Of a stretch of 64,000 bases of DNA, positions 1 through 64,000 are shown piece by piece (positions within the stretch are counted from its first letter, which is position 1; every line of letters begins with the position of its first letter). This stretch comes from Plumapathes pennacea (Eukaryota; Cnidaria; Anthozoa; Antipatharia; Myriopathidae). Made by a program: the position numbers and the translations under genes. The DNA lies in the NCBI GenBank assembly GCA_964036295.1, contig OZ038465.1:5504667-5568666 (forward strand), given 5' to 3'. Under the pieces are notes generated by a model. The model did not search any database, was not told where the DNA came from, and saw nothing but the letters and a program-made list of their open reading frames with translations.

Positions 1-1014
1 TGACTGCAAGGACTGACAGACGTTTCTATGACGTCATTTTCAGTCTTCTTTGCCCTCTACGGCGGTGACGGATATAGCCGGCGGATACGGTATACTTGTA
101 ATAATTCGTTGCATGCTGTCACTGGACGTTCATGCTCTGATTGCGCAAGAATTCTATGAGGATTAACTAGGATTCAACAACGGCCGAACAAATAATGATT
201 TGACACAGTTCAACTGTGTCAAGTGCGTCCGGTCTACGTCAATGTGTTGGTGTCACAAAACAACACAAGTCAAAGAGCGTCTCAGCGTAATATTCTGGCT
301 TTTCTTTTGTATAAATTGGACTCCTTAACCACTCCAAATAGTTTTCGATTCAAAGCCATTTACTAGTTCCCCATTCTGAAAGTATAACCGGAATTAAATC
401 ATTACAGTTTCTGAATGCTTGCTCTCGGCCCAAAATGGACTGGTCGGGCAATGCAGATAGTGCAATTATTGAACTAAATTTCTGGTAGCGTCATCCTGTG
501 AGCTTTTTTGTCTTTTTGTTACTTTCATTTATTGAGTTCTAATTCAACTAATCTCAAATAAAGACGTAAATTCAGAATTCATTATTGCGAAATGCTTATG
601 TCACTGAGTGGGCTTATCTGTGGTTTTGAAGCGCGACCAAGCAATAATCAGTGCCAAAGAGAGGTTGTTACGACACCTAACAGTAGGTCAATAAAGGAAA
701 ATTCAAACTGCCCCCGTTTGTTGACTCGTTGACCCGTTTCGTTTGGTAACTGGCTTCGAAGTCTTAGTATAACGTTCTCGTGTCAACACAGAAAATTTTG
801 TTCATGTTGCCGACATTTTTGCGATGTACTTTATATTACAGTCTAATTTATTTATCCGACGTAGACTTAACGAAGCACTACCATAATTTAGGGATATCTG
901 TGAAACCAACGGCTCATAGTTTTCCTCAACTGAATACGTACGAGAGGCTACTGAGGGTCGAGCGATCGAGAAGACTAGGGAAGATTAAATATTCAAAAAA
1001 CATGACTGAAGAAA

Positions 1015-1250
1015 CAAGTAGCAGAAGAAGAAGAGGTATAGGGGAGTAGTAGTAGTAGTAGTAGAATTAGGAAGCCTGTAAGAATTAAGAAAGAAAGAAA
1101 AAAAGAAGAGCAAGAAGAACAATGAACAAGAAGAGAAAGAAAAAGAAAAAGGGAGAAAGGAAATAATGAGAGGAAGAGGACGAGAACAAGGAGGAGGAAT
1201 TGAAATAATAATAATAAGAAGAAGAAGAAGAAAAAGAAGCTGCTAGCCCA
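1015..1250. repeat. Purine-rich (GAA/GTA) low-complexity tract
   Basis: About 230 bases of nearly pure A/G, built from GAA, GAG and AAG triplets with a short (AGT)n run near 1047-1063. The opposite strand gives a leucine/serine-rich open frame that is only a by-product of this composition. Confidence 0.75.
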
Positions 1251-2380
1251 GTGAAGAAAGTAAATAAAACTCATAAATTATACTTTAGCTAACTTCCGTG
1301 TTGTATGAACTCGTTTTCCGGGGATGTGGGACGTGAGTGCGATATACGAGTTCGTGCCGCTACTCAGTGATGTTTGATCCGTTTTGCTTGACTTTTGTTT
1401 GCACGTTCGTGTTGTATGACACAGAGCCGAAATAACTGAGTTACGTAAATTTGATTAATTGGTCGTGTCCGTCTTTATAGCCTCCAGCAGATGAAGGCGC
1501 ACTGAATTGGCCTCACTCTGCTCCGCACCAAGTTCCATTCTAATTTTAGCGTGGCTCTGTTTTCAAATCCAAACTGACAAAAACTCAAGTTAAAAAAGGA
1601 GAGTATAATTGAAAAAATTGACACACCGAGCCACTCACTTTCACTGGTTTGTTGGGGCTCGGTTCAACGTTAATTCTCGTAGGGAGTGGGGCGTTTCAGC
1701 GTTTTAGATTGAGTCAAATTTGGGCAACTGTACTAGTTAAAACTGTAGGTATTGGGGCTTTGAGCTGTATTGACCTGTTTCAGCATGGCATGATACCAGA
1801 CCGTCCCAAAGAGCACTATAAGTATCGCTAGGTTTTCTATTTTATTGCGATGAAATGATTTGCAACGTGTGCTGATTCTATCCCTCTAACTTCCGAATTG
1901 AGTCTGACTGTGTCTCAGCTCTGGCGTATTTCCCACTTTGCCTCTGTGCTATCTTCCCGTTGTACAGCGTGCATCAGTTCATGTTGCGTCCCTGGAGTAT
2001 TATAAGCCATTGCTCGCCATGAATTGCGATTTCTCAGTCTTTATGTTTATTATATGTGCCCATAATGGGTCAGTTATTGGCTCAAATTGTTAATTAGGGT
2101 TTTAAGGTGGCAAAGCTTATTGTTATGTACCCAGCGGACTGCAAAACCTCAAGGCGAAGAAGTTAGAAAAGAATTTAACAACATGTTTCCTATTTCCCCT
2201 TCAGTCAAAACATCAAAAGAAAAATAGCTTCCGTTTCTAAGTTTATTGTTGACCATCAGTAGCCAGTGCGTGTGAATTCTGATAGCTTCTAGAGAAACAG
2301 CTATCACTGAGCCAAAAAATAAAAAATAAACCACAGTTTGTCAATGTTTGTAACTTCGGGTAATAACCTTGTCAGTGAGG

Positions 2381-2412
<32 letters not shown>

Positions 2413-2977
2413 GAAAAAGAAAAAAAAAGCACGTTTTCGTTTTCTCTCGGCCAGTTCTCGATCGGTTAAGCAGTTCTGTGTGAAATGAAATAGGACTTAA
2501 CGCGGTTTTTAAATGATTTAATCTGAGGGAGCTGGTGGTTTTATCAATAGACTGGAGCAATGAAACGATTTATTTTTTTATTTTTTATTTTTTATTTATT
2601 TTTTATCCGCTTGGCTTTTGAGTTTTATTTTTGTTTTCTTGTCTTTTTCTTAAATAAGTCAGGAAAAAAAGTGAATAAATGACAAGAATCATTTAGGATC
2701 GTCAATATGGAGGAAATTGGTAGCGGTCTCGAGGGTCTAAAAATGCCGATAAACAAACCCAGTGGCTGAAGTGTTGCGCCATTGCGTAGGAGGTCTTTGT
2801 GGAATTTTGAATACCAAATGAACCGCGAACCGCACCCATGTAATTTCCTTTGTCCTCTGCTCAATAGATTTCAAAAGATTTTAGCACCATTACCAAATAT
2901 TGACTTTTCTTGAACAAAGTATCTTTGGTTTTAGTTATCTCCTCATTTATCCAGTGATTTCTAGCTCAAGAATCACT

Positions 2978-2987
2978 TCGGAAGTGT
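2978..2987 (+). promoter_or_regulatory. ETS-type site upstream of the DUSP gene
   Basis: TTCGGAAGTG matches the ETS core CGGAAGT. It lies 315 bases upstream of the DUSP start codon and 58 bases from a second ETS match. Vertebrate DUSP6 is known to be induced by ERK signalling through ETS factors; the link here is inference from motif and position. Confidence 0.35.
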
Positions 2988-3035
2988 CCCGATTACATTC
3001 TTTCGCAAGATTCTGAACATGACAAATCCAAAGGA

Positions 3036-3045
3036 ACCGGAAGTG
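3036..3045 (+). promoter_or_regulatory. Consensus ETS site upstream of the DUSP gene
   Basis: ACCGGAAGTG is a full match to the high-affinity ETS consensus, 257 bases upstream of the DUSP ATG. Function is inferred only from sequence and position. Confidence 0.4.
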
Positions 3046-3301
3046 TTTGACAGCCCGGTGAAATAATGATCCTCCCCTTTCCGGCACAAATCACTATGGC
3101 AACTATGATTGCGTATAGATACATGGGCATGTTTGATTGGTCACTGGCAGCATGCCAATACGCAGTCTTGACAGATTGATGTCAATCATTTTAACGCTTT
3201 TAACAATAAGAGCAGCACAGCGCATCAAATGACAGTGTGAGTTGGGAGCGAACGGTTATTGATAAGAGGGTGAATTTATCGGCACAGAGAAAAGACAAGA
3301 G

Positions 3302-5170
3302 ATGCCGTCCATTCGTGTTGATAGTCCGCGCAACTTTCGACGAATTCAGAACGACAAGAGAAAACACATGGCCAAGGGCGCAAGCCATCGGTGGCTTTCT
3401 GAACAGTTGACTAACGGAGTGCGCTTACTCATTCTGGACTGCCGTCCGTTCAACGAGTTTGCTCGGTTACACATAACGGGAGCGATAAATCTCGCCATTC
3501 CGAGTCTAATGTTAAGACGGATGAAGAAAGGGACGAATTTTTCGGTAACCTCGCTCATAACTTCAGAAGAAGGCAAGTCACATTTCGCGAACAATCTCTC
3601 CACTGCTTCGGTGATCGTTTTGTACGATTCTTCAAGCCAAGATGTGACCAGTGTTGGCCTAAACTCCGCTCTTGGTGTGTTACTGAAGAAGTTTAGCGAA
3701 GATGTGAAAACTCCCGTTCGTTTTCTAGAAGGTGTGTAGAAACGATTGGTTATTTTGTAGCTTCTGTCATAAAGTCTTCCCGCATTTTCGTCCCCGCGCC
3801 AGCGAAACATAAGCCCACATCTGGCCCTTGTTCTTTTGCTGCTTTTTTCGGATTTGTTTGTTTATCGCTTGAAGTCGGGGTTTGCCCGTTTATTTTTTTA
3901 TAGCACTCCGATACTTAAATCCTATATTTTCCGCTCTTCTTTCAGGTGGATTTTCAAAGTTCGAGGAGGACAACGCAAAATTTTGTGTTCCCGGCGAAGA
4001 AATTGAGAGACCACTTCTTTCGCTGTCAGGACTCACAATCAGAGACGACAACCTCCCGCTGCCGAGAACAGCCAGACCAGAGCCGAGCACTCCTCTAGGC
4101 TCTCGTGAAAACCCGAGCTCTCCCGTAGAAATCCTGCCATATTTATATCTTGGAAGTGAACAGCACGCGTTGGACTTGGAAAACCTCCGACGCTGTGGCA
4201 TTTTCCATGTTTTGAACGTTACACATGACAAGCCGAACGCTTTTGAGCAGCTCGAAGGGTTCTGCTACAAAAAGCTGCCAGTGGAAGATAACTGGAAAGC
4301 AAACTTGGCGGATCTGTTTCCCGAGGCATTTGCTTTTATCGGTAAGTTTTCGTGGTATAGTTTTCTTTCAAATGTATTTGCCGCAGTTTGTATTGGGAGT
4401 AATTTTGTCTGAGTTGTTGAATAACACGCCATTTGAGGCTGAAACTAACGGCATGTGGTATCTAATTTGTAAAACTATTTGATAAATTATCTGAAACTCT
4501 AATGATCTAGTTACGAATCAGTGGGTCTATAACAATAATCGAATTTCGAAGTTCATGTTTATTTTGCGTCGGTGGGTCGGACAATGATACTCTTCAATTT
4601 GATTTATGCCCGCAGGTAGTACTTCTAATTGACACTCGGTTTACACGTTGGTTGTTTGATTCCTTGTGAAAGAGAGAAACTAAAAACAAAAACAAAAGAA
4701 GCGCGTATGAATTTCTGTACGCGAGCGCCGGCTTGTTCCTTTGTAATATCATGTGGTCCGAGCTAAACTCAAAACGGTGGATATTGAATATGCGGTTTCG
4801 TGGATTTTTTTTGCACGTTTTCAACTGATGCTGATGATCGTTTTGTCTGTTTTATTTTTCACCAGATGAGGGACGAAATTCAAAGAAGGGGGTCTTGGTA
4901 CACTGTTTGGCGGGAGTTTCCCGTTCAGTGACAGTCACCATCGCGTATCTGATGTCCACCTGTGGCATGACACTAAACGAAGCGTACGACTTCGTAAAGG
5001 ACAGAAAATCGAATGTGTCGCCAAATTTTAACTTCATGGGACAGCTACTAGACTTTGAGAGACAGCTTCGTACTCCAAAGACACCAAGCTCCACAACTAG
5101 CTCACTGTCCAGTACCAGTAGTTTCGACAGTGAAGTGGAAGACAGTGAATTGGACAGTAGTTCTGACTAA
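3302..5170 (+). CDS. DUSP6/7/9-like: ERK-class dual-specificity MAP-kinase phosphatase (MKP-3 type)
   Basis: Three coding exons: 3302-3731, 3946-4341 and 4866-5170, giving 376 aa, close to vertebrate DUSP6 (381). Exon 1 encodes a rhodanese-like MAPK-binding domain with the kinase-interaction motif LRRMKKG at about residues 71-77. Exons 2-3 encode the dual-specificity phosphatase domain: general acid Asp in PVEDNW (about D258) and the signature HCLAGVSRS with nucleophile C289 and R295. The block [19 protein letters not shown] is typical of the family. The junction FLEG/GFSKF is the conserved linker after the rhodanese domain. All introns are GT-AG and keep phase (1 and 1). The enzyme should dephosphorylate ERK Thr/Tyr in the cytoplasm as feedback control. 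The C-terminus is a Ser/Thr/acidic tail after residue ~345. It cannot be assigned to DUSP6, 7 or 9 singly; one pre-duplication gene is likely. An alternative start at Met23 is possible. Confidence 0.92.
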
Positions 5171-5679
5171 GTATGTTCGATCAGTTCATACTCTGTGTAA
5201 AGAATTAATTCAAATCAATTTAATGTACAGCAAAGAATAATTCCATATACAAGATTAAATCCAGGATATGAACAGCAAAGTTAATTTATAGGGCAACAGA
5301 TGTGGAACAGGTCCAGTTTTCGGTTGACTGGTAGCTGATTCAGAATTTTTTGCATCATATGCAATATTGTTTGACACATTTCGTGTCTAATAAATTGGTA
5401 GGTTGGGTAATAAACCAACGTAAGAGATTACCATTCGCTAAGGAACTCTTGTTTATTTTAATAGCTCTGTAGCCTTTTATGACACTTCTCTCTTTCTTGG
5501 TCTAAAAATCCTTCAAACAAAAGAACTCTACACAGTCTTTGTTTGTAATTCCTCTGTTACCACATACAGTTTATGAATAATTTTACATTCATGAAAGCCC
5601 ATCTGCAATTTTATCCAAAGTTCTGTAAATAGTCCCTATGTACATACATATAGTAAAATAACGATATTGAGAATAGCAC

Positions 5680-5685
5680 AATAAA
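5680..5685 (+). terminator. Probable polyadenylation signal of the DUSP gene
   Basis: AATAAA about 510 bases after the stop codon, in an AT-rich 3' flank. Other AATAAA-like words occur nearer (for example around 5389-5412), so the used site is not certain. Confidence 0.35.
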
Positions 5686-6278
5686 GTGGTGCATATATAA
5701 GAATCTTTAGTTCTTCTTTTACTCTCTGAAGTTTTCTTTGGCTAAAAATCAGGCGTTTGTACTTCGACATGGCATACGTTTAATTGGGAAAGAAGAAAAC
5801 TATGTTTGTCATCAAAACCGTTTTGGTTCAGAACTTTCTTAGTCTGCTGTCAGTTTATTGTCGTACCTTTCAGTCGTTATTGATACGTACTTTCATTTGA
5901 ATACTGCGCAGTTTGTTGTTTTCGTTTTAGGCGAAAAGAAACTCGAACATCGCTTGGTAACATAAATAGAGGCCAAAAATAGCGTCTATCGAAATCTGAG
6001 TGCTGAATACCGGATCCGGCAGTCAGGGGTGGCATGCGATCACCCGAGTGGCCCAATCACTCGATCCACGGGGGTTTCCGGAGTTGCAGACAAGCTGGCG
6101 CCAGTACTTCCTACTTGACCCTTCGCAAATTTATGCTTTAGATAACCGATTTTTGTTAACTTGATCATTTAAAGTAACTGTCGAAGCTAAATCATACTCT
6201 TCCTTCATTCGTTCCCCAAGGAATGGCTCGCCAATATCAGTTTTGTCCGGCGAAATTTCAAGACTCAAACGTTATTCA

Positions 6279-6305
6279 CCCCCCCCCCCCCCCCCCCCCC
6301 CCCCC
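6279..6305. repeat. Poly-C homopolymer (27 nt)
   Basis: Uninterrupted run of C. Length in the assembly may be unreliable. Confidence 0.9.
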
Positions 6306-8019
6306 TCCCTCACTTGTTCTTGTTACTAGCGGGGGTGGAGTGCCACACTCCGTCTAATCCGGAACGGTCAGGTTTCGCAACAGTTCGGCTGCCCAAGGGC
6401 AGCAGCAAATTGTTTGAATTTGTTTCCTAAAGTGTCAAATGGTTTGGCGAGAAAAGGTGTTTTCTAGAACCCAACACCTTCTGTAAGCGCAGCAGGGTTG
6501 ATAAGATAAGTGTTTTCTTCCGGAATAGACACGCATCATATGGGTTAGTTTTGTTCGCGAAAGAAACTTTAATATTCGGTGCCCCGCATAATGCAGAGTC
6601 GTTCAGTCACTACTGTACGATTCATTGTCGTCGTTTTTTTTATGAAGAACACAGTTGCCTGAACCGGGAAGCCAACACCCGCCAAATACCGCTTTCATAT
6701 CGAGAAGGAAGTGGCCGAGTGTCTTTGTGATAATCCTATGTAATCTTTAGGGGGATGCGCTCGTTGCTGAACAGAAAGTCACGAAAACGCACTGTCAAAA
6801 TAAACAAGGCTGTGAAGCTGGAAAAACAGTCAAGGGACGTTCTGGCAAAGAGTTACACCGCTCAGCAATGTCAGCTGGAGTGAGCGTGACTGCCTACCGA
6901 TACATTCACTGACACGGCACACACACACAGACTTTGACGATAGGGTCAATTTATAGCACGTCTGACAGCAAAAAAATAATACAGGAACAACCAGAAATGC
7001 AGAGTTAATTTAAGTAACTTGTCTCTAGCCACGGAAAGGGAGAGAGGACAATGCTTGAGTGATGCAAGGAACTGAAGTGAGTACCTCTTGAACATCTATC
7101 TGTCAAAACAAATGACCATATGCCGTTTATTGGTTTAGCGGTACAAAGGATGCCAGAGAGCCACAAAACACCAGAATACTACAACATAGCGGCATCCGTT
7201 CATGCTGTCAACCCATCCTGACTTCTCGAGTATTTTTAAACTTATATTTGCCTCGGTAATACTTCATGGATATGCTAACAGTTTCGTTAATTCATAAGTA
7301 TGGTGGGCATGTTTTCACTGTAGCATATAAATTAATCATTGTCACGAGTCAAGGCTATCTAATAGCCACCGCCCGTCAGTGTGCTTGGGGAGTCCCTCGT
7401 GTTCCTAAGAAACACCGACTCGCATTTATGATCCCAAGAAAAAGAAGAATCGAACACATAAATCACGAGGTGTTTTTCACCTAATTGAAAGTTCGTATTG
7501 CTCATCAAAAGCAAGTTATAATATTCACGTGCGCAGAATTCTTACAAAGGGCGTGACTCACAGCAACAGCCTACACGCGGTCTGGTTCCGTACAGATTAC
7601 AAACCGAGCATTTCCTTCTTGGATCGTCGTCAGGTTCGTGTAAGCAGATTGAAAGACGGGCAAGGCAGGCGGATACGGTGCTCATGCAGTGCTGACCCAC
7701 AAAACACGAAATAAGTCTGACTTATTATCATTTGAGGGGCTTTTACGCTCCGCCTAATGCATATGGGACTGACATGTGGTGAAACGTGGAACACCTGTTG
7801 GGGTGAAAAGTACTTTTTTTTTGGCGAAAGTTAAACAATTTCAACCTTCTTCAGTTTGACTTTCTCACCACAGAGCCGTACATTACAATGTGAATATGTA
7901 GAACATGGCTGTCATCAGACTCATTGCACTCCATCGAGCATACATTTAATTGTAACTTGTTGATGCCGTTAGGTTTATATTTATTCTAGTTGCCGCCATT
8001 TAAGAGTGTCATACTCAGT

Positions 8020-8043
8020 ACACACACACACACACACACACAC
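8020..8043. repeat. (CA)n microsatellite
   Basis: About 12 CA dinucleotides in a row. Confidence 0.9.
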
Positions 8044-9826
8044 GGTTTCTTTTGCTGATAATAAATTTGTGAGTTTGTTCATGACTGATGAGTAGTGACC
8101 ACTTCCCAGCATATGCAACAATTCAAATGTTTCTAGGCGTTTTCCCAGTAAATTTATAAAGCAACTGATGACAGAACTTTCTCAGTCTCAAATCCCTTAG
8201 ACCACATCAACGGGGGAAACAACGTGTATGAAACGACCGTGTATTATTTTGTAAATACAGTCCAGCCATATTGACCACATTAGATGATCATGTTCAGACG
8301 AGGACAAAAGTAGTAAATAATCCTGTAAAGTTTTCAGCTTATTATGCCGGCTATGCGGTTCAGGAAACTGCGGAGCATTTTCAAAGGCAAAGTCATACTA
8401 GACTTGTTCTCAGTACTTTACTCTAGTCAGCTTATTTCATTCTTCGCATGATCGGCAAACTTCGAGGGCGGATGATAGGCTACGCCCAGATATATCATTC
8501 TGCATGGGGGAGGGGGAGGGGGGAGCTGAAGCACTCATCATGTAATAGAGATACAAAACAGTCATAACTAAAAATGTTTGTAAGTCACTTCCTTGTTGCT
8601 TGGCGCGGAGATCAAACGAGAAGGAATCCTGACGCGCTTACATGAGCCTGATAAACTCACGATAAACTGAATCTGGTGAGTAAATCGAGTTCAGACTGTG
8701 TCGTGGTCTCATAGTGTGTAATGTATCCCTAACTCAATCAACAGGTGATAATTGCCACAATTAAACATGACTGTACTTTATCTACACATGGTCACAAGTT
8801 CTTTGCTTCCTTTCCTTATCACCCCACCCTTTGCCTCATTTCCCGTGTCGGCTCTTTGACACAATTTTTTGTTAATTCTAGCAACAGGAAAGGGACAGTG
8901 TGTTCTAATTTCTCCCACCCAATTGACACATACATCGAGGTTAGACCGCATTTTTTTGTGGCTTTTCCGCCCTTCAGATAGTGTTCAGACGTGCCTATAT
9001 AGGCAAATTCCTCAGGTGTGTCTTGTGATATTTGTGCTGAAGCTTTATGTGTACGGGTACCACAACAGGAAACACCTTTCAAGATGACACGAACATGCCT
9101 CAGTTTTTAATAGACACGATATCAGACATTCTGAGCAGAGTTTTCAATCCACTGAGGCCCTGATTCAGTTTTCCTTGGCTGTATTTTTTGGGAGTCACTT
9201 CAGACCCTCGAGTCCTCGAGACCGTGATCAAGGCGAAAAACTTCAAGTGAAAAAAAAATGAAAAAATGAAAAAAATAAAATTAGAACCAGTAATGGTTTT
9301 AAAAAGCTGCTTTCCCGCTTTGTTTTTAGGTGCTTCATTCCCAAACTATTAAGTGGCAAAATCTCCACTTATCTACTGTATCATACATACATAATTTATT
9401 CTACTTATATAAACAATTTCTCTTCATGAGATGAAAAAAAAAATGTGTGAGTACTCATACAATTTTACTTTATTGTTGAAGTGTTGGCGTTTGTTATCAA
9501 TAGTAACTGACTCAAAAGCTGCAACCGTAAGTTCCCATACATTTTCTGATCGCCGCCATTTTGTCACAATTCGATACCAGTTCCCCCAGTCACCGACCAA
9601 GCTTGGGCTGCCACTGGTGTCACAAATCTAGCTTTTTAACCCTTCTTCGGGTCAAGTATAAAAAGTACTTGAAATTCCTCACTAATGTCGGGGAAGCCAG
9701 AATTTTTAAACTACTTTTCTTATTCATCCCCCTTCCCCCACGGGACTATTACGGCGCTTTGAGTAAGAGACTGGGGATGAGTCCCAGGCATCTTTTCGAT
9801 CGCACAAACCGGTCTCGTTCTCTTGG

Positions 9827-9847
9827 CTCTTTTTTCTGCGACTTTGG
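9827..9847 (+). promoter_or_regulatory. Possible TOP-type start and noncoding first exon of RPL29
   Basis: CTCTTTTTTCTGCG is the C-plus-pyrimidine tract expected at the cap site of ribosomal protein mRNAs (5' TOP). It is followed within about 20 bases by ACTTTGG/GTGAGT, a near-ideal splice donor. A noncoding first exon spliced to an acceptor just before the ATG (for example CAACAG at 10005) would fit ribosomal protein gene structure. Inferred; no transcript evidence. Confidence 0.35.
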
Positions 9848-10009
9848 GTGAGTTTGACTTCAATCCTTGCCGATTTTAGGTGTAAACAATGCCATCTGGC
9901 CAAAATTACGACTGCTAGCTCTTCTTTAATACATAATTGCCCAGATAACGAATATATTTTATCTTCCTTTACCGTGAAACAGAAATTAGAGTTATCCAAC
10001 AACAGAGTC

Positions 10010-12323
10010 ATGGCGAAGTCGAAGAATCACACCAATAACAACCAAGGTGATGTGTTTGACGGTTTCTTGCGTATTGGATCTTTACGACACACGATGCTTG
10101 TGATTCTGCATGTCCTGTATGTTGCATACTGATGATATTTTTCTATACTTCAGCCCACAAGTGGCACCGAAAGGGCATCAAGAAGCCCAAGACCCAGCGC
10201 TACCCATCATTAAAGGGGGTAAGTTATTATACAAAGTGTAAAGTATCACTAACCTACCGTATACAAAAGCTGGAGGTCCCTGTGCATAGACCAGTCTGCT
10301 GCCAGCACACAGTATGGCAGGCATTGGAATCCAAATACAGATTGTAACCCTTGCTGTTCATCATGCAGAAAAGAGACCTTGGTGTTTGATAGTTTGCTCA
10401 GATACCAGTTGGTGGTGACCGATTTTTCAGTTTATACATCATGAATTTGAATATTATTATCTGTCCCTCTGGTGATGGACTGTGTTGGTCACAGATTCTT
10501 CCAACCATTCAATAAGAAAATGGTGAAAATGCGTGAGTGAGTGATGTAGTGAGAAAGATTCAATTTAACAAAGCAAACTATCAGGTGCCCAGGTTCTCTG
10601 TGAAGACTTTAAGAGAAAATACAGTGGAAGGTGGAAGGGAAAGGCTACTTTGGTCATTGATTTTAAGTACTTCTGTTTGCAAAAGCAGCTCACATGCCAT
10701 AAAAATAAATCACTTTATTTAAGTCTCAATGTATTTAGCACTTGCCATGCTAATTGGGGAGACTTGAAATGCAGAAATGAAATATCATAAACTGAACTCA
10801 AATTCGTTAAGAATCCCAACTGGTCAGAGGCTAACCAGTTGGCTATTTACATAGTGTGGCCGAGAATTTGAACTCGGGGCTACCGTGTTGCAAATTCAGC
10901 TAGCAGGGCTTGAACCTGGGACCTCCAGATTTCAAGTCCGGCGCTCTACCCACTCAGCCACACTGCCTCCTATGAGGCACTGCCTGCCATATGCATGTAA
11001 CTTCTGGATCATAATGTGACCAGATTTTGAAAATGTACAGTCAACTTGCTGTAAGGCAGATACTCTTGGGACCAGCTCCAATGCTAGTTCAGTTAGAGTA
11101 AATGACTGAAGAAATGGCAGAGACTGCTCCTACCAGGTGTCCGTTAACTCGTTAACTCCCCAGCTCAAAATAAAGATTCTCCCAACCAAAAATATAACAA
11201 AAATATATGTGATGAAAAGAGAATTTATTCTTTAATCAGCTGTCATTTGAGCAAGGTGTCAAGTGCCAAATTCTCCATACTTTATAATATATCTCTGGTG
11301 GGAGACTAAAAGGAGAAAAGTGGAGTTGATCACTCTTGGGAGTGAAAGAGTTAAAAGGGAGTTCACTGGATGCATGACTTAGAGGGAAGACAAGTTTTGA
11401 CAACACTGGGCCAGTATTTCAATCCCATGTACTCTGCCTTTCTAAGTTATTTACAGGAATGAAAGCTGATAAGTGTAAGAGGTTCAATCTATCAGACTGA
11501 AACATCAAAATTGTAAGCAAGCATGACCATCAAAAAAGAACTCTGGGAGTATTGGTTATGGATCTCACTTCCCGTATCTTGTCCTCATACTTCAAACCTG
11601 GTTTGCAATTCAATTATTTATGTGACCTGGTTTGATTAGTCGTGTGTGGCAGCGACAAGTCTCTAGCCAATTATCTTTTACTTTCTTGATGCAAACTTTA
11701 GCTCATTCCATTCTAGTCTAGTAAACTGACATATCTTGGTCACTATTTGTCTTTTTAATATTCAACAACCTGATCTGATCCTGTTGATCAATTGAATTTG
11801 TAAAGAATATTCTTACTTAACAATATTCTAAAACTGTTATATTCATTTTGTTGAGATTTTGAGGGCCTCAGGGTTATTAGTGCTCTGCTCTATTTAGTGT
11901 TACCCTCTATAAATAAAGTTTGATTGATTGATTTTGTTAACAAATTTCTATTGGACATTTCAGACCTGCACGTTTACTTTTTTCCGCTAGTATATATGTG
12001 TACAACAAAAACAAGGACGTGCGGTGGTAGCCATATTTCAATTCAATGTATACAATGCACCAAAGCAGTTGTGTTGCTGGGCAACCTTTGACATCACAGG
12101 GTTACCCTTACCTCCTGGAGTGGTCAACTTTCAGTCTCTCACCAGAGATATATTACTTTGAGGTGGATTTGGCATTTGATAGCCATGTTTCTACTGTATT
12201 TCTTAGAACATTTCGCTTATATTGACAGGTTTTTGTTTGTTTATTGCTTATCAGGTTGATCCCAAGTTCTTGAGAAATCTTCGTTTTGCCAAGAAGCACA
12301 ATGTAAAACACCCAAAGGCGTAA
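10010..12323 (+). CDS. RPL29: 60S ribosomal protein L29 (eL29), short form
   Basis: Three coding exons: 10010-10046, 10154-10218 and 12255-12323, giving 56 aa. It begins MAKSKNHTNNNQ, continues AHKWHRKGIKKPKTQRYPS and ends with VDPKFLRNLRFAKKHN plus VKHPKA. This is the eL29 core, a very basic small component of the large ribosomal subunit near the subunit interface. Length is like yeast eL29 (59 aa) and lacks the long Lys/Ala-rich C-terminal extension of mammalian RPL29. Phases are 1 (after codon 12) and 0; introns are GT-AG. Intron 2 is about 2 kb and carries a SINE, a MITE-like element and a retrotransposon 3' end. The polyadenylation signal is at 12357. Confidence 0.95.
10812..10985 (-). 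mobile_element. tRNA-derived SINE in RPL29 intron 2
   Basis: On the minus strand the element has an A-box-like TGGCTGAGTGGGTAGAGCG (10942-10960), a B-box GGTTCAAGCCC (10906-10916) and, further on, a second B-box-like GAGTTCAAATTC (10864-10875). The anticodon-stem region resembles a Ser-type tRNA but has no variable arm and the acceptor stem does not close, so this is not a functional tRNA gene. The 3' part holds a hairpin CCAACTGGT/ACCAGTTGG (10816-10842). These are the marks of a tRNA-derived SINE; family name unknown to me. Ends are approximate. Confidence 0.6.
11144..11354. mobile_element. MITE-like element with TTAACTC.. terminal repeats
   Basis: The left end TTAACTCGTTAACTCCCCAG (11144-11163) is nearly the reverse complement of the right end CTTGGGAGTGAAAGAGTTAA (11335-11354). 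About 211 bp, AT-rich, noncoding. Related sequence (GGGAGTGAAAGGGTTAA, and the ACTCATACATTTTC segment) recurs near 39.0 kb and 48.9-49.06 kb, so this is a dispersed family. Confidence 0.5.
11865..11934 (+). mobile_element. Possible non-LTR retrotransposon 3' end
   Basis: Contains ATAAATAAAGTTTGATTGATTGATT, ending in short GATT repeats after an AATAAA-like word. Such 3' ends are typical of truncated LINE/SINE copies. No coding sequence remains. Low-level evidence only. Confidence 0.35.
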
Positions 12324-12356
12324 CTGATTTTGTAATACAGATGGCTCTTGGATGAT

Positions 12357-12362
12357 AATAAA
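12357..12362 (+). terminator. Polyadenylation signal of RPL29
   Basis: AATAAA 34 bases after the stop codon, followed by a T/G-rich stretch. The very short 3' UTR is normal for ribosomal protein mRNAs. Confidence 0.65.
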
Positions 12363-13776
12363 ACGTTGTAAATATATTTGTCTGATCTTTCAGTTTGTTG
12401 TTGGTGACTTCATCTGTCCCTCTCATTGAAGACTGACGCATCAACCCAAGTCAGTATGTAGCAAAACGGAACTCTCTGTCTCTCCCAAACCCCCCCACCT
12501 TCTTTCTTTCTTTTTCTTTTTTTTTTTTTTATCTTTTATTCTTTCATTTATTCATTCTTTTGTTCTTTCTGTTGTTTGTATTTTCTGTTTGGTCCTTTTT
12601 TTTTTAATGTTGGTCAAAAGATAGCCTACTTGATCTTTTAAGTGCGGGCCGAATCACGAACAGTGCGAGGACCGGCATCATACAACAACCAGCCTACGGA
12701 CACGTGGCCTCAAAAAGTAGTCTGTGTCGCATCCTATCTAATTGGATGCGGCGCAGGCTACAAAGAATAAAAGACAAAATGAACTGCATTGGAGGCTAAA
12801 TACAGCCAAGCCGCAAGTAGAGTTATCATTAATGAAAGGGCTCAACTACGTTCAAGAAAATAAAGAGATAACAATTTCACCGCGCTACGTATCATTACCG
12901 ACCGGAAAATTGCTGAACCCCTGCGTTGATAGCAATTTCAATAGACCTAAAATAGACCAATGAACGTAAAAACCGGCCTTGTGGTCTTTTCTGTTGAGGA
13001 GTTAAAGTGATAGGCCATTCGTTTTATTGCGACCAATGTAAAGTGGCTTGGGCATATTGCTTTAATAAGATTGCGTCATCCGTGAGTTTTGTTTCCTTTC
13101 TTTTCCGCCTAATTGCCGAGTGTTCTTTCATAAGTCAATCGTCATATTGTTGCTCGGTCAGTCGATTCTAAATTATTCATGTGAGAGTTGCATATGTGAA
13201 TGAGAGCGGACGCGAGAAATGCTGCAGAGAAATAAACTAAAATATTGACCAACATGGGAAGTTTTGTGAGGAATGCACGTCTTTTTAAAATTGAAGAGGG
13301 ATGAACTGTTATCAATTCAAGAAAGAAGGCTGGGATAAAAAAGATTACGAAAATTAAAAATTCAGCAGACGTCAAATCCTGAATAATAATGCTTTTTATT
13401 ATATTTTTCTCCACTCGTGCTATTTGAGCCAATAAAGAGCGATGGTTTAGAAAGCCATTGCCCACGCTAGTGACAAACTATTCCTGCACCCTGATATATA
13501 GACTTCCCACACGCCGGCGTTACGAACGAAAAGGATTCAATCAAAAATGACTATGATTTACGACGACGACTGAAAAGCGTTTCCCTCCTAATTCTGACGC
13601 TATTTTGTGAATAATGTGATCAAAGTGGCACGAATGCTTCGCTTGTAAACGAAATCTGCGAGCGAATTTTCGGCCATCGTTTTACATTCTGGCTCGGGAT
13701 TAGGAAAAACCTATATTTTTTTGCCACCGTTCTCAGAGGTAATCCCTAGTGTGGAACTGACAATGTTTTCTAAGGA
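12363..13776. other. Intergenic interval RPL29 to membrane-protein gene
   Basis: No supported exon. Holds a long pyrimidine/T-rich tract (12490-12610) and open frames at 12742-12963 (+) and 13142-13465 (-) without recognisable domains. The minus one is hydrophobic but has no family match I can name. Confidence 0.5.
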
Positions 13777-16700
13777 ATGAATACCAGCTGCATATTTAAA
13801 GCCACAATTTTCGGAACTTATGGTTTCATGGTAATCAGTCTTGTTTTCTTTGGTGCATCGAAGGTAAGTTTATTGATAGCTATTTTTTCTAGTAGTTCTT
13901 CTCCATGAAGCAATACACCTCCGCAGTAACTTTAATCTGTAATTTATTGCAGGTCAATTCCTCCGCAATATCTTTGGGATCAACGGGTGGTCAGATTCGA
14001 CGAGAAACTCAAATTCAACCCAAAGGACGTTTATATGGATTTTTGAGCCGTCAAAAACCAAAGGAACCTGAGAATAGTATTGTTAGCAATGAAAATAAGA
14101 CAGAGAGAACTGATACTACATTTGGGAACTTGGCAGACCGCTTGACTGCACGTATTGTACATCAAGGTGGGAAGCAAAGCGACGACGTGGAAAATGCAAA
14201 ACAAGTGACATTGGACGAATATTCGGATGAGCAGAAAGTAGAAAACGAGGCACAAACGACCCTCGTGTTTGCCAAATCTATCAAAGGTGACGGAAGAACA
14301 TCATTTGGTGAGTGTTTTATAGCTTTAGGAGCTGGCTAATATTTTTGTGGTTTTAGATAAAAAGTTGGCAGGGCAATTCTTCGACTTCTGCGCGTGAAAA
14401 ACTACTCGTGGACAAACGAAGGACTATAAATTCAATAGCAGTCTCACAGGTCCATTAAGATTTATTATAAAGGGATCACACTTCACGCTGTTTTCAGATT
14501 TTTCCTTCTCAATTACGGATTTGCATGAAATTTCGGCAGATGGGGATCGGCGCACTGATGAATGTCGCATTTTTATGGATCGAACCGGGTGAAATATGTC
14601 TCAGTATATCTTCATCAATGCAGATATTTTTTAATTCAGTTTTCTGACAGTGCTGTTGTAGATAAAACAGTTCAGTATATATAAATAAACATAGACAATC
14701 ATGATCCATATATAAATTATATAGTTTACATAAAGAAATGAATGCACAATTGTGATCAATCGGTTTGTGAAACTTTATGTTAATTTGACGCTAACTTAAA
14801 ATGCGATAAAACCCCAGGTGGTATTTGAAGTCGCTTGATGCTACCAATAACATGTCGGCAAATTTGTTATTTTGGCCCAACTGAGTTTAATGACTTTTAA
14901 AGATAAAATTTATGGAAATTCATTAAAAAAATAATGGCTCCACTCATAAAAGCAAAATAACGTGACTCTGGCGAACTGAGCAAAAAAATAGAAATAAAAA
15001 TATATTCCATCACTAGAGCTCTATAAGGTCAAACAAAAAAACAGATCACGAAAAAGAACAACGCACACCTACCGATCAATCAGCCCTAATTTCTAGTACT
15101 ACGTTTTGGCATCAAACTCGTGTCAAGTACAGTAGATGACGTATTAATGTACTTTGTTCCCACACAAGCGATCAAAACGTCGGTTCAACGTACAAAGAGG
15201 CCTTGGATTGATTACGTCAGCGTGTCAGCGGGAGTGTTCTTATTGGTTGTCCTGGTGATATGTTTGCATGCGCCTTGCGCATACCTGTGGAGACGTAAGG
15301 ACGACTGCTCGACGTCACACGATGACTTATACGAAAAGTGTCTTCCTGGAAGTACTGAGAGCAAGAGGCATGCTGGGAGACCACCATATATTTCCATCAC
15401 CGTTGCCGACGATCAAGAAACATCCTCGGAGCCTGTAGGTGTTTTACTACTCGAAGGAACTGAATGCTAAGCAGTTTTGGGACATTTCTTAAAGTGAAAT
15501 GACATTTATTTGTATTTCTTGTAGTGATACGCATAGAGGCTACATAGAAGTATAGAGAGAAGAATGGTGGCTGTGGGTATAGATATTGCATGGTAATAGT
15601 AGTTGTAGTAACAGTTGTAGTTCGTAGCAGCAGTAAGATTTCAGAAGAGGAAGCCTAATGTCCTTGTTTGTTGCAGTTCTGGTCACAAAAAGACAAGCAT
15701 TCTGGTCGTGGAAGCGTGTGGCCTGGGTCGAGCAAGTTGAAGGAATGCTTCCGTTCCCGCAACAATAAGAAAGTCTACACAAGTAGTAATAGCAATTATC
15801 GCTACAAACCGCTCAAAAGCCTTGACAATCCTTATACATTTTACGAACCAGAAAAGACGAGTGTCGGAGAATTTTTAAATAGACGCTCAAGTTTACGTTC
15901 TAAAAAGTGTTACGGAAGCACGGAAGATCGGACGTTTGTAGATCGCTTTGGACGTAGGTCACGTGACTCGCTCGAATTCTCGGATGACTTAAAATTTGCG
16001 TTGAAAATTCGACCAAGGAGAAAGAAGCAAGTTATTGAGCTGAAAGAGTTCCCGCTAGGTTATTCGCAAAGCTTCTTGAAAGTCGACTTGGATTCTCAGC
16101 CAAGCGTTGTTTACGATCCATCTGGGGATATCAAAGGAGTGGAGAAGTGTGATTGGAGGAATCTCAGTGAATCAGAGAGTAAAACACAAGACTGTTTTCC
16201 CTTGTGTCCGTCTGACTTAAAGAGAAGTTTGTCGGAAAAGGTTTCTGGTCGGATGAAAAAAACAGGTAAGCTGAGGTTAAAGGGTGCAAAGAAGCCCCAA
16301 CCCAAGGTAATGCATTGCTTCCCTTCACTGGTAACGTATGACACACAATTTGTTCAAAACGACAGCGACATAAACGTGTCGACCAACTCTCCAGAACGGA
16401 AGCCAGAGGAAAGTGTTCCTAAGAGACCACTGTATAAGAAAACGGTGTTAGATTTGGAAATACCAGCAATCAAGAAAATTGATCCCTTGAATAAGTGTGA
16501 AGGCTGGAATGACACAGACCCAGCTAAGCTTCACGGTAAGCCAAGCAGTCTGTCTTATGGTAAACCCGAGAAAAAGGAACACGTGATTGATTTTGGTGTT
16601 GACAACCCGGCTGCACCACGGGAAGACCCCGTGAAACTTGCACGCGACGAAGAGAACGTGGCACGTGGTGAAGGAAACATTGCACGTGATGAAGGCAACA

Positions 16701-17887
16701 TCTCATTTGACATTAACAAGTCAGGCCACTTGAGCGAATTTACAGGAGAGGAAGCTGAAGCTATTACTTTCAAGGCATCTAAAGTTGAGCACGACGAAGA
16801 TAAGGTTTTGGGGAAAGAAACTAAACTTGTATGTGATGAAAGCATCGATGCAAGCGATGGAAGGGATGTCAAACATGACCAGGTCAAACTCGAGACCACG
16901 AGCCACGATACAGCGTTTACACAAGGGGTAGTAGGGTTGGACTGCGAGACAAGTGTTACTGACCCGTTGGCTGGTATTGAGTCACCGATCAGGCGGCCAA
17001 AACATTATTGTCCTATTAATGACAAAGTAGCACAGAAGCCTAGCGAGCAAGAAGCTGTGGGAAATATTGGAAGTGCTCCAATGGCGGCCCGAACAGAAAC
17101 CGATGCCATACCAATAAATGTAAATGGGGGATCAGGGTCCACTGACGGGCTGTCACACGAGAAAAGAATAGAGGTTAAAACAGAGCCGAGAATAAAGAAG
17201 AAATATTCGGTAAAGTGCAAAGCGCATCCCAAGCACGGGCCAGAGAAAGATATTCGTCAAAGAAACGGAGGTAAAGATACATACAAGCACAAACAGGTAT
17301 AGATACTCAGATAGATAAGACAACAGAGAGATAACACCACAACACATACATACATGTTACATACATACATACATACATACATACATGCAAAGTCAGTCAT
17401 AATATCATAACGGCTTCCAGTGAATGTCGTCTCACAGTCACGTGTAACAACCGTCAAACACTATGAAATAGATCATCTTTGATAGCGTTAAGTGTAACTT
17501 GAAAGACTGGGCACAAGGTGCTGCGCAAGTTCAGTCGTTTATGTGTGGCAGCAAGAAAATTGATTGAGATAACTTAAATGTAGATAGGACTCTGTATCAG
17601 TTCTTCAGGTCAGTTCGTCAACAAAGAAGAGCTTGAAGTGCATTCATCCTGTTCCACCCAAACGAGCAGAGCGTCAAAGGGCGTTAAAAGCAGCTAAGAA
17701 GAGGTCTAGTAAAAGCAGCCCGAAGGAGCACGGGCTGGAAGCCATTGTAGTGGCACCAACGAGAATGATCAAATACTTCCAAGACAAAACAAGCAATGAG
17801 TCGAAGATAGCAAGGGGCGGCGGCAAAGGCAAAGTAAGGGATTTTATTAACGATCAAAATGAACTTTCTCCTTGCAACAACCTCTGA
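13777..17887 (+). CDS. Unrecognised single-pass membrane protein with long charged cytoplasmic tail
   Basis: Five proposed coding exons: 13777-13863, 13953-14307, 15097-15434, 15677-17296, 17609-17887 (892 aa). Phases agree at every junction (0, 1, 0, 0). Exon 1 encodes a signal-peptide-like start, MNTSCIFKATIF followed by a hydrophobic core ending FFGASK. The ectodomain (about 30-186) has no Cys and two N-glycosylation sequons (NSS, NKT). A transmembrane helix follows at about 187-212 (FLLVVLVICLH core) and then RRK as stop-transfer. The tail (about 680 aa) is rich in Lys, Asp and Glu, with a three-fold 7-residue repeat (ARDEENV, ARGEGNI, ARDEGNI) encoded at 16640-16702. The last exon is very basic. 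Donor choices that are weaker: GTAGGT at 15435 and GTATAG at 17297; for the latter a GTAAAG donor at 17271 with acceptor at 17600 also keeps frame. I recognise no family. It could be two genes, but no start codon or promoter is evident before exon 4. Confidence 0.55.
17346..17388. repeat. (ACAT)n microsatellite
   Basis: Tandem ACAT/CATA units interrupted once by GTT, lying just after the long fourth exon of the membrane-protein gene. Confidence 0.85.
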
Positions 17888-18350
17888 GCCGGGACGTAGA
17901 GTTTGGTATGGAGAATTTAGCAATTGATCGAATGCACTATGGACAGTTGATCTAATTATGAACAATTTGTTCACGTCATGCGTGTTGTCACAATGCAGTG
18001 ACTCCCTCTCATTGGTCGAACTTGCTGCTGACATCATTTTAAAAAGTCCGGTTGACGATTTTCTCCCGTTGATTTTTTTTTAAACGAAAAGTGATAGACT
18101 ACCACAGAAGTTTTGCACAGTTAAAACTAAGCTTCAAGCCGAGAAAACTGGTCTAAATTAACACACGCAGGTAAATCTTGTTATGTCTTAAGTGACTCAT
18201 TAGTACGACAGAGTTATTTAGGATTGAAGTCGTCAAATTGTGCAAATTAACTTCACAAACAAGTTAGTGGTTGACAGTCATTGACCCTCTGTCTTTCACA
18301 GCTCTAAAATTGTTTCTGCCCTGCGATAATAATATTGTGTAGCCATCAAA
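17888..18350. other. 3' flank of membrane-protein gene / alpha-tubulin promoter region
   Basis: Only 463 bases separate the stop codon from the tubulin ATG. An inverted CCAAT box (CATTGGTCG) lies near 18010. No coding sequence seen. Confidence 0.5.
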
Positions 18351-23461
<5,111 letters not shown>

Positions 23462-23831
23462 GAATGTTGCACGAATCAAAAAGGAATTTTACGGAAACTT
23501 GAAATGAAATAGTATCTGATGTATTTGTAGACGACAGGGAAGAAGCGGTAGAGGCCGGAATACTGAGAATGTTGCGCGAATCAGACAGGAACAAAACTTG
23601 AAATAAAATAGTATCTGTATTTGTACACGACGAGGAAGCAGAAACAGAAGAATACATGAGAACTGTTAACGAATCAGCGAGGAAGGGAAACTTGAAATAA
23701 AACATGGATATTTTCTGCTGCGGAAAATGATTACATTTGATGACTTTGTGGTCGTGCCAGTAAAAGTTGGTCGACAAGACAACCATTCTGACAAAAAAAA
23801 AAGCCACAATAATAAAAATGTTTCATCTTTC

Positions 23832-23904
23832 TGGAGAATCCGGGTATCGATCCCGGTACCTCTCGCATGCTAAGCGAGCGCTCTACCATTTGAGCTAATT
23901 CCCC
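23832..23904 (-). tRNA. tRNA-Ala-AGC: tRNA-Ala (AGC), copy 1
   Basis: 73 nt including discriminator A. Acceptor GGGGAAT pairs with ATTCTCC and carries the G3-U70 wobble that identifies alanine tRNAs. D-arm GCTC/GAGC, anticodon loop TTAGCAT (anticodon AGC), and T-arm CCGGG/CCCGG close correctly. A T5 run about 12 nt downstream on the minus strand serves as Pol III terminator. Confidence 0.97.
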
Positions 23905-24138
23905 ATCTGATTGCTAACAGAAAGCGAAGATGGACCGGTTTTCGGACTGTCAAAAGAAATCGCGTGATTGCTTTGGTTTTGCGTTTGCTTGCATGTGATC
24001 TGCTCATAAGTGGCAGTGGCATTTTCTCGCAATACTGATTGGTCTTTTACTCAAAGCAAAACCAACCGCAATTTTCTACTTTGACTAAAAACAGACAGCA
24101 AAAAAAGAAATGCAATCAAGAAAAACCTAAATCATCCT

Positions 24139-24211
24139 TGGAGAATCCGGGTATCGATCCCGGTACCTCTCGCATGCTAAGCGAGCGCTCTACCATTTGA
24201 GCTAATTCCCC
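24139..24211 (-). tRNA. tRNA-Ala-AGC: tRNA-Ala (AGC), copy 2
   Basis: Identical in sequence to copy 1 and exactly 307 bases from it, with similar flanking DNA, so the pair arose by a local tandem duplication. Minus-strand T5 terminator lies about 13 nt downstream. Confidence 0.97.
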
Positions 24212-24623
24212 ATCCGACTACTTTAAGAAAAGAAAGCGAAGATAGAGCGGCTTTCGGAACATCAATAAGTAATCGCGTGATTGCTTTGGTTTTGCGTTTG
24301 CACACTCGTATCTGATCTCCTCACAAGGGCAGTGGCATTTTCTCGCAATGATAATTGGTCTTTCATGCAAAACAAAACCAACCGCAATTTTATACTTTAA
24401 CTAGTTGGTTAAAAGTTTTTCTTTCAGCTTTGTTTAGGATTGGCACAGAGATTACTTGAAAACCCGGATATTTCCTGCTTCTGAACGGCTTGTTTTCATG
24501 TAGTCTTCCCAACGGAAATTTTGCGCAGCTCTTTATACTCATTATTATTTGCGTGCTTGTTTTCCTGGACTAAAAACAGACAGCAAAACAAACAAAACGC
24601 AACTAAGGAAAATAATTCAACCT

Positions 24624-24696
24624 TGGAGAATCCGGGTATCGATCCCGGTACCTCTCGCATGCTAAGCGAGCGCTCTACCATTTGAGCTAATTCCCC
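24624..24696 (-). tRNA. tRNA-Ala-AGC: tRNA-Ala (AGC), copy 3
   Basis: Identical 73-nt gene. Its downstream flank shares the AAAACAGACAGCAAAA-type segment with copy 2, but spacing is 485 bases. T4 terminator downstream on the minus strand. Confidence 0.97.
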
Positions 24697-25115
24697 ATCT
24701 GTGTTTCGCTGGATTCTCATTCGATCTAACTTCGCCGTTTGACCACCCAAACGCAAGTCGGCCAAGTCATCGCAAAACTGATTGCTTCGGTTGCGACTTG
24801 GGTCGACTTCCAAGTCCGTTTGTCTACCCATCGCAAGTCCCGGATGTTGATGTTCCTAAGTTCTGATTCCGTGGTAAACTTGGACCGGTCGACAGTGGGG
24901 GTACAAGGGTAAATGTATTGGTATAATTGTGTTCACTTGAGATCTGTTGTGATTCAGAAATAAATAGCAAAACAAAACAAAAGTTTTCCCGATGTGACTG
25001 GGCTTTCACTTGTTAATTTTTGAATATTTGGCTTTCCAAGGATTAGGCCCTCATCCGTCTCATCCGTGCGGCATCATTGACCATAATCTATTTTCACAAA
25101 ATTAAAATTACCTGA

Positions 25116-25190
25116 TTTTTTGTTTTTTTGTTTTTTGTTTTTTGTTTTTTGTTTTTGTTTTTGTTTTTGTCTTTGTTTTTTTTGTTAGGA
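25116..25190. repeat. T-rich (GTTTTT)n tract
   Basis: Repeats of GTTTTTT and GTTTTT with one GTCTTT. Simple sequence. Confidence 0.85.
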
Positions 25191-25307
25191 ACCTATACCA
25201 AAAAGAGTAACGTTGAGAGGGATTGTTGGTTCTCAATAATATACTGCATGTGAGGTCCAACTCAGTGTGACACATCTCAATCTGCGTGCTTCACTTGTTT
25301 ATCAGAG

Positions 25308-25380
25308 GGGGAATTAGCTCAAATGGTAGAGCGCTCGCTTAGCATGCGAGAGGTACCGGGATCGATACCCGGATTCTCCA
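25308..25380 (+). tRNA. tRNA-Ala-AGC: tRNA-Ala (AGC), copy 4 (opposite strand)
   Basis: Identical 73-nt gene in plus orientation, the only inverted member of the cluster. An 8-T terminator begins at about 25392. Confidence 0.97.
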
Positions 25381-26887
25381 GAGAGGTGAGTCTTTTTTTT
25401 GTTTGCCGCAGTTATTTTTCGCGATGAGTCCCTTGCTAGTTTAGTTTGCCTGGTGAAAATAGAACCGGCGCCGCTGCCTGTAGCTGATTCCTTAAACGTC
25501 CACGCAGTAGCTTTTTATTCTTATCTTTTCTTCAGTAGATTCGAGTATTGTAATCCAGACAAAAATAACCAGCTGAAAATAAAAATAGTTCGGCATCAGT
25601 TGTGAGATCGAAGGAACGCCATCTCACTGACATCACATCTTCGTGATGTTGGACTACACACTTAAATGACAGCTTGGCTAATATCTCAATTTAGTTTTTT
25701 TTTTTTTTTTTCTTTTTTTTTTTTTAATTTATCGCATGTTTTTTTTGGGGTTAAAAACTTTTCCCCACCTTCACACCCCCCCCCCCCCCCCCGACACACT
25801 TTTAGAACAACCTCTCTCCTAACTTTACCCTGCGTGCAGAACCTTCGCTTCTTAGGAGGGTAGAGTAAGGAGGCTCTGCTCGCAGGATACCCTAACTCTG
25901 TCTTTGTCTGATAAACTGGATTCCACAGCAAACAAGGGCGGCCGAAAGTGAAGAATGCTAAATCTGTTAGAGGGATCAGTTCTTCTGACTCGTTCGTTTG
26001 TCCTGTCGGTCATATTTTTCGCACGTTGTTGAAAATTTTATTACGACGCAAAAAGACTATTAAAGCGATTGATAAGAACTGAACTAAAACACAACTGACT
26101 AAGGAAAATAAGGAAAAAACAATTCTGCCTTGGAGAATCCGGGTATCGATCCCGGTACCTCTCGCATGCTAAGCGAGCGCTCTACCATTTGAGCTAATTC
26201 CCCATCTGCAGTGTTACTCCAAATACTTTGAAACCACCTGCAGATACTTTTACTGCAGATACGAATATCTTTTTTCGCTCAAGTGGGTCAAGTGTGACGT
26301 TCACGTTCGATAGACGTGGAGCTGCTATTTTCAAGAGGTTTAGCGTTTTAATTTTTTAAGAGACTTTTTTCTATCGCACAGAGGAGTAGAAACTTGCAGC
26401 CCCAAATTCATTTTTGGTCCCCAGTTACAGGCGCTCAGCCAGCTGGTCAGCGTTTATCAAGTAGCGCACGCAGCCTGGTCTCAACTTGTTTCTTGGCTGC
26501 TGTGTTTTGAAGGAGACGTTTAATGCAGCTATAACTTGTCTCCACAGACTCCTTTGTTGCTTGAAAGGGAACGACTTGAGGAAGAGCTGTCTGTCTGTCT
26601 GTAGCTGCCAGGCGCGCAGAGGGTGCTGGTATGATGCAGTAGTGCCCAGCCCCCGACGTAAGTCGCCTGGCATTTCTTATGTTTTGGATACCAAGTGAGG
26701 ACGACAAAGCGTGTTTACAAAACTCTAAACAAGCGACGTAACAGCTGGTATGGCCGCTAACCATCGCCTTATTGGCGTCTAATTGCTGTCAACAGTCATC
26801 ATAAGTCAAGCGACACGCGAGGCCACTGTGTATCTGAGCTCGATGACTTCTATATCTTTTTGTACAAGAGAACAAGCATTGCCCTAG
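25381..26887. other. Intergenic interval between tRNA cluster and TTC41
   Basis: Apart from tRNA copy 5, no gene can be supported. Contains poly-T runs near 25695-25730 and poly-C at about 25776-25792. Open frames on both strands at 26425-26764 have no recognisable domain. The last 200 bases should hold the TTC41 promoter. Confidence 0.5.
26131..26203 (-). tRNA. tRNA-Ala-AGC: tRNA-Ala (AGC), copy 5
   Basis: Identical 73-nt gene; T6 terminator downstream on the minus strand. Last of the cluster before TTC41. Confidence 0.97.
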
Positions 26888-29800
26888 ATGCCCAAGTTAA
26901 AAGGAGGGTGCAGTCTTAGCACACGTCGCAGTCAAGCTGCGTGCAGGTCACCAATCAAACCTTTCGTGTGTTCAACGTTTCGAGATTTCCACGTGGAGCG
27001 GGATTTTTTACGCGATGAGGTATTCCCGAAACTCGACAAACTGTGTCGGCAGCGCGGGACAACCTTTGGACCCGTGGACCTTCGATGGAACAAGAACCAG
27101 TCCCAAGTGAACGGAGAGCATACTCTTCGCTTATGTCTGGACAGTATTGGTCACTGTGCACCGTTCTTCATTTGTCTCTTGGGGGAGAGGTATGGGGTTC
27201 ATCGTCCTGCTGCAAGCGAGGCTCAAGATGCTGCCACGAGGGAATGGATGGACCGGAACTTTGAGACTGCTGCGGCTTGTGGCTATGAGTGGGTATTAGA
27301 GGAGGAATACAGGTAAGACACGAACGCTAATGGGGACTTGTAGACCTTTTATTTGCCGGGTTAAGGATGACACTTTGATATACTGTACCTGTTTAGTTTT
27401 AATTCCTTTTTTGTGAAATGATAAAATACAGGCAACTCTCTCTAAGCGGACACCTCTTTAAGGTGGACAGCATGCAGATTTGGTCCTTGCCGCCAATTTT
27501 CACTTGTTTCTCTGTAACTAAACTCTCTAAGTTGGACACTAAATCTAGTCCTGAGAGTGTCTGCATTAGAGAGACTTGACTGTTACATTTTAAACAATAA
27601 GTATTGGAGGGGGGGGGGGGGGGGGGGGGGGGGATGTGATGGTTGGAATAGGGATCTTTAGATTTTAGAGGAAAATATCAGGCTGCTACCAAACTTTCCC
27701 CAAGTGTGGCCTTTAATATCCATGGTTGTTGATTGTGAACTGCAGAGTTCTGGTGGTGTTTGTGGTCTTTTTCAACTTACCAATAATAGAAGTATATTTC
27801 TGTTTATCACAGTCTAAACAGCCTCACTGAGCTTGAAGTGATACAGGCATCATTCCGTAAGAAATACGACTATGGCTATTTCTACTTCCGAGATCCCACT
27901 CATATCGATGATAAACTTCTTGAAACAGATCAAGACCAGCATAAAAGTTTATTGGCTGATTATACGAGTGAGAGCGAGTATGCCAGCAGAAAGATAAAGG
28001 AACTGAAACAACAGATTATTGACACAGGTGGGAACATTTCTGTCACAGATCCTTGTACAGTAGATTATTTAATAATGATGATGCACTAGTCATGTTTTTT
28101 ATAGTTCAGGTACATGAAATGTATAACATGCACATAATGTACTACTTCTTTCCTTCAGAGCTTAGTTGTTTAAAGGTCAATTTACCCCTTCTTTCCTCAT
28201 ACAAATTATTCCAGCTACTCAAGATGAAAATATTGATTTAATTTGAGTTGCTGAGCAGTCTGGGTTGGTGGACCAGGATTTGTAATGAAGCTCTTATCCA
28301 GGAAGATGTGGGTTCAATTCCTATGACAAGCAGTAGTAAGGGGCAGAATTCTCAACTCTGAACCTGTCTGGACCAACTGTGCTATCTACAAGTATTCCAT
28401 TAGTGACTCCCCAATTAGTCTAGACTATTTCAGATTCTCCATACTGTATGATTCTTTGAGAGAATGAATAGAGAAAACTAAAGATCAATCCTGCAGGTGA
28501 AAGCTTCATGCCAGTTGAGTTATTGACATCACACTGTGCCCTCTCCTTTCAGGAATTAAACAGCTAGGTTTGTAGTTTGACACAATCTTATGTGTTCCAA
28601 ATCTTTCTAGAGCTACAAGTGAGGCACTTCAGGACTCCTGAAGAACTTGGTGAATTGGTCATGAAGGACTGGGTGGGAATTGTGGACTTCCTTTATGCTC
28701 CAATTGACACGGCAGTTTTCAGCAGCACTGAATCCGAGGTTTTCCAGCAGTGGGCTTCACATGAAACATTCGCCGCACTACGTAGGCATGTCTACATCAA
28801 GACTCGCCAGACAAGGGAGATGATGGACTTGTTCAGTATGCATGCTGAGGTTGGACAGGATATCAAGCGTAAGACCAGTATGGTGCTACCCACTGCTCTG
28901 CTCAGCACCTTCATGACAAGTCTGCCAAGTCTTGACTCCCTGCCACCAATACAGGTCTTAGTGGGTAGGTTAATCTTTATGGCTTTTCTTGGAAGTATGT
29001 GTGAATCTATGCAGTTTAGGGCTAATTACATTTTTGAGAAATACAGTCTTATGGACACCCTTCAGAGTTGATTTTTTAAAGGAGCAATGTTTTGAAAAGC
29101 ACATTGTCTAGTCAACCCTGTTCTTTTAATGAAACAAAAAGGTACTCCCCTTGCAATTTTAGTTTCTGCTTAGAAATTTGGTCTGGCAGATCTCATGTTT
29201 TCTTAGCAGGTAAAGGCTTTTTTCCAACTAAAAGATCTATAGTCTGTAACCCACTGAGGATTGGGAGTTGGGGAGGGGGGGGGGGGGGGGGGAAGGGGGG
29301 GGGGTTGAGGAGGAGGGATGTGGTTGGGTTTGAAAGTGATACAGGGTAGTTGGAATGACTGATTACTTTTCAATATTTTAGGGGAGAAAGGCTGTGGAAA
29401 ATCAACTTTAATTTCCAACTGGCTGAAGTCCTTGTACAGTAATCACCCAGATCTCGTGATTTTGCCTCACTATGTGGGAAGCAGCTCGGCCAGCACCAAT
29501 GCCATCAACTTCATGCGCAGGTGCACCAGTGAACTACGACTCCATTACCTGGACTCTGACCAAGATGACGTCACGAACATCCGGGAGATTGTGGATTTCA
29601 CCAGGGTCACGCAGGCGTTTAGGGCTGCGGTAGCACTGGGCCCCAGCATCATCGTTCTTGACGGCGTGAATGATCTGGGAGCGGCCTATGAGTTTCCTGC
29701 CTTTAAGGTTGTTCTTGGTTTTGTCATTATTTGATATCTTTTATTTATATCACCCTACTGCTACGGTGTGCAATACTTTTTTGAAAGTTTGACCCGCGAA

Positions 29801-32800
29801 AATATTCCATTGAATGTTTTAGGAAAATTGGCGTATCTCAAGGCTCAAACCGAAGATAAGACGTTTTTGTAGATAGATATGCGAACATTTTAAAATTGAA
29901 ATAGACTAGATATGTTTACTTTAACGTCCAGGAGAGTAAACGTGTCGCTGAAGCCTCTCTTTTGACTTTGCAGTAACTTTTCATTAAAACACATGGAACA
30001 TTTGGAGCTAAAAGGATTCAGAAAATGAACACTTCGTTGAAGATTTGGCTTACTCCGGGTCCTAAAGTCGACTTAAGACATTTCAGGAGATTCTGTTCAT
30101 TGTGACTTACAGCGATTTAAGGCGACTTAAGACATTTCAGAAGATTCTGTTCATTGTGACTTACAGCGATTTAAGGCGACTGTCAGACATTTCAGAAGAT
30201 TCTGTTCATTGCGACTTACAGGGATTTAAGGCGACTTAAGGCAACTTTAAGGACCCGGAGTAGGCCTAAGATTACGCGTATGCGCTATGCTGTGATATAG
30301 ATCTTCATTTCTACTTTTCGATGCTTTTTTCCATTTCGGACATTCAAACTTCCGCTGGGTCCCAAATCTTGGGGTGCATTCCTTTGGGATTATTCCGGAA
30401 TAGCAGAATACACAGAATACCAGTTACCAAAAGAACAGAGTTAGCACTATTCCGAAAATAGAATAGCTGACGCGACAGAAATAGGGCAAAAAATACCAAA
30501 AGAACACGATTATCGGCTGTTCTGTCCCGAGTAAACCGTTATTCCGTCTATTCTGCTATCGGAAGCAGAATGGACGGAATACTAATCCGTTCATTCCGGA
30601 ATAGAACCCGAAAGAACACGACTGTCGTCTATTCCGGAATAGGAACAGAGGGAATAGTTCCAAGAGAGCGCGTCCTTGGGGTGGCCACGTGCAGGTTGTT
30701 ATCTGTTATATGATTGATATTTGATGTCCGTTTCCCGATGTTGACTGACTTTAGCTTTTCTAATTCCTCCAGGTGAAGGAGATGGAGTGGCTGCCAGAAG
30801 TGATGCCTTCCTATTGCAGGCTGATCATCACTACAACCAAGTCTGACATAACCTACAGGGCGCTCTCTAAACGAACTGACGCCTACTGCATAGACGTGCC
30901 CCAGCTCTTTGACACCCGATCCAGAAAGTCTCTGCTGACCGAGTACGTGGGCGCAAATTACGAACACTTCATGGATGAAGCCCACGTGACAAAGATTTGC
31001 GGCGCAGAGTTGTCGCACCTGCCGCTGTTTTATGTCGCCCTGGCTAACGAACTGCACGTGTTAGGCGCTCACAAGAATGCCGAGAGACTTCTCGAATCAT
31101 ACCTGCGAGCTTCGACCTTCGCTGACTTGTGGACTGCGGTTATTCGCCGTTGGACGCACGATTATGGCTGGTTGAGACCAGTCTCCAGACATCCTGCTGC
31201 GTCTAACATCAAGGCGCAAGTGTCACGTGACCGAGCCAACAATGGCTGGGTGGCCGACGCCTTGCGGTTGCTGAGTGTATCACGCGACGGACTCTCGGAG
31301 GACGAGCTGCTGGGCTCGCTGAGAGTTATGGGATATGGTAAAATCCACGAAGTCACCAGTGCACACTGGGAGTTGTTCCGACTCGTGACAGATAATGTCT
31401 TGGTTGACACTTCTTCCGGGCGGTTGAGCTTTTCCCATCAGGCCATTCGTGGAGCGGCAGAGTGTGCGTTACTTGGTAACCTCACCTCGCCATCGCAAGA
31501 GAGGGCCGTGTCTCCATTTCAGGAGACCTGGGAACGCCACAAGCAACAGTGCCACGCTGTGCTGGCCAATTACTTCTTACAGCAACCGCTGGCAACGCGC
31601 GTGGTGGAAGAGTTGCCATGGCACCAGAGCAAGAGTGGGGACTGGAACGGTCTTTTGGCGGCGATTTCCGAGCCAAGTATATTCGTGAAGTTAGTAGCCA
31701 ATCCTCAGGAAGAGCGGAGGCTAGCGGATACGGTAAGCTACTGGAATAAACTGAAGGACAAAGGTCGCCGCCCCGAAGATGCGCTTCGTCTTGTGGCGGC
31801 GAAGGTTCAGGAACGACTTTCTGCTGATGGTGATGAGAGCGATTCTACTGCAGCCAATGATCGAGATGTTTCATCTGCCGTATCCGTGGCAACGGCGGAA
31901 GAATTCTCAACGGTGAAGGAGCTTTGCAAGAAGAGCACCAAGGGGGATTTTTCGCAAATCCAGACTGCAGCCATTTTGTACTTCATTTGGAAGTTTCTTG
32001 GTGAAATGGAAACTGGATGCAGAGTCGATGGTATGATTGTCACATCGTACAGACTGGCGTATCCTGTGGTTTCAGTCAAGGATCTGACGCTGATTTGTAT
32101 GATCCAAGAAGCATTAGGCGACGGATTCAGCGCGGTCTCGGACCCGGGGAAGGCGCTGTTGTGGTTTAGAGAAGCCTTAAAGACTGCTGGCGAAATAACC
32201 AGAGTTCCAGATACTGTAAGTAATTGTAAATGCCTACACTAATGTATTTTTTTTCCAAAATTAACTGGAAAGAGAAATGCCAAGACTGGCAGCGCGAACA
32301 AATGAACTACTACCCTTTCTAATAATGGGGGGGGTGGAACACGGGAACAGAGGGGGCCGACCGGGAAGTCTACGGAAGGCGCGAGAATTCATACATGAAT
32401 CTTGGTGGACGTTCCAGTAACTTAGCAGTTTTGCCTTATGACACCCCTTTATGTGCATGCTGCGTTGACCTGACCATTCTGACCATAGTTCGTACGACTT
32501 TTCTTAGGAGGAAGATCACAGGGCCACTGTTGGACGGTTACTGGACAAAATGGCGTTGCTGAAACTTGGTGACGTTACTGCTCTGCCATTCGATGAAAGC
32601 AAGTCAAGGTCACGTGCGTCGTCACGTGTTAGTAGAGCGAAATCTGCTTCATCCGGGAATAAACGAGCCGAGGATGATGGGATTGCGGAAGAAGTGAATG
32701 CTCTCTTGAGCGAGGCTATGAAACACATGGAGCTTGCTGGAGTTTTCCCTGGTACAGTTTATTGTGTTAACTTCTGGTTTAGAGAGGCCACTCCAAACAG

Positions 32801-33983
32801 TCAACTTTCCACTTTGTAGAATGCATGACATGAATGCTTTCCGCTTTATAAAATTGTGCGCTGGGGCTACGTCCCCGAAGAATCTATTCCTCCTCTCAAT
32901 CTCTTGGTGAACATAAGTTGGCCAAAAACCAACTGAATAACTTGGTTGTACACTTTGTTTGAGAGGACTATTTCTATCAGTATTAAAACAAAATTTAGAA
33001 GCGTTGGGTCCAAGTGAACAGTTAGTCACGTGATTCAAGAATATTCGAAAGACGCGATGCACACAGCGGGTTTACTCTGACCCAGGCACATCTTCTGAGA
33101 TTTAACATTGCATTTTTTTCCCCAGACAAGGCTTCGGTGTATCTCCACATGGGCTTGCTCGCTCTTCGTCAAAGACGGCGCCAAGATGCCGAGCCTCTGT
33201 TAAGAAAGGCGCTGGGGATGCGGCAGAAGTGGTACGGTTTATCGCATCCGCTAGTCGCCCAGATTGTCGATGCCCTTGCGACACTGCTCAGTACGGATTG
33301 GGGCGAGTCACCTGACTTGTCACAGGCCGAGGACTTGTACAGAAAGGCATTGCGCATGCGTGAAGACTTGCTGGGAAAGTCCCATCTTGATGTGGCAAGC
33401 ACCTTATTCAATCTTGGTAAGGAATGAATGAATGAATGAATGAATGAATGAATGAATGAATGTGATTTTTCTGATATATCGCAACTAGACGTGCTGATCA
33501 TTTTCAAGTGACTCTCACCGTTCAGTCCCAAAAGACAGAATCTGTATTTTGAGCGTGGGAGTGAAGAGAGAAATTTCATTACCATCATAAGCTGCAAAAC
33601 ATATAGCTGAGACTCAATTTTGGCCTTTTTTGGGGGGAGGGGGGGGGGGGGGGGTGGAGAGGAGGATTTGTTTTCTGACTCTTATGTTTATTTCAGGGAA
33701 ACTTCTGCAGACGAAGGGAACGAGAGATTCTGTACAAGAAGCGAAACAGCTTCTACAGCGAGCGCTGGACATTCGCACAGCAAAATTGGGCGTTTACCAC
33801 AACCTCACTAAGGCAATCAGAAGAGTGTTTATGTCTTTGGAAACCGTTGATGTCTCTGCCAAGTTTACCAGCAGAAGCACGAGTGTGGGAGAGATGCTAG
33901 CTTTGGACGGTGTACAGAGAAACCCTCCAAGGTCCTCTCAATTAGCCAAGTCCCTCTCAAAGATGACCCTTCTTTCTAAGTAA
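26888..33983 (+). CDS. TTC41: TTC41-type protein: DUF4062, NACHT-like P-loop NTPase, TPR repeats
   Basis: Eight coding exons: 26888-27312, 27813-28027, 28611-28964, 29382-29707, 30773-32215, 32508-32751, 33126-33416, 33697-33983 (1194 aa). Exons 1-2 give a DUF4062-type domain (FVCSTFRDFHVERD, PVDLRWN, PFFICLLGERYG, IQASFRKKY). Exon 4 opens with Walker A GEKGCGKST (about 332-340) and has Walker B SIIVLDG (about 420-426). Exon 5 (481 codons) covers the helical region, including RWTHDYGW, GWVADALRLLSVS and EELPWHQSKSGDW, which match what I recall of mouse TTC41 rather than nephrocystin-3. Exons 7-8 hold about three kinesin-light-chain-like TPRs (for example AEPLLRKALGMRQKWYG, AEDLYRKALRMRED). 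Length is close to mouse TTC41. The exon 4 donor (GTTGTT at 29708) is weak. Biochemical role is unknown; the protein is likely cytosolic. It lies tail-to-tail with HSP90B1, its neighbour in mammals too. Confidence 0.88.
27429..27582. mobile_element. MITE of Tc1/mariner (pogo-like) type in TTC41 intron 1
   Basis: Left end CAGGCAACTCTCTCTAAGCG next to TA, right end GAGAGACTTGACTG; the inner parts GCGGACACCTC and GAGAGTGTCTGC are also inverted. CAG ends and TA insertion are typical of Tc1/mariner/pogo derivatives. 154 bp, noncoding. Confidence 0.5.
27608..27634. repeat. Poly-G homopolymer
   Basis: Run of about 24-26 G in TTC41 intron 1. Other G-rich runs sit in introns 3 (29273-29303) and 7 (33630-33654). 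Confidence 0.85.
30051..30262. mobile_element. Inverted-repeat element with internal 54-bp minisatellite
   Basis: Ends TACTCCGGGTCC (30051-30062) and GGACCCGGAGTA (30251-30262) are exact inverted repeats, and the similarity continues inward to CTTAAG. Inside are three 54-bp tandem copies starting at 30070, 30124 and 30178, each with ACATTTCAGAAGATTCTGTT and TTACAGCGATTTAAGGC. Lies in TTC41 intron 4. Confidence 0.55.
30384..30663. mobile_element. Foldback element with nested palindromes (TTC41 intron 4)
   Basis: Outer arms TTGGGATTATTCC (30384-30396) and GGAATAGTTCCAA (30651-30663) are near inverted repeats. ATTCCGGAATAG words recur throughout. An inner hairpin pairs 30541-30557 (ATTCCGTCTATTCTGCT) with 30564-30580. 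No coding content. Confidence 0.4.
33421..33461. repeat. (GAAT)n microsatellite next to TTC41 exon 7 donor
   Basis: About ten GAAT units beginning only five bases into intron 7, directly after the GTAAG of the donor. Confidence 0.9.
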
Positions 33984-35139
33984 AGCAACTTGCACAAGGT
34001 GAGAGGTTTTAAAACCAGAACCGAATAACGCAGCGGTTTGACATACAAACGAGGCGAATGGGTCATTTCAGCATTGTATTGACCCGAAAGACTCGTTTGC
34101 ATGCTTCGAAAAACAAAAGAATATTGGACCGCAGGCTCAAACTGAACTGCGATTTGTTTTATTTTGGGGACCAATCAATCGCCACGTGCTTGCTCGAGAT
34201 GGCTTGATCCCGACCGACCAAGAATGCATGCTGTCAAACTCAAATGCTGACTAATAGAAAAGCACAGTAAACGCAAACCATAGCAACCATCAAATTTGTT
34301 TCGACAGTCATGCATCCGACAACGGCTTAGTACTGTGGTACAGACGAATGCGAACTGTACAGGCAATTACTGACATACCAACGTCTCCGACATTGGCTCA
34401 TGTGAAAATATGAATGCTTTTAAAGCGTTTGGTTATATCAACAGCTGCAGCATTTACTGTAGTTGACATAATCCAATGTACGTTTTGAGTGCTCCCCGAG
34501 CGAACGATCAGCTTAGTATGCCGAAATGATTCTAAAAACCGCCCGGGCGCATTTTAAATTTTAGGACCTCGAGGGAGGGCGATTATTGGAAGCAGGGCGC
34601 TCATTAGTTATTAGGGTAAATTTTATATTGAAGGAATTAGAAATTTTCAATTTTTCAAAGGGCGCGGATTAACACCGGTGGTAGAACGAGAGAGTTCGCA
34701 AAATTTACGCCCACTAGGTTTGTAAAAATAGCAGCAAAACATATTTATGTAAGAACAATAAAAGTACATTGTAAAACGGCACAAAACAACAGACAAATCA
34801 CAAGCAATAAACAAATTTGTTACAAATTTTATTTGTTGTTTTTTTTTTTACTCTGCCTGTATGTCAATTCATGTAAAAGTTTTTTTTACGGAGATTCGTT
34901 GAAAGCACACGAACAGGTACAACAAAAGGCGCCAACTACAAAGGTTTGCTACAACATCTGCGAGAAATAAAACCACCATCAATATATTTTATCTCCAGTT
35001 TTCTATAAATAGTCTTTTAATAGTTGGGTGGGTTGGGGTGCGAGAATATTGCACAAATCCACCGCAAAATTCATTAACACCAGGCACAGCAAAATACAGC
35101 AAGGTGCACACGAATTAACTACGAGATGTTTTGCGTCTG
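33984..35139. other. Convergent 3' ends of TTC41 and HSP90B1
   Basis: The two genes face each other across 1156 bases. On the plus strand the first AATAAA after the TTC41 stop is at 34757-34762; on the minus strand AATAAA for HSP90B1 is at 34828-34833 (seen as TTTATT). If both are used the transcripts end within about 70 bases of each other. No further exon seen. Confidence 0.4.
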
Positions 35140-38100
35140 TTAGAGCTCATCTTTTGGCTCGGCGGGAGCAACCTTTTCACCCTGAAAAAGAATAAATAAG
35201 TTTAGTTGGAGAGCTAAATGACGAAACGTGCGAGCGCGTCTTAAGGGTCGATGTGTTGCGCTTTTTGACAGTCGTGCACAATCTTCTCACGGCAAATGCA
35301 CGTTTCGGCCTCTATTGTTGTATGTTTCAAAATGCCACGACTTTTTTCGAGTCGCGTAAGCGTGTTACTGTACGGCACGTTGCATATTACAGGTACCCAA
35401 TACACGAAACGCACAACGGACACGTTTACACGGATACAACACGGTAAACGGAGAAAGATATTTGGACGTGTGGAGAAAAAAGCGGGGTATCTTCGTGGAA
35501 TCTGGTATCACTTTTTCTGACTGGGTTTACGGATTTTTGAATGGAGTAGAGTAGAGAACACTACACACCTCGACCTCGTCCTCTTTCTGTTCTTCTGTCT
35601 TCGTTTCTTCTTCCTTCGCCTCCTCCTTCGCTTCTTCTTTCGATGCTTCTTCTTTCTTGTCCTCTTCCTTCTTATCCTCTCCTTCAGCATCGACCTCCTC
35701 TCCTTCTTTCTCCTCTTCCTTCTCCTCTTCTTCTCCCTCTTCTTCCTCTGGTTCAATAGTGGCCGACAAGTCCACGCCCATGCTAAGTCGCAACATGCGT
35801 TCAATACGGCCAGCGAAGCCCAGCGTATCCTGTGGACAGATGGAGAAAGCAAGGTTAAACATGCGAGTCCAATAACAAGCGGCTACCCTTACATATCCTT
35901 CTACACAATACAGCACTCTTCCACTGTCAAAGACTACTTTGACTTGGTCAGGAAACTTCTAACGCATGAACGGTTATATGAAACCTTAAGGTATAACGAT
36001 GTTTACGTTGTTGTTGTTGAACAGAGTCCATACTTCTATGTTTTCGTACTGATGTACAGTGTACTGTTTTGACAGAAAAGCCATTGCTGGAATCTTCCCT
36101 TTGGGACTGTGCGCTGAAATCGCTCAGAATAGCTTACCTTCACCATGTAGCCTGATCTCAAGGTTGCAGTTTCAAGCAAGACATTGGCAAGATCCTTGGC
36201 AGTCTTGTCTTCCTTGTTTTCTTCGACTTTCTTGAGCATTTCCTTGATCAGGGGATGGCGTGGGTTGATCTCAAGAGTCTTCTTTTGATTGGCATAATAC
36301 CTGGAAAATAAAAACAATCTCGTTATCAAACGGAATAAACAAAGTCCAGTTTACCTTTGATGCTACTGTACTTTGTGAAGTCTTAACTTTCACTTCTTTC
36401 CATTCCTTTCACAGCCAATGCAAGTCATCAATAATTATCATTGTGTGAGCAGAAAAATACAGGAGCTGCATATTAATACAAACAACTCGAGTATGACATG
36501 CTGAATTTCCTATTGCTACCATTCTAGCATTGCAGAGCCACATAAATTGCAAGCAATGCGAAAGGGATAGGCAGCTTGGAGTGCAAGTGATGCACGTGAC
36601 ATATTTTGCTCATGTCCAGAAAGATTAATTATGGGAAGGACAAAAATATAACATGCTATTAAAGCACTTACAAAAAATGGAATTACCAGCAGCAACCAGA
36701 GAAACCCAAGCAGGGATGGCAATATATGGAATAGGTTGATTGCATAACTGCATCCAGGTTTCAAGAAAGGTGCTCATAGAAACCCAAGCAGGGATGGCAA
36801 TACATGGAATGGGTTGATTGCATAACTGCATCCAGGTTTCAAGAAAGGTGCTCATAGAAACCCAAGCAGGGATGGCAATATATGGAACAGGTTGATTGCA
36901 TAACTGCATCCAGGTTTCAAGAAAGGTGCTCATACTTACTCATTACTAGAATCGTCTCGTTTGGCATAAGCCTGTGACCTCATGATTCTCTCCATGTTTC
37001 CAGACCACCCATAAGAACTGGCCACAAGAGCACAGGGTGAGTTGTCGAGACGCTGCGAGACAGTGGCCTTCTCAATCAGATCCTTGAGAGCATCTTCCTG
37101 CAGCCACTTGGTGAGAGGTTCGAATGTCTTCTCCAATTCCTCTATCTTCTTCTTGCTCTTCTCGGTGTCTTCACCCACTTTCAGACCTTCCTTGGCCACG
37201 TTCTGGAATTTCTTGCCATCAAACTCAGGCAGACTCTGCATGCAGTACTCGTCAACAGGCTCTACCAGGTACAGCACTTCATAGCCCTTCTTCAACAGAC
37301 GCTCAACAAATGGCGATGACTCGACCTCCTTGCGATTTGTTCCAGCCATGAAGTAGATGGCCTCTTGCTTCTCCTTCATTCGCTCCACATACTCAGCCAG
37401 GCTTGTCATCTCCTTGTCAGAGTTGGAGGAGAAGAAACGTAGCAGTTTGGCAAGACGAGTACGGTTCGAGTGGTCTTCCATGACACCAAGTTTGATGCTG
37501 AAACACAAGTGATATATGAGTGAGAAGAAAAGTTCTCAAGTCAGTGACAAGACTTATTGGTGGGACAATGTATACATGTACTGTATCCAACATAATTTCA
37601 TTGTCATCAAGTGCACACTTTTCCTTTTACAGAACGAATTTGTATAGTTTTGGACATAGCACAGAGAAATAAGGGAGCTTGTAGTGAAGTAGAGGCACAT
37701 CTTCACATACCTAGTGCTGTATTCCTTCCAAAACTTCTCGTAGTCATCCTTGGAGATCTTCTTGATCATGTCTAGAGCTTTACGCACAAGCTTCTTCTTG
37801 ATGACCTTGAGTAGTTTGTGTTGCTGGAGAGTTTCACGCGACACATTCAGCGGCAGGTCGTCAGAGTCGACCACACCACGGATGAATGAGAGATACTTGG
37901 GCATCATGTCTTCAAAGTTGTCTGTGATGAACACACGGCGCACATACAGCTTGATTTGATCCATTTTCTTGCCGTACTCGGAGAACAGGTTATGTGGGGC
38001 AGCTTTGGGGACATACAGGATGGAGCGGAACGTCACCTCTCCCTCTGCTACGAAATGCGTCTTGGCCAGTGGATCATCATGGTCCTATATGATGGTAATG

Positions 38101-41100
38101 TATTGTTAATGCAGTCTACTTCAAGTCTGAAGAATAATGAAGGTGACTTGAATAATCCCACACATGACTACATTTACCACATACTAACAAAATCTCAATG
38201 TTCATTGAATGTTACCTTTGTGAAGGATTTGTAGAATTCATTGTATTCCTCATCTTTCACTTCTTTTGGTTTTTTGGTCCAGATTGGCTTGTTGGTGTTG
38301 ATCAGCTCCCAGTCCCAGATAGTCTTCTCAACCTTTGATAAACAATAACAGCATTATTTTATCATATAGGTTACACTACATGTGAATGGCTCGGGATCAT
38401 CAGCAATAGCTCACTACTTCTGAAGATCAATGTAACAACCACACATGCCAACAAACAACCAGATGAACTTGTAAATAGAAATCAGGTTGGCTTGAGAGCC
38501 TGATATTTAAAGGAAACATGTACAGTAGTATAAATCCTTGATCAGATGAAACTTCATCAGTTTCACTTAACTGTATGTACAAAATTGTACACATACCACA
38601 GGCTTCAGCTGAGGGTGCAAAAGGGTACAACAGCAATATATAATCAAATTAGTTCTTGTACCTTTTTGGTCTTTGGTTTCTTTTCTTTGTCTTCAGTCTC
38701 TTCCTCTACTTCAGCATCATCATCATCCTTGTCTTCTTTGTCTTTCTCCTCATCTTTGTCTTTGTCTTTGTCTTCACCTTCCTCCTCCTTCTTGTCCTCT
38801 GCTCCCTCTTCTTTCTTGTCCTCTTCTTTGGCCTCCTCTTCCTCAATGGGCTCTTCAACTTCTTCTGTTTTGCTTGTCCACAAGAAGATGTTGAAGTTGA
38901 TGAACTGACTGTATTTCTTGACCAAATCTTTGATGGTATCAGGCTCCAAGAAGTCACGAGCCTCCTCTTTCAGGTAAACACTGCAATCAAAGGAAAGATC
39001 AGAATACAAATATTCTCCCAGCCATAAGATAAGAAAATGTATGAGTGATGAAAGGAGAATTGACCATTTATCTCTTTCAGTTTCTAATTGTCTGAGAAAT
39101 ATCAAATGTTAAGTTTTTCATTCTGCATAATAATCTCTGGAGACTAAGGATTTGTTTTTGTGGTTGCTTAGACAGCCAAAATAATGCCAAATTTTGGGTT
39201 GGGGAACCCAAACACAGGGACACTTGAACAATTATTAAATTGTTAACCCAAGTGGGTCACCTTGACAGTACCTCTTGATCTTTACTAACCTGATTGTAGT
39301 TCCTCTCTTGAGGGTATCTCCACGAGGATCCTCTGTAATGCTAAAGGAGTTGGCATCAGACTCCCAGACGTACTGTTTGTCATCATTGTGTTTTGTTGTG
39401 ACAATAACACGGTCAGCTACAAGGAATGAGGAGTAGAATCCAACACCAAACTGACCAATCAGATCATTGGTTTGGTCAGATGACTGGGCTTCCTACAAAA
39501 ATAGAAGACAAAATTAGAAAAAGAGGAGGACTTAATGAAGTCAATGAAAATGTTTCTATAATATGTTATGCATATATGGTATATGACCCATGAAGAATAT
39601 GCAAGTGAATTGATCTTTGTGTTAAAATGTTTCTATAATATGTTATGCATATGGTATATGACCCATGAAGAATATGCAAGTGAATTGATCTTTGTGTTTG
39701 TTTTAAAGTCTCCAAACTGTATGGCAGATGTTGTGGTGGAAGAATAGCAAGAGAACTGGCAGGTTATCAGTGACTCAGGAGTAAATGGTAATCATACCTG
39801 AATCTTTTGGAAGAATTCACTGGTACCAGACTTGGCAATAGTTCCAAGATTTTTTACTAAGTCATCTTTGGTCATGCCAATACCGGTGTCTGTCACATGA
39901 AGGACATTATTTTCTTTGTCAGCTTTGATTTTGATTGACAGCTCCTCTGTTGCGGCAAGCGCTGTTTTGTCGGTCAATGACAAAAACCTGATCTTGTCAA
40001 GTGCATCTGAAGAGTTGGAGATAAGTTCTCGGAGGAAAATCTGCAAATCAGAGGAAATTATTGTTTAGAACATCAGGATGGTTGTGACACATCAGGGTTT
40101 TTTCTTTTTCTTCTTTCTTTTTTTTTTGCAGGGGGGAGGAGGCATCTATGGTACGAAGTATGGTAGGGTAATGAATACATTTTTGGGAGCAATTTTGGTT
40201 CAAGTTGCATGTGGATAAATCTGAATTTGACTGATTTTCCTCACCTCCTTATTTCTGTACAAAGAGTTGATAATTAGCTTCATCATACGGTTGACTTCAG
40301 CTTGAAAGGTGAACTTCTCTGCCTTGTCCCTAAGTTCTTTCATCTGAGCAACATTCAACCCATCTAGTTTGATGGCCTCTTCTTCTCTCTCTACGGCTTC
40401 ATCGTCTGTTTTTGATCCCTCTCTGCTTTTCCCAATATCTTCATCTACCTTTGGTGCGGCTTCAGGTTCTGTTTCTTTTGCCTCTTCTTCGGCTACACAG
40501 AGATTAACTGTTCACAAAATACAAAAAAGCCTTTTACTTCCAAGTCCAGAAAACAGATTGATCAAGAAAACAAGGTGCTGCATGTGATGAGAGTGATGCA
40601 CATGTACACAACGTTGTAAAATGTATATAGTGTACCATACTGCAGCTCAACATTTATTATTAAATTAAACATGCAATTCACTCCTGATCATTGCATTAAT
40701 ATTAAAAATATATATGAGCTATAGTGCAAGAACTTTGCCTTGACAGTAACTCCAATTTACTTTCTGAATAATTATAATGACTATGTACTGTATCTGGCAG
40801 TCAAAAGGTTATTAGGATGGGAAATACTGTACGGTAAGATACATTCTGGCAAGTATTATTATTCTAGTTAGAAGTTTGCAATATTTCATGTTATTAGAAG
40901 TGTGTACACTACATGTGTGTAATTTATAAATGCTAGTACAGTACTTATTTTTATCTGTAGAAAAAAATAAGAAAATGTGTGAACAACTTTAATACTTGAA
41001 TGTATGAATTGCTGTTATGAATCAGAAATATTTGAAGTAACAGCATATTGATAGGAACCTTAAGTGCATTATCTATTCTAAAAGGAGTTACTTAACTGAT

Positions 41101-41969
41101 CAAACTGACTTATTGTTTGGTGCAAGGCTGAATCAACACAATACCATAAATGCTGGTACAGGCACACAATCAGTTGACAGAAAATGATAGCTTTGGTGCA
41201 ATTAAATGCTAACAGATTTTTAAAAGCCTCTGTAAAAAAATAAACAAATCAGTACTTGGATTAAAAATTTATTTTGATGTGACGTATTAATGAGGGGTGT
41301 TGAATGGCACGAAATGGTTGGTCCACATAAGCTCCCTCATCCAATCAGAATGTGCCATCTCAAAAACTACTTTTTCAAATGTGAATGGATTTTACTACCG
41401 AGGGCAATTAACCCAGATATGAAATTACAGAGCCAAAATGCTTTAAGATATAGCCTCGAAACAAACTCTTTAGAACATGTTTATAAATTGTAAATACATT
41501 TCAGATCAATAAAACTTGCTTGGAGGTGAACGATTGGAATATTTTAGAAACTCGATAAGGCAAATCTTTGAGGTGCATGTAATTTCATTAGTGATAGCTT
41601 ACTTGATGCATTCTCCTTTATCATAAACTGGGTTTGCAGTGCTTAATTAATTCTTGCCTTTTCCAAGGATTTGTGCAGGTTTTCGACTCGAAAGGAAATC
41701 AAACTTCTGAATTAGAAAATTCTCTCGGTTTATAAGTAGCTGAGAACTACAAGAGGGTTACTCGAATTTCCTGTCAATAGTGAAACGGCTAACTCATACA
41801 AGCAGGCAAACAAGTAATTTAAGTTGCTGGAACGAATTGAACGTAGCTGGTAGATTGCAAAACTCACCGGAAGCGAAGCAAAATGTGGAAATACAAAGTA
41901 ACATAAACTGTACTTACAACTGACTAAAAGGACAGCCAACAGGCCCAAGAGATATGCCTTTCTTCTCAT
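35140..41969 (-). CDS. HSP90B1: Endoplasmin (GRP94), ER-lumen HSP90
   Basis: Eleven coding exons on the minus strand: 41969-41918, 40492-40245, 40040-39798, 39492-39290, 38980-38662, 38332-38216, 38084-37711, 37497-36940, 36300-36138, 35829-35569, 35181-35140, giving 859 aa (human 803). A signal peptide ([17 protein letters not shown]) starts it; there is no upstream in-frame ATG. The GHKL ATPase domain has [15 protein letters not shown] (E105, N109), DTGIGM (D151) and [11 protein letters not shown] long acidic linker (Glu/Asp/Lys, exon 5) precedes the middle domain, which has the catalytic Arg loop [17 protein letters not shown]. The dimerisation domain and a very acidic tail (exon 10) follow. 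Exon 11 encodes [13 protein letters not shown], a true KDEL retrieval signal. It folds secretory and membrane clients in the ER. It is divergent from CRELD, with ER-stress elements between the two. All junctions keep phase. Confidence 0.98.
36701..36934. repeat. Three 78-bp tandem repeats in HSP90B1 intron 8
   Basis: Copies start at 36701, 36779 and 36857 with GAAACCCAAGCAGGGATGGC and differ at only a few positions. The array stops five bases from the exon 8 splice donor. Because 78 is a multiple of three the array is open on the minus strand, but exon 8 reads into TAA at the junction, so it is not an exon extension. Confidence 0.9.
39547..39698. repeat. Two-copy 77-bp tandem duplication in HSP90B1 intron 3
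   Basis: TGTTTCTATAATATGTTATG through TGAATTGATCTTTGTGTT occurs twice in a row; the second copy has a 2-base deletion in an AT run. Confidence 0.9.
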
Positions 41970-42073
41970 CGTCGGAGAAAAGTTTCCTAAACACAAAACT
42001 ATTGATGCTCTTAAAGGTACCGTACAAAACTTTGACAGAGAGGAAGTGCAAGCTGTCTTTGAACTTCTCAAAG

Positions 42074-42092
42074 CCAACCAAAGTTGTCCACG
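42074..42092 (+). promoter_or_regulatory. ERSE-like element (one mismatch)
   Basis: CCAAC - 9 nt - CCACG. Only the last base of the CCAAT half differs from CCAAT-N9-CCACG. Spacing is exact. Confidence 0.6.
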
Positions 42093-42101
42093 AGCAAAGC
42101 G

Positions 42102-42120
42102 CGTGGCCCGCGCTTATTGG
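42102..42120 (-). promoter_or_regulatory. Perfect ER-stress response element
   Basis: CGTGG-CCCGCGCTT-ATTGG on the plus strand, which is CCAAT-N9-CCACG on the minus strand. The known binding scheme is NF-Y at CCAAT and ATF6/XBP1 at CCACG. It lies 133 bases upstream of the HSP90B1 ATG, in its direction. Confidence 0.85.
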
Positions 42121-42142
42121 CTAATTTTGCCCACGTGACAGA

Positions 42143-42161
42143 CGTGGCCCTGTGTGATTGG
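42143..42161 (-). promoter_or_regulatory. Second perfect ER-stress response element
   Basis: CGTGG-CCCTGTGTG-ATTGG on the plus strand; again a perfect CCAAT-N9-CCACG on the minus strand, 41 bases from the first. Confidence 0.85.
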
Positions 42162-42585
42162 ACACAGGAAGCCGGTCGGCAAAAGAAGGGCTATGAGATA
42201 TTACAAGCACGAAAAATACCTTGAACCAAAGTCATGTTATTAATCTGAGTGTTTTGTTTCTTTAAAGCCTAGAATATGCACAAGGTTGCAGTTTAATTAC
42301 GTACTGTAGCATGGTCAGAATTATAATCTCAAAGTTGGCAGAAACGGGCTATTGACTCAGTCAACTCTTTGATGAATAATGAAATTCTCCCTTCACTCTC
42401 CCCGGTTTTCCCTGCACTACGAGGGGAGACTGCTGGAATACACATAGTATGACACAACTTTCAGCTGTAAAAATGTACGATCTGTTTTGATTTGAAGTCT
42501 CAAAATTCCCTGGCCTTTTGTGCAAATCGGAGGCAAACTTCGTGTGGGAGGACCGATTCCAGTTGCTGTGTAGAAATTGACAACA

Positions 42586-45500
42586 ATGGAAATCAGCAAA
42601 AATAGTATTTATATATTGTTTAAAATTCTTATGCTATTGGATGTTTTACTGTGTCAAGGAGGGAAGAGAGATGCTAAAGATAAATGTCCCACTTGCAAGG
42701 ACATTGTTGAAGCATTTCAAAAGGTAAGTGTTCGATCAAGTTTTAGAATTTATATACGGATCGTAGAAAACTGCCAAATGAAGGATACATCACTTACAAA
42801 CTCCACATACTCCTTCACATTTTGATATTTTATTACGTTACTTTTTAAAATACTTTGTCGGCAGTTGGTAGCAAAGCATTTTAGGCTCAATAGCGATTAC
42901 AGACAAAATTTTCCATTCATTGCACGGATTGCAGTTATAATATACGCGTATGACATGCATATAGACGTCCATAGAAAAAAAAAGCAGGTGAAATATTATT
43001 TTGTTTGGGTTTAAAGCAGCTGGTCAGAGTATCGATTCTCCTATCACTTTAACTCGCACATGTAGGTTAGATATATTAGGATATTTAGTAATCTGAGAGT
43101 TGAGTAAAATGAAAATTTGTCAGCTAAGTGTATACCACACAAGTGAATAAGTGCATTTGACACGTTCTGATTGGCTGACCAGTCTTCCATCTCAGAATAG
43201 CTAGTACTATTCACCTCCTGGCGGCTTCTGGTGAAACAGTCTAGCATGCGAACCCATTTTTTTCCTATTTTTGTCAGAAAATAAAAGAGCTATTTGGGAG
43301 CAGGCTATAACTTGTGCATACAGTAGTATATTATAGTTTGTCTCAATGTCGGTGAATACAGCAGTGAACATTATCTTGCTAAAGAGGCTTGGTAAATATC
43401 CACTGCCATTCACCTCCACATTGGCAAAACATTTTAATAATCACATTTTCCAACTGTGCATACCCAGCTTTTGGGGTTTTGGATAATGCTACCCGGAGGC
43501 TGAGAATCTGACCAGTTTTTGTGAACCAGCATAAACCAGTCTGAATCTGTGCCTGTAGCCCTAATGTTGCTTTTTACAAAATAATAAGGAATGCTCAGTG
43601 ATTGTGCTCCACATCAGCACACCTCCAAACCCCATGCATGTGCATACACTTGGGCCTAAATGGCTCTAATTAAATGAATGGTACACATGGGTACTTCAAT
43701 CTAATGGCTTTTTAATAGTAAAATGACTGGAAGAAAACTGACTGGAAAGAATGCCCAATGTTCAAATGCTTAAGGTTTATTCTTTATGTTGTTTTTCCTT
43801 ATGATGCCCTGTAAAGTATAAGTGATGGAGTAGTTATGTTGCTAAAAATCATTCAGAGTCCCTTGTGCCAGATACCAGTACAGTTAATTACATCCTGGAA
43901 GTCTTATAGACCTTACTTCACTTTGACTCCCTTAAATACAGGGGGTAGAAAAGACAGAAAATGCCAATTATGGTGGAGGAAACACAGAGTGGGAAGAACG
44001 AGCACTTGGAAGCTATGCAAAAAGGTGTGAGTTGTTACTTGTATTAATGTTAGACAGCATAATTACCAATGGTTTTTGCATGAGAAGTTGATTATTTGGC
44101 CACAGTCATTGATGTGGTATATATCAAGTTGATTATAGAAATTTTTATGTACAATTATCATATTACAGACTGCATGTTTATGTATGTCCAGTAACTCCAG
44201 AGTTCGGCTTGAAAAAATATGTTATATCATTTATTTTTACAGTGAAACTAGATTAGTTGAAATTGTGGAAGGTCTCTGTTCTGACAGTGCATCAGAGGTA
44301 AGCTGTTCAGTCACTTGATGTAGTAAATTAAAAAGGTATGATAAATTTATTACATATCAATATGTAATAATAATATTAAAACTGTGGATTATTGGACTTA
44401 ACCATGAACACAAACAACAAAAATAATTATTATTTTACCATATACCATATGGTACTGTATGTAATAAATAAGGACCGAGATAATTATTTATTTACCGTTG
44501 TTTTATTTTCTTGTTAACAGTGCCATTCAATGGTTGAAGAGCATGAAGAGACATTAGAGGATTGGTGGTTTAAATTGTGAGTTGCATCACAATGTTCTTA
44601 CTGAACTGCAGATTATCGTAACACCAGCGTGTACTTTTTTTCAGGGGCATACACCCACAGGGTTTACTCAATTATGTGTACAGTGGAGTCTTGATAACTT
44701 GAACCTCAGTAATTCGAAGCAAAAGTTATTTCCCTTTGATTTGCTAACACTGTAATTTTACCCCCAACATAATTAGAGCTCCCGATTACTTGAACCAATT
44801 TTCATTTCTCTTGGAGGTTCAAGTTATTGGGATTTCACTATAGATTTAACCTTTTGAGTCATGATGTTATACTCTTAGTGTTATTTTTAGAAAAGGATCG
44901 GAAATATAAGGATCGAGCTAATACAAGAATAGTGCTACTCATCAATAGCTTTCATTTGGTTGATTAATTACTTTACTTTGTAATCTTATTGCAATTCTTG
45001 TATTTTTGTCCAAATTGTGTTGAGAGTTGAAGCTGCACTGTACAATTTGACAATTGTTTCATAAAGTCTTAGTTTATATTTGTGTCCAATTTGACTTTGG
45101 GTTAAGTTGTATCACTCTGTTGTTATTTTTGTGATTGTTTTGCAGTCAGTCAAAAGATATAGATCTGAAGAATTGGTTTTGTGTGGATAAATTGAAAGGT
45201 GGGTGCTGGATCTGTCAGTACCCATGACATCTTTAACCATTTGCTATTTTCTTATTTCTGGCTGTTTTAGGTATGGATTGGTAGGGAGGAGGGAGGTATG
45301 GGTGTGGTGGGATTGAGTCAGGTGTTAGGGACAGAGTGGGTAACTGACTATGTGAGCAGTAAATGATCAGGATCTAAATAACTTCCAGCTTCGGCTCTTC
45401 AGGCACCAGGATGCTGGGTGGAGACAATATTTGAAGCTAAAATGAATATAAGGGTTGTGATTGTGGATATGGGAGATTAATTAAGACAGAATAAAAGAAA

Positions 45501-48500
45501 GAAAGAATGTACACAGTGAAAGAACTGATCCAGTGTATGTTTATTGTTATTTAGTTTGCTGCCCAAATGGTACCTATGGGTCAGACTGCAAAGGTGAGAG
45601 ATAAAATAACTTCATATCATAATATTATATATCAATTTAAAGCATGTTGGAAGAATAAAATTAGGAACTTTGTATACTTATCTATTGTTTTGTTGGTAAA
45701 CAGATTGTCCAGGAGGAAAAGAAAATACCTGCAATGGTCATGGGCAGTGTGAGGTACTTAAGACATGAAGAAAACATTACAGCAAGCACACATACACGTA
45801 GCACATAGTGTTTCCTAGTGCAAGTCTTGCATCTTGCATTAAGTTTTGTCCTACATAGAGAGTGAATCATTTGCCACTTTTACTGGAGGACCTACCTGTG
45901 CCCCTGGAAGTTACAGAGTTTTCCTGAAGTGATTGTTGTGATGGGAATCTGGCGATTGGCATTGAAGTTGTGAATGTGTTTTGTTACAGGGTGATGGAAG
46001 CCGGAAGGGTTCTGGAAAGTGTGATTGTGATGCTGGATATGAAGGTGACACCTGCGATGAGTGTGCTGATGATTTCTTTGAAGAGAAGGATGAAGATTCA
46101 AAGTTAAAATGCACAGGTGAGCTGGTACAGTCTTTTCAATTTGTACTTACACACACTGTAGTTCTGCTGTTGAAAAGGAAGTACTGTGTTAAAAAAGACA
46201 ATCAGACCAATTTTGTTTTTTTTTTACGTAACTAGTTTAGATAAGATCATGTGATCCTGTGTTGATATTTTGTACATGGGGAGGGGTGGAGTAGGAAGGG
46301 ATGTAGAGTTACTTGTTGACTGGTATTAAAAGGTATGAAAACAAAGTACAAACATGAAGAGAAAGCCTTTCTCAATCAGACATTTATAATTTGCGATGTG
46401 TTTCCTCTGACCTTTCCCCTTCTCAATTGTACAAGCTCTGGCCTGCCAATTGAAATGTAAGTCCATGCAAATGGGTAGCACAAGTTTGAAAACTTGCATT
46501 GCTAGGCATCAACTTACATCTCAGCTGTAAAAGTTTGCAAACACTTGAGCAGTCTTGTTAATTAAGCTTTTTTCTTTCTGCACAGCCTGTCATGAAGCAT
46601 GTGAAGGAGGTTGTACAGGAAGTTCACCAAAGGACTGTGAGAAATGCAAAGAAGGATGGGAGAAGTCTGATGATGGGGAATGTAAAGGTGGGGTTGTATT
46701 TCTACAGATGAGTAACACAGATGTAGCTTTTTATTGAGCTGCAATACATCAAATAATAATTTTGTTGTAGTATATACCACACAAGTTTAATGGCAACCCT
46801 CAAATAATTATTTTATGTTCTGAGTCCAATGGGCAATAATTGGGTTCACTGGAGATTTTCTCTTTTACTTTAAGCACTTTTCTAATGTGCCATTTTATTT
46901 GTCTTCAGATAAAGATGAATGTACTGAGGAAGGGAAGTGTGAGTCTGGAGAGTATTGTGTGAACACTCCAGGATCTTACACGTGTCAAGGTGAGCAGTAT
47001 GACAGCCACTTCTCTCCAGCAGTCAGATTTTCTTGTCCTGACCATTGATCCATGCATTAATTTGACTCTTTATATTCAACTGTAGTAAAAATTGTTGAGC
47101 CACAAACTATTATTCTTACCTTGTGTTGCTGACTCTTGTCCAGCTCTGAAAATAGATGGATATACACAGAAATAACGAACAAAATCTTGCTTTTTCAGGG
47201 TGTGATGTAGCATGTGTTTCATGTACGGGCGAAGGAGCAAAAAAATGCACAGAATGCAGTTCAGGATATGAAATGACTGATGATGGCTGTACAGGTAAAC
47301 AAACAACGAGTGTAACTTTGTTAATGAGTGGGCACTGGTGCTATCTCCCGGGGTGGGGGTACTCGATCCCTATGGTCGACTATACGGGAGGATCCACCCG
47401 AAAGGGGTCCGTTTTTTAGCTTTTGGTATTAAAAGCAATATAGAAAAACGAAGCTTTTTGGTATTTAAAAGGGCGGGTAAGAAGGGCCAGTAATTAGAGA
47501 CAAAGGAAAATCGTATTGGCATTTTTACAGAGGTTCTAAAACTAGTCCTGCGACTGATAAGTTCGTTAAAGTCGCGTCGACAAGTTGCGTGCGGTTTTTC
47601 TGGACGTTTTCCTGTTCAGAGCGATAAAAGAGGGACAAAAGTGTCACCATTTCGACTCCAGAACGGTATTTGAAAGGGTAAGGCGTTAAAAGCCTTCGTT
47701 GATTGACAGAAAGTTTTGAGAACATTTCTCGTTTCTCGCATTCTGCGGACAGATGTAAACGAGTGTGTTGAGACTGACAAGTGTGAATCTGGAAAATACT
47801 GTGTAAACACTGCAGGATCCCACACGTGTGAAGGTTAGTTGTTGTTGTTGTTATTGTTATTGTTATTGTTGTTGTTGTTTGTGATGGTGGGATAAATCAC
47901 CTTTCGTGCAAAACGTCAAATCGTACAACAAGTGGAAAGAGTTCAATTGCAGTTGGGCGGCGTTTTTACGTGATTGCATAGATTAGGCTGATTCTTACAG
48001 AGAAAAAAGGCAAAATAATAATAATAAAAAAAAAAACACTGAAACAAATTAAACGTACCTATCAGTTTGGCACAGTACCCAATAAGAAATTGCGAAAGAA
48101 TGGTCGTACTTCTTGGTTTTTGAGGAATAAATTCTGATTGGATGAAGCATATGGCGTCGTGGAAGTCGTTTGTCGGCTCGGCTCGTTTTGCAGACGGTAT
48201 TTTTGGTCTTCGCATTGCAACAGGCGGGGAATCCGTCTGTTTTCGCAAGATAAGAATACTGGTTAATCCGCTCATGTGCTGAACTGTCCTTGTATAGACT
48301 GCCATGAGTCTTGTGAAGGAGATTGCACCGGCGAAGGTCCTAAAGGCTGTCAAGCCTGCAAAACCGGTTACACCATGAGCGACGAAGAAGGATGTAAAGG
48401 TGAGTTCAGTACGGTCAAATCTCACTACAACACTCATACATTTTCCTATTGAATGGTGAATGAAAGAGTTAACATTCATTTAGGCCGTTTTTTCTTGGCT

Positions 48501-50633
48501 TTTCTTGCTATAGTTTACGCTAGAGATAAATGGAGGTGTCGTACTTTGGAAGAAGTTTTAAGCGAGGCCGAGGTAACTGTTGGTTTTCTAACTATTGCAG
48601 ATAACGACGAATGCATGGAGAGCTCCACTCTTTGTGAAAACGGAAAGTATTGCGTCAACATACCAGCGTCCTACGAATGTGAAGGTACAGTTTATCCCTG
48701 TGATCCGAGCTGGAGAGGAGTACAAAAAGCTTAAAGTGCTTTTGTGTGGGGGTAGGGGATGTTTTAAAGTTTTTACCTTCTTCTGGAGAGGTCATAAGAG
48801 TTTTGTCCTGTCTTTACCACAAAATGTATCTAAGAGTCTAAAATTTCAATATTTTCACTACTGGGAGTTACCAACTTCAAATTTCTCTTTCATTCTCTCA
48901 CCATATATAGTCATACTGAACAGCAAGAAAAAGTTGACAGTCAATAGCCTGCTTAGACGACAGCTGATTGAACTATCAATTCTCATTACATCACTCATAC
49001 ATTTTCTTCTTGAATGGTTGGGAGAATCTGTATTTTGAGTTTGGGAGTGAAAGGGTTAAACTTGTTGGGTTTCCTCTGTCTACAGCCTGTGATCCTGCGT
49101 GTGTCTCGTGCATCGGTCAAGGCCGTCAAGGCTGCACCAAATGCACCACGGGATACGCGATGAGTAGCAACGGATGTGAAGGTAGGCTTTTCTTTATATG
49201 AAGGAAACTGTTCCCGTTTTTGCATGAGCTGCAAGCAATCGGGTTTGCTTTTGTCCCTGATTTGTTACCAAACATGTGTGGATCAATCCAAAAGCGCAGT
49301 AAACGCAATAGCCGAAGCAATTACACGAGTAGTTCAACTGCCATCTGAAAACCTCTCTAAAGAAATGTATGAATAGTTGTAACGCCTAGTTACATGCGAA
49401 GGAGGGTGGCCCAGGAACCTGTGCAAAGTACAATTAGGCCCCGTCCACACTAATCCGGATAAATTTGAAAACGGAGTTTTCATACGAAAAACGCATCGAA
49501 AGTTTTCCGTCCACACTATCGTTTTCGAATCGTTTTCGCTGTCCACACTAATACGCTGGACTGACCAAAAACGCTAAATGCCCGAATTGAGCATGTACAC
49601 AGAGATCACTGACATCATAACGTCATGCGTTTTCGAAAAGCTCCGTTTTCGCCGTCCACACTACACCATGAAACCGGAATTTTCGAAAATATCCACTCTG
49701 GAGAGCGTTTTCGAACATATCCGTTTTCGGTCACCGAAAACGCGTCTTAGTGTGGACGGGAGGCCAAAACGGATAAATAAATATCCGTTTTCAAATTTAT
49801 CCGGATTAGTGTGGACGGGGCCTTAGACTAATCATGGATTAGGTTTGGAAACGTGTGTTTTGAACTTTAAAGTGCTCTTAATTTCAATACTTTTATCCTG
49901 ATAACATCGCTTGTACAATTTACACCAAGTAAATAGTTGACCAGGGCCCGGTTGTTCAAAGCATGGTTAGGCTAATCCTGGGTTAAGTCTAAACTTTGTT
50001 GTCATTTTGAGCCTGAAGTTGGGAAACCTTTCGTTTTGGAAATTTTTTGATCAAAACTCTGCAGTTTGTGGGCCAAAATCACGAGAAACAGAATTTAGTT
50101 AACCGAAATTTAGCTCAAACGAGAACTGGGCCCAGTGGAATATTTCTTGGTTTGAATGTTTAGCCTATGAGTTATAATGGTTTCTTTTTCGAAGACGCAA
50201 ATTAAGTGACGTCAACCCCGTAATTTTGTGTTCTTTCTTCCTTCTGGTCTGACTTTACTTTGACTTTTTAGATGTGGACGAGTGTGCGACGGGGGCAAAC
50301 GTTTGCGTCAAAGAAAGCGAAAAGTGCAAAAACACTGTGGGAAGCTACAAGTGTATATGCCGCTCGGGCTACGTGCGACAAAGAGGCAAATGTACAAAGA
50401 AAAAAGGTAAACAGACGGAGAAAAGCGCCACGAAAACAGAGGAAGAACTCTTACAGGAAGACCTTGAGAAAGGCAACTATTTTTCAGAGGCACAGCTGAA
50501 AATCGGTTCCCTTCTTTATGCCGTTTTCTTTGGCTGTTTGTTCATTGCGTTCAAGAAGAAGCAAATCTGGGCATTAGTTGGTTTGACGCTGCTTTATTTA
50601 TGTGTATTGTGGTACTTAAGCCATTCTCCCTGA
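42586..50633 (+). CDS. CRELD: CRELD, membrane isoform (cysteine-rich with EGF-like domains)
   Basis: Sixteen coding exons: 42586-42723, 43942-44024, 44243-44297, 44521-44576, 45146-45198, 45555-45593, 45704-45753, 45990-46116, 46586-46687, 46909-46989, 47199-47294, 47753-47833, 48298-48399, 48601-48684, 49086-49181, 50272-50633 (534 aa). A signal peptide is followed by CPTCKDIVEAF and the CRELD-specific WE-rich domain (GGGNTEWEE, EDWWF). Then come an EGF-like module (NGHGQCE to CDCDAGYEGDTC) and four furin-like/EGF pairs; vertebrate CRELDs have two. EGF exons 10, 12, 14 and 16 begin with D-x-(D/N)-EC, the calcium-binding form. Reading through exon 16 gives two hydrophobic helices (LLYAVFFGCLFIAF and ALVGLTLLYLCVLWYL) separated by KKKQ, like the CRELD1 hairpin. 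Exons 9-15 are all phase 1-1. Vertebrate CRELD proteins act in the ER on folding and maturation of client proteins. Divergent neighbour of HSP90B1. Confidence 0.92.
44681..44840. mobile_element. 160-bp MITE of Tc1/mariner (pogo-like) type in CRELD intron 4
   Basis: Left end CAGTGGAGTCTTGATAACTT continuing GAACCTC, right end GAGGTTCAAGTTATTGGGAT continuing TTCACTA, inverted with a few changes and flanked by TA on both sides. Noncoding. Confidence 0.6.
47838..47880. repeat. (GTT/ATT)n microsatellite
   Basis: Triplet repeat starting four bases inside CRELD intron 12. Confidence 0.85.
48880..49062. mobile_element. Dispersed repeat copy in CRELD intron 14
   Basis: Carries ACTCATACATTTTCTTCTTG, GGGAGAATCTGTATTTTGAG and the end TTGGGAGTGAAAGGGTTAA shared with the MITE-like element at 11144-11354 and with reverse-oriented sequence near 39000-39075. 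A further fragment lies at 48425-48475. Left boundary uncertain. Confidence 0.4.
49437..49822. mobile_element. 386-bp MITE with perfect 39-bp terminal inverted repeats
   Basis: Begins GGCCCCGTCCACACTAATCC and ends GGATTAGTGTGGACGGGGCC; the inverted identity extends 39 bases at each end. TTA is duplicated on both sides (49434-49436, 49823-49825), as for PIF/Harbinger elements. The interior repeats GTTTTCG and GTCCACACTA motifs and has no transposase. Lies in CRELD intron 15. Confidence 0.85.
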
Positions 50634-51667
50634 CACTTCTGTGTTATCTAAGTGACTTTTGAAGCCAGTGCAATGGCCCTCTTTTATCTTGGAAACGCTT
50701 GCTGCATATCAGTTGTCTGCGAGTCAGCCATTGTGGCTCTATCTTCGCACTTGGTTTTTATTACACCATGGAGCCGTTTATGGTGGGTTTCGCGGTTTCA
50801 GTATAGTGCACGAGTAGCTTGTTTCTCTCTTGGGAGTATTTACGCGCATCAACTTTACGTTGATGCGACCAAACCTAGTTATCAGAAGGAAACTATAGGA
50901 AACTTTGCACCCGTTCGGTGGCTCACTGCATAGCCCCAGGTGGCAGACAGAAGGCAAGCAAGAGGCTGTGCTATGATTACTAGTTTTGTTAATTGTATAC
51001 TATAACGGATGAAGTATAGGAGAATTCTGTGCGAATTAGTTTCTAAATTTAAAAACGCAGGGTAGTTAGCGCAGGTCTATAGACGGGGATGTGGACTTAA
51101 TCCAACACATCTATAGCAAACCAAGCAGTATAGTTTTAGCTCCTTTTGGTACTGGTTGATGATAGGTTTGTGTTTCCTTGGGGTCTAATTCCTTCCTTTC
51201 ACAAGTCGGTGTAATTAAATAGCGTTAAGTCTGTATGTAGTGTAATAATTACCTTTTTTATCTATTGCAAAACTTTATACTTTAACTTTTGTAACTCAAG
51301 ACTATATCTCTTTTTGTGTATGTGCGTGAATAATATGTACAGAATAAGTGTTTAGCTAGAAGTGAAATCAGTAATTTAGTTAACAGAGTATATGATAAAG
51401 ATCTATGAGCACTTCTCTGGCTTGAAAGCAGTCGGTCGAAGGACAATATGTATTTCCTGTCTAAACTAACCAGTTGTGACTATTCTTTTTTCTTTTCTCC
51501 TTAAATCCTAGTGTGTTTTTCAACACAGCCAAGTCGTCCTTCACACAGAGTCGCTTTTGCTCCCTTTATGTTCTTGTTTCTATTTTTAGTGGTGTAACGT
51601 TTTTATTTGTCTTTATTTGTAAGTCAGTCTTTTTGTTCATTTCGTTTTATTTTTGGTTTGTGTCCAG

Positions 51668-51792
51668 AAGTTAAGAAAGATGATGACGATGATGATGACG
51701 ATGATGATGATGATGATGACGCGGACAACGAACATGCTAAAGAGGACAAAAGCGACTCCAGTGTGGATAAAGATAAACACAGCGAGCTGTAG
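51668..51792 (+). CDS. CRELD: Alternative last exon of CRELD: acidic tail ending HSEL
   Basis: An internal donor in exon 16 (AAAAAAG/GTAAAC, cut after 50406, phase 1) joins in frame to acceptor GTGTCCAG at 51667. The result replaces the two membrane helices by EVKK, 14 Asp, a charged segment and terminal KDKHSEL: a soluble 500-aa isoform with an HSEL end that fits the KDEL-receptor class (x-x-E-L). Acidic tails plus retrieval signals are typical of calcium-rich ER-lumen proteins, and vertebrate CRELD2 is the soluble ER form. Frame and phase fit exactly; transcript proof is lacking. Confidence 0.75.
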
Positions 51793-51818
51793 TGTTAAGA
51801 AATTTTGAACTTTACGAA

Positions 51819-51824
51819 AATAAA
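51819..51824 (+). terminator. Polyadenylation signal for the HSEL isoform of CRELD
   Basis: AATAAA 27 bases after the alternative stop codon, followed by T-rich sequence. No equally good signal was seen just after the membrane-isoform stop at 50633. Confidence 0.55.
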
Positions 51825-52410
51825 TAAATTATTTGTACCATTTTACCAGTCTGGTTTCGTTTTCTCTGTTTTATTATTCCGCTCATACATTACACTATAT
51901 AAATTTCCAGCTTTTCTGAAGTCAAATGGAATATTATTCCTGAGAAACAACTCGTATTTGTCGCCTCCCTCCACCCCCACACCCACCGCCATCCTCTTTT
52001 GAGAAAATGTAAATACTCATTCGGGACAGTATGATGCTTACATGCAGTTATCCGATTTAAAACGGGTATGTTTCCTAGTGCGTATCGTTAATAGACTTTT
52101 ATGTAAAGTACTGCGGAATAGGCGCTCTGAAAACGGTAAAAAATAAATAAAAAAAAAATGGGGGGTGAAAAATTAAAACAGTGAAGTTTTTCTTTTTCTT
52201 TTCTTTTTCTTTTGCCTTATTTTATTTGACCCTTTGATGAGAAACATCAGCAAAACCACGTAAAACCTGAGGCTCATTTATTCGAAAAGTGGGATATTTT
52301 AGTCGAGAAAATGCTCTAACCTTTCGCGACCTGTTGATTGAAAAAGTATCAAATTTCATATCAAAACCTGCGTTATACTCCCAGGGCTATAGGCTATAGG
52401 CTATAAGATA
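51825..52410. other. Spacer between CRELD and satellite array
   Basis: No gene seen. A- and T-rich simple stretches near 52140-52215; just before the array the word CTATAGG is repeated (52388-52404). Confidence 0.5.
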
Positions 52411-54632
52411 CATAAAGCAAATGTATTGCAGAAAGTCTTCTTATAGTCCCAGGAAGGTTTCCTAAAAGTTTCAAGATTTTTCAATTTTTGCCCAAAATCG
52501 GCAAAAAACCCTTGGCTATAGCCTTAGTATTTTGTCAAATTCAAGCTGCTATATCTCGCCAACGGATGAAGATCGATAAAGCAAATGTATTGCAAAAAGT
52601 CTCGTAATAGTCCAAAGAAGGTTTCCTGAAAGTTTTAAGAGTTTTCAATTTTTGGCCAAAATCGGGAAAAAAACCCTGTGCTATAGCCTTAGTATTTTGT
52701 CAAAATTCCAAGATTTTTCGACCATCTCAGAATCGCATGAAACTTTCAGGAAACGTTCCTGGGACTATGCCGACGGGTTTCGCATAGTTTTTGTAATCTT
52801 TTAGGTCGCGGATCGTGAGAAATTAGAGCAAATTACACCAAATCATGCGCTAATTAAAACATCACACCTTTCGAGCAAAGGAGCCAAATTCAAGCTGCTA
52901 TATCTCGCCAACGGATGAAGATCGATAAAGCAAATGTATTGCAGAAAGTCTTGTAATAGTCCAAAGAAGGTTTCCTGAAAGTTTTAAGAGTTTTCAATTT
53001 TTGGCCAAAATCGGCAAAAAACCCTGTGCTATAGCCTTAGTATTTTGTCAAAATTCCAAGATTTTTCGACCATCTCAGAATCGCATGAAACTTTCAGGAA
53101 ACGTTCCTGGGACTATGCCGACGGGTTTCGCATAGTTTCTGTAAACTTTTAGGTCGCGCGTCGTGAGAAATTAGAGCAAATTACACCAAATCATGCGCTA
53201 ATTAAAACATCACAACTTTCGAGCAAAGGAGCCAAATTCAAGCTGCTATATCTCGCCAACGGATGAAGATCGATAAAGCAAATGTATTGCAGAAAGTCTT
53301 GTATTAAGTCCAAAGAAGGTTTCCTGAAAGTTTTAAGAGTTTTCAATTTTTGGCCAAAATCGGGAAAAAAACCCTGTGCTATAGCCTTAGTATTTTGTCA
53401 AAATTCCAAGACTTTTGACCATCTCAGAATCGCATGAAACTTTCAGGAAACGTTCCTGGGACTATGCCGACGGGTTTCGCATAGTTTCTGTAAACTTTTA
53501 GGTCGCGCGTCGTGAGAAATTAGAGCAAATTACACCAAATCATGCGCTAATTAAAACATCACACCTTTCGAGCAAAGGTGCCAAATTCAAGCTGCTATAT
53601 CTCGCCAACGGATGAAGATCGATAAAGCAAATGTATTGCAGAAAGTCTTGTAATAGTCCAAAGAAGGTTTCCTGAAAGTTTTAAGAGTTTTCAATTTTTG
53701 ACCAAAATCGGCAAAAAACCCTGTGCTATAGCCTTAGTATTTTGTCAAAATCCGGTCATTTTCCGACCATCTCAGAATCGCATGAAACTTTCAGGAAACG
53801 TTCCTGGGACTATGCCGACGGGTTTCGCATAGTTTTTTTTAAACTTTTAGGTCGCGCGTCGTGAGAAATTAGAGCAAATTACACCAAATCATGCGCTAAT
53901 TAAAACATCACACCTTTCGAGCAAAGGAGCCAAATTCAAGCTGCTATATCTCGCCAACGGATGAAGATCGATAAAGCAAATGTATTGCAGAAAGTCTTGT
54001 AATAGTCCAAAGAAGGTTTCCTGAAAGTTTTAAGAGTTTTCAATTTTTGGCCAAAATCGGGAAAAAATCCCTGTGCTATAGCCTTAGTATTTTGTCAAAA
54101 TTCCAAGATTTTTCGACCATCTCAGAATCGCATGAAACTTTCAGGAAACGTTCCTGGGACTATGCCGACGGGTTTCGCATAGTTTTTGTAAACTTTTAGG
54201 TCGCGCGTCGTGAGAAATTAGAGCAAAGTACACCAAATCATGCGCTAATTAAAACATCACACCTTTCGAGCAAAGGAGCCAAATTCAAGCTGCTATATCT
54301 CGCCAACGGATGAAGATCGATAAAGCAAATGTATTGCAGAAAGTCTTGTAATAGTCCAAAGAAGGTTTCCTGAAAGTTTTAAGAGTTTTCAATTTTTGGC
54401 CAAAATCGGCAAAAAACCCTGTGCTATAGCCTTGGTATTTTGTCAAAATTCCAAGATTTTTCGACCATCTCAGAATCGCATGAAACTTTCAGGAAACGTT
54501 CCTGGGACTATGCCGACGGGTTTCGCATAGTTTTTGTAAACTTTTAGGTCGCGCGTCGTGAGAAATTAGAGCAAATTACACCAAATCATGCGCTAATTAA
54601 AACATCACACCTTTCGAGCAAAGGAGCCAAAT

Positions 54633-56718
54633 TCAAGCTGCTATATCTCGCCAACGGATGAAGATCGATAAAGCAAATGTATTGCAGAAAGTCTTGTAAT
54701 AGTCCAAAGAAGGTTTCCTGAAAGTTTTAAGAGTTTTCAATTTTTGGCCAAAATCGGCAAAAAACCCTGTGCTATAGCCTTAGTATTTTGTCAAAATTCC
54801 AAGATTTTTCGACCATCTCAGAATCGCATGAAACTTTCAGGAAACGTTCCTGGGACTATGCCGACGGGTTTCGCATAGTTTTTGTAAACTTTTAGGTCGC
54901 GCGTCGTGAGAAATTAGAGCAAATTACACCAAATCATGCGCTAATTAAAACATCACACCTTTCGAGCAAAGGAGCCAAATTCAAGCTGCTATATCTCGCC
55001 AACGGATGAAGATCGATAAAGCAAATGTATTGCAAAAAGTCTTGTAATAGTCCAAAGAAGGTTTCCTGAAAGTTTTAAGAGTTTTCAATTTTTGGCCAAA
55101 ATCGGCAAAAAACCCTGTGCTATAGCCTTAGTATTTTTTCAAAATTTCAAGATTATTCGACTATCTCAGAATCGCATGAAACTTTCAGGAAACGTTCCTG
55201 GGACTATGCCGACGGGTTTCGCATAGTTTTTGTAAACTTTTAGGTCGCGCGTCGTGAGAAATTAGAGCAAATTACACCAAATCATGCGCTAAATAAAACA
55301 TCACACCTTTCGAGCAAAGGAGCCAAATTCAAGCTGCTATATCTCGCCAACGGATGAAGATCGATAAAGCAAATGTATTGCAGAAAGTCTTGTAATAGTC
55401 CAAAGAAGGTTTCCTGAAAGTTTTAAGAGTTTTCAATTTTTGGCCAAAATCGGCAAAAAACCCTGTGCTATAGCCTTAGTATTTTGTCAAAATTCCAAGA
55501 TTTTCGACCATCTCAGAATCGCATGAAACTTTCAGGAAACGTTCCTGGGACTATGCCGACGGGTTTCGCATAGTTTTTGTAAACTTTTAGGTCGCGGGTC
55601 GTGAGAAATTAGAGCAAATTACACCAAATCATGCGCTAATTAAAACATCACACCTTTCGAGCAAAGGAGCCAAATTCAAGCTGCTATATCTCGCCAACGG
55701 ATGAAGATCGATAAAGCAAATGTATTGCAGAAAGTCTTGTAATAGTCCAAAGAAGGTTTCCTGAAAGTTTTAAGAGTTTTCAATTTTTGGCCAAAATCGG
55801 CAAAAAACCCTGTGCTATAGCCTTAGTATTTTGTCAAAATTCCAAGATTTTTCGACCATCTCAGAATCGCATGAAACTTTCAGGAAACGTTCCTGGGACT
55901 ATGCCGACGGGTTTCGCATAGTTTTTGTAAACTTTTAGGTCGCGCGTCGTGAGAAATTAGAGCAAATTACACCAAATCATGCGCTAATTAAAACATCACA
56001 CCTTTCGAGCAAAGGAGCCAAATTCAAGCTGCTATATCTCGCCAACGGATGAAGATCGATAAAGCAAATGTATTGCAAAAAGTCTTGTAATAGTCCAAAG
56101 AAGGTTTCCTGAAAGTTTTAAGAGTTTTCAATTTTTGGCCAAAATCGGCAAAAAACCCTGTGCTATAGCCTTAGTATTTTTTCAAAATTTCAAGATTATT
56201 CGACTATCTCAGAATCGCATGAAACTTTCAGGAAACGTTCCTGGGACTATGCCGACGGGTTTCGCATAGTTTTTGTAAACTTTTAGGTCGCGCGTCGTGA
56301 GAAATTAGAGCAAATTACACCAAATCATGCGCTAAATAAAACATCACACCTTTCGAGCAAAGGAGCCAAATTCAAGCTGCTATATCTCGCCAACGGATGA
56401 AGATCGATAAAGCAAATGTATTGCAGAAAGTCTTGTAATAGTCCAAAGAAGGTTTCCTGAAAGTTTTAAGAGTTTTCAATTTTTGGCCAAAATCGGCAAA
56501 AAACCCTGTGCTATAGCCTTAGTATTTTGTCAAAATTCCAAGATTTTCGACCATCTCAGAATCGCATGAAACTTTCAGGAAACGTTCCTGGGACTATGCC
56601 GACGGGTTTCGCATAGTTTTTGTAAACTTTTAGGTCGCGGGTCGTGAGAAATTAGAGCAAATTACACCAAATCATGCGCTAATTAAAACATCACACCTTT
56701 CGAGCAAAGGAGCCAAAT
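54633..56718. repeat. Three-monomer block duplicated in tandem (1043 bp)
   Basis: Units 54633/54981/55329 and 55676/56024/56372 share private variants in the same order: the middle unit has GCAAAAAGTC, AAGATTATTCGACTATC and GCTAAATAAAAC; the third has AAGATTTTCGACC and GTCGCGGGTCG. Confidence 0.85.
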
Positions 56719-59700
56719 TCAAGCTGCTATATCTCGCCAACGGATGAAGATCGATAAAGCAAATGTATTGCAGAAAGTCTTGTAATAGTCCAAAGAAGGT
56801 TTCCTGAAAGTTTTAAGAGTTTTCAATTTTTGACCAAAATCGGCAAAAAACCCTGTGCTATAGCCTTAGTATTTTGTCAAAATTCCAAGATTTTTCGACC
56901 ATCTCAGAATCGCATGAAACTTTCAGGAAACGTTCCTGGGACTATGCCGACGGGTTTCGCATCGTTTTTGTAAACTTTTAGGTCGCGCGTCGTGAGAAAT
57001 TAGAGCAAAGTACACCAAATCATGCGCTAATTAAAACATCACAGCTTTCGAGCAAAGGAGCCAAATTCAAGCTGCTATATCTCGCCAACGGATGAAGATC
57101 GATAAAGCAAATGTATTGCAGAAAGTCTTGTAATAGTCCAAAGAAGGTTTCCTGAAAGTTTTAAGAGTTTTCAATTTTTGGCCAAAATCGGCAAAAAACC
57201 CTGTGCTATAGCCTTAGTATTTTGTCAAAATTCCAAGATTTTTCGACCATCTCAGAATCGCATGAAACTTTCAGGAAACGTTCCTGGGACTATGCCGACG
57301 GGTTTCGCATAGTTTTTGTAAACTTTTAGGTCGCGCGTCGTGAGAAATTAGAGCAAATTACACCAAATCATGCGCTAATTAAAACATCACACCTTTCGAG
57401 CAAAGGAGCCAAATTCAAGCTGCTATATCTCGCCAACGGATGAAGATCGATAAAGCAAATGTATTGCAGAAAGTCTTGTAATAGTCCAAAGAAGGTTTCC
57501 TGAAAGTTTTAAGAGTTTTCAATTTTTGGCCAAAATCGGCAAAAAACCCTGTGCTATAGCCTTAGTATTTTTTCAAAATTCCAAGATAATTCGACTATCT
57601 CAGAATCGCATGAAACTTTCAGGAAACGTTCCTGGGACTATGCCGACGGGTTTCGCATAGTTTTTGTAAACTTTTAGGTCGCGCGTCGTGAGAAATTAGA
57701 GCAAATTACACCAAATCATGCGCTAATTAAAACATCACACCTTTCGAGCAAAGGAGCCAAATTCAAGCTGCTATATCTCGCCAACGGATGAAGATCGATA
57801 AAGCAAATGTATTGCAGAAAGTCTTGTAATAGTCCAAAGAAGGTTTCCTGAAAGTTTTAAGAGTTTTCAATTTTTGGCCAAAATCGGCAAAAAACCCTGT
57901 GCTATAGCCTTAGTATTTTGTCAAAATTCCAAGATTTTTCGACCATCTCAGAATCGCATGAAACTTTCAGGAAACGTTCCTGGGACTATGCCGACGGGTT
58001 TCGCATAGTTTTTGTAAACTTTTAGGTCGCGGGTCGTGAGAAATTAGAGCAAATTACACCAAATCATGCGCTAATTAAAACGTCACACCTTTCGAGCAAA
58101 GGAGCCAAATTCAAGCTGCTATATCTCGCCAACGGATGAAGATCGATAAAGCAAATGTATTGCAGAAAGTCTTGTAATAGTCCAAAGAAGGTTTCCTGAA
58201 AGTTTTAAGAGTTTTCAATTTTTGGCCAAAATCGGGAAAAAAACCCTGTGCTATAGCCTTAGTATTTTGTGAAAATTCCAAGACTTTTGACCATCTCAGA
58301 ATCGCATGAAACTTTCAGGAAACGTTCCTGGGACTATGCCGACGGGTTTCGCATAGTTTTTGTAAACTTTTAGGTCGCGGGTCGTGAGAAATTAGAGCAA
58401 ATTACACCAAATCATGCGCTAATTAAAACATCACACCTTTCGAGCAAAGGAGCCAAATTCAAGCTGCTATATCTCGCCAACGGATGAAGATCGATAAAGC
58501 AAATGTATTGCAGAAAGTCTTGTAATAGTCCAAAGAAGGTTTCCTGAAAGTTTTAAGAGTTTTCAATTTTTGACCAAAATCGGCAAAAAACCCTGTGCTA
58601 TAGCCTTAGTATTTTGTCAAAATTCCAAGATTTTTCGACCATCTCAGAATCGCATGAAACTTTCAGGAAACGTTCCTGGGACTATGCCGACGGGTTTCGC
58701 ATAGTTTCTGTAAACTTTTAGGTCGCGCGTCGTGAGAAATTAGAGCAAATTACACCCAAATCATGCGCTAATTAAAACATCACACCTTTCGAGCAAAGGA
58801 GCCAAATTCAAGCTGCTATATCTCGCCAACGGATGAAGATCGATAAAGCAAATGTATTGCAGAAAGTCTTGTAATAGTCCAAAGAAGGTTTCCTGAAAGT
58901 TTTAAGAGTTTTCATTTTTTGACCAAAATCGGCAAAAAACCCTGTGCTATAGCCTTAGTATTTTCTCAAAATTCCAAGATTTTTCGACCATCTCAGAATC
59001 GCATGAAACTTTCAGGAAACGTTCCTGGGACTATGCCGACGGGTTTCGCATATTTTTTGTAAACTTTTAGGTCGCGCGTCGTGAGAAATTAGAGCAAAGT
59101 ACACCAAATCATGCGCTAATTAAAACATCACACCTTTCGAGCAAAGGAGCCAAATTCAAGCTGCTATATCTCGCCAACGGATGAAGATCGATAAAGCAAA
59201 TGTATTGCAGAAAGTCTTGTAATAGTCCAAAGAAGGTTTCCTGAAAGTTTTAAGAGTTTTCAATTTTTGGCCAAAATCGGCAAAAAACCCTGTGCTATAG
59301 CCTTAGTATTTTGTCAAAATTCCAAGATTTTTCGACCATCTCAGAATCGCATGAAACTTTCAGGAAACGTTCCTGGGACTATGCCGACGGGTTTCGCATA
59401 ATTTTTGTAAACTTTTAGGTCGCGCGTCGTGAGAAATTAGAGCAAATTACACCAAATCATGCGCTAATTAAAACATCACACCTTTCGAGCAAAGGAGCCA
59501 AATTCAAGCTGCTATATCTCGCCAACGGATGAAGATCGATAAAGCAAATGTATTGCAGAAAGTCTTGTAATAGTCCAAAGAAGGTTTCCTGAAAGTTTTA
59601 AGAGTTTTCAATTTTTGGCCAAAATCGGCAAAAAACCCTGTGCTATAGCCTTAGTATTTTTTCAAAATTCCAAGATTTTTCGACTATCTCAGAATCGCAT

Positions 59701-59851
59701 GAAACTTTCAGGAAACGTTCCTGGGACTATGCCGACGGGTTTCGCATAGTTTCTGTAAACTTTTAGGTCGCGCGTCGTGAGAAATTAGAGCAAAGTACAC
59801 CAAATCATGCGCTAATTAAAACATCACACCTTTCGAGCAAAGGAGCCAAAT

Positions 59852-62800
59852 TCAAGCTGCTATATCTCGCCAACGGATGAAGATCGATAAAGCAAATGTA
59901 TTGCAGAAAGTCTTGTAATAGTCCAAAGAAGGTTTCCTGAAAGTTTTAAGAGTTTTCAATTTTTGGCCAAAATCGGGAAAAAATCCCTGTGCTATAGCGT
60001 TAGTATTTTGTCAAAATTCCAAGATTTTTCGACCATCTCAGAATCGTATGAAACTTTCAGGAAACGTTCCTGGGACTATGCCGACGGGTTTCGCATAGTT
60101 TTTGTAAACTTTTAGGTCGCGCGTCGTGAGAAATTAGAGCAAATTACACCAAATCATGCGCTAATTAAAACATCACACCTTTCGAGCAAAGGAGCCAAAT
60201 TCAAGCTGCTATATCTCGCCAACGGATGAAGATCGATAAAGCAAATGTATTGCAGAAAGTCTTGTAATAGTCCAAAGAAGGTTTCCTGAAAGTTTTAAGA
60301 GTTTTCAATTTTTGGCCAAAATCGGGAAAAAATCCCTGTGCTATAGCGTTAGTATTTTGTCAAAATTCCAAGATTTTTCGACCATCTCAGAATCGCATGA
60401 AACTTTCAGGAAACGTTCCTGGGACTATGCCGACGGGTTTCGCATAGTTTTTGTAAACTTTTAGGTCGCGCGTCGTGAGAAATTAGAGCAAATTACACCA
60501 AATCATGCGCTAATTAAAACATCACACCTTTCGAGCAAAGGAGCCAAATTCAAGCTGCTATATCTCGCCAACGGATGAAGATCGATAAAGCAAATGTATT
60601 GCAGAAAGTCTTGTAATAGTCCAAAGAAGGTTTCCTGAAAGTTTTAAGAGTTTTCAATTTTTGGCCAAAATCGGGAAAAAATCCCTGTGCTATAGCGTTA
60701 GTATTTTGTCAAAATTCCAAGATTTTTCGACCATCTCAGAATCGCATGAAACTTTCAGGAAACGTTCCTGGGACTATGCCGACGGGTTTCGCATAGTTTT
60801 TGTAAACTTTTAGGTCGCGCGTCGTGAGAAATTAGAGCAAATTACACCAAATCATGCGCTAATTAAAACATCACACCTTTCGAGCAAAGGAGCCAAATTC
60901 AAGCTGCTATATCTCGCCAACGGATGAAGATCGATAAAGCAAATGTATTGCAGAAAGTCTTGTAATAGTCCAAAGAAGGTTTCCTGAAAGTTTTAAGAGT
61001 TTTCAATTTTTGGCCAAAATCGGCAAAAAACCCTGTGCTATAGCCTTAGTATTTTGTCAAAATTCCAAGATTTTTCGACCATCTCAGAATCGCATGAAAC
61101 TTTCAGGAAACGTCCCTGGGACTATGCCGACGGGTTTCGCATAGTTTCTGTAAACTTTTAGGTCGCGCGTCGTGAGAAATTAGAGCAAATTACACCAAAT
61201 CATGCGCTAATTAAACATCACACCTTTCGAGCAAAGGAGCCAAATTCAAGCTGCTATATCTCGCCAACGGATGAAGATCGATAAAGCAAATGTATTGCAG
61301 AAAGTCTTGTAATAGTCCAAAGAAGGTTTCCTGAAAGTTTTAAGAGTTTTCAATTTTTGACCAAAATCGGCAAAAAACCCTTTGCTATAGCCTTAGTATT
61401 TTGTCAAAATTCCAAGATTTTTGACCATCTCAGAATCGCATGAAACTTTCAGGAAACGTTCCTGGGACTATGCCGACGGGTTTCGCATAGTTTTTGTAAA
61501 CTTTTAGGTCGCGCGTCGTGAGAAATTAGAGCAAAGTACACCAAATCATGCGCTAATTAAAACATCACACCTTTCGAGCAAAGGAGCCAAATTCAAGCTG
61601 CTATATCTCGCCAACGGATGAAGATCGATAAAGCAAATGTATTGCAGAAAGTCTTGTAATAGTCCAAAGAAGGTTTCCTGAAAGTTTTAAGAGTTTTCAA
61701 TTTTTGGCCAAAATCGGCAAAAAACCCTGTGCTATAGCCTTAGTATTTTGTCAAAATTCCAAGATTTTTCGACCATCTCAGAATCGCATGAAACTTTCAG
61801 GAAACGTCCCTGGGACTATGCCGACGGGTTTCGCATAGTTTCTGTAAACTTTTAGGTCGCGCGTCGTGAGAAATTAGAGCAAATTACACCAAATCATGCG
61901 CTAATTAAACATCACACCTTTCGAGCAAAGGAGCCAAATTCAAGCTGCTATATCTCGCCAACGGATGAAGATCGATAAAGCAAATGTATTGCAGAAAGTC
62001 TTGTAATAGTCCAAAGAAGGTTTCCTGAAAGTTTTAAGAGTTTTCAATTTTTGGCCAAAATCGGGAAAAAATCCCTGTGCTATAGCGTTAGTATTTTGTC
62101 AAAATTCCAAGATTTTTCGACCATCTCAGAATCGCATGAAACTTTCAGGAAACGTTCCTGGGACTATGCCGACGGGTTTCGCATAGTTTTTGTAAACTTT
62201 TAGGTCGCGCGTCGTGAGAAATTAGAGCAAATTACACCAAATCATGCGCTAATTAAAACATCACACCTTTCGAGCAAAGGAGCCAAATTCAAGCTGCTAT
62301 ATCTCGCCAACGGATGAAGATCGATAAAGCAAATGTATTGCAGAAAGTCTTGTAATAGTCCAAAGAAGGTTTCCTGAAAGTTTTAAGAGTTTTCAATTTT
62401 TGGCCAAAATCGGGAAAAAATCCCTGTGCTATAGCGTTAGTATTTTGTCAAAATTCCAAGATTTTTCGACCATCTCAGAATCGCATGAAACTTTCAGGAA
62501 ACGTTCCTGGGACTATGCCGACGGGTTTCGCATAGTTTTTGTAAACTTTTAGGTCGCGCGTCGTGAGAAATTAGAGCAAATTACACCAAATCATGCGCTA
62601 ATTAAAACATCACACCTTTCGAGCAAAGGAGCCAAATTCAAGCTGCTATATCTCGCCAACGGATGAAGATCGATAAAGCAAATGTATTGCAGAAAGTCTT
62701 GTAATAGTCCAAAGAAGGTTTCCTGAAAGTTTTAAGAGTTTTCAATTTTTGGCCAAAATCGGGAAAAAATCCCTGTGCTATAGCGTTAGTATTTTGTCAA

Positions 62801-64000
62801 AATTCCAAGATTTTTCGACCATCTCAGAATCGCATGAAACTTTCAGGAAACGTTCCTGGGACTATGCCGACGGGTTTCGCATAGTTTTTGTAAACTTTTA
62901 GGTCGCGCGTCGTGAGAAATTAGAGCAAATTACACCAAATCATGCGCTAATTAAAACATCACACCTTTCGAGCAAAGGAGCCAAATTCAAGCTGCTATAT
63001 CTCGCCAACGGATGAAGATCGATAAAGCAAATGTATTGCAGAAAGTCTTGTAATAGTCCAAAGAAGGTTTCCTGAAAGTTTTAAGAGTTTTCAATTTTTG
63101 GCCAAAATCGGCAAAAAACCCTGTGCTATAGCCTTAGTATTTTGTCAAAATTCCAAGATTTTTCGACCATCTCAGAATCGCATGAAACTTTCAGGAAACG
63201 TCCCTGGGACTATGCCGACGGGTTTCGCATAGTTTCTGTAAACTTTTAGGTCGCGCGTCGTGAGAAATTAGAGCAAATTACACCAAATCATGCGCTAATT
63301 AAACATCACACCTTTCGAGCAAAGGAGCCAAATTCAAGCTGCTATATCTCGCCAACGGATGAAGATCGATAAAGCAAATGTATTGCAGAAAGTCTTGTAA
63401 TAGTCCAAAGAAGGTTTCCTGAAAGTTTTAAGAGTTTTCAATTTTTGACCAAAATCGGCAAAAAACCCTTTGCTATAGCCTTAGTATTTTGTCAAAATTC
63501 CAAGATTTTTGACCATCTCAGAATCGCATGAAACTTTCAGGAAACGTTCCTGGGACTATGCCGACGGGTTTCGCATAGTTTTTGTAAACTTTTAGGTCGC
63601 GCGTCGTGAGAAATTAGAGCAAAGTACACCAAATCATGCGCTAATTAAAACATCACACCTTTCGAGCAAAGGAGCCAAATTCAAGCTGCTATATCTCGCC
63701 AACGGATGAAGATCGATAAAGCAAATGTATTGCAGAAAGTCTTGTAATAGTCCAAAGAAGGTTTCCTGAAAGTTTTAAGAGTTTTCAATTTTTGGCCAAA
63801 ATCGGCAAAAAACCCTGTGCTATAGCCTTAGTATTTTGTCAAAATTCCAAGATTTTTCGACCATCTCAGAATCGCATGAAACTTTCAGGAAACGTTCCTG
63901 GGACTATGCCGACGGGTTTCGCATAGTTTCTGTAAACTTTTAGGTCGCGCGTCGTGAGAAATTAGAGCAAATTACACCAAATCATGCGCTAATTAAACAT
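59852..64000. repeat. Six-monomer higher-order repeat (2088 bp)
   Basis: Unit order C C C A B A' from 59852 recurs from 61940. C units have GGGAAAAAATCCCTG and TATAGCGTTAG; A units have ACGTCCCTGGG and TTAAACATC; B units have CCCTTTGCTATAG and GATTTTTGACC. All six offsets are exactly 2088 bases. The second copy is cut by the window end. Confidence 0.88.

Follow-up and report, generated by a model that had tools for sequence, protein, structure and literature searches.

In vertebrates, the two types of CRELD protein, CRELD1 and CRELD2, are encoded by two separate genes. The locus described here raises the question of whether one gene of the antipatharian Plumapathes pennacea encodes both types by means of alternative 3' ends. 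We examined this locus in a stretch of 64,000 nucleotides (the window), part of contig C4 in a genome of 290 Mb. We conclude, with a probability of roughly 0.85, that the single-copy CRELD gene makes two ER proteins which have their lumenal WE/EGF part in common and differ only at the C-terminus. This reading is based on the anatomy of the gene, its reading frames and the quality of its splice sites; two ERSEs are also present upstream of the gene.

Structure of the CRELD gene

The part of the gene common to both forms has 16 coding exons (459 codons). In our exon model these join without a stop, all borders across the gene's 15 introns are GT-AG, and exons 8-16 are in phase 1 at every 3' end.

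42586..50406, plus strand: common part of CRELD; from the N-terminus on it encodes a hydrophobic segment, the CPTC-containing WE/DUF3456 domain, an EGF part and, on exons 9-16, four furin-like/EGF pairs

The N-terminus is hydrophobic at aa 8-26 (mean hydropathy 1.83), which on hydropathy only makes it a putative signal peptide, and the CPTC (CXXC) motif of the WE domain is located at aa 34-37. Scanned by itself, the WE region matched DUF3456 (PF11938) with 48.5 bits against a cut-off of 21.1; the domain is absent from the Pfam listing for the whole 534-aa protein. The Pfam scan also yielded EGF_CA (PF07645; 49.1 bits), with its best stretch at aa 415-455, and a search of PDB with the first 261 residues found no relative at E 0.01. 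In an alignment to an approximate human CRELD1 sequence the agreement is 143/305 (47%).

Exons 9-16 constitute four furin-like/EGF exon pairs, the final one being a calcium-binding EGF. The odd-numbered exons among them encode modules which we take to be furin-like, and for which the Pfam scan returned no furin-like match. Exon lengths follow the order 102/81/96/81 and then 102/84/96/135, and among the furin-like exons 17 of 30 positions are identical between exons 9 and 13 and 16 of 30 between exons 11 and 15, compared with 12-14 of 29-30 in the other furin-like pairs. Because exon lengths repeat and the furin-like exons correspond in this way, the sequence suggests that a four-exon block was duplicated within exons 9-16. 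The EGF exons fit such a duplication less well, as exon 10 is nearest to exon 12 (18/27) and not to exon 14 (16/27). Human CRELD1 presumably has two furin-like/EGF pairs, against four in P. pennacea.

Two predicted C-terminal ends

The following features lie at the 3' end of the gene.

50272..50633, plus strand: exon 16 read through, with the last Ca-binding EGF followed by a charged linker and a pair of hydrophobic helices up to the stop
50407..51667, plus strand: terminal intron of 1261 nt, with a donor of 9.56 bits and an acceptor of 7.22 bits
51214..51219, plus strand: ATTAAA, candidate polyadenylation signal for the membrane form, identified as a hexamer only
51668..51792, plus strand: tail exon of the soluble form, encoding EVKK, an Asp run, ...DKDKHSEL and a stop
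51819..51828, plus strand: polyadenylation signal after the tail exon, AATAAATAAA, with AATAAA at 51819 and 51823

An earlier, sequence-only reading of this DNA had proposed that exon 16 is open through two hydrophobic helices to a stop at 50633, and these coordinates hold. Reading through past 50406 adds 75 codons and gives a full membrane form of 534 aa. From hydropathy only, helices are predicted at aa 490-508 (LKIGSLLYAVFFGCLFIAF, mean Kyte-Doolittle value 2.05) and 513-531 (IWALVGLTLLYLCVLWYLS, 1.97), each a hydrophobic stretch of 19 residues. The linker of this end contains KGKQTEKSATK, and the alignment to the approximate human CRELD1 sequence continues weakly (70/223 in the segment) into the linker and the first helix.

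The same reading had a phase-1 donor inside this exon joining exactly in frame to a poly-Asp tail that ends KDKHSEL. We recovered this junction, with the donor AAG/GTAAAC at 50407 joined in frame to 51668 (...TTTGTGTCCAG/AAG) and the stop at 51792. The spliced form (50406 to 51668) adds 41 residues and yields a protein of 500 aa, in which the eight top hydropathy windows listed are all N-terminal; there is no C-terminal TM helix.

The C-terminus of the spliced form, HSEL, resembles but is not equal to KDEL or (R/H)EDL, and its role in retrieval is putative. In the available text of PMC8248988 the signals measured were KDEL, RDEL, HDEL, ADEL and DDEL, with no occurrence of HSEL. The excerpted part of PMC13324453 describes HSEL as KDEL-like in a fungal protein, in which its removal abolished toxicity to C. 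elegans. Vertebrate CRELD2 is given as ending in (R/H)EDL (PMC10018036, in excerpt), so variation inside the retrieval signal is usual in the CRELD family. The Asp run is encoded by a GAT microsatellite; such tracts are common in the genome (338 matches counted), and the run is therefore no evidence of function. That the tail exon as a whole derives from a repeat was rejected on the matches listed: with 40 of 102 candidates scored, each of these, other than the locus itself, overlaps the GAT tract.

A hexamer search found no AATAAA between 50634 and 51818, and AATAAA is present within 30 nt of the soluble-form stop. The tail exon had been credited with its own AATAAA; the signal is indeed there, at 51819 and 51823, but it is not necessarily specific to the soluble form. 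The nearest standard alternative that would serve the membrane form only is ATTAAA at 51214, so both forms may share a 3' site.

Since the membrane tail lies within the last EGF exon, the choice of the membrane end would amount to retention of the terminal intron, or to polyadenylation inside it. If 50407-51667 is kept, or if polyadenylation takes place at ATTAAA 51214, the transcript would encode the two helices and hence an ER-membrane protein of CRELD1 type. If it is spliced, the acidic tail and HSEL would give a soluble lumenal protein of CRELD2 type, which the KDEL receptor would retrieve. The retained form would be expected to escape nonsense-mediated decay, as no intron lies 3' of the membrane stop. 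We infer that both transcripts are made, that the two proteins are located as described, that HSEL acts in retrieval and that the gene is induced by stress.

Comparison with known isoform switches

One-gene membrane/soluble CRELD has already been published for worm and fly. In C. elegans, alternative last exons of crld-1 give rise to CRLD-1A, with two TM helices, and CRLD-1B, with KDEL (PMC6245729, available part), and the statement in the sequence-only reading that nematode crld-1 yields membrane and soluble forms is thus correct. The same part of that paper adds that such isoforms are made 'likely in Drosophila', and the accessible text of PMC12448699 states the occurrence of one-gene TM and non-TM CRELD for both fly and worm. 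The P. pennacea gene resembles crld-1 as described there (PMC6245729), in that a single gene has a common WE and EGF part, preceded by a signal peptide (a putative one in P. pennacea) and followed by alternative ends with either two TM helices or a tail in KDEL (HSEL in P. pennacea). In the worm, however, the ends are on separate last exons, 9a and 9b, which have an acceptor apiece, and there are 3 EGF domains, whereas in P. pennacea the last EGF exon runs directly into the TM end and four furin-like/EGF exon pairs are present. The likeness to Drosophila Creld (exons PA / PB), also one gene whose alternative last exons give forms with and without TM helices, is drawn from the statement in PMC12448699, in the part available. 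Among the papers listed in a literature search, and judged by those listings, there was no report of a cnidarian case or of its terminal layout. The P. pennacea gene adds a cnidarian case to a published pattern, with a terminal-exon layout that differs from that of the worm and with GRP94 as a notable promoter partner (see below).

The earlier reading had also held that isoform switching is the ancestral state, and that duplication in vertebrates later fixed each form. This view gains one outgroup lineage from the cnidarian gene, and is weakened by an exon layout unlike that of the worm. As the last EGF exon includes the membrane tail in one animal, while exons 9a/9b are separate in the other, one tail may have originated independently, and both tails might have been gained separately in cnidarians and ecdysozoans. 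Such convergence would need to have produced two matching types of end after the EGF part, in the same domain order, and the shift of an intron border would be easier than the invention of both ends; we therefore regard it as unlikely. Common ancestry of the two CRELD ends is the simpler reading once the cnidarian case is included, and we hold it to be probable. If both transcripts exist, the division of CRELD between membrane and lumen, via alternative RNA ends, probably predates the cnidarian-bilaterian split, and vertebrate CRELD1 and CRELD2 would represent a clear case in which duplication has replaced an isoform switch.

Splice-site quality and chance

Splice sites were scored using matrices built from the 15 introns of the CRELD gene itself. 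The donor at 50407 (9.56 bits, against 2.4 to 12.8 for the gene's own donors) is the top donor in 50272-51667, followed by that at position 50782 (8.93 bits), and the acceptor of 51668 scores 7.22 bits (own acceptors -4.7 to 11.8); both sites of the terminal intron are mid-range among the gene's own. Sites which score like constitutive ones could be spliced nearly to completion, and AATAAA is missing before the tail-exon signal, as would be seen if only the soluble form were real and the membrane end were read through from unspliced pre-mRNA. A random intron would, however, hardly be CRELD1-like, and the alignment to the approximate human CRELD1 sequence extends, if weakly, into the linker and first helix; the read-through frame also has no stop for 75 codons and includes both hydrophobic segments of 19 residues. 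We consider it very improbable that the membrane end is an artefact of this kind.

Among 93 AG sites in 50634-52300, a tail of 20 or more residues with xxEL at its end is reached only via 51668 and the AGs located 3 and 12 nt downstream of it, which score -1.05 and -4.66 bits. From the similar-scoring acceptors at 50807 (6.75 bits) and 51590 (7.41 bits) the frame closes after 3 and 2 residues, respectively. We calculated how frequently an acceptor scoring 5 bits or more is followed by a tail of 30 or more residues with a retrieval-type end, both in 3000 dinucleotide shuffles and in 243 other segments of the window, which overlap one another. Open tails of this length are by themselves frequent (1763/3000 shuffles, 114/243 segments), and the weight therefore falls on the retrieval-type end. 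The broad pattern, xxEL, arose in 1/3000 shuffles and [KHR]xEL in 3/3000, while either end was found in 0/243 other segments with the acceptor threshold and in 3/243 without it; these frequencies need to be interpreted cautiously, as the pattern was defined after HSEL had been noticed.

These counts also bear on the converse explanation, in which the membrane form alone is real and the HSEL exon is either an ORF that arose by chance or part of a different transcript. The tail is partly GAT microsatellite, open tails of its length are common, and about 1 kb separates the membrane stop from the tail exon. An in-frame splice, a good acceptor, a retrieval-type end and a nearby AATAAA nevertheless coincide there, and acceptor and end together occurred in 1/3000 shuffles and 0/243 segments. 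Downstream of the HSEL exon, 52536-63997 is occupied by a 348-bp tandem array, and worm and fly CRELD genes have the same type of alternative end. We give this explanation as little credence as the preceding one.

Number of CRELD genes in the genome

In the 290-Mb genome, no second CRELD gene for either role was found with tail and WE/EGF queries. The TM tail query had one match at E up to 10. The WE/EGF-region query had 20 at E up to 1, eight of which are the CRELD locus and 12 of which lie elsewhere. Nine of the latter are confined to query positions 97 and beyond (two of these, in long open frames, are below E 1e-3), and the remaining three cover the WE part. DUF3456 also matches at two of these three, C3:21075792 and C4:12571016. 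We compared the full membrane protein by tblastn with six loci (L011-L016) of about 3 kb each, and found the WE part alone in L012, L013 and L015, of which L013 and L015 overlap; the loci of the two DUF3456 matches, at about 3 kb, showed neither the EGF nor the TM part of CRELD. This comparison covered two of the 12 matches elsewhere, C3:21075792 and C4:12571016, which we take to be canopy genes and not CRELD paralogues; the third match to the WE part, C3:21079802, is weak (E 0.16). As expected, exon 16 and the WE region had no relative in prokaryote contigs, nor exon 16 in viral contigs.

A head-to-head GRP94 gene and a pair of ERSEs

Upstream of CRELD, and head-to-head with it, lies a gene for GRP94; the gap between the two is 616 bp.

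35140..41969, minus strand: GRP94 (endoplasmin) gene, with its ATG at 41969 and its end, ...EPKDEL, at about 35140, as read by eye
42102..42120, minus strand: perfect ERSE, CCAAT-N9-CCACG (CGTGG-N9-ATTGG on the plus strand)
42143..42161, minus strand: second perfect ERSE, a pattern match in the GRP94-CRELD gap

Within the GRP94 gene, the product of a 199-aa ORF at 36936-37535 is matched in PDB by Endoplasmin (E 1.8e-84). The two ERSEs are 22 nt apart, against an expectation of 0.04 matches for the window as a whole. A single ERSE is not enriched genome-wide (251 matches, against 471 for the reversed pattern), and among the matches listed only the GRP94-CRELD pair lies at most 100 bp apart.

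CRELD2 is induced by ER stress via CGTGG-N9-ATTGG, a mouse element (PMC10018036, in excerpt), and on the plus strand both ERSEs have the orientation in which that element is written. According to the available text of PMC3091781, mouse CRELD2 and ALG12 form a head-to-head pair with an ERSE; CRELD2 constructs covering the ERSE-proximal region responded to thapsigargin, while reporters of the whole gap showed barely any response, and an asymmetric one, with ALG12 responding less. The arrangement in P. pennacea is similar to this pair (PMC3091781), as CRELD is placed head-to-head with an ER gene and with an ERSE in the short gap. It differs in that the partner is GRP94 and that there are two ERSEs. 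CRELD would probably be co-induced with GRP94 under ER stress via the two ERSEs in the gap. If so, the GRP94 partner and paired ERSEs would tie CRELD to the unfolded-protein response, and in this animal group heat stress is a practical concern.

A candidate hairpin at the tail-exon acceptor

51548..51758, plus strand: candidate RNA hairpin, whose arms (51548-51568 and 51738-51758) enclose the tail-exon acceptor

The 251-nt fold has an energy of -71.6 kcal/mol (z = -3.76), with 0/200 shuffles as low; when the halves were shuffled apart z was -3.17, with 1/400 as low. The 15 other CRELD acceptors have z from -1.59 to 2.04 (60 shuffles each). For the arms alone, which were picked post hoc, 0/400 shuffles were as low, and 3/83 windows of the locus, none of which holds the entire hairpin, fold below z = -3. 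Comparable 12-nt inverted repeats were present in 30/1000 shuffles and 10/70 real segments. We rejected the hairpin as strong evidence, as it is a post hoc observation on a single sequence and inverted repeats are not rare; a predicted structure that may enclose the soluble-form acceptor is kept as a lead.

A more far-reaching proposal would make the locus one ER-stress unit, in which the paired ERSE drives GRP94 and CRELD, a hairpin that hides the tail acceptor sets the ratio of membrane to soluble form, stress shifts CRELD from membrane to lumenal clients, and the vertebrate two-gene state replaced an ancestral RNA switch. Taken as a whole, we regard it as highly doubtful.

Mitochondrial DNA of the assembly

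Contig C24 is the mitochondrial DNA (17.7 kb), in which ARAGORN found tRNA-Met and tRNA-Trp only; Rfam placed two tRNAs at the same positions. The cox1 match is in separate pieces with a 250-aa ORF between them, and all ORFs of more than 170 aa are on one strand. Two tRNAs and a split cox1 are the mitochondrial pattern of hexacorallians (sea anemones, stony corals and their kin).

Repeats and possible duplication within and around CRELD

The features discussed here, in window coordinates, are:
23831-26204, four on the minus strand and one on the plus strand: five tRNA-Ala (AGC) genes (Rfam)
49436-49823: 388-bp element in CRELD intron 15
52536-63997, reaching the window end: 348-bp tandem array

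The 388-bp element yielded 961 candidates, of which 40 copies, that in intron 15 among them, were scored; each of these covers all or almost all of the element at 97-100%, and the element therefore represents a young, abundant MITE-like family. The inverted ends of the intron 15 element span 45 nt (96%).

Exons 13-16 of CRELD may be a duplicate of the block formed by exons 9-12 (46586-50406 for both blocks), as judged from sequence, the fit being good for the furin-like exons but poorer for the EGF exons. Human CRELD1 has half as many furin-like/EGF pairs, which would have doubled here if the block was duplicated.

The 616-bp gap between the divergent GRP94 and CRELD genes (41970-42585) is a candidate shared ER-stress promoter; two perfect ER-stress elements lie within it, 22 nt apart.

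Other observations

The tandem array comprises about 33 copies matching at 98% and starts about 0.7 kb beyond the CRELD poly(A) signal. The five tRNA-Ala genes, within 2.4 kb, have identical Rfam scores. Two tRNAs were found in the mitochondrial genome (loci L028/L029, contig C24), where cox1 is split and a 250-aa ORF occupies the gap between its parts.
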